Origin: Micractinium sp. NFX-FRZ
Taxonomy: Eukaryota; Chlorophyta; Trebouxiophyceae; Chlorellales; Chlorellaceae
Reading direction: 5' to 3'
DNA length: 64,000 bases
Assembly: GCA_029339195.1 (NCBI GenBank)
Contig: JAPTJF010000012.1
Location: 62,001 to 126,000 of the forward strand
A model generated the notes under the pieces. It was not told the DNA's origin. It did not search any database and saw only the letters and a program-made list of their open reading frames with translations. The position numbers and the translations under genes were made by a program. Each line of letters starts with the position of its first letter. The stretch's first letter is position 1. Below are positions 1 to 64,000 of the stretch, piece after piece.

Positions 1-3000
1 AGGGGGAGTCAAGAACAGCTGCGCAGCACAGGTGGCACCACCAGCAAACCGAGCTGCTCATCTAAGCCGCCTGCTGTCGGCTGTTGCCAAACAGTTGAGG
101 GCTGCCCGACCCCCCCAAGGCACGCACCTCAATCACTTTGATGTCCTCCTCTGGGATGCGGTTTGCCTTGACCAAGTTGCGCCACTTGTCCTTCAGGTCC
201 ACCTGCAGGCACCATCACAGATGGAACCGCGTCAATCAACTACCCAGTAAACTCTAGCTGTGGCACCAATCGTCCTTCAGGTTCACATGCCGGCCACAAA
301 TGTCCAGCGGCTGATGGACCCACTGTGTGCAACAGACCACTGCAAGCGCGTGCCACAGCCTCAAAATTTGTCTCCCCTGCAACCAGCACCACCCAAACAG
401 TTTGCTCCTTGCCTGCAGGCACAGCCCGCATGCACAGCCCGCGCATCGTCTGCCACGAGGGCGCCCCCAGAACCTCGCCTCCCTCCATGCACACATCTGT
501 GGTGGTGCAGTGCGTGCCTAAACTGGACTGCCACGCGGCTCACCTGCGAGCGGCGCCCCCTGAACACCTCATTGCCCTCCTTTGCAATGATGGCCCAGCT
601 GCCACGGCCTTGCAGCTTGACCTGCCGCACCAGCTCGGTCACCTCCTCCTCTTCCCACTTCATGGGCTGCAGGGGCAGGCACAATTGCCCACAAGGTGCA
701 GATGCTCAGGCAAATACTCAAAGAAGTTGATCAAGGGAAGTCACCACGGAGCAGCAGCCCCACCACCTCTTTCTCGCCCCGCCTCACAGGCTGCATGGCG
801 CACAGGTAAGATGGCAGATGATGGGGGCCGGCAAGGTGTGGGCAGGGCGCGACAGCACGGAAAGGCAGCTGCTGACCCCCACCTTACGGCGGTGGCCCTG
901 CTTGGGCTGCCGCTGCTCCTCCTCCTCCAACAGCGCAACAGCAGCGCGCGCACGGCCGCCCTGCTGCTTGCGGCTGCCCGAGGGCAGCACCAGCGGCGTG
1001 TGGCGGGCATACTGCTGGTGCTGCAGCTCCGGCATGGGGTGCTGCGCACAACAAAGCATCAGGGGGCAGGTCAGGCTCAGGCATTCCAGCAGGGCTTACA
1101 CGATTGGCATCGCAGTTTAGCGAGCGGACAAACAAGCACGTGAGCACAGAAACGACAAGAGCAGCAAATGCGCCGACGGAAGGGCAGCCAGGCACACGCT
1201 CGTCCGCCTACCTGAACTGCCGGGCTGTCCTCGCCCCACTCCACCACGCGCCCGGTGCGCTCGCCCCCGCGGCGGCCCGCGCCGCCGCCGTCACTCCCGC
1301 CTGCACCGGCCGCAGCAGCAGCAGCAGCAGCAGCGCCCAGCGCGCCTGCCAGCGGGTCCTCGCCTCCCTCCTGCGCCAGGTCACCCAGCCGGGCGTGCAG
1401 CTGCTGCACCACGCCACCCTGCTGAACTGGCGCTTGCCTGCAGGGCAATGATCGAGGAGCGCAGCAGCAGTTGGGTCAACATGTTACGCCGTGCATAGTG
1501 GGCTTGGCTGAGTGGCTCACCCTTCTGCAGGCTTGCCCCCGTCCTCGCGACATGCCAAGCCACAGGGTGCTAAACTCTAAAGCCTAAAGCCTGCATGAGC
1601 ACACCCGGCAGAGCACCCACCCGCGGCTGGCGCTCCTGGGCTGCTGCTGCTGCTGCTGCTGCCGGGGCGGGCGCGGCTCAAAGTCGTCGTCATACCCGCC
1701 CTCGTAGCCGCCGCCATCGTCGTGCACCTCTGCCGCCGCAGCATTTGCCAGCCCCTGCAGCCCCACCGCAGCCGCCGCGGCCGGCGCAGCTGCCACGGGC
1801 ACAGAAAGGATCCGCGGCACGCTAGCAGGTGTGGGTGCGGCTGCGGGCGCCGCGCCCGGACGGTGCTGAGAGCTGGGAGCAGCCAGCAGTGAGGCGGCGG
1901 GCACGGGTGCCGCAGCGGGGACAGCGGCAGGCAGCGCTGGAATGCCGCCCAGCCCTGGCTGATACCGCCCAGCCCGAATGTCGTCCGCAACTTCCTGCAG
2001 CGCCCCAAGAGAGACACACGAGAATTGTAGGGCGGTGGTTTCATGAACCCAGTGGGCACGCGGTGCATGCAGCCTCCTACAACCAAGCTCCTGGGACCGC
2101 CACCTGACAGCTGGCATATGACATATCAGCAAGACATCAGCATGGCAGTTTTCCCTCGGGCACCACAGGCAGCGACAAGCACACACCCAAAGCATGGGAT
2201 GAGAATGAGAAGTGTAACGGCCATGCCCACCATGTCAGCTCACCTTGAGCATGACGGGCAGCGCCAGGCGCGCCTTGGCCACAAACTTCCACAGCTGCCC
2301 CGTCAGCGTGTTGAAGGGGTGGTCGTCCTGTGGTGCAGCATGACAGCAGGCGTGCGTGCGGCGTGAGAGGTGCATAGATGGGCGTGAGTGTGGACTGGCC
2401 AGTGGCACAGGCACACGGGTTGCCGGCTGCGGCTGGGCTTGGGAGAATAAGCGGCAGCGCGGCTGGCTATGCCAGCAAGCATATGGCTTGGGTGCAACAG
2501 GTGGTGCAGCAGCGTGTCAGCGGGGCAGCCACCACACCCACGCTGCAGCGCACCAGCAGCACAGTCGCCTCGCTGGGACTGTGCAGCGCCGCTTTCAGGC
2601 GGTGGTACCTGCACCAGCGTGCCACCGGGGAGGGAAAGGGAGGCACACAGGCACTGCCTTCAGCTAGTAGTCCCAGATGTGCGGCAAAAGCTGGCCGCCG
2701 GCCAGTTAGGGGCTGTCGAATCTGATTCCTGCTGCATATCCACCTCCAAGCCCCTGCCTGCCTACCAGCCGGTGTCACTTTGCATGTGCCGCCATCGGCC
2801 TACCACCACAACTCCCAGCACGCCGCTCCTGGAACTGAGTCCCCTCCCTGCACCCACATCGTCTGCTCGCTGCCAGCAGCGCCTGCAAACAGCTCGTCCA
2901 CTGCCGCCTCTGCCTCCGGGGCGGGCAGCGCGGTGCCGGGCCGGAAGGTCTGCAGCGCCAGCTCAATTTTGACCTGAAGAAAGCGGAGAGCGTGGAAGAG

Positions 3001-3484
3001 GGGGTGGAGGTGTGACCCATCAGGAACCCAACAACACAATGCCAGCGAGCGCAGCGGCAAACATGGCAGGGTGCCTGATCATGGAAGGCACTGCTGGTGC
3101 CCGTGGTGTGCTGGGGGCGCAGCACCCACAGCCGCACACGCAAACGCAACGCCGCTTCCGGCGCCCGCGCGCAGCACCCACTTTGAGCACCAGGTGTGGG
3201 CGGGGGATGACCAGCTCTGGGTCTGCGACTCCGTCCACATCACAGGCTGCCAGCATCCGCAGCACTGCCAGCGTTTCTGCGTCAATGATTCCCTTGGATA
3301 AGTCGGCCTCCAAGGTGCGCAAGCACAGCCGCGCGCGCGTGACGTCTGGCAGCTCCTCCGCTGAGCCCACCACTGCCGGCAGCAGCCATTTGTTGATGGC
3401 CTCCACTGGCACCGCGTCGCAGTCGACCAGGCGGTCAAACGCCCACGTCAGCGTCTCATCGTCATCCGCAGCCATGGCGGCCAT
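1..3484 (-). CDS. Telobox MYB-domain protein, TRF-like (3' end outside window)
   Basis: Probable telomere- or promoter-binding nuclear protein. Nine exons close in phase: 3182-3484, 2858-2973, 2542-2608, 2244-2327, 1621-1994, 1212-1437, 883-1041, 544-666 and 128-202 (509 codons). A possible tenth exon covers 1-18, so the C-terminus is missing. The last two exons join into one MYB/SANT helix set: KWEEEEVTELVRQV, then GSWAIIAKEG, then VDLKDKWRNL. VDLKDKW is the telobox signature of TRF-like and single-MYB-histone plant proteins. The N-terminus (MAAMAADDDETLTWAFDRLV) is helical and could be a TRFH-like dimerisation region, which is inference. The middle (exons 5-6) is Ala/Pro/Gln-rich, low complexity and probably disordered. 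The start at 3484 is the first ATG giving the conserved-looking helix; in-frame ATGs further upstream give only Arg/Pro-rich sequence. I am sure of the MYB domain and less sure of telomere binding. Confidence 0.75.
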
Positions 3485-4869
3485 CCGTGGCGCGCGTTTA
3501 GGGTCTGTGGAAGGGCGGGGCGGGGCGGCCAGGGGTAGGGGTGGGAAGCGGCACGCCGGGCGGCACGCCCGAGCACTCACGGACCCACGGGACGGCCGGC
3601 AGCGCCTGGAGTGCGGTGGAGCGGCCGGCCGGGCTGCAACCAGGCTCTTCGCTACTCTTGCCCCGTGCCCTAAACCACACCTCTTGCGTGCCGGCACGCC
3701 CCGGCGTCCGGCGTTTTCTATTCACCTGCCCGTGCTGATCCCACAGACGCAGGGCGGGGCAGTGCCCAGGCGTGAGCTGCGGCTGCCGCCTCAACGGCCG
3801 GAATATGTTTGAGTGAGCGGGTGTGCTTGCGGCACCGTAGCAGTTGCAGCGAGCGAGTACAACGACATGGGGGAGAAGCAGGGCGCGAAAAATGCCCAAA
3901 TGCTGTGCGTGCTGGGGCGGCGGCAGGTCGACATCGGTTGAGCACTGCCCCCAACTTGGTGTCCTGGCGCCCTGCCAATCATTGCATTTATTTCCACGAT
4001 GGTTACATTTCAGCTCCCACTTGCACGGACTATTTGCTTAAATCAAAGGCTTGGGTATGGAGGACATGAAGATGTGAAGGGAACGCTTGGCACAAGGGAA
4101 GCTTGACAGGAAACTCCTTATGGCTTCAAGGCTTGCATCAAGGCGATGTAAAGAGACGGCATGAGAACACTCGGGCAAGAGATGGACAAGAGGTGAACAT
4201 AAGGCATGTGAATGCGCAATGGCAGGCACTGATCGCCATGTTACGTGTGATGGATGGATGGATGGATGGTTGGTAACGCACAGGAAAACATGTAAGGGGT
4301 GAATATGAGGGCATGGCAAGGCATGGATGTTGAACATTTGCGTCATTCCGAAGAGGAATGACTGGCTGAGGGCAGTTGGGTGTGAGGGTCTGAGCACACT
4401 GGAGCCAACTGCGAGACAATGGCACAGACAAGGGGATCCTGGGGCACGAGGCGCTGCCAAAGATGCACGCTTTGCAGCAGTGCTGCCGAGGGCGGCAGGC
4501 CAGGCTGGCATGCACAGAGATTCGAGCAACAGAGGTGCAAGGGAGGTCCGGAGTGTGCAGGACGCCCTGCCAGAGGCGCTCAAGAAGTTGGGATGCATGC
4601 AGCGAGGAGGAGGAGCGCACCGGGAAGCCGGCGCGGAGGGTGGGACATAAAAAATGGAAGAGAAGGTCCTGAGTTCTGCTTTCAAGCAAAAACATGTTGC
4701 TGCGAAACACAGCAGGCCGGTGCCTGCTGGCGGCACAGCACCTGCGGCTTCTACGTTTGAACGGGGGCATGGGATTGCGCTGCCTGATGGCATTCTGCCG
4801 TTATGTTTTGTTAAAGTAGTGGGGGCCAGCTGCCCCTTGTGAGGGCAGGCCGTGCTGCCGGTGCCCGCC
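3485..4869. other. Intergenic: promoter of TRF-like gene and long 3' UTR of wall-protein gene
   Basis: No coding exon is visible. About 870 bp downstream of the wall-protein stop (4870, minus strand) is a TGTAA signal read on the minus strand at 4003-4007, so most of 3990-4869 is probably 3' UTR. Positions 3485-3985 would be promoter and 5' UTR of the TRF-like gene. A short ATGG microsatellite lies near 4249-4270. The 377-residue open frame on the minus strand (4038-5171) is antisense or UTR sequence with no domain character. Confidence 0.5.
4003..4007 (-). terminator. TGTAA polyadenylation signal (minus strand)
   Basis: Green-algal TGTAA signal on the minus strand, about 865 bp downstream of the wall-protein stop codon. 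Its position just before the promoter of the next minus-strand gene fits a transcript end near 3990. Confidence 0.45.
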
Positions 4870-7800
4870 TCACAGGAAGACGAGGGAGGCCGTGGGCATC
4901 TGGCCGCCCACCGCCTGCCCGGCAGCAGCAGACTGGACACCGCCCACAGCAGCGGCCGCGGCGGCAGCGGGGGCAGCACGCTGGTAGGTGGAGCCTGAGG
5001 CAGCAAGGGAGCAGGGCAGCAGCTGGCACAGTCAGTGGCAGCACGATAGTGCAACGCGCCCGTGTGCTGCATGGCCTGGCACGTGCATCCCCCGGTGGTA
5101 CCGGGCGGGCACACCCAGCGCAGGCGTACGCAGGGCGGCGGCTGCTTGCCGATGCGCTGCTTGGTGCTCACCTAGAATGCCGGTCACTGGGGCGGGCAGG
5201 GGGGCCAGTACGGTGAGGTACACATCCAGCCAGTCGCCATAGTTTGAGTTGCGCAGCTGCACGTGTGGGGAAAGATGGAAGACCAGGGCAGAGCGGTGAG
5301 GCCTGTATGATGCAGCACATGAGCGGGCGACGTGCTGTCGAGGTGGAGCCCGCCGAGGGGGCAGGGCAGGGCAGGGCAAGGCGGGGTCGAGGCTTGCTTG
5401 CAGTGCGCCCAGCAAGCGTGATGTGGCAGGGCCTTGCATGCCGCATCCCACCAGGCGGGGAGCGCCCACCTGCGCGGGTTTGTAGGGCGAGCGCTGGGCC
5501 ACGCGCACGCGCAGGTGAGGCGTGGTGATGATGACGCCGGCAGGGCGGCCGTTCTTGGTGGGTGTGGCCTGCACGCTGACGTCGCTGCCCACCTTGGCGC
5601 TCTGCAGGGGGCCAAGCCGGCGCCCGCTGGCGGTGACTGCAAGCGGGCGGGCAGGGGGGCAGGTGGGGGTGGGTGGGAATGGGCTGGTTCAGGACGGGCA
5701 GGGCGGTTAGAGAAGCCGGGGGGCAGGTGGCAATGGGTGGGGCTGGTTGCATGGTTTGCAGTTGCGCTCGACCTGACTCAGTGCCCACCAGGCTGCACCC
5801 ACAAGCCTGCCTTGGTGGCAGTGCCACCCCCACTGGGGGCGAGCCACTCGGTGCTCACCCTGTAGGGCCCAGCCGGTGCCAAGCTTGTTGAGGGTGGCCG
5901 ACACGATGGGTGCGCCCCGCCCTTGTGTGAAGGTGAGGGAGCGGATGAAGGTGGCCTTGCCGTCCAACCCGCCAGCACCAAACACGGTGTCCACCCGGGC
6001 ACCCCGGCCGTCGGTGTAAATATTGTACGACTTGCCGGCCTGGCCCTTGAACAAGGACCAGGGCTTGCCTGCAAACATGGGGGGGAGGGCACAGGATGGG
6101 GAGGGGGCGGGTGAGAACCCGGGGGTGGGGGCGCCAGCACAGGCGGGTGCCAGCGGGGCAGAGTTCTCCTGATTTTTTGTTAATTGATGAGGCAAAATCC
6201 AGTTTTTGCACTGAGCAGTCAGGAACCGAAGGGGTTGACAGCAGCAGCAGCAGCAGTCTCTTTCAAAGCGGACATCTCGTGTTCTCACCGGCTTGATTGA
6301 ATCCCATGACGTGTGGATCCCCCACGATGGCTGCAATGGACTGGGGAGGGGGTGGGGCCTTGCGCAGTGGGGTCGGGGGTCTGCGCAGCGCCACTGGCGG
6401 GGCGCGAACGACGGGCCCAATGGGCGGGCGGTTAAGTTTCGGAGGCGGCGGGCGAGGGCTGGGCGGACGGGGGCTGGGCGGGCGGGGGCTGGGCGGTCGA
6501 GGGCTGGGCGGGCGGGGGCTGGGCGGGCGGGGGCTAGGCGGGCTTCGCAGAGGGGGCGACAGCTTGCCGGGGGAAATGGGCGTTCTTTTAGCACTCGGGG
6601 GTGGGGAAGGGGGAGCCAGCTGCCCTGGCAGAATGGGGCGCATTGCCGGTAGGGGTGGAGGGGGCGAGGGGCTGGGGGGTGGTGGAGATGGGCTGGACGG
6701 AGGGGGCGGAGACGGAGAGGGTGGAGGCGGCGGAGAGGGAGACAGCTTGGGTGGAGGAGGTGAGGGGGAAGGAGGCGGTGGGGAGGGGCTGGGGGGAGGG
6801 GCCACCTGACCAGGCTGCAAGGCTGCATCAGGAGGAGGTGGGGATGGGCTGGGAGGTGGCGGGGACGGCGTGGGAGGAGGAGGTGAGGGGGAGGGAGGCA
6901 TGGGCGAAGGGGATGGGGGAGGTGGGGACGGGCTGGGAGGAGGAGGTGACGGAGAGGGAGGCATGGGCGAAGGGGATGGGGGAGGTGGGGATGGGCTGGG
7001 AGGTGGCGGGGACGGGCTGGGAGGAGGAGGTGAGGGGGAGGGAGGAGGAGGTGAGGGGGAGGGAGGCATGGGCGAAGGGGACGGGGGAGGTGGGGATGGG
7101 CTGGGAGGTGGAGGTGAGGGGGAGGGTGGAGGAGGTGAGGGGGAAGGAGGCATGGGCGAAGGGGACGGGGGAGGTGGGGAAGGGCTGGGAGGTGGTGGGG
7201 ACGGGCTGGGAGGAGGAGGTGAGGGGGAGGGAGGCATGGGCGAAGGGGACGGGGGAGGTGGTGACGGGCTGGGAGGAGGCGGGGACGGCGAGGGTGGAGG
7301 AGGTGAGGGGGAAGGGGGCTTGGGGGAAGGGGACGGGGGAGGTGGAGACGGGCGGGGAGGTGGCGAGGACGGCGAGGGTGGAGGAGGTGAGGGGGAAGGG
7401 GGCATGGGCGAAGGGGACGGGGGAGGTGGTGACAGGCTGGGAGGAGGCTGGGACGGCGAGGGTGGAGGAGGTGAGGGAGAGGGAGGCATGGGCGAAGGGG
7501 ACGGGGGAGGTGGGGACGGGCTGGGAGGAGGCGGGGACGGGCTGGGAGGAGGAGGTGAGGGAGAGGGAGGCATGGGCGAAGGGGACGGGGGAGGTGGCAA
7601 CGGTGTAGGAGGCGGAGGTGAGGGGGAGGGTTTTGGAGGGGACGGGCTGGGAGGTGGTGGGGAAGAAGCAGACAGAGATGCGGCCTCGGGTGGTGGCGGA
7701 GAGGCCTGTGGGCAGCTGGCGCTGGCGGTGGTGAAGCCCAGGGATGTGAGGTCGTTGTCCTTCACCACTGCAGGCACACAGGTGGCGGCCGCACGGAGAG

Positions 7801-10429
7801 GGGCATCAGCAGAGGCAAAGGTGCTCCAAGGCAAAGCGGTGGAGTGCCCAGCAGCGGCGGGCTGGGTGCCGCACATCCTGCCTGGTTGCCAAGCATCACC
7901 CGTGCTTGCCACCCCTGTGTGCCAACAGGCGCCACCAGCAATGCCACCAGCACTGCCACCAGCCCCGGCACTCACCCACTCCCGAGAACCAGGCTCGCTG
8001 CGCCGTGCTGCCGTCCTGCACCTCCAGTGGCGCTCCTCCGCCCTTGTCAAAGGGGCTGTTGGTCCACAGCCGGCAGGCGCCGTCGCTGGCGCGGTAGCTC
8101 CACGCCTTGCACTTGTACGCCGTCCCAAAAGACTGCGGGGGAGCGGGGGCAGGAGCGGGGCAGGCAGGAGTGACTCGGGCGGGCAGGGTGGGCAGGCGGT
8201 TGGCAGGCAGGCGTGGCTCAGGCGGGCACTGGCCACCAATCATGAACACACTGCATGGCAAGCGCCGGCCCAACCAAGTATCCGCACCAGCACCAGCACG
8301 GCACTCACGCTGGGGTTGGGCTGGGCGCGGCAGAGGTCGCAGCAGGCGCAGGCGGCGCGGGCGCGGTAGGCGGCACGGATGATGGGCCACTGGTAGGGCG
8401 CCGAGTCGGGGGTGGCGGCCACATCCGCAATCTGCTGGCCCAACCACATCAGGGTGAAGCCGTTGTTGCCGGTGTCGTAATTGAACTCGGCCGTGTTGGT
8501 CTGCTGCGAGTTGCCATTGTTCTGCAAGGACGCGTGTGGGAGTGGTACGGGAGATAGATAGGTGCAAGTGAGACCCACAAGGGTGCACCGCTGTGCAGCT
8601 CTCAAAACGGCCGGCCACACAAAGGCTGCCCTTTGCCTGCCTGATGTCGCCATCCTCCTCGTTTGATGAATGTCGCGGAGAGCTCACCTGCTCCACCCAC
8701 ACGCCGGTGCCGTTGTCCACGCAGTACTTGCGCACAACCGCCGCCGCCGCCGAAGGGGAAGGGCTGGGAGGAGGAGGTGAGGGGGAGGGAGGCATGGGCG
8801 AAGGGGATGGGGGAGGTGGGGATGGGCTGGGAGGTGGCGGGGACAGTGAAGGAGGCGGTGGTGAGGGGGAGGGTTTGGGAGGGGACGGGCTGGGAGGAGG
8901 AGGGGAAGAAGCAGACAGAGATGCGGCCTCGGGTGGTGGCGGAGAGGCCTGTGGGCAGCTGGCGCTGGCGGTGGTGAAGCCCAGGGATGTGAGGTCGTTG
9001 TCCTTCACCACTGCAGGCACACAGGTGGCGGCCGCACAGAGAGGGGCATCAGCAGAGGCAAAGGTGCGTCAAGGCAAAGCGGTGGAGGGCCCAACAGCGG
9101 CGAGCTGGATGCCGCACATCCTGCCTGGTTGCCAAGCATCACCCCTGCTTGCCACCCCTGTGTGCCAACAGGCGCCACCAGCAATGCCGCCAACGCTGCC
9201 ACCAGCCCCGGCACTCACCCACTCCCGAGAACCAGGAGCGCTGCGCCGTGCTGCCGTCCTCCACCTCCAGCGGCGCGCCGCCGCCCTTGTCAAAGGGGCT
9301 GTTGGTCCACAGCCGGCAGGCGCCGTCGCTGGCACGGTAGCTCCACGCCTTGCACTTGTACGCCGTCTCAAAAGACTGCGGGCGGGGGGGGGGAGGGCGG
9401 CAGGAGCCAGGCAGGCAGGAGTGACTCAGGCGGGCAAGGTGGGCAGGGTGGGCAGGCGGTTGGGCAGGCTGTCATGACCGGGGGCAGGCAGGCAGGCGTG
9501 GCTCAGGCGGGCAGGGTGGGCAGGCGGTTGGCAGGCTGTTGACAGCAGGCTGTTGGCAGGCTGTTGACATCATGACCCGTGCCAGGCAGGCAGGCCAACA
9601 ATCATGAACACACTGCATCGCAAGCGCCGGCCTAACCAAGTATCCGCACCAGCACAGCACTCACGCTGGGGTTGGGCTGGGCACGGCAGAGGTCGCAGCA
9701 GGCGCAGGCGGCGCGGGCGCGGTAGGCGGCACGGATGATGGGCCACTGGTAGGGCGCCGAGTCGGGGGTGGCGGCCACATCCGCAATCTGCTGGCCCAAC
9801 CACATCAGGGTGAAGCCGTTGTTGCCGGTGTCGTAATTGAACTCGGCCGTGTTGGTCTGCTGCGAGTTGCCATTGTTCTGCAAGGAAGCGTATGGGAGTG
9901 GTACGGGAGATATGAGAGTGAGACCCACAGGCTGCACCGCTGTGCAGCTCTCAAAAGGGCCAACCACACAAAGGCTGCCCTTTGCCTGCCTGATTTCGCC
10001 CTCTAGCTCGTTTGCAGAGTGTCGCGGAGAGCTTACCTGCTCCACCCACACGCCGGTGCCGTTGTCCACGCAGTACTTGCGCACAACCGCCGCCGCCGCC
10101 GAAGCGGCAGTCCCGGGCGGGGGAGCTCCAGCGCCCGTTGCCGGGGGCGGGGGGCTCGCTACATCAATTCGAAGCGCTCTGCGGTGTATCTCGGTGGGCT
10201 TGGAGGCCTCGGCTGGCAGCAAACCTGAACGGATAGGAAGGAACCGTGCATGCGCAGTGCCTGAGCGCGGGCCGCGGCAAGTTTCACGGTACCTCCGCCA
10301 AAGGCTTCCGTTGTGCAGGTGCTATTTATGGCACTTACTCTGATGCAGCGCCAGCAACAGGCACACCGTCAAGTGGCGGCAGGCGGCGCGGGAGTGCCCG
10401 CTTGCCCAGCCGTGTTGCGGCTGAGGCAT
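4870..10429 (-). CDS. Secreted cell-wall protein: duplicated PAN/Apple-like modules, Ser-Pro repeat domain, VWD/root-cap-like C-terminus
   Basis: Twelve exons close in phase to 1135 residues: 10339-10429, 10037-10224, 9665-9877, 9219-9375, 8688-9010, 8309-8521, 7976-8132, 6289-7767, 5859-6068, 5470-5636, 5172-5256 and 4870-4994. Exon 1 starts at 10429 and encodes a secretory leader with core HLTVCLLLALHQ. Residues ~75-216 and ~305-447 are near-identical Cys-rich modules (KYCVDNGTGVW, ACACCDLC, YKCKAWSYR, ACRLWTNSPFD) that resemble PAN/Apple or WSC carbohydrate-binding folds. Each is followed by a Ser-Pro linker. The second linker (residues ~465-900) is an extended SPSPPPP / SPMPP hydroxyproline-type rod typical of algal extracellular-matrix glycoproteins. 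The C-terminus starts with VGDPHVMGFNQAGKPW and has GQAGKSYNIYTDG and TGILGSTYQ, the hallmarks of VWD-like / root-cap-type GDPH domains. It is expected outside the cell in the wall. It could be called pherophorin-like by architecture, but I do not see the pherophorin domain itself. Confidence 0.85.
6420..7670 (-). repeat. Coding minisatellite for Ser-Pro rod
   Basis: Tandem coding repeat with a unit of about 30-60 bp, read on the minus strand as variants of SPSPPPPSPSPMPP. The complementary strand is an almost pure GGAGGTGGGGAAGGG-type purine tract with long open frames that are shadows. SPRPPSPRPP units occupy the proximal end (6440-6540). The tract is likely to be length-polymorphic and prone to assembly collapse. 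Confidence 0.85.
7660..8750. repeat. Intragenic tandem duplication, copy 2 (exons 5 end to 8 start)
   Basis: This stretch matches 8905-10103 closely, introns included. Exons 8309-8521 and 9665-9877 differ at about one visible base. The intron between the PAN exon and the Ser-Pro exon (7768-7975 versus 9011-9218) is also nearly identical. Introns conserved to this degree mean a recent duplication or ongoing gene conversion. Confidence 0.85.
8905..10103. repeat. Intragenic tandem duplication, copy 1
   Basis: Partner of 7660-8750. It is about 100 bp longer because the intron at 9376-9664 carries an expanded array of GGGCAGG/GGCAGGCGGTTGG units near 9420-9560. The Ser-Pro linker between the two modules (exon 5) is short, about 70 residues, whereas the linker after the second module grew to more than 400 residues. 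Confidence 0.8.
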
Positions 10430-11609
10430 GCCCTGAGCCCTGGGTGAGGCCTGGTGATGTTTGAGATGCGAAATGAATCAATGACCGTTGTGCAAAGTCG
10501 CCGGCGAGCCCTATCAGCGGCCCACGCATTGGCAGCTTCTCGGCGGCGCCTGCCAGCGGCACCGTCATGGACAGGCCACCTGGCGGACCCCGGCATTTTC
10601 CTGGCCTCACACCACCCCAGTCCATGCGATACGGCCTCTACCGTGTCTTATGTTTGCTTCTGGATGCCTATGGGACCATGAACCGTTGCTGAGGCGTCAG
10701 GGGAAGCACCTTAGTAATGTGCTGGCGCCAGTACCAGGGACACGACCAGCAGCAGCTGGTGCCAGCAGCCTGCCCGCGAGACGGGATCGCGACGGGCCTC
10801 CAGGAGCTCTGGGGCTCTCCGAGTCCCTGTTTCCTCAGCTTGACAGGAAACCCAACATGCTGTCGTGAACGCTCGGCCAAAACCGATGCTGAGCTGGCCT
10901 CCCTGTCACAGGCGCAGTGCATGGTGCAGTGTGAAGTACCCCATCTTCCCTCCCTTCTGCAGCCGCCTCTGGGGGGACCCATTCCGGCGCGAGCTTCGGT
11001 TCGGCCCCTTCAGCGCGTGAATCAGTGAAATGACCAGCGCCGAGGGATGACCCATCCTTGAGAAGGGAGGGGGCGCCGGTGCCGGCGTAACGGCAGTGCC
11101 TCCCTCTGCCCGCTGGGAGGAGGCTGCTGTGACGCCCCCTGGCACATCAACTGCCCTCCGCTGGTCGAGCGCGAGGATTCACATGCATGCAGGAGTTGAG
11201 CAAAGAGAGGATACATACCGCACATGGCATGTATAGCAAATCTCCACAGGGGAGCGGGAGGCTGCCTGGCGGGGAGCTGTGAAACGACGCCGCGGGGTGC
11301 CAGGCAGTGCGGCAGGGGGTTCGGGCACGAGGCAGCATAGGTGTCACGTGCAAGCATCGATGAGGAGGGGCTGGAGGGCAGGGAGGGCGGGGGGACAGGG
11401 GAGCAGGCAGGGGCGCTCACTGCCCCTTCATGCTGCAACTGCAAATCACGCAGAGCGGCTGTGGGTGGCTCCAGTGGGCGGAGTGGGTGGGGGCGGAAAA
11501 GAAAGCAATAGTTGCGGGCGGAGGAAACAGTGCCGGCAGAGAGAGCGGCGCAGCGGGGCGTGCGGAATGACGCCGTGCCAGCACAGCACAGCGCAGCGCA
11601 GCGTGCGCC
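10430..11609. other. Intergenic: wall-protein promoter and UBTD-like 3' UTR
   Basis: No exon is supported here. The region must hold the promoter of the minus-strand wall-protein gene and the 3' UTR of the UBTD-like gene. I found no TGTAA on the minus strand by eye. The open frames on both strands have no domain character and Arg/Ala/Pro composition typical of GC-rich shadow frames. Confidence 0.4.
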
Positions 11610-13043
11610 TCAGCGCACCGCCACCTGGTTTAGCGGCGCGTCCTCTGGCAGCTGTGCGCTGTCAGGGCTGCTGGGGCTGCCCCCGCGTGGCGGTGCTGTG
11701 CCAGCGCCAGCGCCAGCGCCAGCCGCCACTGCTGGCAGCTCCAGCTGGCCGCCAGCGCCTGCGCCAGCCTGGCCGCCGCCGCCGCCGCTCTTGCCGGGGG
11801 CATCCGGCACCAGGTTGGAGGGGTCTGAGATCACAAAGCGGGGTAGCTCGTACCTGAGAGGGTGGGGGGAGGGAGGACAGAGGCAAGAGCATATGGAGGG
11901 GAGCAGGGCAGCAGGAGGCGGTGGGTGGAGTAGGTGAGGTGGGGCAGGGGGCGGGGCGCCGAACGGCAGCGCCGACTGACGGTTGCTGCAGAGGCTGCGC
12001 CAGGCACTTTGCGCCCGTCACGCACACCGCACAGCGCCGCCGTGCACGCAACCCCGCCCAGGGCAGAACGCACGGAGCACGTGTGGAGCGGCAAACACCC
12101 CTTTTTTGAACTCCTCCCTCCCCCGCTCATCGCAGCAGAGTTGCCGGCAGCACCAAGCACCCACTCCCTTCCCTGCTCCTCGAAGCAAGGGAGCAGTACA
12201 TGATTCACTGACTGTCTCTCCCCCCCGTTGGTTACAGCAGCACCCCGAGCCTCCCTTGCTTCACTTCCCTCGCCACCGTGACACACATCACTCGACCACC
12301 GACCCACGCTCACTTGCTCCCCCGCTCGTCATAGCAGATGGTCATGTCTGCGGCCGCCACAATCACGCCCGCGCCGTCCAGGATGGCGCGAGCCGTCTCC
12401 AGGTCCGCTTCACAGGCCGCCTTGAGGGCATCCCAAATGACTGCGGGGGGGACGAGGGCAGGCAGGCAGGCAGGCGGCGAGCTGTGTGGCAGCTGATGCC
12501 GTCGGCGCATGCCGCCTCAACACGTGCATTTCCAGCGCTCTGCATGCCCATGCCATCATCGACGCAGCCTCTGGCCACGTGGTGAATTGCTGCCGAGTGT
12601 ACACCAGGGGCAGGCAGGCAGCGGCGGGCGCGGCAGCAGCAGGGCGGGGGCGGCGGCTGCACGCGGCGCACCTCGGTCGCCGCCATAATGAGGCTCCGTA
12701 TCCCAGAACTCCTCACGCATGCGCTGCATGGCAGTGTTGTGGCGGCCGTGGCAAGCGCTTGGATTGGATGCGGGGCGGCAGATATCATCAGACGAGCACC
12801 CGGCCCTGTGGGTACCTGCACCTGCAACTTGTGCGCTGCCACTGCCGGCGGGCCCACCCGCCCCCTGTCCCTCCCACCCGCGTCCCAGGCTCGCGGCGGC
12901 CCTTGCGCCCTCACCCTCAGCTGTGACTGCGTCAGAGGCTCCTCGCTCCGCCATTTGTGGCGCTTCCACGACTTTACGCGCGCGCTGCCAAAGGCGGGGT
13001 CCGCCAGGTCGTCGTCCTCGGGCTTGCAGCAGACAGCTCCCAT
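11610..13043 (-). CDS. UBTD1/2-type (DC-UbP N-domain) protein, plant-like short form
   Basis: Four exons close in phase to 183 residues: 12915-13043, 12672-12723, 12314-12440 and 11610-11853. The sequence reads KWRSEEPLTQSQLR, then REEFWDTEPHYGG, then VIWDALKAAC, DMTICYDERG and YELPRFVISDPSNLV. This is the full conserved ubiquitin-binding N-domain of the UBTD/DC-UbP family. As in land-plant homologues there is no C-terminal ubiquitin-like domain; the protein ends in a ~65-residue Gly/Ala/Pro tail. The start at 13043 gives MGAVCC, a good N-myristoylation plus palmitoylation signal, so it is likely membrane-anchored. In animals UBTD proteins work with E2/E3 enzymes in ubiquitin signalling; the algal role is inferred. 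It shares a short divergent promoter with the PUB-ZZ gene, which is also ubiquitin-related by domain. Confidence 0.88.
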
Positions 13044-13339
13044 CGCCGCGATGGGGGCTGACTGCGGCTGCCGGGATGTGGCGCGCGGGTGCCTGTGCTG
13101 CTCGAAACAAAAGACCTGCCAAAATTGGGGTTCCAACTGCCAAAGTTGGCTACAACGGGCCTAAATCACTTGGGAGTCAGTGCACAGCTGATCCCGCCAG
13201 CATCTCGAAACGATGGTAGCAGCAACGAAAATAAGAGTGCCGGCCAGCGTGGCATGAACTCTTCGGGCGTGTTCGCGTCTAATCAAGTACGAATCATATT
13301 CTTGTATAACAAGGAACGTCAAGAAGTGGGCAGGGCGGA
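13044..13339. promoter_or_regulatory. Divergent promoter between UBTD-like and PUB-ZZ genes
   Basis: Only 296 bp separate the two start codons, which point away from each other, so the 5' UTRs and promoters must overlap or abut. No TATA box is obvious. The segment near 13200-13320 is locally AT-richer (ATTCTTGTATAAC near 13300), unlike the flanking exons. Confidence 0.5.
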
Positions 13340-16300
13340 ATGCCATCCGCCCTGCTGCAGCGCCTCGGCGCACTCCGCCACCCCGTGACGGCAGCAGATG
13401 CGCAGGGCGTGGAGCAAGTAGCCAACAACTTGCAAGAGGTGCCCCCCCCTCCCAGCTGTGCCGCTATCGGTCCTGCGCCGCCGCCGCCAGCGCCAGCGGT
13501 GCCGCCACCGCCCTGCTGCCTCTCCGTCCTCAAATGCTGCCTTCCGCCACCGACCCAGTGCGCAAACGAGGGCAAGCTCCCCTGGCCCACCCCGGCACTT
13601 CACCCCTCTCACTCACCTGCCCGCCTGCCCACCCTGCTGCCTCCTGCTGGCAACATTGTCAGGCTCTGGAGTTTCTGGGGCGGGAGCCCGACGGCCAGGT
13701 GTCCCTGGCTATCAAGCATTGGAAGGAGCTGTTTGCTGAGAGGGAGTCACGCTTGTATTATGTCAACGACGAGGCAAGTGGGGCAGCATGGGGGCTGTGT
13801 TTGGGGAGGCTGTGGTGGGCGGCAGAGTGGGCAAGGGGTGCAGCTGTAAACAGGCGGTACCACGCGATGTTGGACGAGGGGTGAGGCAAGAGGCAGCCCG
13901 GCCAGCAGTGGGTGTGTGTGGGGGGTGGGGGGGAGGCGGGACCAGCAGTGTATGTGCACAGCTACACGCGCGCATGCTGACGCACATACAAGAGAGGAGG
14001 ATTGGACGCAATTGCACCAGGCTGCAGGAGGGTGGCAGTGGTGGTTGCGAGGCGGCGGGGCGGGCGGTGGGTGATGGAGCTTGTTGGCATCAGGAAGCTT
14101 GGAGTGTGGGAGGGAGGAGGACAGCCGACCCGCCGGGCAGGAGACGTACGGCGGCGCAGGTTGCACCGATCGTGTGGCGCAGCGCCGTCTACCCTCCCGC
14201 TCCATCTCCTACCTGCCCCGCGTGCCTGCTGCCTGCACCTCTGCACTCTGCCGCAGCGCCCTGCGACAGCCACGTGCCTCACTTCCTGCCCCCCTGGTCC
14301 CCCCTGAAACCGAAAGCAGGTGGGGTACAACTCTTGGGACGCGCCTCCCTGCTTCAAGTTCCAGGAGTGGGCGCTCGACTCGCAGGTGGCTCGGCTGGCC
14401 ACGCGACTGGCCTTGCTTTTGCTTGTGAAGTGACATGGTTGAAGATTTGATGATTTCGAGGTGCTGCTGTCACACTGGCCTTCTTGTGAAATGACATGAT
14501 TGAAACGTCGACGTGTTGCTGTAAGGCGCAGGGCTGACTGCTAGGTTAGCTGGCAAATGCCACGTTTTTCTGCCAGCGGCAAAGTTGCCAGCGCTTCCGT
14601 GTGCACCGGACCGCCCCCGCCCCGCCCCGCCAGGCCAGCACTGCAGCCCAGGTGCTACTGCCGCCTGCACCCCCACCCCTACTTGCACTCTGTCTTCCTC
14701 AACTGTGCCCTTCATGGTAATCACTCCCGCCTACCCTGCAGCTGTACAGCATCAGCCTGAGGCTGGCCCGCGACATGTACGAAACCTTGGACGCCTTCCT
14801 CACCCGCCACCCGCCCGAGGTTGTGTACACGGTGAGCACCGCGCCGCCCTCGGCCGCTGCTGACTGCCAACTGTGGCAGCATGCAGTTCCACCCCTCCGC
14901 AATAACACCAATGCACCACCACCGCTATATCGGCCTGTGCTCTTCCTGCGCCACCCACATCAACAGCCATACACACCCTCCCCTCCTCTCCCTGCCCTGC
15001 CCACCCCGCAGGCCCTGCAGGTGTTGGCACGCCTGGTGGGCAACATTGCCGACTGCGGCAACTCTGTGGAGCGGTACCGCTCGGTCAAGGTTGACAACCC
15101 TAAGTTCCGGACCGCTGTCTGGGACGTGCCTGGGGCCAACCAGGTATGTGTGGATGGGTGGCAGGGAGCGGTACCGCTGTGATGCACTGCTACAAATCAC
15201 AGCTGTAGCGGCGGGACAACCACCAGTCTAGCCGCGGTGTTGGGGCGGGTCCGGGGGCCTGGCAGCTGTCTGGTGGGGTGGGGGCTGGGCTCGGCGGGCC
15301 AGCCTCGCTTACATCCCACCGCTCGCCTTCTCCCTCTCCTCTGCCGGTGCCCTCCCCTGCGCTCACACGCGCAATGCTTTTCGAGTGGGACCTACCGCCT
15401 CGCCCCTCTTTCCTGCGTCACGACACCCCGTTCTGCCTCTCATGCTAGATGGACCCTATGCATATCGTGGCTCCAGTGCCTCCCCTGCACCCCTCCTCAC
15501 TCCTGCCCCCACACCCACCCTCTCTGGCTGCCCCCCAAGGCAGGTCCTGTTCATGGTGGGGTTCAAGCGCCAGGGCGAGGCGGTGAGCGTGGCCGCCGAC
15601 ACGCTGATGGGCCCGCTGTGCGCCGCCGCTGCGCGGCTGAGGCGCCTGGCCGACCGAAAGGGGCACAGCGGCAGCGCGGCGCATGTGAAGGCTGATGGCG
15701 GCGGGGAGGGAGGCAGCGGGCGGCCGGCCTCACAGTTCTACAACACCCCGGGCTTCCGGTACCAGGAGCAGGTGGGCGGGGTCGGGTGGGGGTGGTAAGG
15801 TGAGGTGCATGTGTTGTCGGGGCGGCAGTATCAACATGTGTATGGGGCCAGGGATGGGTTTAAAGCGGTGAGGCCGGGACCAGGAGCACGGCAGCTGTGG
15901 TGGCAGCGTGAGCATGGACAATGACGGCGCCCTTTAGCGCCACCTTGCCTCCCTACGCCCAGATCTGGCACTGCACCGCGTGCAACCACCCTATCAACGA
16001 CGGCAGCGAGCGGCTGTGGACGGGGCGGCATGACGCACCTGACGGAGAGTACCGGTGAGGCGCGCCACCCTCTTGTGGGGCAGTTGGGTGCATGGCTGTA
16101 TGGCACGGACCGCCGGGCCAGGGATGCACGCTGCGGCGGTTGCCTTGCTCATACGCATAGCTCCATCGGCAGCCGCAGCGGCACCGGGGTCCAATGGCAG
16201 TCTGTTGCTGCACCTGCCTGCCTGCCTGCTGCCCGTCTGGCGAGGCCCCACGGTGCGCTGCCCCAAGCACCCACCCAGCCACCCACACACCCTCCCTCCG

Positions 16301-16555
16301 TTCCCGCAGGTACCAGTGCACCACCTGCCAAGACGCCGGAGCCACTTTCAACCTGTGCCAGGGATGCTGGGACACCTTCCAGCAGCAGCAGCAGCAGCAG
16401 CAAGGGGCAGCAGGCAGCAGCAGCGGCAGTGGGGGAGGCGGCAGCGTCGGCGGCGGCAGCAGCAGTGGTGGCCGTGCCCTGCTGCACGACTGCTCCCACG
16501 CTTTCCAGCACGTTGGGCCCCGCATGACGAGGTACGGTGCCGCTGCTGCTGCTGC

Positions 16556-16594
<39 letters not shown>

Positions 16595-16644
16595 CATTGC
16601 TGCTGTCATTGCTGCTGCTGCTGTCATTGCTGCTGCTGCTGTCA

Positions 16645-16680
<36 letters not shown>

Positions 16681-16974
16681 TCATTGCTGCTGCTGCTGCC
16701 GCCGAGCCCCGGGCAGGAGGTGGGTGCTGCAGGCGGTGTGGCAGTCAGCCGACCAACCACCCACCCGCCTCCCTGTCTCCCCCACATGGCCCCACACCTT
16801 GTTTTCTCCCTCAAACACCCTTCCGCCAGATGGAATGACTATTATCACAACCGGGGGGAGGGAGACAGCGTGGAGCCAGTGAACCCGTGGGGGCGACCGG
16901 CGGGTGGCGGCGCCAGCACACGCCGGGCATTGCAGCGGCTGGGCGAGCGGCACGGCATACGCGAGTGGTTGTAG
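13340..16974 (+). CDS. PUB domain + ZZ-type zinc finger protein
   Basis: Nine exons close in phase to 407 residues: 13340-13438, 13663-13773, 14320-14424, 14742-14831, 15012-15143, 15544-15771, 15963-16054, 16310-16531 and 16830-16974. Residues ~136-190 (VLARLVGNIADC, ERYRSVKVDNPKF, VWDVPGANQVLFMVGF) match the PUB/PUG domain of PNGase and UBXD1, which binds the C-terminal tail of Cdc48/p97. Residues ~256-310 have the ZZ pattern: CTACNHPI, then YQCTTCQD, FNLCQGCWDTF and a later H..H. The partner-binding PUB suggests a Cdc48 adaptor in protein quality control, which is inference. Exon 8 encodes a polyQ then Gly/Ser linker. Exon 1 ends at an unusual GTGCCC donor and exon 2 at a GC donor (13774). 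A TGTAA signal at 17176 ends the transcript. The PUB+ZZ combination is not one I recognise from model organisms. Confidence 0.82.
16534..16700 (+). repeat. CTG/ATTGCTGCTGCTGTC repeat in intron 8 of PUB-ZZ gene
   Basis: Imperfect (CTG)n tract with interspersed GCTGTCATT blocks, directly after the donor of exon 8. The preceding exon carries CAG repeats in phase for polyQ (about 16379-16402). Likely length-variable. Confidence 0.85.
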
Positions 16975-17175
16975 CCTGTGGGTGCCAGTGCATGTCATTG
17001 CTGGCTCCAAGTTCTGGTGCCTGGTGCCAGTGCATTTCGTTGCGTGTTCCAACCTGATCATTCTCTGCACCGGCGGGGTCAGCGGATGGCATTCGCAAGT
17101 AGCTTGCCTGCTGGTGCCGGCTCAGTTCATTGTTGTTTGAGTTTTCGATGTGATGTGTGCGGGAGAGATATTGCT

Positions 17176-17180
17176 TGTAA
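17176..17180 (+). terminator. TGTAA polyadenylation signal
   Basis: TGTAA about 200 bp after the PUB-ZZ stop codon. It leaves roughly 310 bp before the next gene's start. Confidence 0.5.
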
Positions 17181-17505
17181 GATGCACATACACAGGGCAG
17201 GCTGTAGCGAAGCACTTGCGAGCAGCACTGGGGCTGTGGGCCGCACGGGTGGCGCCGTGTGCACGTGGAGGGTCTGTGAATGCGGAGGGTGCGTGCTGGC
17301 ATGATTTGGTTTTGGCCCAGTTGATGAGTGATTGAACAAAGGTGCAGGTTCCCCAGAGCACTTCGACACAAGCAAATGCACGTGCACCTGGCGGCAGCTG
17401 GCGCGCTGCGACATGCGCGCTGCCCACCCGCCCGTGCCCCAGTATGAAGTCAACAGACGCCAGGCTCTGACCGCTGCCCACTTCCCGCTTACGCCCTGAT
17501 TGAAA

Positions 17506-19239
17506 ATGAAGGCCCTCAGCCTCTTGCTCCTGTCGCTGGCCCTGGCAGCCGCTCGACCCGCGCCTCCCAGGCCCTCCCCACCCCCCTCTCCACTGCCTCC
17601 ATCTCCCAGCCCCACACCTCAGCCGCCCCCTGTCCAGCAGCCGCCCCCCAGCTCACCTTCCTCGCCAGCTCCCGTTCAAAGCCAGGACTTCCGCCAGGGC
17701 ACGGCCACCATTTGGGGCGGCCCAGGCGCGGCTTTGGAGTCGGGGGGTGGCGCCCTGGCATGCGGGATGGCTGCTCTGCCGAGCTATGCCAAGGTGCGGC
17801 GGCGGCGGCATCGGGGACAGGTGGCGGCGCTTGCACGGCCGCCACGGCCGCTGCACGAGCGTGCCTGCCTCATGCTACAGCACCAACACAGCCCCCCTTC
17901 GCGCTCCAGCATCGACGCAGCCCTCTTGTTCCTGTTGCCACGCTGCAGACACACTTTGCCGCCCTCAACCTGGCGCAGCACCCAGGTGCCTGCGGGCGCT
18001 GCATCCTCGCGGTGTGCGCACACGGCCCAACCTGCCCCAGCGTGAGGCGTGCATGCAGCGGAAGGCAGCGCCATCCTGGCAGCGCCATGGCTCTGGCGCA
18101 GCCCCACACGGCGCCATCCCGATTTCGGGTCCACTTCTGCGTGGCTGCACGTGTTCTTTTTATTCCCCAGCCTTGCTCTTTAGCCGCTTTTATGCCACAC
18201 TCTCCTTATGGCCCCTGCAGGCGGCTGACCGGGTATGGCCCCAGCGGCGGCCGCCCGCTGCCGCCCTCTGGGCGCGTGGCGGTGCAGTGGTCGCTGGTGC
18301 CCTGCGCCCCACTGCTGCGCAACGAAACCATCCACATGACGGTGGCTCCAGGTGGGTAGGGCAACCTTTGGTGAGGTGGGTGCTGGGGCGCTGCCGGTCC
18401 CTGCTTTGACCATTTACTTGAGCTTTGCCCCAGGGGGGCAGCCGGCGCTGAATGAGGCAGGGGGCTTGGGTGCTGTGGGCCCGGGCTGCTGGGTGCTGCA
18501 CCCGCCGATTCAGGTGGGTGCTTGGGTGAGGCACTCCCTGGGTGCACTGCCACCCCTGCTTCATTTCCTGCCTATCAGCTGTCCCCGACCTCAGGGCTCC
18601 GCAGCATTGCACCCACCTCCGTGTGCCCCCCCTCCCCCCTATGTGCGTGCAGGTGGCAATGCCTACTACAAGCTCCTGGCCTTCAGCGGCTCCTGGCAGC
18701 CCATCGCGGCAGTGAGCATAAACGGGGAGGAGCTTGTGCCGCCGAAAGCCACACAGCACAGGCGAGGCAGGGCCAGCTGCTAGGGTGGGGCAGTGGGGTG
18801 CATGCGGTGTGGTGAGGGCCGGCAGTGCTTGATTGATTGATTGATTGATTCTGGATTAATTGCAGCCAGGGCTTCTGGATGCGCGGCCAGCCCGCCGGGG
18901 CTGGCCAGGCTGCAGCTGCTCTGGTGACCCCTGCCCACCCGTGCACCCAGCCTGCCTGCCCACCTCCTCCTGAGCCCTGCTTTACCCCTCCCACTGCCTG
19001 TGTGGCCGGTGCTGCTGGTCACTGCACCACAAACTGTCTGCAGCTGCTTGTAGTCAGTTCACTGAGCTGCGACGCCAGCGCCCACGCGTGCATGCAGGTG
19101 GGAGTGGTACGCTGGGGGCCAGAAGCTGTACGCTGCGGCGCCGCTGACAGTGACTCTCATCGCAGACAGCGGGGAGCGGCAGATGGCGCGGCTGGCGTCG
19201 CTACAGGCGCAGCAGGACCTGCATGTCCAGTTCTCTTGA
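17506..19239 (+). CDS. Expansin-like secreted protein (DPBB fold + C-terminal domain) with Pro-rich linker
   Basis: Exons seen: 17506-17793, 17949-18013, 18221-18351, 18434-18517, 18653-18761, 18866-18923 and 19098-19239. Phases close except the join of the last two, which I could not resolve, so residue count (~290) is approximate. The start gives a clear signal peptide (MKALSLLLLSLALAAARP) followed by ~45 Pro/Ser residues. The DPBB part reads GTATIWGGPG, GGGALACGMAALP, HFAALNLAQ, GACGRCI and VAVQWSLVPCAP. This is the expansin/EG45 pattern of a wall-loosening or polysaccharide-binding protein. The C-terminal part (NAYYKLLAFSGSW, GGQKLYAAAPLTVTLIAD, ending VQFS) resembles the expansin CBM63-like domain. 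Intron 5 uses a GC donor (18762). It sits next to the PUB-ZZ gene without functional link and probably acts in the cell wall. Confidence 0.75.
18828..18851 (+). repeat. TTGA tetranucleotide repeat in expansin-like intron
   Basis: About five tandem TTGA units shortly before the acceptor of exon 6. They may serve as a branch or polypyrimidine substitute region, as the tract is the only AT-rich part of this intron. Confidence 0.8.
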
Positions 19240-19242
19240 GCC

Positions 19243-19247
19243 TGTAA
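19243..19247 (+). terminator. TGTAA signal right after expansin-like stop
   Basis: TGTAA begins four bases after the TGA stop. If used, the 3' UTR would be only ~20 nt; no better TGTAA is seen in the next few hundred bases. Confidence 0.3.
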
Positions 19248-20579
19248 TGGCCCTGCAGCTGCAACTGTGTCCAATGAATCACTCTGGGGCAGCTAAGGCA
19301 CCTTACTAAGTAGGCGGCTGGGACTTGGCGGCCTGCTGCGCTTGCCGCCCGCCTGGCGTCCACAGCTGGGCCACGTGGCGGCAATCGGCGCCACCGCTAC
19401 CCAAGGGAGCCCCGATGCTTCCTCCACCTCTGCCTGCCTTGTCTGCATGAATAATTCATGCCCAGCCCCTGCTCGATCAAGGGGCATGGCAAAATGACAA
19501 CCCAGGCCTGTACATGCTCTTGCATCCAACACTCACAGCTGTGCATCAAGAACCATCTAAATCTATATGCGGTCATGTGACGCCCCACCTTCCAGGACCA
19601 TCTGTCCATATAAAGTCACAATGTAGGAGTTTGAGGCATCAACTGCCTGCTGAATCGCTATCAGGACCCGGTGCACCCCGGGGGCACAAACTGTCAGACG
19701 GGGGACAAATTGCCTGACGGCCAGTGCCCGGAAGCCAAAGCAGGGCCCACTGGCGGCCAGCACAGTACTGCTGCCAGCACAGTACTGCAGGGCGCCCCTT
19801 GGAGGGCATCCCCGCACCCGCCTGGGGGCTTCCTCAACTGCCCTCTTTGGCTCTGTAGCTTGGCAGGGGGCGCGCGCAGCAGAATAGGCACACGCTGTGC
19901 ACTGGTTCAGCGGGCGTCTCGAGTGCTGAGCACACGGGTCCACTTCTTGCTGCCTGCTGAGTACCACGAGCCCTCGGGTGGGTGGCCAGCCCAGTGCTGG
20001 GCGGCCGTGAGCAGCCGGGGAGGTACCCCCCACACCCAATCGCCAGCCAGTTGGTGCCGTTCTGAGGCTGGCTTCCTGCAAAATGGGGTACCTACTACCA
20101 GTGATGTGGGATACTTGGTAAGCGCCCCAAACCGGCTGCTCCCAGCCACCCATATCAGCCCTGCCTGCCTGCGCACCCATCGCCCGCTCAGCAGGTCCCC
20201 CGGTCAGATAACGGCTATTTCGCACCATCCTGAACCAAGAAACCCAAGAAAACTGCACACATTGCACCCTTCAAGGCTTGCCGGCCCGGGGCAGGTCCCA
20301 GGACGTCCAGGACCACAAGCCACGCACGCATGCGGTTGCGGGACATCTGCTTGCATCGCCAGGGGAGGCCCCTACATAATAGCACCCCGTTTTCTGGGGA
20401 ATTGGCAACTCAGGTAAGGCGCTAGAGAGCCGCTGGCTGCCGTGTTCGCCTAGGGCATGGTCGTTTTGTTCGGCGCCGACCCCAAGGCTGAGCCACTTGT
20501 TTTGAGGCGCGGCCCTGCTATTGCGAATGCGTGCAGGTCGAACACCGCAGCACGCGTGCCCGAACAGCCGGCAAGCAGG
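19248..20579. other. 1.3-kb intergenic region, no gene seen
   Basis: Long open frames exist on both strands (minus 19563-20267, plus 19671-20417) but they overlap each other, lack domains and show the composition of GC-driven shadow frames. A near-perfect 17-bp direct repeat (GCCAGCACAGTACTGC) occurs at about 19754-19787. The right half should contain the promoter of the first DUF579 gene. Confidence 0.4.
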
Positions 20580-23105
20580 ATGATCCAGTCACCCCGCCGC
20601 CGCCCCGCCGGCGCCAGCGGCCTGTGGCTGGCCTCGCCCCGCCTGGCCTCCGCCGTCCTCGTCATCCTCTCCGGCTTCTGGCTGGGGTCCACCCTGTTCA
20701 TCTCCTTCGCCGGCAGCCGCTCCGATGCGGCAGAGCTGCCCACAGAGGCAGACGGCTTCCGGCGCCGCCTGTCGGCCACGTCGTGCGCACGCTACGGCGA
20801 CATTGTGCAGGCCGCCTCGGAGCGCGGCCGCCAGCTCAGCCAAGCACAGCTGCTGTGGGTGGCGGCGCTGGTGCAGGAGCAGGCGCTGGCTCGCGAGCGC
20901 CCGGCGCGCGTCCTAGTCTTTGGTTACGACCTGCTGTCTGATGCGCTGGCTGATGTCAACTGCCTGGGGCGTACCGTATTTTTGGAGAGCTCCCTGCCAC
21001 AGATCGACGCGCTGCGAGGCAACCACCCGTTCCTGGAGGTGCGACAGGGGGTGGTGTTGAGGTGTTCAGCGGGTAGGGCAGGTTGGGGCTGCTGGCGGGG
21101 GGTGGAGGCACCTGCAGGCGTGCAGGCGTGCCGAGGTGATGCTGTGGCGGGTGGGGCGGGGCTGATGCGGGGTGGGGAGCGGCGGGACCAGTGTGTGTGG
21201 TGTGCATTACTCCTTCCTGGAGAGCGTGGCGGGCTGCTGGTTGCCATGCACGCAGCGGGGGCATTCATGCCATGCGTGCAAGCCTGCCCTCAAGCTCATG
21301 CCGCCCCCCGCTTGCAGCTATGGCCCTGGCGCCTGTACCCCTCTTTGAGCCCTGGAAACGCCCACAACCACACCTGCCGCCCCATGCAGTCGCCTTCCCC
21401 TTCTCCCTCCCCCTCCCCCCTGGCAGGGCGTACAAACCCTCTGCCTCCTGCATCCTCAAATGACCCTTGCCCCTGCTTCCGCCCCCTCCTGCCTCCCTCA
21501 TTTTGTGAGCAGGTGGCAGCTTGCATTGGCAGTAGACCAGTGCACAAGGATCATCACAGAGGAGGCTGGCGCTCCAGCCTCATGCCCTCCAGCCCAACCC
21601 ACACGTGCCCTCCCCTGTTCTGCCTGAACCCTCCCTCCCGTCCCCCCACCCCCTGTGCAGGTGCACCTGGTGCACTACAAGGGCAAGGCGGAGGAGGCGG
21701 ATGCCTTCCTTGCCAGTCCCTGGCTCATCGACGCCCCCCCTGAGGTGGACAGCGAGTGCTTTGATGTCATGCTCATCGATGGACCGCCCGGCACAGGGGC
21801 CTCCGGGCAGCCAGGTGCGGTGGGCGACGGCCGGCCTGCGCTTCAGCAACCGTTGAAAGGGGGCGTGAGATTGCTCGGCGAGGCGCATGAGGCAGGATTT
21901 TTGCTGGTACCGCGGCAGCTGCGGGGTCTCTGTCTACCACAGAAGTAGCACGCCTGCCAGCGCACCCACAGAATTCTCCCCTGCTCCGCCCCCCCGGCTT
22001 TGCCTGCTCTGCCTGCAGCCCGGCTGGAGAGCACCTACTACGCGCTGCAGAAGGCGAGGCGGTGCATCGAGGAGGGTAAAGTGGTGAGGGGGTGGGAGGG
22101 CAGCTGCTGGGCTGGCGGGGGGTGCAGGCAGGCAGGCAGGGCAGGCAGCAGCCTGCGATGTCACATCCCCGCTCCTTGCCCTTGATGTGCTGAGCCTGCT
22201 GCGCCCCTGGGGCCAGCCCACGGGCCAGCTGGCGCATCCCACGGGCCCGTGGAGCCTTGCCGCTGCGCGCTGGCCAGCATGCCATGTCAGCGCCGCCCGC
22301 CCGCCCTCCAGCCCTCCCCCGCCCCCGCATTCCCTGCCCGGCGCCCCTCCTCCCTCCGCCCCTCCCCGCTCGCCCGCCTGCCCGCCTGCCTCCCTGCCGT
22401 GCCCCGACACCCCCCCAGCTAACCACGCCTCTGCCGCTGCGCCTTCCCTCCCTGCCCTGCCCGTCGTCAGGAGGATGTCGTTGTGCTGCTGCACGACGCG
22501 CAGCGCCCCATGGAACAGCGCATCGCCAAGCAGATGCTGCTGGCACCCGACCTGGGTGGCGGCACCGCAGTACAGGTGCGCCAACCGTGGCTGCACTGCC
22601 GGGCGTGCACACCGCAGCAGGGGCAGCTGTCAGGCGCTCTTGGCTGCGCATTGGTTTGGAAGAGCCGTGGGCGGCTGGCCATCTTGCTCTCCTCCACTGT
22701 TGGTTGCACCTGTTTGCACGGGGCCTGCACATTTGGCTCGGTCCCGTGCTGTGCCTTCCACCCGCCCCGCCCGCCCTCGGTGCGGCTGCACTGCCAGTGG
22801 ATCCGAATTCTGAGCCGTTGGCGACAGCCGGCGAAAGGGGTGGGCAGGAGCCGTTCTGTTCGGCACCCCCTTGCCCCCCATCCCTCTAAGTGTGCTCTCG
22901 TCTGGCCTGACGCCTCCGCTTTCCTCTGCCCCCCCCGCCCGCTGTGCAGGCGCTGGGCACGGTGAAGGACGGCAACATGGGTGACATGGCCGCCTTCCGC
23001 GTGGCTTCCTCCAGGCCCAGCCAGGGAGGCGACCAGGCACGCCTGCAGGCGGCGGGCAAGGGCAGGAGCGGAGCCGCCATCTTTCTAAAGTACCGGTTCA
23101 ACTGA
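20580..23105 (+). CDS. DUF579 (IRX15/GXM-like) polysaccharide-biosynthesis protein, paralogue 1
   Basis: Five exons close in phase to 312 residues: 20580-21038, 21661-21814, 22019-22083, 22471-22575 and 22950-23105. An uncleaved N-terminal membrane segment (residues ~20-42, VLVILSGFWLGSTLFISF) predicts a type II Golgi protein. The catalytic-type region has VLVFGYDLLSDAL, GRTVFLESSLPQID, then VHLVHYKGK, FDVMLIDGPPG and VVVLLHDAQRPMEQ. These line up with the SAM-binding loop, the acidic residue block, the D-x-I-D-x-P motif and the HD motif of the DUF579 family, which includes glucuronoxylan 4-O-methyltransferases and IRX15. The substrate in algae is unknown. The start at 20580 was chosen because it aligns with the paralogue's start at 24840; an in-frame ATG at 20457 exists. 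Confidence 0.8.
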
Positions 23106-24839
23106 ATGGGGTCCTGGGGTGCCTGTGTGCCCCTGAGTCCCCGCTGCACTGAGCAGAGGGCGGCGCCCCTGCCCTGAACGATGGGCTCTTGAGCAGGCCC
23201 GGCCTGAAGTGGCCGCCTGCCCGCCAGCCAAACCACTGCTGTTCCTGTTGCCCTGAGAGGTGGCAGCAGTTTTGTTCTGCTGGCATGTCGCACAGCCGCA
23301 GTATTCACCGCCTGTTTGCGCGCATCGCACTTTGGGACGCCAGCTGCGCGCTGCCTTGCCCAGCACCCGCTGGCAGCCTGGGAGCCGCCGTGGCGCTCGC
23401 TCACACTGGGAGTCCCCCGGGGCTTGATTGGCAAGCACCCGTTGTGAGACTGCGCACGGGGCTTCCTCCTCTCCCTTCTCCTTTACAATCTTGCTCATGC
23501 GTGAAGCCCACATCCAATGCAAGCTGAACATCACCAAGTGCAATCCCGTTTGCATGCCGCCGGCACAACCCTGCCCCAGTACTGCCTCGTTCCCCAAACC
23601 ACCCACCCACCCCCTCCCCACGCGCTGCATCTACGCACCCATCACTCTCCCCCCCTCACCCTCTTTAGCACTGTTGCCACCTTGAAAGCACCATACTGAT
23701 CCCCCATGTACGCATTCCTCACCGCCGCGGCAGCCGCCGACCCTCCCGCAGCGCTCTTGTCCGCGTGCCTGCTTCCTAGCGCACACCGCTGCCACCCTCA
23801 CCACGTCCACCCGCCTCTTTCATTGTCCATCTTCGTCGCCCTTGTAGCTTTGTGGCTCCTCACAGCCCCCCAAGTGGATCCTTTCAAGCCCTGTCCTGGA
23901 GAGCTCGGCAACTGCCCCTACCCCTACTCAGCGCCTCATTCCGTACATGCCCCCTGCCCCGCGGCTCCCACTCGTCCCGCTATCAACACGCTGATAGCCC
24001 ACCTAGGGCACCCGACCCTGGCCTGCCCGGACAGCATGCCACCCAGTGCGCGCTTACGAGCACACCACCCCGTGGTGCGCCTGCTGTGACGGACCTGCTG
24101 TGACGCCCCCCCGCCTGTACACATCCTGTGATTAGCGGGCCATACACAAGGGGGCAAGGGGTCTTGCATGTTCAGATGACAGCCACAGCTACGGCAAGTG
24201 GTCCCCCCCCTAAGAACACCACACCCCAAGCCTCCAATGGGCTGCCAACCAGTGGCCCACGTTGGCAGGTGCCGGTGCTGCTGCTGCTGCTGCTGCTGCG
24301 GTCAGGGGAAAGTGCCGTCCCCTTGCGTGTCCGCGCCCGATTCCGCGCTGATCCAATGCTTCACCATCCATAATTGAGCAGTAACATCGTGTCACGGGCT
24401 GCAAAAGGACTTCAGCTACCGACCGCCGGAGCTGGAAGCTCAGCCAGGCTGGCGGCCGGGCGCCCAACCCAGAAGCCAGACGGTATCTGTTCTGCGGCCG
24501 GGACGGGCGATCTCAGTTCAGAAGGCCAGCAATTACAGCTCACTACTTAAAGACTAGGCGCTGTGAAAGTGCCACGCCCGGTGACCCTTCTTCAGGCTCG
24601 GGAACCGCGCCCCCTCGCTCGCAGTCCAATTGAGGTGACCTAGCCGCCTTGTACCAATGCATTGTGCTCAGGGGAATGCAGCCGGTGCATGCAAGCTGGG
24701 GGAGGTGCTACGCCCCGCATGCGGGGCGGCCTTTCCCTCGAACCGGGGCCCACCCGACCGTGCCGCAGCCCCCCGCCTTCCCCGCGCCTCACATGTCGCA
24801 GGCAAAGCCTTAGGCCCCTTGCAAGCAGCACCTCGAGCC
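23106..24839. other. Intergenic between DUF579 paralogues
   Basis: 1.7 kb with no supported exon. It holds the 3' UTR of paralogue 1 and the promoter of paralogue 2. A 127-residue open frame (23706-24089) begins with a weakly hydrophobic stretch but has no recognisable domain. A CTG tract lies at 24277-24298. Confidence 0.4.
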
Positions 24840-26869
24840 ATGCTGGCCGCTTCCCCCCCTGCGTCAGCGCGGCGGCGGCAGGCACAGGTAGCGGCGGCGC
24901 TGCCTCACGGCCCCGCCCTCATCTCCATCTCCCTCGTCGTCATCGCCGGCTTCTGCCTGGGAGCCAACCTCTTTATCTTCTCCGTAGCAAGCGACACAGC
25001 AGCGGAGGGCAGCACCGCGCTAGCAAGCAACGCCGCGCAGCAGCGCCGCCTGCTCTCCGCCTCCTTCTGCTCCGCGTACGCCGACATCGTGCAGGCGGCT
25101 GCCGAGCGCGCCAAGCCGCAGCTGCTCAGCCAGGCGCAGATGCTGTGGCTGGCGGCACTGGTTCAGAGCCAGGAGGTGCTCAAGGCCCGCCCCGTCGGCT
25201 TCCTGGTGTTTGGATATGGCTGGCTGTCGGATGCGTTCCAGGCAATCAACTGCCAGGGGCGCACCGTCTTCCTGGAAAGCTCGCTGCAGCAGATTGACAC
25301 TGTGCGGCAGGACCACCCGTTCCTGGAGGTGAGGCCGGGGTACGGTGCCGGGGTGTTCATACAGCTAGGGGCAGCAAGCGCGCCCGGTCCCGCCCGCCTG
25401 CTTGCTCCGGAGCCGCACAAGAAGCTGTGCAAGTGGCTGCTGGCTGCCGGACGGGGCGGGGGCACCGTGCAAAGGGGCCACCCCTTGCCGGAGGTGATCT
25501 GGGCAGTGCCCTGGGCCGAGAGGCAACGGGCGGGGCATGGAGTTGAGGGGGGGCTTGGGGGCGCACGCACCCTTTCCCACCTGTCCTGCGGGCTGCCTCA
25601 AGTGGCTGGTGCTTCGAGCAGGGCGGGGGCAGGAGGGGGCGCAGCCTGAGCAGAGCAAGCGCGGTGCAGTGCTGGGCATGTGGGCAAGCGGCAGGCTTGC
25701 TGGCTGGAAGCCATCGGGCACAGCAGGCCTGGGAGGAATGGGAGCATGCACGCCCGCATGGTCGCACCTGCTGGCGTGGGCAGCGTACGTGTGCCCGTTC
25801 AAGCAGGCGGGCGCGCACGTGCAGTCCCTCGCCCGCCTCGCGCGCCACCCCTGCTCGCCCTGCTCACCCAGCGCTGCCCTCCTCTGCTGCCTGACCCCTC
25901 CCCCTCCCCCACTGCCTGCCCCCATCCCCTGTGCAGGTGCACCTGGTGCACTACAAGGGCAAGGCGGAGGAGGCAGATGCCTTCCTTGCCAGCCCCTGGC
26001 TCATCGATGTGCCGTCAGAGGTGGACAGCGAGTGCTTTGACGTCATCCTCATCGATGCACCGCCCGGCGCCGAGGCCGCCGGCAAGCCAGGTGCGGGGGT
26101 GGGTGGTCCTCCCGCTGCCTGCCACCCTCTCCAGCGCCCAAGCCTGGGTGGCACCTGCAACCGCGCGTGTGCAGCCGAGCCGGTCTTACCCGTGGGTGCC
26201 CCTAGCAGCCGCGCCCTGCAGCAGGGCACCTCTCCTTGCCGCCCCGCCCCGGCCCAGCGCTGACGCTGGGCTGCAAGCTGACCCCGCGTGCCTGCCGCCT
26301 GCCTGCGCCTCTGCCTGCCGCAGGGCGCCTGGAAAGCAGCTACTACGCGCTGCAGAACGCCAGGCGGTGCATCGAGGAGGGCAAGCTGGTGAGGGCAGCT
26401 TGCCTGCTGCTGCTGCCGCTGCCGCCGCCGCCGCTGCCCGCTGCTTCTGCCGCCGCTGTGACTGCCTACTTGTGGCACAAGCTCTCGCGGCGCCACGCTA
26501 GCTCCCTGCACCCGGGCTGGGCGCGCCGCCCGGCCCTCTGCGCCCCTAACCTGCTCGTTCAACCCGCCCCACCCTGCCTGCACTGCCCGCCCGCCTCCCG
26601 CCCCGGTTCAGGAGGAGGTGCTGCTGCTGCTGCACGATGCGCAGCGCCCGATGGAGCAGCGCATCGCCAAGCAGATGCTGCTGGCGCCCGACGCCAGCGG
26701 CCGCACCGCTGTGGAGACGCTGGGCACTGTGAGAGATGGGCGGATGGGTGACCTGGCGGCCTTCCGCATGCTCGCCACCGGCCCCTCCCCCGACATCTTG
26801 CTGCAGCAGCAGCAGAAGAAGCAGCGCGGCGCAGCGGCCTTCCTGCGCCGCCTCAAGGACAGGCCCTGA
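24840..26869 (+). CDS. DUF579 (IRX15/GXM-like) polysaccharide-biosynthesis protein, paralogue 2
   Basis: Four exons close in phase to 321 residues: 24840-25328, 25937-26090, 26324-26388 and 26612-26869. It is a tandem copy of the gene at 20580, with the same membrane anchor (ISISLVVIAGFCLGANLFIF) and motifs (FLVFGYGWLSDAF, TVFLESSLQQID, FDVILIDAPPG, LLLLHDAQRPMEQ). The exon borders are identical for introns 1-3. Paralogue 1 has a fourth intron where this gene reads straight through (RTAVETLGTVRDG), so an intron was lost here or gained there. The tail differs: KKQRGAAAFLRRLKDRP instead of KGRSGAAIFLKYRFN. Protein identity in exon 2 is very high, yet introns differ in length and sequence, so the duplication is not very recent. 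It is probably a Golgi enzyme acting on wall polysaccharide. Confidence 0.82.
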
Positions 26870-27422
26870 TCAGGCCTGGCCCGCCGCTCTCATCATGCAG
26901 ACAGGCTCGGCGCGCCGCCCGCCCCCGCTGCAGGGAGCGCTGCATGCTTGCCACGATCCCGCCACGCATACGTTCCCTCGCGCCACAACCAGCCCCCCTT
27001 CGCCTTGTGCTGTTGCTGCTGCACGGCAGAAGCCGCGCTGGTTGGCCCTCCCCTGCCCTGCTTTGGCCCTATGCTTGTTTCCTGTCCTCTAACCTAGTAA
27101 CTATACCCCTGTCCCCTCCCCTCAACCGTCATAAAGCATCATTCGCATCATTAGCCATCTATCATTGCTCCCACAGCTCATTCCTTGTCGCTTCTCAAGG
27201 TCCTGCAGCAACCAGGTCGCAGGCCCCCACCTGCCCCTGCATCCACCCAACCACCGTCAATGCACCCCCTTCGTCCGCCGCCCATCCCTTTTCCCCCTTT
27301 TTTCCTCGAATGGCGCGCACCGTCCCACTCACTGCCAAGTGCTGCCATTGCCACTTGCTCGCAAGCACATTTGATTGTGCGGCGTATATTAATATGTGGA
27401 CACGCCCCATGTAGTTGCTCGT

Positions 27423-27427
27423 TGTAA
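27423..27427 (+). terminator. TGTAA polyadenylation signal
   Basis: TGTAA about 555 bp after the stop of DUF579 paralogue 2, followed by ~230 bp before the next start codon. The region 27160-27400 is pyrimidine-rich UTR-like sequence. Confidence 0.5.
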
Positions 27428-27669
27428 TCCGTCCTGTGTATGCGGGAGTCAGAGAACAATCATACCCTCACGGTGCGATTGAGAGCTCTGGGCAGCGCAG
27501 GGACACGCCAGGTGCCGCTGGCAGGCGGCGCACAGCACGGGCGGCGAAAGGCAGCAAGTGAGTGAGGGGAGGTTGCCCTGGCACAGAAGCTGCACCTAAC
27601 CACCAACTCCAGATCCATGAGACCCATAGGGGCAGAGGGCGCCAGGCGGCACAGCTCAGTTGCAGACGC

Positions 27670-28655
27670 ATGCAGACACATGACCGTGCGCTGCGTGCGC
27701 CGCGCATCTGGGACTCCCGCCGCCGCCCCAAGGTGAGCCGTCCCTCCGCCTTCCGCCACCCCTCCCCTCAGCCCTCCAGCCCAGTCGCAAACCTCCGCCC
27801 CCCCGCCTCCCAGCCGCCATGCCGTCGTCGCATACCTCGCCCTCGCTGGGCTGGACGCCGCTGTGCACGTCGAAGCGCGTGTTTGCCTCCGCCATGTCTA
27901 CCGAGAGCCTGTCCGAGGAGAGCCGTGTTTTTTGCTGGGTCTCAGCGGCCCACGGCGCCTCAGCAGCATGGTCCGCAGCAGCAGAATCAGGTCCAACACC
28001 AGCAGCAGAAGCAACACCATCACCATCAGAATGAGTGCCCGATGGGCGCCCTCCACTACGCGGACTGGGCCTGCAACGACCACCGCTGCTGCGCAGAGCG
28101 CAGGTGACGGCCCCCGCTTGCCTGCTCCGGTGCTCTCTGGCGCCGCCCTGCCAGCCGCCCCTGCCCAGCCTGCATGCACCTCCCCTGCTCCTGTGAGATC
28201 CAATCCTCATTGCCAACCTGCCGGCCCCGCCCCCCACACCCCCTGCCCTCCACAGGCTGATCAGCAACTGCGTGGTGGAGGCGCGCCGGCGCGGCGTGCG
28301 CCCCCACAAGGTGTCCGCCTATGTGCGGCGCCGCCTGGGCGGGGGCCTGTGCATCTTCCGCTTCCGCTCCGACGGCACCCCCGGCTGCTCCGCCCCCTGC
28401 ACGCTGTGCGCGCGCGAGATCCTGAAGTACGACCTCAAGGTGTGCTGCGTGCTGGAGAGCGGCAAGGTCTTCTTCGGCCGCCTCACCGACCCCGGCGCCC
28501 CGCCCGCTAAGATCACCGGCGGCCAGCGCGCCTGGCTGCGCTGGTGGACCTGCTGCCAGAACGAGAGCAGCGGCGGCCGCGGAGCTTTTGACGGCGGCGG
28601 CGGCGGCAGCGGCCGGGGAGGTATCGACAGCGGCAGCGGCGGGCGGCGCTCCTAG
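27670..28655 (+). CDS. Putative zinc-dependent deaminase-like protein (CAE ... PCxxC)
   Basis: Three exons close in phase to 206 residues: 27670-27732, 27946-28103 and 28256-28655. Residues ~25-50 are Gln/His-rich. The core has HRCCAERRLI (C70-A71-E72) and, 50 residues later, SAPCTLCAREIL (P121-C122-T123-L124-C125). A (H/C)AE followed by PCxxC is the zinc and proton-shuttle signature of the cytidine-deaminase fold. The context LKVCCVLESGKVFFGRL after PCTLC fits the next strand and helix, and KITGGQRAW lies near the end. The C-terminus is a Gly/Ser-rich tail. I do not recognise the exact family, and the substrate (free nucleoside, nucleotide or RNA) cannot be told. No transit peptide is evident. 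Alternatively the motifs could be a structural zinc site in an unrelated protein. Confidence 0.6.
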
Positions 28656-28917
28656 TGCAGGCGGTACCCCTGCGGTGGGTGGAGGCGTGCCATGTCGGCG
28701 CGTACTGTACCACCATCTCACTCCTCCCTCTAGACATGTTCCTTTGTATCTTTTTGCGTTGATGCAACCCTCTAGCACCCCACTCTACATTAGCGCCGCA
28801 CAACGCACTCGCTTGCACCCAAGACGACATTCCCACCACGACACTAGCTTCTGAGTCCTCTGTGCCGCACACCTACCGACCCGACTGCTGCGCGTTTTCC
28901 TGTCCATTTTCCTGACG

Positions 28918-28922
28918 TGTAA
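28918..28922 (+). terminator. TGTAA polyadenylation signal
   Basis: TGTAA about 265 bp after the stop of the deaminase-like gene and 300 bp before the next start codon. Confidence 0.55.
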
Positions 28923-29217
28923 CCTTGCTGGCCACCAATGTGCTGCTGAATGGTCATGGGGTGGGGAGCATGGTGAGGGGCAGCATCATGCTCAGTGCGG
29001 TCCCCAAATGGCAGCGGCAAGGCCTTGCCTTCCTACGTGGCCTGCATCGCTTCTGATGCTTTCATCCGCGCCCAGCCCCTCCCACAACCTTCAAGTGCAG
29101 AACAGACGCGGCTGGAGTTCAGAGCTGGTGTGTTCGCCCAAGAACCCTGGCCCGCGGTCCCGTGCCCAGCACCTTCTTTCGCCCTTGCTGACTCTCCTTC
29201 GAATCCAAAATCCAGCC

Positions 29218-30777
29218 ATGTCGGTGTTCCAGCAGGGCACCGAGCTGGTGGGCAAGGTGAAGAGCCCGGACGGCAAAATTCAGACGCAGGAGCTGCTGGA
29301 CGTGTGCAGATCGGTGCTGCCCATCGTGGGTGAGACCTGGGCCGCGCGATGGGGCGCAGGGCTTGCTCTCCGGCGGGCAGCGGGTCCCCCTGCGGTCCTC
29401 CCGCCCCCCGCACCGCACCGCGTGTGGCTGCTGAATGCACCCTCCGCTGCTGCACCCGCACCCCTGCACCCCTGCAGACAAGCTTGGCACGGGGTTTGGC
29501 TTGGTCAAGCATGACGTGGGCGGCAACATTGACCGTCTGGCGGCCTGCGCCGCCACCAAGCCAGACGCCTACCAACCAGACGTGTTTCAGATGGTGCGGG
29601 ACGACGTGGCGGCAGGCACCCACATGGGCGGCTCGTCAGTCACTAAAGGACTGCTGTGGCTCAAGAGGTGCGCTGCATGCTCAAGCTGCGCAGCAGGAGC
29701 TGAGCGCGCCCAGGCCCTGCCCTGCCGTGCAACACATCCGCCGGTTGTCTGCACCCACTGCACCGCGTCGTGCCACCGACCTCATCACCGCTGCATAACC
29801 GTGTCGCTGAATAACTAGCGCTCACCCATGCACTCCTGCAGGGCCATGGAGTTCATTGTAGCCCTGCTGGACAAGCTGTACACCGACCGCCAGATGACCC
29901 TGTCACAGGTGCGTGCATGCGGTGTGGGCCTGCTGCCGCCCGGCTTGACTCACCGCTGCAAGCCAGCCTGCCTGGCTAGCTGCACAGCAGGGCAGGCCCC
30001 AAGCATGCCAAGGGTTCGCAGCACACGTGTTTGCAGGCCGCCGGGCGTGTAGCGGTCATGTGGGGCAGTTGTGCAGCGCGTGAAGTGGGCGCGGCGCCCT
30101 GCTGCCGGTATCTTGCTGGCACCAGCCTGCCAGCCCGTGTGCTCGCATGCCCTCACCCAGCTGCCAACCCCCTGACCAGTCACATGCACTGCCCGAACCT
30201 CACCTGCCCTGTCGCCTCGCTGGCTGCAGGCTGCCAGCGAGACGTACTATGCCACGCTGCAGCAGTACCACGGCTGGATTGTGACGGGCACCTTCACGGT
30301 GGCCCTCAAAATCGTGCCCAGCAGGTGAAGGGGCTGCTGCCGCCGTGTTCACCTGCGCGTCTGGCCACCCTGGGAGCGTGCTTCCACCGTGGCCCTGGGG
30401 TAGCCGTGGCTGGAAGAACTTGTTGACTGGCGGGCTGCAGCTGGCTGGCTAGGGAATGTGGAGTGCTGGGCCGCCACGCTGCATCCTGCCCAGCACTCCA
30501 ACCGGCAAACTGATCATGGCCCTTTGGGGCTTTGAATCCACAGCTCGACCTGCCTGGCCTGGCCCGCCTCGTGCCCTTGCTCACCTCCTGCCCTGCCTGC
30601 CCCTGGATCCACAACTGCCCCCGCAGGGAGCACTTTTTCGAAAAGGTGGGCATGCAGGCAGGGGACGAGGGCGGGATGCAGCAGATGCACGCCTTCTGCA
30701 CTGCCTTTGGCGCGGTTCTTGGGGAGGTGCAGGCGTTCCTGGCGCAGAATGGGCTCGATGATCCTGCAAAGGTGTGA
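29218..30777 (+). CDS. Glycolipid transfer protein (GLTP) domain protein
   Basis: Five exons close in phase to 204 residues: 29218-29329, 29478-29667, 29842-29908, 30230-30324 and 30627-30777. It is a single all-helical GLTP fold: LLDVCRSVLPIVDKLG, VKHDVGGNIDRL, GLLWLKRAMEFI and LQQYHGWIVTG. The Asp and Asn of the DVxGNI helix, the Trp of LLWLKR and the His of YHGW correspond to the sphingolipid-headgroup-binding residues of GLTPs, so the protein should be active in moving glycosphingolipids or ceramide derivatives between membranes in the cytosol. There is no signal peptide or PH domain. Length is typical for a stand-alone GLTP. A second, divergent GLTP gene follows. Confidence 0.9.
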
Positions 30778-31287
30778 TGCGATTCAGCGAGGCAGCGGCA
30801 GGGTGGCACGGCAGGCGGCTCTCAGCAGCGGCACGGGTGGCGGCACCCTGCCCTCTGCGAGCTTGTGTTTTGCTTCATTACAAGCAATACCCATGTATTT
30901 CAACACTGCACATCTGGTCTTCTTTGTGACATTGATGTCAACAGACATTTTGGCCCAGCTGCCGCCGCGGCATGCTGCCCGCTGCGCCGCTGCAAAGTGC
31001 ACAATACATTCGAGATCGTGGCACGCGTCGCAGCTTTCGGTTTTCATTCAGTTCCCAGCAGCGAGCAACGACAGCAAGGTCAAAGTCAGGCGGGGCCAGG
31101 ACGCAAAGACTGGTCCAGCAGGCGCTTGCGTCCCACCTTTGCGCTCGACTGCTCGCCAGGTGCGACCCCTCTCTATAGTAACGCCGCCTACCGCGAGCTG
31201 CAGCCCGACTGTCGAGGCCCGCGGTCGCCCCGCGATCCCAAGCACTCGCTGGGGACAGCAGAACCGCTGGGGAACTGAGCCGACAGG

Positions 31288-31292
31288 TGTAA
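31288..31292 (+). terminator. TGTAA polyadenylation signal
   Basis: TGTAA 511 bp after the first GLTP stop and only 100 bp before the second GLTP start; if used, the two transcription units are almost touching. Confidence 0.35.
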
Positions 31293-31391
31293 CGGGGTCA
31301 GGCCCCCCTTGCAGCGCCGCCGCTGCCGCCACTGCGTACCTGCCGCCACCGCCCACCCGCCGCTGGCTGCTGACGTGCTGCAGAAGCCAGG

Positions 31392-33317
31392 ATGGCGGCC
31401 ACAGACGAGAAATGGCTGTCCACCATGACGCGGGCATTCATGGAGCTGGACAGCACCACCCAAGCCATTGACACTGCGGCTTTCGCTATTGCAATGGAAA
31501 AGGTGCGGGAACAGTGGAGCGTCACCACAGGCTGAGCACAGCACATGGGCACATGGGTGCTGCGCAAGCAGCCCTGCATCGAAAGCCCCCAACTCTGTTG
31601 CATTCAATCGATTGCAAAACTGCGCGCACCTCGTGTCCTGCACCATCATCATGCGCCACTGCGCTCTCCCAACTGTTGCCCACCTCCTCTGCTGTACTTT
31701 CCTGTCCACAGGTGCTGCCCATTTTCGAGAAGATCGGCACCGTGTTCCTGTTTGCGCGGCACGAGTTTGCAGTCAAGGCACGTGCTGTGGAGGGGGAAGG
31801 GCCTGCGCTATGCTTCTGTCAGCCTGCAGCGCTGCAGGCAGGGGCTGCCACTGTGTGGACACTGCCGAGCTGCTGTGCGCTGTGCGCTTGCATGGCGGTG
31901 TGCATCACGGCTGGGCTGTCGTGCCCTCTGTGTGCCTCCCTATGCAACTCTGGTGACGACACGTGCCCCGCCTCCCACACCGTGCTGACCCCTCACTTGT
32001 GCACACCTTGCGCCTGCTGCAGATTGAGACGATAAAGGCGGTGGCGGGGGCCATGAGCACCCTGGACCAGATTGTGGCGGCGGGCAAGAAGGTGGGCAGC
32101 AGCAGGACAGGGCTGCCGGGACAGTCTGCTAGGAGCAGCTCAAAGCTCCTGTGCGCAGCAGGCTGTCGGCCCCCAGCTTCCGCGCTGCATTTCCGTTTCT
32201 TTACATATTCGTTATCCTTGATAGAACTTGCAATAAAGCTGCTGCTGATTGCGGCCCGCCCGTGTGTCCGACAAGAAGCCCAGACCGACTGTGGGTGCAG
32301 GCGCCAGGTGTGCCATGCCCCTGCGCGACGCCTTCATGCACCACCTGCTAGCCCCACCCGTCATCCCACCCCTTCCCCAATGTCCAGGACGGCACCATCA
32401 CCAAGAAGAACTCCCCGGCCCGCAACGTGCACCGCCTGCTCAACACCCTCAATTTCATCGCAGCCATCTTTGAGAACCTGGGCAAGGACATGACGCTCAA
32501 GGTGAGGGGTGATGCCAATGCGGTGGCCCGGCTAGCGTGTGGGTGGCGCTGAGGTGTGTAAGGGCATCTACAAGAGCCTGCTCAAGGGGCGATGGCGCCG
32601 TGGTGAACAACTCTACAATGCGATCGCACAGCCCTGGGTGGGGTGCCTGGGTACGTGCTCCAACCCTCCAGGGGGTCCTCCAGGCGCGTGGGGATGGCCT
32701 GAGCGAGCGTGCGGGTGAGCCAAGAGCGTGACGGTCGCCAGCTGCCCTGCTGTTCTCACCCCGCCTTCCTGGCGCTCCTGGCTCCCTCTCCTCAGGACGC
32801 GGTGAGCGACGCGTACGACCGCACGCTGGCTGCCATCCATGCGTGGGTGGTGCGGGCGGGCATCAAGACGGGCATGATGGCGCTGCCCACGCGGGAGCAC
32901 TTCCTGGCATCCATTGGGGAGACAGGTCAGCAGCGCGTGTGGCGGAGGCGGGCTGCCGTGCCGGGAGTTTGATTTGGGAAGAACTTTCTTGTCCAGCCAC
33001 TGTTGGGACACGAGGGGGTGGGGCGCAGGGTGGATGTGCCTGTTGGGCGGCAGGCTTGGCGTGCAGCAGCTGTGCCTCTCAGTCACCCTGTGTTGCGCCT
33101 GCTGCCCCGCTCTTGGCCTTCATGCATGTGATCGTTAGTAGCACACATAAGATGCCATGGGTGCCTCCCCTCCTGCCCCCCTGCAGAGGCCAGCTCGCGG
33201 CAGCACGCCGAGGGCTTTGTGTCTGCGGCGCACCAAATGGTGGCACACATTGAGAAGCTGTACGAGGGAGTGGAGATCCCCAGGTCCGACTTCTCCGTGT
33301 CCTCCCTCTGGAGCTGA
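31392..33317 (+). CDS. Divergent GLTP/ACD11-like lipid transfer protein
   Basis: Six exons close in phase to 206 residues: 31392-31502, 31712-31777, 32023-32091, 32388-32501, 32796-32925 and 33187-33317. The GLTP fold pattern is present: VLPIFEKIGTVFLFARHEFAVKI, VHRLLNTLNFIAAIF, and YDRTLAAIHAWVVRAG with the conserved His. The helix-3 DVxGN motif is replaced by HEFAVK, and the Trp of the LLWLKR position is Leu or Asn (HRLLNTLNF). It therefore probably binds a different lipid from its neighbour, as ACD11-type proteins that carry phosphoceramides do, or has lost headgroup recognition. Exon structure differs from the upstream GLTP, so this is an old duplication or independent gene. Intron 2 uses a GC donor (31778, AAG|GCACGT). 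The first 20 residues (MAATDEKWLST) are not conserved-looking. Confidence 0.8.
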
Positions 33318-33681
33318 AGCCCAGAGGGGGAGGGGCGGGGAGGGGAAGAAAGAGCAGTGGGCAGGCTGCAGGAAGCAGTCGGGAGCAGCCGACATGCCCA
33401 CCCGCCCGCCCGCCCGCCGCGCCCCGGCCCCGGCCCGTGAATTTCGCTTATTACAGCATTGCTGTACACGCCCCACGCACACATTCTTGTTCTTTTCTGC
33501 CAACGGCTCCCACCTGCGGCAGCGGCGGCAATTGCCAGGCCCCACCCGTGCCCGACCCACCGCCCCCTCTGTCGCTGCCTGCAGAGGCACTGGCTTCTGA
33601 GCTGCGGCTCTTTGCGGCGCTGCGAGCCGGCAGCATTTCATGTTACCCACCAAAACTCAACAGCCCCTGTACACTTCAACC

Positions 33682-33686
33682 TGTAA
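33682..33686 (+). terminator. TGTAA polyadenylation signal
   Basis: TGTAA 365 bp after the second GLTP stop and 200 bp upstream of the importin start codon. Confidence 0.55.
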
Positions 33687-33886
33687 CTGTTCCCTGTTTC
33701 TGCAACACTCTGAGTTGTTTGAACGGCACTCTTGGCTGTGCCGGGGACAGGCGGCGGCAGCGCAGCGCAGCACAGCAGGGACTGCCCTGCAGCCGGGCGC
33801 GGGAAGTGTGACATAGTGGCGAGGAAGCCTCGGCGCTTCAGGAGAGAAGCTGCTGTTGTTAAGCAGCGAGCCGCGACTCATTTCGT

Positions 33887-36800
33887 ATGGACCCGGCCCA
33901 GCTGGTGGCGGCGCTAGGCGCCTGCCAGTCGCCCGACCCCGCCGTGCGCGTGGCAGCAGAGGATGCGCTCAATCAGGTGCGCACTTGCCGCCAGGCAGGC
34001 AGACCAAGCGCCATGGGCCCCCGCCCGCATGCTGCCAGCCGCCACTGGCGGCAGCGGCAGCGGCAGTGGGTCCCCTGCGCCCCCCCACTGGCACCCTCGG
34101 CCCACTTGCCCTCGCTGCCCCGGCCGCAGGTGAAGCATGCACGGGGGCATTTGGTCATCCTGCTGCGCGTGGCGCTGGAGGACAGCGTTGACCCAGCGGT
34201 GCGACAGGTGGCGGCCATCTCCTTCAAAAACCTCGTCAAGCGCGACTGGTCTGCAGAGGGTGCGTGGCTCTCTGCTGGCAGAGTGCCGGGCAGTCCAAAG
34301 CCTGCCGCGCTGCTGGGTGGTCCAGCTGCGATGCAACAGATGCCTGCTTGGCGGCGGCAGCGCAGCAATGGTGCAGGGAGCGGCTCCCGTGCGCCGCCGT
34401 CGGTTGGCAGTTGTCGGTTGGCGAGCGTGGCTCTGCCAGCATGGCCAGCCAGCTTGGGCTCTGCTACAGCTAGTGTCTCTGCTGCTGCTGCTGGTGGTGC
34501 TGCTGTTGATTGCAGTGGCCCACCGCTGCCAAGAGCCGGCCCCTGCTGGCTGCCCGCCACCGGTGGGCACAGCACCTGCCTCATTACACCCCGGCCGCTG
34601 CTGTCTTTCTGCCCCGCAGACCTCAAGCCCAGCCCTGTTGCAGAGAAGTGCACGTCCCCACTGCCGGAGCGCCCACCACACCTGTCCACAGCACTTCCAC
34701 CTGCTGCCGCCCTCCCCCTGCTGCTGTTGCTTCCTTTCTTACCACCCGCAGACGACAAGCCCGGCCCGCTGGCCGAGGAGGACAAGGCGGCGGTGCGGGA
34801 GGCGATGCTGGAGGGCGTGACGCGCGCACCGCATGCTGTGCGCGTCCAGCTGGCAGAGTGCGTGCGCAGCCTGGTGTACAGCGACTTCCCGGAGCGCTGG
34901 CCCGCCCTGCTGGGCCAGGTGCACGGCTACCTCACGTCCCAGGTGGGCTGCATGGATGGAAGGGGTGGGTGCTCTGTTTGGGATGTGGGGCGGCGCAGTG
35001 GGAAGGGACGCAGCACAGAGGGGGCAGACCTTGCTGGCTGGCCAGGTAGGCCACGTGCCGGCAGGTACAAGGAACTCGAGCAACCGCCTGTTCAGGCGAA
35101 GCAGTACTGGTAGTGTACTCATTTTTTTTTTTTGTACTCATCTACCAGCGCGACCAGGCACACGCTCCGGCGTTTTCACTCTGCTGCGCCCCCTCCCCGC
35201 TGCCTTGCATTGCCTGCCCCTGCCCCTGCCCGTGCCGCAGGACCAGGCGCGCATCGCGGGCGCGCTGACCGTGCTGCGCTTCCTGGCGCGCAAGTACGAG
35301 TTCCGGGATGAAGAGGAGCGGGCACCGCTGGAGAGCGTGGTCAACGCCACCTTCCCAGTGCTGCTGCAGATCTTCCAGGTGGGTCTCTTTCGGTGATCCA
35401 TATTCCGTTTGTTTTTGCCGTCTTTGGGGGGTGTCAGGAGGACAAGGAGGAGCGGGCGCCGCTGGAGGCGGTCGAATGCCGCTTCCCCGTGCTGCTGCAG
35501 ATCTTCCAGGCAAGGCGGGCAGCAAGGAGGGGGGTTGATGGAGTGGTGTCGTGTCTGTGGCCTTCCCATGGCTGCTTCTCATCCGTTCTTTAGATGACCG
35601 GGCATGTGCTCTGCTCTACACACGTCCTGTTCCATCGTTCCCATTCTGGCTCACACGCCTGCAGACCACAGCACACGCCCTTGGCCACACACCCCTCCAG
35701 TCCCCACCCACCGCTCCCTGCCGCCCTGCGTGCCCCAGCTCTCACCTTATCTCCCCGCTGCTTCTTTCTTCCTGTCTTTCTCCTGCAGATGCTGCTGGCC
35801 ATGGATTCCGCCTCCCCAGACCTGGCAGAGCTGCTCAAGCTGGTGTGCAAAACCTTCTGGTGAGTTCAGCGGGCACAGTGCACCCACCTCACCTGGTTTC
35901 ACCCTGCACGTTTCCTCACCCGAAGCTTTACAATCCCTGCCTGTGTTGAAGGCGTTCTGGTGTTACCTCTTGAAGAGAGGGGGCTGCTTCCATGGCCTGC
36001 GCCCCGCCCAGCGCTGCCACCCAGCGCCCTGCATGGCTGCCTGCAGCCTGGCCCACTCCTGCCAGCCTTTAGCCCCCCTATTTGGCCAGGTTTCCTTGCT
36101 GCTGGCACCACCCTGTGCAGCGCGGCCGCTGTCCATCCCCACCACTCTCAACCCGCGAGCACAGCTTGCCTCCCCTGCTGTTTCTCGTCACACGAACCAA
36201 AGCATTCTCTGCTCTCTCGCCCCCCTGCTGTTGTGTGCGCAGGTCTGCCACCTACATGGCCATCCCCACCATCCTCAACCAGGAGGCCCAGTTCACGGGC
36301 TGGATGGCCGCCTTCCACGCCCTCATGATGAAGCCGCTCCCCCTGGTGAGGCCTCCCCAGCTAGCTGTGGAAAGGGGCGGGCACTGGGGTGGGTGCTGGG
36401 GTGTGTGGGCTTGCGTTTGCAGGGTGGATGGCCGCCTCGCACGCGCTCATGCTGAAAGCTGCTGCCCCTGGTGAGCAAGGGGAACTGGGGAGCAAGGGGG
36501 AGGCGGAGCTGCTTCACGTTTTGTTTGATCGTTTTTGTGGACGGGCGGGCTGAGCAGGGCGCTGGGCGGGTGCCTCGGTCGGGGTCCCCACCTGACTGGG
36601 CGTGCTGCCGCCCTCCACGCCCACATGGTGGCACCACTGCTGGTGGGCGGGTGGGAGGGAGTGCCCAGCAGAACGGGAGCAGTGGGCAGGCGGGAGAGTG
36701 GGCAGGAAAATGGGTGGCAGCAGCCTCCGTCCCCTCTGTGTGCGGGTGAAGCAGCATTGTTGAGCAGCAAGGCAAAGGGAAGCGCAGTACGGAGAGGGTT

Positions 36801-36927
36801 TGCGTTGGGGAGAAGGGGCGGTGCCTGGTTTCTTCGACACCTAGGCACCGTGTGCTGTTCCCTCTGCTCGCCCACCCGCCACCTGCGCCTCGGCCCCTCC
36901 CTCACACCTTCCCCCTCGTCACCGCCC

Positions 36928-36958
<31 letters not shown>

Positions 36959-39900
36959 CACCTCCTCAGGACCAGCTCCCCGCCGACCCCGACGCGCGCA
37001 AGGGGTGGCAGTGGAACAAGGCCAAGAAGTGGGTCATGCACATCGCCACGCGGCTGTTCAACCGGTGAGGGCAGGCGGCGGTTCACAGTGAGGCCGTGGT
37101 TCCAAATGGGGGTTGTGCGCTGAGTGGCAGTCGAAACCAGCCACCGAGTGCGTCCTGCACATCACCACGCGCCCCTTTAATCGGTGAGGCCGCTGGTTAT
37201 AGAGGGATTTCAAGGGGCCTGCCTGCCCGCCCGCCCGCCTGCCGCCCGCCTGCCTGCCTGCGTGACTTCAACCCCAATCTGGGCAGCCAGAAGGCGCACG
37301 GCGTGCTGACACATTGCTCTCCCGCCCCTTGTGGCCCCCACCCTCCCTTCCTTGTCCGTGCAGCTATGGCGACCCCAAGCTGTGCAGCGAGAAGGAGGAC
37401 GCTGCGTTTGCAGCCCGCTTCCAGAAGGAGTGCTCCCTCACCTTCCTGCAGGCCGCACTGGCGCAGCTGGCCGTCCTCACGCAGGTGGGCCGGGGGGGTG
37501 GTCGGTGGGGTGCCTGCGGGAGGCAGGGTTGTAAAGGGACGCAGGGTTGTCGAGACTGCAGGGTGTTTGAGGGCAGCACGGGCCAAGGCGGCTGCCCGCC
37601 GGGCGTCTGCCGCGCCAATTGGCGCCGCCCGCCATGCTGCGCTTCGCCCCCCGAAGGGTCTGTGTCATTCGCTGTGTCATGTCTGCACCGCCCCTGCAGG
37701 GAGGCTACCAGTCGCCCCGCGTGATCAACCTGCTGCTGCAGTACATCACCCAGGTAGGGGGCAGTACAGCAGGCGTTTGCATGCAGTGCATCCAGTACAG
37801 CCTAGTACAGCCGTGTTGGAAGGCGGTACTGTCAAATGAAGGCGGCACATGTGGCAGCCGCAAAGCCGGGCCGGCGCGGCCTGGGGGCACCCCATACTTC
37901 TCGACCCCGCTTGGCAGCGCCTTCCTGCCCTGCCTGCGTTGCCCTGTCTGCGCCCCCCTGCCTTTTCGGCCCGATCTCTGCCCCACACCCACTGCCACCT
38001 GCCCCTCCTATCAGGTAGGCATTGGCTTTCGCCTACACCTGGAAGGCGCTGCAGCCTCCAAGTGGTCCGGACTCATTTCCTTTGCCTCTCTCCACCTCTG
38101 ACTCCGCCCCACCACAACACACCCTCCCCTACCCACCCCTGCCAGGCGCTGGCCTTCAGCCACACGTGGAAGGCGCTCAAGCCGCACGTGGAGCAGATGC
38201 TGCTGCAGTGAGTGGTTTCGGGTGCCGTGTCTTTGCCGTGGCGCTCTTGCATGGCACTTGACAAGTAGACATGGTGGCGGCTTAGATGATAGCGAGAGAC
38301 GAGGAGCACATGCTTTCGACTTGAGTGGGCCCCTCCTCAGGCTGCCCTGCACCTTGAGTACACAACCCTTCCCTGCTCCCATGCGCCCCGCTCCCCCGTC
38401 GCGTCGTCATCCCCTCTTCCACGCCCTCCCACGCTTTGCCTGCACACACGTCATCCCCCTCCCCTCCCCCGCAGCGTCGTCTCCCTGCTGCTGCGCTCTT
38501 CCGTTGTTAGATCCACACACTCCCACGCTTCACACGCACGCACCCCACCCCCACCCCACCCCCGCAGCGTCGTCTTCCCGCTGCTGTGCTTTGACGACGA
38601 GGACGCGGAGCTGTGGGAGGAGGACCCGCAGGAGTACATTCGCAAGGTGGGCCTTTAAATTTGTTGATGTTCGCGTGAACTGCTTGCCTTGGAGTCCAAG
38701 GGGGCGGGCTGTGGGGGGACGACCCGCATGAGTGCATCCGCAAGGTGGGGTGGGGGGCACTTGGTGCACGTAGCAGGTCGGGTGGAGTCCAAGGGGGCGG
38801 GCTGTGGAGGGACGACCCGCAGGAGTGCATACGCAAGGTGGGGTGGGGCGCCAAGTGAAGCCCTAGTATGCTCACCTGCGTGAGGGGGGAGGGAGTTTGG
38901 CACGCTCTGTGGGAGGAGGACCCGCAGGAGTACATACGCAAGGTGCGCCTGTCCTGCTTTTCACTTGGTAGTCTATTGAACTGCTTGCCTTGGGTAGAGT
39001 CCAAGGGGGCGGGCTGTGGGGCGACGCCCGCAACCCGCTGGGCAACTGACAGCGGCGCTTCCCTGCCGCCTTGCGACGGCATCATCACGCAGGACGCCTA
39101 CTCCTCCTCTTTTTAAACAATATAAACAATAGTTGCAATGTAATCACCAATGCAATCTTACTGTACCGCAGGGGTACGACATCATGGAGGACATCTACTC
39201 CCTTGCTAGGCCTCCTCCTGTGTACTGCCTCACTTTGTGCCTGTAACATGTACTGCCTTCCACCTGCTCCGTACCGCAGGGTACGACATCATGGAGGACA
39301 TCTACTCCCTTGCTAGGCCTCCTCCTGTGTACTGCCTCACTTTGTGCCTGTAACATGTACTGCCTTCCACCTGCTCCGTACCGCAGGGTACGACATCATG
39401 GAGGACATCTACTCCCTTGCTAGGCCTCCTCCTGTNNNNNNNNNNNNNNNNNNNNNNNNNNNNNNNNNNNNNNNNNNNNNNNNNNNNNNNNNNNNNNNNN
39501 NNNNNNNNNNNNNNNNNNNNNNNNNNNNNNNNNNNGGGTACGACATCATGGAGGACATCTACTCCCTTGCTAGGCCTCCTCCTGTACTGCCTCACTTTGT
39601 GCCTGTAACATGTACTGCCTTCCACCTGCTCCGTACCGCAGGGGTACGACATCATGGAGGACATCTACTCCCTTGCTAGGCCTCCTCCTGTACTGCCTCA
39701 CTTTGTGCCTGTAACATGTACTGCCTTCCACCTGCTCCGTACCGCAGGGGTACGACATCATGGAGGACATCTACTCCACCAAGACCGCCGCCATGAACTT
39801 CCTCCACGAGCTGTGCAAGGCGCGGTCCAAGGGCAACCTCGACATGCTCATGGCGGTGAGTGGCGCAGCTTGTTTTCGGTGCTCTGTGTGCTGCTGCGGG

Positions 39901-42900
39901 TGCAAGGGCAGCCTCGGCATGCTCGTGGCGGTGAGCGGGGCGGCGTGCAGCTGCGTGCCGTTTTGCTTGGGAGTGTGGCTTTTGTGGGTGGCGCGTGCGT
40001 GAGGGGGCCTCCTCCAAGTGCAACCTGGGCATGCTCGTGGCGGCGAGTGCCCTGGGCAGCGGTGTGGGATGGTGTTGTCTATTGCTTTGATTGCGTGGGC
40101 GCCAAGGGCAGCCTGCTCTGGGCTGTGAGCTAACCCTCGCGGTTGTATGAGTGGGTGGGTCAAATCTGAACCAACCTGGTGAATCTAAACCTCATGTAAT
40201 TTCCATTGGTTCTTGGCCGCCGTGCAGCACCTGGTGGAGGCGTGCTGCACGAGTACAAGGCGGCGCACCCTGGCTGCTTCACTCCCCTTTGCCTTGCTCC
40301 TCATCCCACCATCTGTCTTGTCCTGCTGCAGCACCTGGTGGGCGTGCTGAACGAGTACAAGGCCGCGCACCCGGCTGCCCCGCTGGCGCTGGCCCGCAAG
40401 ATGGATGGCGCGCTGCTGGCCATCGGCACGCTCTCAGACGTGCTCAAGGTGGGGCGGGCGGGCTTCCATAGGGGGGGAGCCTTATTTGGAAGAAAGGGCC
40501 CGTTTGCTTTGAGATTCTTGGGAGAGGGATTGGAAAGGAGGTAGCTGGAGAGAGGAGATAGAGCAGACGTGCAGCTGGAGCCAGTGCCGCTCCTCATCCT
40601 GCTCCGCCCCGCCTGCCCTACCACTCGTCTCTCCCCCTGCCCACCTGCCGCTGGGAGAAAAGCATCCCTGTTTTGAGCAAGCTGAAGGCTGTGCTGCTGC
40701 ATGCGATGCCCCCCTCTCCAACTCCCCCCCCTGCCACCGTGCCCTCACCTCTCCTCGTGCAGGAGAAGAAGCCGTACAACGGGCAGCTGGAGCCGATGCT
40801 GCTGCAGCACGTGGTGCCCCTCTTTGACTCGCCCCACGGCCACCTGCGGGCCAAGGCCTGCTGGCTGGCGGGGCACTATGCTGACATCGAGTTTGGGGAT
40901 GGGCAGGGCAAGGGGCCGACCTTCTCGGCGCTGCTGCACCGCGTGGTGGCGGCCATCGGAGGTGGGTCTAGTTGTCAATGAGGGTGGCGCATTGAGTTGG
41001 TTTTGTAGCGGGGGTGGGCACGGTGTGTGACGGGGAGAAAGGTGTAGAGGGGGTGGTTGGCTGTTTGTGCTGTTTATGGGGCGGGCAGGCTGTGCCTCTG
41101 GCCGCAGGCCCTTTGCCCATCTTTCGCCCAGCCTGGTTCACGTCGCTCGACCCCCCAGGTGCCCCGTGTGCATCGGTGCTGCCACGCACGTGCGGCTGCC
41201 CGCCCCCAAAGGCCCCTGCGGCACCTCGTACTCGATGCCGCCGCCGTCTCCTGCCTGCACACCTCCGCCCTGCACATCTCCCCGGATAGGGTTCCCTGGT
41301 TGCTCAGTGTCAGAGGTTGGATACTTCTTCGGCACTGTTAAATGGCGAAATCCATGAAGCACCCCGTTTCCATGCACATCTCCCCACGCTGCCAAGCGGC
41401 GGAAACCCCGCAGCCAAAAGTCCGACGGCGGCCACCCCCCCATTGGCCTGCCGCAAGAAAATCAGGGCTGCCAGAGCGAGCTGGGAGGCATCACGTACTG
41501 ACTGGGTGGGCCTCCCCTGTGGCCACACAGCAATTTCAGGCCTCCCACACCCCCACGTGGAGCGTGCCATGACAACCACGGCACTGAAACTTATTTTCCT
41601 GCACCCCACGCCAGCCCCTGCATGCTATGCTGCACCCCACCACTCGGCTGCTGCCTTGAGCGCTGCTGCACGCTGTCCGTTGCAGCACTCCCCCCTCCCC
41701 TCCCTACACACGTTTTGCTGCTGGCAGTGCGCCCCTTCCTTCCCTTTATTATCATGCCCTCTGCCATCGTCCCTGCCTCCATGCACTGAAACCCGTGTGT
41801 CCCCCCGTTGAAACGTGCAGACCCCGAGCTGAACGTGCCGCCCTCTCCCCGTGCTCCCGTCTTCCCCCCGCACACGCTGTCCGCTCCCCCTGCCTTTCAC
41901 CACCCACTCTGCTCAACCCTGCTGCAACTGTGCAGACCCCGAGCTGCCCGTGCGCATCATCACCACTCCTCCCTGGCCGCTGCCTGCCTACCCCCACCCT
42001 GCACGCCTCTGCTGCCTGCCCAACCCCACCCCGTCGCTGCCGCCCCCCGTTCCGCCCGCCCGCTGGATTGTGCAGACCCGGAGCTGCCAGTGCGCATCGA
42101 CGCCGCCCTGTCGGTGCACACACCCCCCCCCACCCACCCCGCCGAACACACACGTTTTTTGTTGCTCACCCCTTCTGCTCTACCCCGTTGGATTGTGCAG
42201 ACCCCGAGCTGCCCGTGCGCATCGACGCCGCCGTCTCTGTGCGCTCCTTCCTGGATGCTGTGGAGGAGGAGGACCTGGACCCTCTGCGCCCGCTGGTGCC
42301 CCAGCTGCTGCAGCAGTTCCTCACGCTGTCCAACGAGGTGAGGGGGTGGCCGGGTGGGTGGGACCCGACTCTTCTCCAACCGCGTGGGTCCCGGGTGCCT
42401 TGTCGCCCATCCGCCCACGAATCTCCTGTTCGCCTCCACCGTGCGCGCCCATCCTGTTTGTCCAATGTGTACTGTTTAAACATGTTTGCAGGCTGAAACA
42501 GAGGACCTGGCACTCTTACATTGAGAGCATGCAGGTCCAAGATGACACGGCGCCCTGTGCCCACCCAACTTCCCCTCCCTTTCTGATCTCTTCTCAACCC
42601 CCTCATCAAACCCACCCCCGCAGATCGACAACGAGGACCTGACCTTCTCCCTTGAGACCGTGATCGAGCGCTTCCGGGACGACATGGCCCCCTACGCCGC
42701 GGGCCTGTGCCAGCAGCTGGCCCAGCAGTTCTGGCGGATCACCAGCGAGGGGGAGGGCGGCGAGGGAGGGGAGGACGGCGAGGACGGCGGCGACGACGGT
42801 GCGTCGGGGGGCAGTTGGTCTGGGTGTGGTGGGTGGGGGTGGGGGTGGGGGAGGGGGAGGAGGGAGGGAAGGATAGGGAGGACGGCGGCGATGACGGTGC

Positions 42901-45900
42901 GTGGTGGAGGGGCAGGGGGGCTCTGGGTTCTGTGTGTGGAAGGGGGAGGGGGGGCCGGGCAGGGGACGACGGTGCGTGGGGGAGGGGCGGTTGTGCTTGC
43001 TTGGCTGGCTGGCAAGCGCCTGGCCATCTGGCTGTGTGGCTGTCTAATCGCCTGGCTGGCAAGGCAGGCGGGTGGGGGCCTGCGCATGCTGTGCACCGGC
43101 CACCACCCCCTCGTGCCCCCCCAGGCCAAATGCCGGCGCCCCGCCGCCTCCCTCACGCTTTGCATGCTGCGGGTGCTCCCGCCACGCCCACCGCTGTACC
43201 CACGCCGTGCGTGCAGGCGCCCTGGCCGCCTATGGCGTGCTGCGCGCGCTGAGCACCGTGCTGGAGAGCATCCACGCGCTGCCGCACCTCTACGCCCAGG
43301 CAAGCAGGGGGTGCACGGGGCGGGGCGGGGGGTCCCTGCCAGGCACTGCCTGCCCCGTGGTGGAGCTACCACTGCCCCTGTCATACCAAGATTTGTCTTC
43401 CCCGCTCTGGCCCCCGCCCCCCCACCACTTGCAGATGGAGGACATTCTGTACCCGATCCTGGAGAAGTACACCTCCACCGACGGGCAGGACATCTTTGAG
43501 GAGGTGCATGGGGGGGCCTTGGGAGGCGCGCGCGCGTGTGTGTGTGTGTGTCACTCCCCCCGCACACTGCGTCCGAAGGGCCGCCCCCCCGAGCGCGGGG
43601 CGCCCGCCTCCCCGGCCCCCTCCCCCCCCCCCGTGCCGTGCGTGTTTGTGTGTGTGGCTGGGGGGACGTGGGCGGCCACCCGAACGGCTGGGCCAGCGCG
43701 GCGGGGGCCTGGGTTGTGCGTGTGCCTGGGGTGCGGTGTCCAGCGGGGCGTGGGCGGCTCGCCTGATAGGCGGCTCACCTGGAGTGAATCTGTGTTTCCA
43801 AATTTTGTTACTTGTTAGCACATCCTCCACTTCGTCATTCAATACGTGAAGCACATTGCTGTGCAAACCGCCAGCTCACCGGGTGTATGCCGCTGCCGGT
43901 GTGCACCCTGCACGCACGGCGCCGCCTTTCCCCTGCCTCACCGGCTGTGCTGCCCTCCCACCCCCTGTACCAACTCTGTTCCCCCGCCCTCTTTGACCCG
44001 TCTCCTCCCCCCCCCCCACTCTCTTCCCTCCCTCCTCTCCACCCCGCCCCTACCGCAGGTCATGCAGCTGGCCACCTACCTCACATACTTTGCACCCCAG
44101 ATCTCCCCGCGCATGTGGGCACTCTACCCGCGCATGCTGCAGGTGCGGGCCGCTCAGGGAGGGGCATGGGGGTGGGCAGGGTGGAGGCGGAGTGTGAGGG
44201 AGGGGAGGCGCGCAACTGGGTGGGAAGGCAAGTGTGGGTGGCCGGGGCGGGGCGCGGTCGGCCACGCGTGCACCCCCACGCACCACCCATACACCCGCCC
44301 ACCCCACACCGTTGTTTTGGTGTTTTTTTTCCTTACGCCGCCACCCACGCAGTGCGTGACCGACTGGGCGATCGACTACTTTGAGGAGGTGCTGCTGCCG
44401 CTGGACAACTACATCAGGTGGGGTGGGGTTGTATCAGAACAGAATGTAAGACCACTTGTTTACGCATTGTGGGAGGGTGCTGCTGCTGCTGGACAACTGC
44501 ATCAGGTGGGGTGGGCTCCTGAGTCGCCTGGTACATCCCCTTTACACATTTGGGAGGCGCTGCTGCTGCTGCTGATGCTGGTTTTGGGGTTTAGGAGGTG
44601 CTGCTGCCGCTTGGCAACTACATCAGGTGGGGTGGCGCTTGCATACATAAGCAGGGTTGCGTACATGTATTGGATGGTAGGCTGTTGTTGCTCAAGAATG
44701 TGAAAGGAGCGCCTCTCCTAGCACTCGCCCTGCACCCCCCGCCCCGCTGCCCCCGCCGCCCCGCAGCAAGGGTACGGACGTCTTCCTGTCCAGCCAGGCC
44801 CCCAACTACCTGGCACTCACAAACCAGGTGCGGTGGGTGCAGGGGTGCAGGGGGAAGGCTTCTGTTGGGGGCGGCAGTGATCCTCCCGAGCACCAGGGGC
44901 TGTGCGCACCGTTTGGCAGTGCCTAGTGTACACTCGAGCGCTTCATGGGCTCGTTTCCCGCGCGGCAGATGCTGGAGCATGTTCCGTCGAGGGAGGGGGA
45001 GGGGCACCCAGAGCCCCCGGGTGTGTCCGCCCATCTGTGTTCCCTCTGTCAAACCAACCGCGTTCCGAGCTGGTCCTGATTTGCTTCTGCTGCAGATGCT
45101 GGAGAAGGTGCTGTCGGGGGAGCGGGTGCCCCAGGGATTCAGGCCACCCGTGCCTTCTCCGGCTGACCTCGAAACAACACTTGTTGGATGCGTTCCCCCC
45201 CCCGCAGATGCTGGAGAAGGTGCTGTCGGGTGACGGTTACCCGGAGGACCAGGTGACCTGCGCCCCCCGCCTCATGGGCGTCATCCTGCAGCACTGCAAG
45301 GGGCGGGTGAACGACTGCCTGGGTGAGTGGGCGGGCGCGGGCGGGCGCGGGCGGGCAGGAGGGGGTGGGTGGTTGGAGGGCAGGGGCAGCAGCGGCTGGT
45401 CACCCCCTGCAAGTACATCTTCTGTTCCACGCTGCGCCGGCTGGCGCCCGGTGTTGAGACTGCCAACCCACCCAGCCACTCAAATGACGGCCCCTCGGTC
45501 GCTCACACACCCCGCCCCACCCCATCCCCGCCCCTGCAGGCCCCTACCTCTCCCTGGCGCTGCGCCGGCTGGCCCCCGGCGTGGAGAGCCAGGACTTGGG
45601 GGACGCGCTGATGTGCGTGCTGGGCGACGCGCTGTACTACGACGCTGCGCTCACGCTGGGCGCGCTGGGGGCGCAGGGCGCGCTGGGCCAGTCGCTGCAG
45701 GCGCTGTCCACAACCATCTTTGCGGCGCGCAAGTCGGGTGAGGGGCTGAGTGGGCGGGGCGTTTGAAGCTGGTTGGGGGCAGGGGTGTGGGTGGGTTGCC
45801 GCTGTCCACAACAACTATCGCCGCCCGTTGCAAGTCAAGTGAGCGCCGCCGACCGGGCCGCGCATGGCGATACACATCCGTGTCTTGAGTACCGGTTTGG

Positions 45901-46776
45901 GCACAGGGCGTGGGACGCAGCTGCCTGTGTTGCCCACAAGCTGGGGTGGGGAGGGGCCTGCAAGGGTGCCGGCGGGCGTCGCTCCCGCGCACCGCATCAC
46001 TTGCACCCCCCTTTGCAACGTGTGCTTCCGCTTGCAGGCAAGATGAAGCACTACACCTCCCCGCGTGAGAAGAAGGTGCTGATCCTGGGCCTGGTGGCGC
46101 TGCTGGCGCTGCCAGACGCGCAGCTGCCGGCAGAGGTGAAGCCCGGCATGCCGCAGGTGGGTGGGTGTACGTGTGGATGTGCTTTTGTGAGTGCAGGATT
46201 GGGGGGATGTAGGGCTGCAATGGTATAGCAGACCCTCCGATGCGCAGCTGCTGGCGGAGGTGAAGCCCGGCATGCCGCAGGTGTGGGGTGGGTTCGTCAT
46301 GTGTTTGTAGAGTGGCGGGTGTGATGCAGTGTGCTGGGGTGGTGTAGGGAAGTTTCTAATCCCCCCGGCCATTGAGGTGGAGCCAAGCATGGCACAAGTG
46401 CGCTAATATGGCACAAGCGCGCTAATGCATGTGTCTAGGATCGGATTTGGTGCATGGGAGGGAGGGTGGAGGGCTGCCCGATGGATGGCTGCCAACCGAG
46501 ATGCACCAAAGATCCATAAAGGATGGGGAGTGGGCCTCTGCAGTCCTGCAGCTGATGTTGTTGCCTCGGTGCCGTTGCCGCAGCCGGTGCCTCACGCCAT
46601 GCCGCGCTGCCCCACCTCCCCCTCCTCCCACGTCTCCCCGCCAGGTCACCTCTGCCATCCTTCGGCTGCTGCTGGCGCTGAAGCAGCAGCAGGAGGAGCA
46701 CAAGGGGCACGGCAGCGAGGGCAGCAGCGGAAACGAGTCGGGTGAGCGGGTGGAGGCGCTGGGAGGATGAGGCCGG

Positions 46777-46808
<32 letters not shown>

Positions 46809-48434
46809 TTCTGGACTTACAGCGAGCGCCAGCGGGCACCGGGCGGCGGGGTGGGTGGGTGTCAGGCTGTCAGCCGCGCTGCCGCCCGGCTGGCGACTGG
46901 CGTGGTGAAGGGGCGGGGGAGCGGGTGTATGGCCGCTGCGGCCCTCGTCCCAGGCATTGCACCACCCTCCACCCCGCTTCCTCTGCCCCAATAGACCCAC
47001 CCTCAACTTGCCACCACCAACCCCCCTGCAGACCTTGAAGAGGAGTCCGAGGATGGGGAGGAGTCTGTGGACTTGGGGGACAGCGACGACGAGGTGGACG
47101 AGGCCTACCTCAGGCGAGTGCACGTGTACTGCCCTGGTTTGGGGCTCCATGCTGCCGCCTGTGGGTTTCCAAACCCCTCTGTTTTGGGTTCTTTAGATGG
47201 TCGGGGCCTGGGGGGCAGTGTTGGCGGGGTGGGACGTGGCGTACCTCAGGCACGCACTGCTGTCTTTGAGGTTCCACACTCTTCTGTTTGGGTTAGTTAG
47301 ATGATGAGGACCTGGGGGAGAGAGATGATGAGGTGGATGAAGCATACCTCAGGCAAGCGGACCATAAGTGCATGCGCTGTCCTGGTTGGGGCTATACACA
47401 GATCGCTTTGGGGTTTCTTGGGGTGGGAAGGAGGACTGCATGCCGGCGCGCTCTGCTTGCCTGCCTGCCGCCGCCTCACTGACCCATGGCTGCGCCCGCC
47501 CCTCCCTGCCCTGCCCTGCCTGCAGGCGGCTACAGCGCATGGCGGCCAAGAAGGCGGCTGGGCACAGTGACGACGACGAAGACAGCGAAGATGAATGTGA
47601 GTTGCGGCTCCTTGTCTTCAGCTCTTTCCTTCACGGTTGCGCATGGCTTGTCGTTGGTGTGCAGCTGCTGGCGGGCGCGGCCCCTGAGAGATACGGGTCA
47701 TGCTGCACATGTGTGTGTCGTGAATTGCATCGACAGTGAGGTGGAAGGCTGCGATTGTACGCTGCTCCATCGATCGCAATGGGGTGTTTCTTGGCCCCCC
47801 TCTGTGCCACTTCTTCCCCATCCGTCCCCTTGCTCCTCAACCCTCACCTTTCCCTGCCCCTCCCCCTTGCGCCTCAACCCTCCCCCTCCTGCCCCCTCCG
47901 CCCACAGATGACGAGTACTGGAGCGAGGACGAGGAGGAGGAGGTGTCGTCGCCCATCGATGCAGTCGACCCCTTCATCTTCTTTGCGGGTACGATCTCTT
48001 GTTCCATTGTTCCCTTGCTTGGGGGTGGCTTTGGGTGTGATTTAACAGGCTGGGTAGGGGCGGCTGGGGTGAAAAGGGGGAGGAGCTGCGGAAGGGCCCC
48101 CTCCCGTGAATGCTGTTAATCCCCTTGCCTAGTGCATGCGCGCACGAGCTGCTTCCCATCAAGCCACGGATCAGTTGAGGGCAGGTTTGGGTGTGATGCG
48201 CCGGGGTGCCTGTACCCCCACCCCACCCCCCCGCCCCCTGCCCTCCCCGCAGAGACGCTGCACACCATCCAGCACGGCGACCCGCAGCGCTTTGCCGGCC
48301 TGGTGGGCGGGCTGGACGCCAATGTGCAGGCGGCGGTGCAGGGGATGATGCAGTACGCGGCGGAGCTGCGGCAGGAGCAGCTGCAGAAGGCGGCTGCGGC
48401 GGCGGCGGCGGCGGCCAACGGCCAGGCGGCGTGA
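33887..48434 (+). CDS. Importin-7/8 family nuclear transport receptor (SAD2-like)
   Basis: Twenty-nine exons close in phase to 1058 residues, the usual length for importin-7/8. Exon starts are 33887, 34130, 34752, 35241, 35789, 36243, 36970, 37364, 37700, 38146, 38568, 39748, 40332, 40763, 42201, 42624, 43217, 43435, 44059, 44353, 44767, 45208, 45540, 46038, 46645, 47032, 47526, 47908 and 48253. The N-terminus ([20 protein letters not shown], then [16 protein letters not shown]) is the Ran-binding importin-beta N-domain. HEAT repeats follow, with [23 protein letters not shown]-type links, DGQDIFEE and [19 protein letters not shown] as in plant SAD2. Residues ~920-990 form the acidic C-terminal loop ([32 protein letters not shown]). 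The protein carries ribosomal, histone and signalling cargo into the nucleus. Introns 17 and 26 use GC donors. Many introns contain partial copies of exon edges, so automated annotation would probably over-predict exons. Array and assembly gap at 39172-39747. Confidence 0.92.
35437..35508 (+). other. Possible cassette exon of importin gene (exon-4 echo)
   Basis: 72 bp flanked by an AG acceptor (TGTCAG) and a GC donor (CAG|GCAAGG), in phase 0 on both sides, open for 24 codons ([13 protein letters not shown] then FPVLLQIFQ). It is a diverged copy of the second half of exon 4 (35305-35378). Inclusion would insert a duplicate helix without frameshift. No evidence of use beyond sequence. Confidence 0.45.
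39172..39747 (+). repeat. Tandem ~107-bp array of an exon-12 edge echo
   Basis: Units begin at 39172, 39280 and 39387, then after the gap at 39536 and 39642, and lead into true exon 12 at 39748. Each unit is acceptor ACCGCAG, the first ~30 coding bases of exon 12 ([10 protein letters not shown]) and then ~75 bp of intron-like sequence including TGTAAC. Spacings are 108, 107, 106 and 106 bp. Only the last copy continues into the real exon; earlier ones run into an in-frame stop (CLCLTLCL-type tail ending TAA). Confidence 0.9.
39436..39535. other. Assembly gap (100 N)
   Basis: Exactly 100 undetermined bases inside the ~107-bp tandem array. The round length is a placeholder, so the true copy number is unknown. 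Confidence 0.95.
47301..47352 (+). other. Possible mutually exclusive alternative to importin exon 26
   Basis: A 52-bp copy of the 3' part of exon 26 with acceptor GTTAG and donor AG|GCAAGC. Phases on both sides equal those of exon 26, and the frame is open ([18 protein letters not shown]). It could replace exon 26 in the acidic loop. Splicing in addition to exon 26 would give a stop at once, so only exclusive use preserves the frame. Confidence 0.4.
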
Positions 48435-49454
48435 GAGACGCGGCGCATGCACGCCTTGTGTCGCGCTGCTGCGCGGGCGCGGCCTTGCTCCGCGTGACAC
48501 GTCGTATTGTGTTGCACACCATCCATGCCTCCCGTGAGGCGCATTTGTGACGAGGCCTGCCAGGCTGCTGCCTTGCGCGCTGTGCGGCCCGGGTTGGTCG
48601 GCCGCTGCTCTGAACCGTATCCCTCCCGCACACCTCAACCCTACTTGACATGCTCTCCTGCCTCGCCTTTCTATGCTTCCTCTGTGCTGCTGCCCACTGC
48701 ACGGCACACGCTACCCCTGTTTTTGCTGTGCCGTGTGTCCCTCCCCTTGACCGTTGGTTTCTCGCCTGCTAAAGCCTGTTTCTTGGACGAACCCGTGAGC
48801 ACCTGTACGCACTCACTTGAACCGGCAGTTTGAGCGTGCTAGTCCTCTCCCCTCAGCTGAGCAGACAGTCACAGCGCTGGTGCCGGCGCAGCGGCAGCAC
48901 CGGGCGGCATGGCCGTGCACCAGTCCTGCGCTGACCAACTGAAACGCAGCTGTGGCAGGCCCAGCACCTGGCACTCCAGCCCGCGTTACCTTGCCTCCGC
49001 TTGACCTCCTCCTCCCGTGCCCATCCATATTGTGGACGCCACGATGCTGCTGCGGCTGCTCAGTCCCCAGCTGCCTGCCTTCCGCCCAACATGGGCGTGA
49101 CACTCTGGACGCAAGCTGCTATCGAGTTGCACAGGGCAGGCGGGGAGCGTGCATCAAATCCGACCACACAGCGGGGTGGGTGGGCATCCTTCCTGAGAGG
49201 GGCGAGGAATTGCTCGGGCCGGGGGCCCAGCAAGCAAGTGCTGGCGAGGTGGCAGGGCAAAAGGCAAAGCGAGGCAAGCAGGAGCGTAGAGCGGCTGGGT
49301 GGGTGGACAAGGTTGTGTGTGTGCGGTGGTGGTCAAGGGGGGGCCGGGGCATGCAGAGAAAATGGGGGCCGGCGTCAGGGAGAAGGTGGGGGGTAGGCTT
49401 GCAAGCTCGTGGGAGGGGTGCAACCTGTGGTGGGGCGCAGGGGCTGCTGCCACT
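48435..49454. other. Convergent intergenic region
   Basis: About 1 kb between the stop of the importin gene (plus) and that of the RAMP4-like gene (minus), containing both 3' UTRs. No coding exon and no clear TGTAA on either strand was seen. Confidence 0.4.
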
Positions 49455-50298
49455 TTACTCGTCGCCGTTGTAGAGGCCGCCGAAGGTGAACCGCTGCCGC
49501 TCCGCAGGGAGGTACATGAAAAAGGAAGCTACTCCTGCAGCAGGGAAGCGGGCACAATGCCAGGAAAGCCGTTGGGTGAAGCAACAGGTACCAAAGAGAC
49601 CACGGCACACGGCACACATGCGGCTCAACATGGGTGCCTGTGCGGTGCGTGTAGCATGTGGAGCGCAATGCAAGCATGGGGGAGAGTGCAGAGGGGAGGC
49701 CAGGAGGGTCAGCGGGGGCAGGCGGCTCGGGGCGGGGGCAACCAAGCCCCACTCCCACCACTGCCAGGCCAGCACCCACCTGAGAAGATCATGATGAAGA
49801 AGATGAGGGCCACCACTACGGGGTGGGCGGCCAGCTGCTTGCGGATGCCCTGCAGCGGGCGAGGAGACGGATGAGGAAGCGGTGAGCGGGCGGCGGCACT
49901 GACGGTGGTGGGCGGCGGCGGCGGCGGCGGCAGGCAGCGACGGACGCCTGTCAAGAGCGCCGCGCGCACATGACTGCATGCAAATGGTTCAGCACGTCCC
50001 ACCGACTGCCAGCGCTGCCTGCTGCACGCACCCCCCCGATCGTCGCTCAAAGGCGCACCTGCCAGAAGCCGGGAGACTTCTTCTTGCCCATGCCCGCCTT
50101 GTAGTAACGCTCAGACTTGGCGTTCACCACGCGCTTGGAGACCTGCAGGGCAAGGGAACGAAGGACCCATCAGCCCACTTGCAGCCTGATAGAACATCGC
50201 TCCAAGAGCCCCCTGATTATAGTGACCAAACCCTGCTCCAGTTGCAAGCACCAAGCCGCTCGATCTGCGCACGCGGCCGCGGCGGTGCTCACCACCAT
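49455..50298 (-). CDS. Small ER membrane protein, RAMP4/SERP-like
   Basis: Four exons close in phase to 79 residues: 50293-50298, 50059-50142, 49780-49849 and 49455-49534. The first coding exon is only six bases (ATGGTG|GTGAGC) and gives MVVSKRVVNAKSERYYKAGM after splicing. The SKR...AK.E..YK pattern followed by one hydrophobic helix (HPVVVALIFFIMIFSGVASF) resembles RAMP4/SERP, the small Sec61-associated tail-anchored protein that protects nascent membrane proteins. It differs in having ~20 polar residues after the helix (YLPAERQRFTFGGLYNGDE), so it could be another small single-pass family. The tiny exon is inferred from phase and from the lack of any other ATG; without it no start codon fits. 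Confidence 0.5.
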
Positions 50299-52024
50299 AC
50301 TGCCTGGCTGCTTGTGGGCTGGGAAAGAGTGGTATGAAGGCGGTGGTGTGTGGCTATGTGCAGAAGGAAGGAGCGAAGGCAGAGGGGGTGCCTTCGCCCG
50401 GATCCTCAATGTGACTGCTGGGCCGTGCTGTGCTGCCGCCGCCGCGCCGCTGGCTGCCAACCTTCTGCCAGTTCAGTGCTGGTTCCGACCCCTAGGCTGC
50501 CTTGTACCGTGAACATATGCATGTCTGCTGTTGTGTTCACCACTGTGTGCGGTGGCCACTGAACCTTAAGCCTCGAGAAGGGTGGGGCACCGAGGCACTG
50601 CCCAAGCCCAACAGCCACACTGGCGGTGCTCCCATGTGCTTGCTCCGCACCCTTGCAGGGTTGAAAAGTGAAGTCCAGTGCATGCCTTAGGCAAGCGGGC
50701 ACGAGGCACTGGAACTTCCTTGTGTCATACAGCCCCGGCAGCTGGCACCAGCGGCACTTGTCGCCCCGCCCCACCCCCAGGGCGTGGGCAGCCCTGGCGC
50801 CTGGTTGCCTCGACCAACTGGAACCTTCACTGGACTTGTTTGCAACACACACAATATAAAACAGTCATTTTTTTCCTTTTGGTCGGGTGAGGTGGGCCGG
50901 GCCGGGTGTAGGCAGTGCTTTGCACACGCGTGTGCCGGCGGCAAGGGCACATGGGTGCTTAGGTGCCCGCCCAGTATGAAAGAGGCCGACACAGTGAGCT
51001 CATACACATCGGGGCGATGGCTGGCAGGGACGGCGTTTAGTGAACGGGTGCCTGGCAGGCGTGATGAGCGGGGGGGGCAGGGACACGAGTTTTGAGTGTG
51101 ATAGGAGAGGTCTGCACAGGAGCAGGCACTTGCGAGCGAATCCACCGCGTGTGGCCACACATGCGCTCACTCCCTGCCGGGTTCTGAGCTACCTCTCTGC
51201 ACCCACCCCACACTGTGCTTTGCATTACAGATCACACAAAATGCAGCTTTCTGACGCACTAGTTGCCAGAGCGACAGGAGTAAGAAGAGGACGCTACTAC
51301 GGTGTGGGTGGCTGGTGATGGATGTCAAGTGTGTGTGGGGGGGGGGGCTGCCCACCGTGTGGGCAGGCCATTTGGGCGCTGTCCACCGGTGAGCTGCATG
51401 ATGGCGTGATTGTGGCGTGGGTTGGGCATGGGTAGGTGTGGACTATGGGACGGGCAGAGGGCTGGCGGGCTGGAGCCAGGCAGGGGGAGCCGAGGAGGAA
51501 CAGAGGAGCCCGCCGACGGAACTGGGGCGCACGGGCGCAAAAGGGATAGACGGGCCTGGATGCACAGGGAGATAGGCGGGCTTGAATGCACAGGTTAGCA
51601 CAGGTTAGGCAGGCCTGGTATGGGAGGGGGGCAGAGAAGCAGGCCGATCAACTCGGAGGATGGGGTACGGATAGGAGGAGGGCAGCGCGTGTTTGATCTT
51701 TCAAAATCAGGGCTTTATGCGTCGGCAGCATAACCGGGCTGCGAATGCCGGGGCACAAGAAAGCGGCAACAGAGAACGGAGAGAAGGGCAAGTGGGCAGG
51801 AGGGCGGCGTGTTTGTTGTAGGCTTGGCAGGGGCAGAGAGAGGGGAGGGCAAACAGATAGAAAAGGGGGAGGGATGTGCAACATGCAAGGGTTTCATGCT
51901 GAGGCCCTGTGGGTGCATGCTGAGGTGGTGGAACAATGTCTGGGCTATGGGCAGCCTTGGTGGACAGAACTGCTGGTGCATCAGCAGCAGCAGGTGCCGG
52001 GTAGCTGCCTGGGGCTGGCGGCCC
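50299..52024. other. Intergenic: RAMP4-like promoter and 3' UTR of small membrane protein gene
   Basis: No supported exon in 1.7 kb. TGTAA on the minus strand at 51225-51229 probably ends the transcript that starts near 52273. A GATAGRCGGGCYTGRATGCACAGG-like imperfect repeat occurs around 51545-51600 (two to three copies). Confidence 0.4.
51225..51229 (-). terminator. TGTAA polyadenylation signal (minus strand)
   Basis: TGTAA on the minus strand ~800 bp downstream of the stop at 52025. It supports a minus-strand transcript here but a long 3' UTR. Confidence 0.35.
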
Positions 52025-52273
52025 CTACTTGTTGGCGGCGGCCAGCTGCAGCCCCACACAGAGGCCGATCAGCAGGCCGGGGGGCAGGTCGGCAGTCCCC
52101 AGGCGGAGCAGGTGCTGATTGGCGGCAAGGGTTGTCTTCTTGGCAAGGGAGCTGAGGGGGGAGAGGGGGTGTCCCCCCACCTTCCTCCAGGACCGCCGGC
52201 GGCGGTGGCGCCGCGTGCGGCGGGTAGCTGCCCCGGCCGGCTGGGGCCCCTCAGCGCTGCCAGCAGCTGTCAT
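52025..52273 (-). CDS. Unknown small protein with one hydrophobic C-terminal segment
   Basis: Unspliced ATG-started frame of 82 residues. The N-half is Arg-rich (RRTRRHRRRRSWRK). The C-half, SLAKKTTLAANQHLLRLG, ends in a hydrophobic stretch (LPPGLLIGLCVGLQLAAANK) that could be a tail anchor. A short intron could remove part of the middle (GTGGGGGG to CCCTCAG, ~33 bp, in phase), which would bring RRSWRK next to SLAKK. I recognise no family. A downstream minus-strand TGTAA supports transcription in this direction. It might instead be the last exon of a gene whose upstream exons I could not see. Confidence 0.35.
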   Translation of the reverse strand: MTAAGSAEGPQPAGAATRRTRRHRRRRSWRKVGGHPLSPLSSLAKKTTLAANQHLLRLGTADLPPGLLIGLCVGLQLAAANK

Positions 52274-53037
52274 CGCGGGAGAGTAGCTCGCTGGCGTTAT
52301 AGTGCCTGCAGCTGGGCGCTGGCCGAAAGCTGGGACGCGTCGATGTTTCCACTATATGTTCCTGCAGGGCAAGAAGACACGGCCAAGGTGGGCGGGCGAG
52401 AACGCAGCGAGACGGGCTCGCTCAAGAGGTTGTGCACGGGGAGCAGGAGGCGAAGCAGGCCGCTGCTTTGGAGCGAGCAGCCTCAACTCACTTGCGAGCG
52501 TCGTCCCTGTTCAGGACACCTGCGAGCTGGGGACACGAGCTTCCAGAAAGAGCAGCGGGCTTCAAGAGCAGACAGAGAAGAGCAGAGCAGGTGTGAGATG
52601 AGAACGACAAAATGATCCGGTACTTGGTGGGTGGTACTTTTGCCTTGGCGAAGTATGGGGCAACCAAGGGGCTATAGCTAGCTAGCTGCATGGCACCTGG
52701 TATCACAAGGCTGACACTCTCCTTCTTTGCATCCCATCTCATGCCAATGCACCCCACCAGTAAATTGGTGGCTGCCTGGTGAATGGCTTCCACCATTGAA
52801 GTATGGGGCAGCATGCCCCGCGCTCGCCGTGCGCCTGCCCTGCACTTGCCCCTATGCTCCCCTATGTTCCCCGAGAAATCCTGACCTTGAAGGCACACTC
52901 ACAAACCCTGTGATTGAAACGTTGACATCCACGGCAGTGGAACCAGTGAAAGGTGCACGTTGCAAGCAAACCCTGCACATGGCTGGGCGCTGTGGATGCC
53001 CACTCCTTGCTGCACTGTGGGCGGGCAGCCGCCGCCC
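52274..53037. other. Intergenic, no gene seen
   Basis: Upstream region of the small membrane protein gene and 3' UTR of the Sfi1-like gene. A GCTAGCTAGCTGCA-type palindromic stretch occurs near 52676-52690. No open frame with domain character. Confidence 0.4.
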
Positions 53038-56000
53038 TCACCAGGCCGGACGGCGCGGCTGCGGGCGCGGAGGCCGCTTCACTTCAGCCTCTGGCCTCCA
53101 GTCTGCACAGCTGTCGTGCGGGTCCAGGCTGGCCTCCCTCAGCGCACCGCACAAAGCGTCGTGCTTGCCGCTGTTCCCTGCTGCTGCTGCTGCTGCTCCC
53201 ATGCCTGCCGGCGCCCTGCCGACCAAGTTGGCAATGCTAGCTGCCCTCCACTGCGGCTGCGGCGCAGGCGGGGCCACTGCTGCTGCGGGCGCCGGTGCAG
53301 GTACTGCTGGCACAGCAGTACCAGCCACCGCATCGGCGGCAGCGCTGCGCAGCTGCCGCAGCCTGCTCAGCAGGGATGCCGTGTTGTCGTCTGAGCTGCT
53401 TTGCGGGGGCCCAGCCGCTGGCACTTGCACTTGGCTTGATGCTGCCACGCTCTGCCGCGCCCCCTGCTCCAGCCCCAGCCGCCGCAGCAGTGCTGCAGTA
53501 TGCGCCGCTGCTCGCCACGTGGCCAGCGCACGCCGTGCCTGCTGGCCGCCGCAGAACAGCAGCGCCGTGCACCAGCGGCTGTGCTTGATCTGCCGCCGGC
53601 TGAGGTACGCCCTCCAGGCCGTGCATGCGCGGCGCCGCATGCGCTGCTCAGCAGCGGCCACAGCGGCTGCCATCTGCAAGCACAGCCGAAAAAGGATGAT
53701 GTGAGGCACTGTAAGGGAGGGGAGTACAGGCAGTTGCTGGCTCGATTGAGCAGCGCAGCCTTGCCTGCTCCCGCGACGGCCTGTACCAACCAACCAACAA
53801 CTCCCTCGCTTGCTTGGTACAACGTATCCAGCAACTCCTTCCCACCTTTTGGCGCTCAAGTGCTTCCGCTGCCCGCCAGCTGCGCCATGCCGCCAGCACA
53901 CTGCAAAGCCGGCCAGGGCGCAGGCGCGCCTGAGCCGCAGCCACACGCTGCTGCTTCTGTGCCTGCCGCTCCTGCCACTCCTGCCAGCCCAGCCACGCCC
54001 GCCTCAGCAGCCAGGCAGCATGCAGGCTGTGCGCTGCCTGTGCCTGGCTGCGGAAGTGGCGTGCAGCGGCCAGGAAGGGACCACGCCAGGCCGCCATCAC
54101 CTGCTGCTGCAGCCGGCGGCTCTCAAAGCCGGACGCAGCCTGCACCCGCAAGCGCCTGGTGCGTGCTGCCGCCAGGAACGGCCCCGCCCAGGCAGCCAAG
54201 CAGCGGCGCAGCTGCGACGCCTGGTGATGCAGCAGCATGGACTGCAAGCGCAGGTGCCGTGCGCGGCGCCGCTGGTGGTGCTGCCGCAGGCCCTCCAGCC
54301 CCGCCCACAGTTGGCGCAGGTAGTGCTGCCGCACGGCCAACCTCGAGCGCTCGACCTTGTTAGATTTGTAGGCTGCCTGCTGGCGCCAGCTGCACAGCAC
54401 CGTGCGCAGCAGGTAGCGCTGCCGCCAGTGCCCGCTGGCACGCCGCACGCCCGCCAGGCGGCGCCACCGGCTGAAGGCCGCGAAGCGCAAGCTGCCAGCC
54501 CAGTGCGCCTCTGCCAGCTGCTGCTGCTCAAACTTGGCTGCCTTGGCACGAGCCGCTTCCTGCCAGCCAGCCAGCACCGCCTGCAGTGTGTGCGCAGCCC
54601 AGTGGGCCTCTGCCCGGTGCTGCCTGGCACAGGCTGCCCGCCGGCCTGCCGCCCAGCGCCGCCATGCCAGCAGAGCATTGCGCCTCCTGCGGCAGGCCAG
54701 CAGGCGCTGGCACCACTCCCCATGCAGGCGCAGCTCCGTGCTGCACTGGGCCAGCTGGCGCCAGGCGTCAAAGGCCCGCGGAAGTTGCAGCGCACGGTGG
54801 CACATGCCGGCGTCGTCGGCTTGTGCAGTGCTGACTGCGGCGCGCCAGCGCTGGAGGCTGCATCCCAGCAGCAGGCGCGGCTGCATGGCCGCCAGCGCTG
54901 TATGCAGGCGCCGCAGATGGCGCTGCCAGCCGCACCACAGCTGCCACCTGCGTGGCGGTTGGGTGGGGAGCTTGGTGCTTGAGTTCAACGCAAGAATCAT
55001 GGTGCCAGATTTTGAGCATGGCAAGCCATGCCTCTCCTCGTGCGGGAGTGCCCAGTCTGCAAAGCATCCATATGCGCACTGCCACCATGCGGGTGCTTGT
55101 ACTCTTTCTGAAGCACACTACGCCCAGCCTCCCCTGCCAAACCAGCTCACCCACGCCACGCGCTGCTCAACAGGCCAAAGCGGCGCAGGCGGGCCGCCAG
55201 GTGCGCACTGTCACGCAGCTGCGCGCGCCGGCAAGTGTACTGCTGCCAGCCCAGCAGGCACATGCCTGCCAGCTGCGGCCCGCTGCCAAACAGGGCTTGG
55301 CGGATGGTGGCGGCAGCTGCCAGCCGAAGCTCCTGCTGCTGCTGGGTTGCCGCCCGCCAGGCAGACAGAGTGCCCCCCAGCAGGCTGCAGCGGCGGCACG
55401 CCGCCGCCACCTCCAGACAGTGCAGGTGCCGCAGCTGCTGCCGCGTGTGGGCCCGCCAGGCTGCCAGGGCCCGGGTGCACAGCCGCTGCGCCCAGTGCAG
55501 CACTGCAGTCGTGAGCAGCTCCTGCTTGTGGGTGCGGGCCACAACTGCCCACCGCCAGCCGTCCAGCGCGTGCACCAGCAGGCAGAAGCAGCTGAAGCTG
55601 TCGGCAGTGGACTGCGCTCGCCGCTTGGCATGGCGATCCGCCACGTGCCGCTGCAGCGCCGTCAGCGCCCGCGCCGCTAGGGTGCAGCGTCTAAGGGCGT
55701 CCGCCTCGGCTGCCTTGGCGGCCAGAAGCCGCCGGCTGGCACCTGCGTCACGCCAAGCAGCCCAGCAGCTGGAAAAGTGCAGGTAGGCCCACTTCTGGCG
55801 CTGCTGGTCAGCCCTCAGACCGGCAGCGTGGGCGGCGGCAACCGCACTCCGCAGCCCCGCCACCGCCCGGCAGGCGAGCAGGCGCCGCCGCAGCTGCTGC
55901 GCCTGTCTCTCTGCATCCCGCTCCGCTGCAGCGCTGCTCCAGCGCCGCTGCACAAGGTTGGAGAGCGCCTTGCGGCGTTGCTGGGGCTTGCAGAGCGGAG

Positions 56001-56091
56001 CGGGGGCGCTCAAGAAGCCCAGCCGCGAGTGGGGTGGCTCGCTGTAGGCATGCGGGTGGGCGTAAGCCAGCGCGGTGCCCTGGGCTTGCAT
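53038..56091 (-). CDS. Sfi1-repeat (centrin-binding) protein
   Basis: Three exons close in phase to 892 residues: 55151-56091, 53846-54947 and 53038-53673. Most of the protein is a chain of ~20-35-residue helical units ending in a Trp motif: LLAWRRWAAG, VLAGWQEAA, AFSRWRRLAG, VLCSWRQQA, AAWRGPFLAA, LGWQEWQE and VLAAWRSW. At least fifteen such units are visible from residue ~90 to ~690. This is the Sfi1 repeat, each unit binding one centrin on a long filament in spindle poles and basal bodies. The last ~150 residues are Ala/Pro-rich and disordered. Arg and Trp content is extreme and Lys is rare, as expected from high GC. It is divergent from the CFAP96-like gene with only 133 bp between starts. 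A functional role at centrosomes is a family-based inference. Confidence 0.8.
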
Positions 56092-56224
56092 CACGAAGGT
56101 GTGAATTGGCTCTTCGAGCTCAGGCTCGCACTTTTTGCATGGGTCAGCGGCGACTTCGTAGACTTCGAAATTACTTTCGCCCCGTTATTTGAAGCGCTCA
56201 TTACACTCTAGACCTCACAACACA
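56092..56224. promoter_or_regulatory. Divergent promoter between Sfi1-like and CFAP96-like genes
   Basis: 133 bp between start codons in opposite directions. The segment is AT-richer than its surroundings (CTTCGAAATTACTTTCG, GTTATTTGAAGCGCTCATTACAC near 56164-56208) and contains palindromic TTCGAA and AGCGCT. Expected to drive both genes together. Confidence 0.6.
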
Positions 56225-57973
56225 ATGTGGAACGGGCTGCGGACGCAGGAGGCGCTGGAGGGCGGCGTGTTCCGGAAATCTGAATTCCTGGCGGTTGGCA
56301 CAGCGGAGTGAGCGCCGGAAACGTCTCTCCATGCGCCAATGTGCACGGCTGGCCATGTCGGAGAATCGGAGTTTGAGTCAAGCCTGCCCACATTCTCACA
56401 TTGCCCCAACCGCCCCGCCGCCGCTTGCCCCCTGTCGACTGCAGGGAGCCATGCCCCTACCAGGCGCGCGCCCCGGACCGGGATGCGTTCAAGGGCAAGC
56501 AGTTTGGGGTTAGGGTAAGTTTGCCACGCAGGTGCGGCAGCCGCAGGGGACAACGGGGAGGCCGTGATGCCGAGCGTGTTGGTGGTGCCGGCAGCACCCA
56601 GCTGAGCCTCTGATGAGGCAAATATGAGCCACCAACCTGCAGGCCCCCAAGACGGGCAAGGTGCCCAAGGACTTCTTCGACCCCACCTTCAAGCCCCTGT
56701 TTGAGGGGGAGACCTACGTCGACCGCATGCCCTACCACGAGCTGCAGCCCGAGAAGGTAGGTGGGCATGGGTGCGGACAGGCAGGGAAGGGGATGATCCA
56801 AGTGAGGTGAAGAACAGCCTGGCGAGGCCGGCAGTGCTGCTGCGTGGCTGCAACATACGAGCAGTAGCTGTCAACAGCTGGTTCGAAAAGCGACGGCAGC
56901 TGTGTCACTCACTCGCCCCACCCACCAGCTCGCCTCCTGCTTCCGCACACAATATGTGCGCACCCCCTCTGCTTGTCGGCACCCTCTCCTTTTGACCCCG
57001 CAGCCTGGCAAAGGCTTCCTCACTTCCGACTTCAACAAGCGTGACGAGTTCAGCATGACGCTGCGCGCGGAGCAGCACCGCCAGCAGATCAAGGCACGCC
57101 TGGCGGACTGGCAGGGGCTGGGTGGGGACGAGCAGGACTAGCGGCGCTGACAGCAAAGCCGTGTGGCACAGGAGTGGCTAGGGGAGTGGTGGAGCGTATG
57201 GGCATGCTGTTGCACGTGCCACTTGAATGTACACAGCGTGACAGTGCCTGCCATGCATCGCCCCCCTGCAGCATGAGACGCGGGTGCAGAAGCAGGCGGC
57301 AGAGAAGCTGGCAACCAAGGGTGGAGCAGCCAGCACGCAGCCGATTGCAGCAGCACCCAAGAAGGAGGTGCCGCTGCTGTTTGACCTGGTGTTTGCGGGC
57401 GACGCGGACCTGTGCATCAAGGTGGGCGTGCGGTGGGAGGGGGGCCATGGGGGCGGGCCACGTGGGTGAAGTGGTGAGGTGTCACTGGGTGCTGGCCTTT
57501 TCACCTGCCAGGTAGCTCGGAGCTACTGCACGTCTTGGTGAGCTCTCACGTTCTGCTTGGTACGCCTGCGCTGCCTCACACCCCTGCCGCCCCACCCACG
57601 TCCCCTGTACTGCTGCACACTCGTCGCTGCGTCTTCCTGCGTGCTGCAGGCCAAGCGCGACACCCGCAACCCCACGAAGCTCTCCACGGAGCGCAAGCTG
57701 GGGCCATACCGGACCACCGCCACGATGAGCCAGGCCGCCCTGCTGGCCAAGCCCGCACCCGAGGCAGCAGGTGGGGCTTGACGCGTGATGCCACACAGGG
57801 GCAGAGTGGGAGACGAGTAGGCAACTGCCGACTGTGTTGGCTTTGCTGCATGGCTGCCTCAGGACATGCAGAGTCAAGCGTCGGCTACAAGCCTGCCTGC
57901 CCCTCTCCCTGCTGCAGCACCCAGCCCGCAGCAGAACGGCAGCAGCACAGCAGGCGAGCAGGCTGCCAGCTGA
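56225..57973 (+). CDS. CFAP96 (DUF4586/C4orf47-type) cilia-associated protein
   Basis: Seven exons close in phase to 227 residues: 56225-56307, 56445-56514, 56643-56756, 57004-57093, 57272-57421, 57650-57770 and 57918-57973. The N-half follows the CFAP96 pattern: GVFRKSEFLAVGT, then FKGKQFGV, FFDPTFKPLFEGETYV and GKGFLTSDFNKRDEF. A shorter C-half has DLVFAGDADLCIK and RNPTKLSTERKLGPYRTT. CFAP96 is a cilium or centrosome-associated protein in animals and flagellate protists. Intron 4 uses a GC donor (57094). If that intron is retained, the frame ends at DEQD, giving a shorter form. The last exon (APSPQQNGSST) is disordered. Its partner across the promoter is the Sfi1-like gene. A TGTAA at 58162 ends the transcript. 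Confidence 0.7.
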
Positions 57974-58154
57974 CAGAAGGACTACCAAAGCAGCATGTGC
58001 AGCTTGGCGCGGGACTGACGGACTTGACTGTGACCTTGGGGAGTGCCAGTGTCAGTGACAGCTTATTGACAGCGCATTGAACTGGAGATGCGGCATGCAA
58101 CTCGACAGTGAGCGCCATGTGGGGCAGCCGGGTAGCCTGCCTGAAAGGATGCAA

Positions 58155-58167
58155 TTTACAGTGTAAA
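58155..58167. terminator. Shared palindromic polyadenylation element, TGTAA on both strands
   Basis: TTTACAGTGTAAA: a 13-bp palindrome with TGTAA on the plus strand at 58162-58166 and on the minus strand at 58156-58160. It lies between the convergent stops of the CFAP96-like gene (57973) and the DHHC gene (58324), so the two mRNAs would overlap at their 3' ends. Confidence 0.6.
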
Positions 58168-58323
58168 CCTGAGGGTGTGCACCCACAGCCGAGTCAAAGC
58201 AGGGGCATGGAACGAGCAAAACAGAGAGGTTGGTCCAGTGCAAGCAAGCAGTGCTGAACAAAACTGTGCGGCGGCCGAAGGGAGGGGGGTGTTGGGCCGC
58301 GCGATGCTGTGCTATCTGTAGCG

Positions 58324-61300
58324 TTATGTGCTGCCAGGGGGCCGTGGCGATTGCAGCCCCAAATCCCCCGGGCTTGTGGGCGCTGGCGGTGGTGCCGCAA
58401 CTGGTGGCAGCTTGCCCAGCGGCGGCGCGCGGTGTTGCTGGGGCGGCGTCTCGCCGCCGCTGCTCACAGGGTCGCCGCTGCCGCCCTCACCAGCGGAGCT
58501 GCTGCTGCCCTCCTGGCCGCGCGTCCTGCCGGCCAGCAGGCGCGGCGCTGACGCTGGCTGCTGCTGCTGCTGCTGCTCATGTACGCCAGCTGCATAGTAC
58601 AGCCTGCCAGCTGATGCTGCTGCCGCCGCTGCGCCTGCTGTGGCTGGCAGGGGGAAGCCCTCCTCTGAGCCTGATGACCCTCCTCCCAGGTCGCCCATCC
58701 CCCCGCCTGCACCCACAGTGGCCATGGCTGCCGCCGCTGATGCCGCAAAGGCTGCTGACGAGGCGGCGCCGAGCGACGTGGAGCGCTGCGTGCGCAGCGC
58801 ATGCTGCCCGACCAGCTGCCCCTTGTGAGCGCTGGGGTTGCGGCTCGTGCCAGGCGTGGAGCTGCCCTCGCGATAGCTGCCGTCTTGCCCAGCCGTGATC
58901 ACGCGCTCCGACACCCCAGATGGCCGGCGCAGCTCATATGCCCCGCCTGCAGCACCACCTGCCTGCTCATACGCCCCACCGTGTGCGCCCGCAAACCCCA
59001 GGTGGCCCACATCGCTGTCCTCCTCGCTCTGCTGGCAGGCGCAGGCGGCAGGGGGCAGCACAGCAGGGGCGGGGCTTGGTGGGCAGTGCGCTTTACACAG
59101 GCAGGCAACCCTGCGTGCTGCCTCTGCCCAGCATTGCCATCGCTGCCTCTGCTCCCTGCTTGATGAAGGCTCTACGCACATTCGCAAGGCGACCGAGCAC
59201 ACCAGGGCGCTGCCGTCCCTGTCACTGCACACAGACTGCGCCTGCCCAGCATCTCACCTCTGACCCACACGGCAGCGCCTCCACCCCGCTGTCGCCATTC
59301 TTGGGCGCTGCATAGCTGCCGTTGCCATTCGGCTTGGAGGGCACGACCTGCACAGCGCCATCACGAGAGGGCCAGGGCGCTAACCAAGCCATGAGGGGCG
59401 TAGAGCCCTTCAAAGGCAGGGCACAGAGAGCTCGACGTACAGCAAGCAAAGGCAGGGGCACAGAAGAGCTGGGGCAGCCACAGCAGAGCCCTCAAGCTGG
59501 CTCGCTTCCCCGCCAGCTGAGCCCTGCCCTGCCCTGCCTGGCCCTGTCCTGCTCTGCCCTTGTGGACTGCCCCCAATACAGCTCAGCAGCCTGGCCCCGC
59601 CCCTGCACCTGCACCATCTGCAGCTCCCCGCCGCCCCCTCCAGCGCCTGCCGCTTGCTGCTGCCCCTCCACCGCTGCCGCCGCCTCCACCGCCGCCGCGT
59701 CCGCGCTCCGCTGCTGCAAGCCCAGCTGGCCCCAGCGGGGCGGGATGGGCGTGCAAAACACCTCCCAGCAATTGGCTGCCAGCCCGTTGCTGTATGGATT
59801 ACCCAGGTCTGCGGGGCAAGGACGTGGGGCGGTGACGACTGTCATCAGCAACGGTGTGGTGCCCACGATCTGCGTGCTATGCTGCTGTGCTTGCCAGCAG
59901 CGCTGCTGATGCCCAGACAAATGGGCATGCATGTGCCTGCTCCGGCACCACCCACCGGAGCAGGCACAGATACAGCAACCTTGAAACTCGAAATCCTACT
60001 GACCGCCTGCTCCAGCACCCCCGGCCAGCCCCTGCAACACCCACCGCCCGCGGCACCCACCCGCCCCATCCACTCTCGCACCCACCCACACCAGCTGGCC
60101 TCACTCCACCCAAGCCGCCCCACCCACTCCCGCACCCACCCACCCCACCTGCCGCCGAGCCCACCCAGTCTGCCCCACCCACTCCCGCACCCACCCACCC
60201 ACCCACCCGCCCACCCACCCGAGTAGCGGTGCCTGAAGTGCTCATACGTGGTCTGGTTTGTGGACACCAGGTAGGTGTGGAAGGCGGTGAGGCCGCCCAC
60301 AAACCAAAAGCCCAAAAAGGTGTATACGGCACACACAATGGAGGCCGGATAGTCGCCCGCGGCGCGGGCGATGTTCCAGCCGCCGTCGCGGGCGGCCACC
60401 AGAAGGTTGGTGAGGGACAGGGCAAACACCCAGCAGCAGAGGAGGGCGGTGGAGGAGACGAAGAGCAGGAAGAAGCGGTAGTTGCGCTGCGGGGGAGGAC
60501 AGGATAGGGAGGTGGAACGATGGGGTGACGAGAAAACGGTGGGGAGGTAGGGCAGCTGTGCGGGCGTGAATTTGGTGAGCCGGCAGCTGGTATCACAGCA
60601 ACTGTTGCAACTTTTGGCAGCAGCAAATTCTGGCACCAGTGTCGGCAGCAGCTGGATGCCAACCGCGCCTCCCACCGCCGGCGCCCCACCACCGCATTCC
60701 CTCGTCCCCCGAGGGCTTGCACTCACCCGCCCGATGCAGGTGCCCACCCAGGGGCAGTGGTGGTCGAACTTGTCCACACAGTTGTCGCACACGGCACAGT
60801 GGGAGCAGCGCGGCGGGCGGTAATGGCTGCGGGGGGCCAGGGCCAGGAGGGGAGTGGCACAGTGGGCAGCAGCGGCGGGTGGTGAGCGCCTCACGTGGAC
60901 GGGCGCTGCCGAGGGTGCTGCCGCCGCAGCCAGCCCAGATGACACCTCCTATGTACCTGCCTCCTGCGCACCGCAGGCAAATCAGAGGGGGGCCGCCAGC
61001 CCCACCTCAGCTGGCCCCGTGTCTGCCTGTCAGCCCAGCCGGGCACGCGCCTGGCCAGCAATCCGCCCAGCACCCAGCAGCCCTGCCCCATCCCATCCCA
61101 CCTGCATGTTGTGCAATACTTGGTGGTCACAGTGTAACCGTTGATCTGGTGCTCCTTGGTGGGCACAGCCATGCTGCAGGGGAGGAGAAGCGGCGGGCAG
61201 GTCAGGCCCGGTCAGCGGTCGAAGATGGCGCAGCACATGCAGCCGCCCCGCAACAAGCCACACCACCACTGCCCCCGTCCGTCTCAACCTCCTCATCCAC

Positions 61301-62357
61301 ACGGGGAGCATGGAGTGAGGCCGTGAGCGGCGCCTTGGTGCACCGGCGCACCACAACATGTCATGCCATCAAGAAGGCCGCCCCCGCTCTCACCCGTACT
61401 CGACATCCTCATCTGGAGGGGAGCGTGGGATGAAGCCCGGGTCCTTGAACGCGGTCACCGCCAGCATGGTGAGGGAGAAGGCGATGAGCACCCCAGAGAC
61501 CGCCACCAGCGCCCAAGACAGGTGCTCCCCCACCCAGGGCAGCACCCAGATGCAGAAGACGACTGCGGGGGGCGGGGCGGGAGCAGCACAGGGGACAGGT
61601 GTGTGGGGCAGGGGGTGGGAAGCAGGGAGCTGCGGCGGGCGCATGAAGGCTGGGCCTGACGCAGGCTGCTGCCTGCCTGCCTGCCTGCCTGCACGGCAAT
61701 TTGCCTGCTGTGCGCGCTTGCCGCTTGAAGTCACGTTTGACATGACTGCGCCTCCGTTCCTGCTCCCTGCCCGTCAGGCGTCCTTGCCACGCGCCACACG
61801 GGCGGCCCAGCTTGCAGCATCACGTGCCGTCTCGGCCCGTGCTGCCATGCCGCTGCCAACCCACAGCGTCACACTGTGATGTTGCAGCTGCGAACACCCA
61901 TCCCTGGAGCGACGATGCAAGTGCGCCAGCGAATGCAGTGACCTGACCCTGACTCACCCAGGGGTGTCAGGATCAGTACTGTGGATCCCAGCAGCGAGCG
62001 CCAGTCAGGGCCTGCAGGCGCACACAGCCAGCGGCGGCGGCAGCTTTGGCGGCAGTACACGCAAGCGCACCGCATCACTCTATGTAGTCACAGCTGCGGC
62101 AGCGCTTTTCATGATTGGAGACTGCGCACACAGGCTTCCTTGCTCAGGCTTCCATCCAGGCTGCTCCAAACAGGCGGCGCCGGAGCAGCACCCACGAGCG
62201 GTTGCTGACTGCATAGGCAAACACACGCTTGGCAGTCGCCGCTGCACAGCTGAGCAGACCCCGCACCTATCACGATCCTGCCGCCGCAGAAGAGGAAGTG
62301 CGTGCCCGTGTTGATGCCCCTTAGGCGGGGCTCGCTCTGCTGCGGTTGGCTCTCCAT
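58324..62357 (-). CDS. DHHC-type protein S-acyltransferase (palmitoyltransferase)
   Basis: Exons: 62267-62357, 61958-62011, 61394-61562, 61102-61173, 60727-60826, 60219-60486, ~59570-59808, 59258-59347 and 58324-59031. All joins close in phase except the 3' end of exon 7, where no GT donor is visible and a GC donor may be used. Length is ~595 residues. The start [14 protein letters not shown] leads into [16 protein letters not shown], two membrane helices ([25 protein letters not shown]), KDPGFIPRS, then the catalytic Cys-rich domain: [28 protein letters not shown]. Two more helices follow ([35 protein letters not shown]) with the TTxE-type motif NQTTYEH. The Golgi/plasma-membrane plant PAT architecture is complete. 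The C-tail of ~300 residues is Ser/Ala/Gln-rich with polyQ and disordered. Confidence 0.9.
59990..60218 (+). repeat. Minisatellite in intron 6 of the DHHC gene
   Basis: CCCACCCACTCCCGCACCCACC-like units repeated about six times, running up to the donor of exon 6 (GTGGGTGGG on the minus strand). Every unit contains GTGGGT-type donor-like sequence on the coding strand. Confidence 0.8.
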
Positions 62358-64000
62358 GGCGGCACACGGGTGCTCCCTGCCGCCGGCCTGGTCCGCCTGC
62401 CGCCACTGCCGCCGCCGCTGCTGCCCTCTTGCTGCCGCGCCGCCGGCCTGGTCAGTGCGGGTGTGCACCTTCCGTGCAAGATGGTGCTCTTGCTGGTCGC
62501 GCAGTCAGCGCAACCACGCAAGTTGCTGGCGTGATGGGCGGCACCGATCACTGCTCCCGCGCCTACACTCTCGCGGAACGCAACTTGCCACAACTGCTCC
62601 CGCGCCGCTGAGCCGCAGCGTCGACGAGGCACCCCTTGGCAAGTAACCCTTGGCAAGTGCCGGCGCCAGCCGTGAGCACGCAGGTCGCGGGCTTGGCCAC
62701 CCCAGGGCCAATGCCAATGCCGATTGAACGCCAAACCGGCGTGTAGGGCTTGCACTTTACTTCGCCGCTCTGCCAGGCTGGCGTTTCCTCTGCTGATGTT
62801 GATTTGTAGCGAGCGGGCGGGCCAGATCACCTCACCAAGCAACCCACAAATATACACTAAGTGATATGCAAGCGGCACCAGCTGGCACAACTCTGCATGG
62901 CGCCCACCCAGTGCTCCCAGCAGCTGAACAGGCCCTTCTAGTGGCCAACGTTCTGTGCTTGTTCGGAAATTCTGCACAGCTTGACGGAGATATTGCTGCG
63001 AGCAGCCAACATGGCAGGTAGGCAGGTTGGCAGCAGTGGCGGCTGCGGCAGCAATTGGCTGTGGCTTCACCGTGACAGGCACGGGCAGCTTGTGCAGATG
63101 TGATGTGTGTCGTGATTCTGCACTTGACTAACACCTAACAACCTGGCATACCATGGGTGCGTGCACCCGCATCGAGGACTTCACAGCCTCACAATGAGGG
63201 CGCTCGGTCCAAGTGCATGATACCACCGGGTCGATACCAAAAAGAGGTTGCTGGGCCACCTGCATGCACCGTGTCACTCCCGTCCATGCGTGCATGCACT
63301 GTGTCGCTCCCCTCCCTGCGTGCATGCACGCTGATGCACGAAGGCCCACCACCACGGTAGCCCACCTCCATTCGGTGGCTGCTGCAGCCGCCCTGCCATT
63401 GGCGCAGTGGATGGGGAGGCAGCGCCCAGTGCAGCTGGCACGACAGGCTGCGGGTGGTTTGCGCAGGGGGGCAGGCAGGCGCGGACCGCCTGGCCGTCTG
63501 TTCTGCTGGCATATGCCTAGCAGCAGGCAGCTTGTGAGAGGCAGGGGCCAGGGCATGCCACTGTTGGCACGAGCGCCCCCACTGGGGCTAGGCCCCACTG
63601 GCCCTTGAGCTCATGTCAAGACTGTGACTCGGATGGCTGCCCACTGCACCAACTTGAGCTACCTGAAGACATGCCAGTGCATGCAGGCAGGCAGGCAGGG
63701 GCGCAGGCACAGGTGTTTTGCCGTGATCTGCACAGCAGCGACCCGTACAAGGGGCAGCCGTGTGCAGGTAGTGGGGGTTCGCTGGCCTCTGGCTGTGGCA
63801 TGGCTCCCGATCCGTTCACAACGACAGCACAAGGTGGCATGCAGACACACAAGGTGGGGTTTCAGTTAGAGAACCGTTGACCTGCCCACCCTTTCGGAAT
63901 TTACAAACTTTGATGCCATGCATGCCTTCCTTGTATGGTACACCCACCCCCAAGCCCTCCTGGTGCGGGACCTGCACAGGCGTGGCAGGCGGGAGGTGAG
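62358..64000. other. Right end: DHHC promoter and unannotated sequence
   Basis: 1.6 kb with no exon I can support. A minus-strand open frame (62321-63082) overlaps the DHHC start and looks like UTR read-through. A GTGTCRCTCCCSTCCMTGCGTGCATGCAC-like 30-bp unit is repeated twice around 63268-63330. TTTACA at 63900-63905 could be a minus-strand TGTAA signal for a gene beyond the right edge. Confidence 0.35.

Follow-up and report, generated by a model that had tools for sequence, protein, structure and literature searches.

Direct copies of exon edges in the introns of an importin-7/8 gene of Micractinium, and their probable kinship with exon stuttering

Why should the introns of a gene contain sequence that resembles the borders of the exons beside them? 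The question is raised by one gene of the green alga Micractinium sp. NFX-FRZ, which lies in the window (the whole stretch of 64,000 nucleotides analysed) and was modelled as follows.

33887..48434, plus strand: importin-7/8 (SAD2-like) gene; hand-built model of 29 exons with an open frame of 1058 aa, supported by homologues

All 28 introns have CAG acceptors and GT donors, except for GC donors at introns 17 and 26, and the closest named protein to the product is SAD2 of Micractinium conductrix (86% identity). The reading frame is consistent with that of homologues, and consequently the copies described below are not missing exons.

Similarity between introns and exons was scored in two ways. 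A strict test used exon sequence only (SW +2/-3, score at least 32) and found matches in 17 of 56 adjacent exon-intron pairs, compared with 0 of 756 non-adjacent and 0 of 812 inverted pairs; the 17 pairs sit in 14 of the 28 introns (4, 5, 6, 7, 9, 11, 12, 14, 16, 20, 21, 22, 24 and 26). A softer, gapped test included the junction, with queries of at most 50 nt of exon plus 8 nt of intron and about 50 null comparisons each. Here 22 of 56 junction tests beat all of their own nulls, where chance would give about one, and the positives fall in 19 introns. An earlier note on this DNA had listed 17 introns with exon-edge copies. All 17 exceed every null when the junction is included, and introns 5 and 13 join them, introns 13 and 15 being the weakest of the 19; introns 2, 10, 15 and 23 of that list score below the threshold of the strict exon-only test. 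The copies are these, identified by the softer test unless otherwise stated.

34613..34669, plus strand: intron 2, weak copy of acceptor and exon 3 start (softer test z 6.2; fails strict test)
35447..35509, plus strand: intron 4, copy of exon 4 end at offset 134, with a GC donor after it
36130..36164, plus strand: intron 5, copy of an exon 6 segment lying 14 nt from the exon start (strict and softer tests; absent from the earlier list)
36422..36475, plus strand: intron 6, copy of exon 6 end and donor
37124..37189, plus strand: intron 7, copy of exon 7 end and donor
37271..37304, plus strand: intron 7, copy of an exon 8 segment close to the exon start
38017..38065, plus strand: intron 9, copy of acceptor and exon 10 start
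38418..38590, plus strand: intron 10/exon 11, 93-bp unit in 1.9 copies across the exon 11 acceptor (tandem-repeat and softer tests)
38475-38497, plus strand: intron 10, copied exon 11 start within the 93-bp array
38704..38950, plus strand: intron 11, three copies of exon 11 end and donor at offsets 99, 192 and 296
39163..39777, plus strand: intron 11/exon 12, acceptor and 30 nt of exon 12 repeated in tandem, period 106/107 (tandem array)
39896..40042, plus strand: intron 12, two copies of exon 12 end and donor at offsets 75 and 187
40223..40277, plus strand: intron 12, copy of acceptor and exon 13 start
40553..40591, plus strand: intron 13, weak copy of an exon 14 segment (z 4.4; below strict threshold; absent from the earlier list)
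41803..42117, plus strand: intron 14, acceptor and exon 15 start copied three times in succession
42488..42531, plus strand: intron 15, weakest copy, acceptor and exon 16 start (softer test z 3.9; fails strict test)
42847..42902, plus strand: intron 16, copy of exon 16 end and donor in a low-complexity stretch
44476..44634, plus strand: intron 20, copies of exon 20 end and donor at offsets 88 and 209, with a weaker third between
45092..45143, plus strand: intron 21, copy of acceptor and exon 22 start
45405..45459, plus strand: intron 22, copy of exon 23 start region
45800..45843, plus strand: intron 23, weak copy of exon 23 end and donor (softer test z 6.7; fails strict test)
46239..46288, plus strand: intron 24, copy of exon 24 end and donor at offset 124
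47209..47357, plus strand: intron 26, two copies of exon 26 end, both with a GC donor after them, as at the real junction

Reading order is always kept, as had been claimed: every scored copy is direct, those of donor type following the exon end and those of acceptor type preceding the exon start. Most copies diverge by 10-20% from the source exon. Fresh arrays of full units over an acceptor occur with periods of 93, 106 and 107, and a run of 100 N (39436-39535) interrupts the freshest of them, that of intron 11/exon 12. The contrast between adjacent and non-adjacent exons under strict scoring confirms that the exon-edge echoes of importin are real.

The pattern extends beyond this gene. Other genes were predicted with a gene finder whose training used importin first and its own output afterwards; once trained, it recovered 27 of the 29 exons of importin and added false ones (34 predicted). 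Apart from importin, most gene models stand as predicted; three were looked up: a predicted prolyl-tRNA synthetase and a 2-oxoglutarate dehydrogenase E1 gave strong matches, and predicted gene 34 had no Pfam match. Across a 314-kb sample, matches were found in 85 of 1080 adjacent exon-intron pairs, against 23 of 9301 pairs that are not adjacent and 5 of 1080 that are inverted. Counted by contig in genes with at least three introns, which covers 576 of 582 introns, echoes mark 74 of the 477 introns of contig 12, which carries importin, and 3 of 99 on contig 1; a held-out third contig gave 3 of 79, so that the pattern is seen on three contigs. The earlier remark that other genes of the window do not show it at comparable density holds within the window, where none of 85 introns in eight other predicted genes with at least three introns reached a score of 34 (10 of 33 did in the machine-predicted importin model), but the pattern recurs in other genes of the same contig. 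The share of echo introns is uneven between genes (p 0.03, 32 genes) and tracks GC3 (rho 0.50, p 0.004, uncorrected). Neither intron nor exon GC correlates with it.

Our best explanation, which we consider likely, is exon stuttering by local tandem duplications in an alga of the Chlorella/Micractinium type. DNA blocks of about 50-160 bp would be tandem-duplicated locally and repeatedly inside genes. A block lying wholly within an exon would alter the protein and be removed, and one wholly within an intron would leave two copies that both decay. A block across a splice junction would leave an intact exon and, inside the intron, a duplicate of the exon edge with its splice site; the duplicate would drift neutrally while selection holds the source exon. 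Junction-straddling copies would stay recognisable for longer because their exon half is conserved by selection. Each event would also lengthen the intron and plant a decoy donor or acceptor. Consistent with the intron growth that the earlier note proposed, echo-bearing introns are the longer ones (median 390 versus 255.5 nt).

Several observations speak for this explanation. The copies are direct and adjacent to their sources, both edge types are represented, several copies span whole units, and repeats confined to introns exist in the same genome. Intron-only repeats appear in 63 of 472 introns at a score of at least 34 (control 1), and in 68 in a further count without a complexity filter (control 1); with a complexity filter on both classes they appear in 29 of 472 (control 0) and exon-edge copies in 67. 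Among tandem arrays with a period of at least 40 (34 rows, some overlapping), 16 are intronic, 13 straddle an exon border, 4 are exonic and 1 is intergenic. A preference for junctions suggested by ungapped counts (55 exon-intron and 25 intron-intron pairs, strict complexity filter) was dropped, since gapped searching turns up far more repeats confined to introns. Neutral decay of the copies, and the duplication machinery itself, would be the inferred parts of the scheme; the spliceosome presumably passes over the decoys, perhaps through exon definition.

The geometry of the copies fits less simply. There are 114 copies in total; offsets refer to the nearest copy per junction with an edge of at most 25 nt (85 copies), and flanks to the 77 with an edge of at most 10 nt. 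The offset is tight (median 112 nt, IQR 98-128), which counts against tandem duplication when set beside complexity-filtered intron-only repeats (median 28-72), as does the uneven distribution of echoes among contigs. It correlates with intron length (rho 0.43); no tie was found to host exon length (rho 0.14, p 0.21) or to reading frame (flat modulo 3). Similarity continues past the splice site into the intronic flank in 36 of 77 copies, and in 24 of 77 the copy takes in 70% or more of the intronic unit. Simulated tandem duplication and decay (donor-type only, with small indels, so that larger rearrangements would lower the expectation) leaves flank similarity in about 90-95%; consequently, simple tandem duplication with uniform decay fits only partly. 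Copies with exonic identity of at least 0.93 show flank similarity in 14 of 20 cases, and one copy is identical over 43 nt and yet has a different flank. The earlier idea of local tandem duplications decaying in introns is partly supported, borne out by direct, junction-straddling copies and fresh arrays and weakened by the flanks.

These same features would be expected if copying were anchored at the junction, through breaks linked to transcription or splicing, or through repair from a template, so as to place some 37 nt of exon edge with its splice site about 110 nt away, short-tract conversion by the exon perhaps refreshing the copy. The narrow offsets agree with such a process, as do the alikeness of donor and acceptor types (exonic span median 37, spacer 72-75) and the drop of similarity toward background within about 6-20 nt beyond the junction. 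Changes in the copies also lean toward GC, the class having changed at 114 of 919 AT sites versus 47 of 980 GC sites in the first two codon positions. However, most of the intronic unit is present in those 24 copies, intron-only repeats and arrays indicate that junctions are unnecessary, and larger rearrangements outside the simulation, speeding intron turnover, could erase flanks too. We regard anchored copying as unlikely. Slightly more doubtful is its broadest form, that splice junctions drive intron growth in green algae and birds alike through a process linked to transcription or splicing, the exon edge of about 37 nt and its site being recopied on both sides at steps of about 110 nt, with GC-biased short-tract conversion refreshing the copies.

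That the copies are functional, as alternative exons or as decoy splice sites under selection, is very unlikely. Of the donor copies 44 of 47 retain the splice site, as do 22 of 30 among the acceptor copies, both copies of intron 26 keep the GC donor, and a single stop was observed versus 3.6 expected, which leans weakly against neutral copies. The copies are nevertheless not constrained as coding: gap lengths disrupt the frame in 25 of 28 cases, offsets ignore the frame, and mismatches by codon position amount to 7.9, 11.0 and 15.4%. In tandem exon duplication and mutually exclusive exons, exon sequence is likewise repeated in a neighbouring intron; the alga copies only the exon edge. Donor-type copies begin with an acceptor-like signal at their 5' end no more often than background (2% versus 3%), and acceptor-type copies do not end in a donor-like signal (0% versus 4%). 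Mutually exclusive or other alternative exons were consequently rejected, the copies having no second splice signal and being often frame-broken. Least probable of all is an artefact, in which repeats were mis-joined or true exons mistaken for intron: the N run in the freshest array, the largely unchecked models and a bird screen that dropped 77 of 192 genes, mainly for annotation errors (PMC12954441), are outweighed by a 10-20% divergence that mis-assembly does not create, by the frame of importin and by recurrence across three contigs.

Returning to exon stuttering, the earlier note knew of no described name for the phenomenon, but one was published in February 2026: Hron et al. (Genome Biol Evol, PMC12954441) described exon stuttering, or sequence stuttering, on chicken dot chromosomes. 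In chicken, the exonic part measures 20-187 bp (median 36) with a median of 4 copies, more than 90% of sources lie at an exon border, stuttering clusters on certain chromosomes and in genes rich in GC, intron length differs between individual birds, and an unpublished remark adds gerbils. We reran the published screen on the alga (threshold at least 42.1 bits) and obtained 41 proximal, 14 distal (in 5 introns, as scored by the screen) and 0 inverted matches, a profile similar to that of chicken but sparser. The exonic part spans 21-53 (median 30, n=41), 30 of the 41 matches (73%) lie at most one base from the exon border, and 28 of 32 expansions hold a single copy, four holding 2-5, with weaker copies adding more. 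Both systems copy a lateral part of an exon with its donor or acceptor, directly, into the adjacent intron; in both, exonic parts are tens of bases, sources are mostly at borders, intron-only repeats occur and the setting is GC-rich. Against a median of 4 copies in chicken, the alga has mostly one, 14 of 55 matches are distal, and the copies are older, evenly offset near 110 nt and known from one assembly. The exon-edge copies of this alga thus probably belong with exon stuttering, a kind already named in birds.

Other routes to intron DNA resemble it less closely. Introners are intron sequences common to the introns of many genes, in algae among others, whereas algal intron similarity here is to the neighbouring exon; comparison of prefixes and suffixes of 472 sampled introns with one random other each gave 1 match scoring at least 34. 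Repair of paired nicks or breaks in plants yields short direct tandem duplications of tens to about 100 bp, blocks like those of the alga, in a description of which splice junctions are not part. Intron gain through tandem duplication of genomic AGGT (reviewed in PMC3443670) likewise duplicates gene segments with splice signals, but it makes a new intron from exonic sequence, whereas the algal introns already exist and grow. Moreover, that route would make intron ends equal to the opposite exon edges, and the algal copies lie well inside: donor-type copies begin a median of 72 nt past the donor and acceptor-type copies end a median of 75.5 nt before the acceptor. Among the literature matches listed, which cover few subscription papers, none reports exon-edge copies in algae, and no second paper using the exon-stuttering terms was found in the literature searched.

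A genome instability described so far in birds (with gerbils by unpublished remark) is thereby extended to a unicellular alga with a small genome, a setting where the mechanism, rate and fate of stuttering could be tested. The copies hint at a wider and concrete way for introns to grow, some 100 bp at a step, while gathering decoy splice sites, and they pose for splicing the question of how a near-identical donor or acceptor some 110 nt away gets ignored. Gene finders may also be misled by them. Ours put an in-frame repeat of about 20 residues into the prolyl-tRNA synthetase, which solved relatives do not have.

Exon-edge copies, decayed direct repeats of a neighbouring exon edge and its splice site, are confirmed in the introns of the importin-7/8 (SAD2-like) gene. 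This gene encodes a complete frame of 1058 residues and lies in a window of ~65% GC (bases 62001-126000) on contig 12 of an assembly of 66 Mb and 838 contigs. Among named proteins, the nearest comes from Micractinium conductrix (86% identity), which places the organism among Chlorella/Micractinium-type green algae. Features of the gene are as follows:
33887-48434: importin-7/8 gene, 29 exons
38418-38590: fresh array at a junction, 93-bp unit
39163-39777: freshest array at a junction, 106/107-bp units
39436-39535: run of exactly 100 N within the freshest array
43300-43434: intron 17, GC donor instead of GT
47114-47525: intron 26, GC donor instead of GT

We aligned every exon locally against every intron in a strict test (exon sequence only, score of at least 32). 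Matches appeared in 17 of 56 neighbouring exon-intron pairs, spread over 14 introns, while the 756 non-neighbouring pairs and the 812 inverted comparisons gave no match at this score. Introns 2, 10, 15 and 23, which belonged to the 17 introns listed in the earlier note, fell below threshold in this exon-only test. In a softer, gapped test with gentler scoring, the query was the exon edge extended by 8 nt into the intron, set against null comparisons for each junction. Here 22 of 56 junction tests exceeded every one of their null comparisons, and all 17 listed introns were recovered together with introns 5 and 13 (19 of 28 in total). Both types of copy described previously were seen with reading order kept: donor-type copies (exon end plus donor) lie downstream of the exon end and acceptor-type copies (acceptor plus exon start) upstream of the exon start, all in direct orientation. 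In intron 26, the unusual GC donor is retained in both copies.

The earlier note's statement that the pattern has no described name is wrong. It is a known kind, described on chicken dot chromosomes in February 2026 under the terms 'sequence stuttering' and 'exon stuttering' (Hron et al. 2026, PMC12954441), here in a lineage very distant from birds. In that paper, lateral exon parts with splice sites are copied to the adjacent intron in 190 of 5,572 dot-chromosome introns (3.4%), the mechanism is addressed by speculation only, and the authors did not see stuttering in other vertebrates except in GC-rich gerbil genes (data not shown). When the bit-score threshold of the chicken study (at least 42.1 bits) was applied to 656 introns here, it returned 41 proximal matches in 31 introns (4.7%) and no inverted match, but also 14 distal matches in 5 introns, and a single copy in 28 of 32 cases. 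Adjacent direct copies with a splice site are shared by both systems, and the exonic medians are 36 bp in chicken and 30 nt here; more than 90% of chicken sources lie within one base of the exon border, and 73% do so here. We found no other paper using the stuttering terms and no earlier algal report of exon-edge copies in the literature searched.

The copies are not private to the importin gene, yet they are uneven across the three contigs sampled. A hidden-Markov gene finder, with the importin gene as its first training set and its own predictions as the next, called 48 genes and 582 introns in 314 kb and recovered 27 of 29 importin exons exactly. For genes with at least three introns and a match score of 34, matches occurred in 85 of 1080 neighbouring pairs, 23 of 9301 non-neighbouring pairs and 5 of 1080 inverted pairs, and 77 of 576 introns carried an echo: 74 of 477 on contig 12 and 3 of 99 on contig 1. 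In a held-out sample of 40 kb from contig 3, 3 of 79 introns did so, and adjacent pairs again matched more frequently (3 of 151) than non-adjacent ones (2 of 1034). Among the 32 genes having eight or more introns, the share varies beyond chance (p 0.03). As previously noted, the other genes of the window lack comparable echoes (none among 85 introns in eight genes with at least three introns). Outside the window, contig 12 has them in further genes, including those for prolyl-tRNA synthetase and 2-oxoglutarate dehydrogenase E1; look-ups of the predicted proteins support both identifications. In the machine model of the synthetase (L006-L007, contig 12:43045-50760, - strand), a stuttered exon copy is called as an exon, and the model thereby gains an in-frame repeat of ~20 residues that solved relatives lack.

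We catalogued 114 copies in all. Among those with an edge within 10 nt (n=77), median lengths are 37 nt for the exonic part and 72-75.5 nt for the spacer, alike in both types. The offset of the nearest copy per junction has a median of 112 nt (IQR 98-128; edge within 25 nt, n=85). A possible reason for so narrow a range is selection against any decoy lying too near the real splice site. Introns with an echo are longer (390 versus 255.5 nt), a difference to be read knowing that longer introns also give matches more room. Donor copies keep a splice site in 44 of 47 cases and acceptor copies in 22 of 30, and the opposite end carries no second splice signal above background. Mismatches between exon and copy amount to 7.9, 11.0 and 15.4% at codon positions 1 to 3; 25 of 28 gaps break the reading frame, and one stop was observed against 3.6 expected. 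Among copies with an edge within 10 nt on contigs 12 and 1, class changes at codon positions 1 and 2 affect 114 of 919 AT sites (12.4%) versus 47 of 980 GC sites (4.8%). This lean toward GC exceeds what an intron GC of 65% suggests, and GC-biased conversion or mutation is a possible cause.

The earlier note proposed that copies would arise by local tandem duplication and then decay inside the intron. Tandem duplication explains their adjacency, orientation, inclusion of the junction and the fresh arrays. The 100-N run within the freshest array is an assembly gap, so that the assembled copy number may not be the true one. Among 472 introns, intron-only repeats occurred in 63 (control 1), many of them of low complexity, and exon-edge copies in 71 (control 2), so that the raw counts of the two are similar. 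After one complexity filter on both classes the counts were 29 and 67, respectively, an excess for which the simplest reason is slower fading of copies anchored to conserved exon. The proposal is mostly right but incomplete. The simplest tandem duplication would also copy the intronic half of the unit. We recognised this half in 36 of 77 copies, in 24 of which the similarity covers 70% or more of it, whereas a neutral-decay simulation of donor-type copies left it detectable in about 90-95%; this counts against the simplest form. Even among 20 copies with exonic identity of at least 0.93 it is recognisable in 14, and one copy matches its exon perfectly for 43 nt yet carries a different flank. 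The missing flanks could stem from larger rearrangements that turn over intron DNA, or from conversion of the copy with the exon as template.

Other repeats mark the window. The gene predicted at 61-10568 (- strand) encodes two nearly identical tandem blocks of ~100 residues. A G-rich minisatellite at 6834-7597 (84-bp unit, 9.1 copies) lies within a predicted intron, and GC skew in the window is strongest (0.506) in the bin overlapping it (6001-8000). In the protein predicted at 20579-30777 (+ strand), a domain of ~200 residues is internally duplicated and forms two similar halves; the sequence after them looks unrelated and contains one stop, so that the predictor possibly fused several genes.
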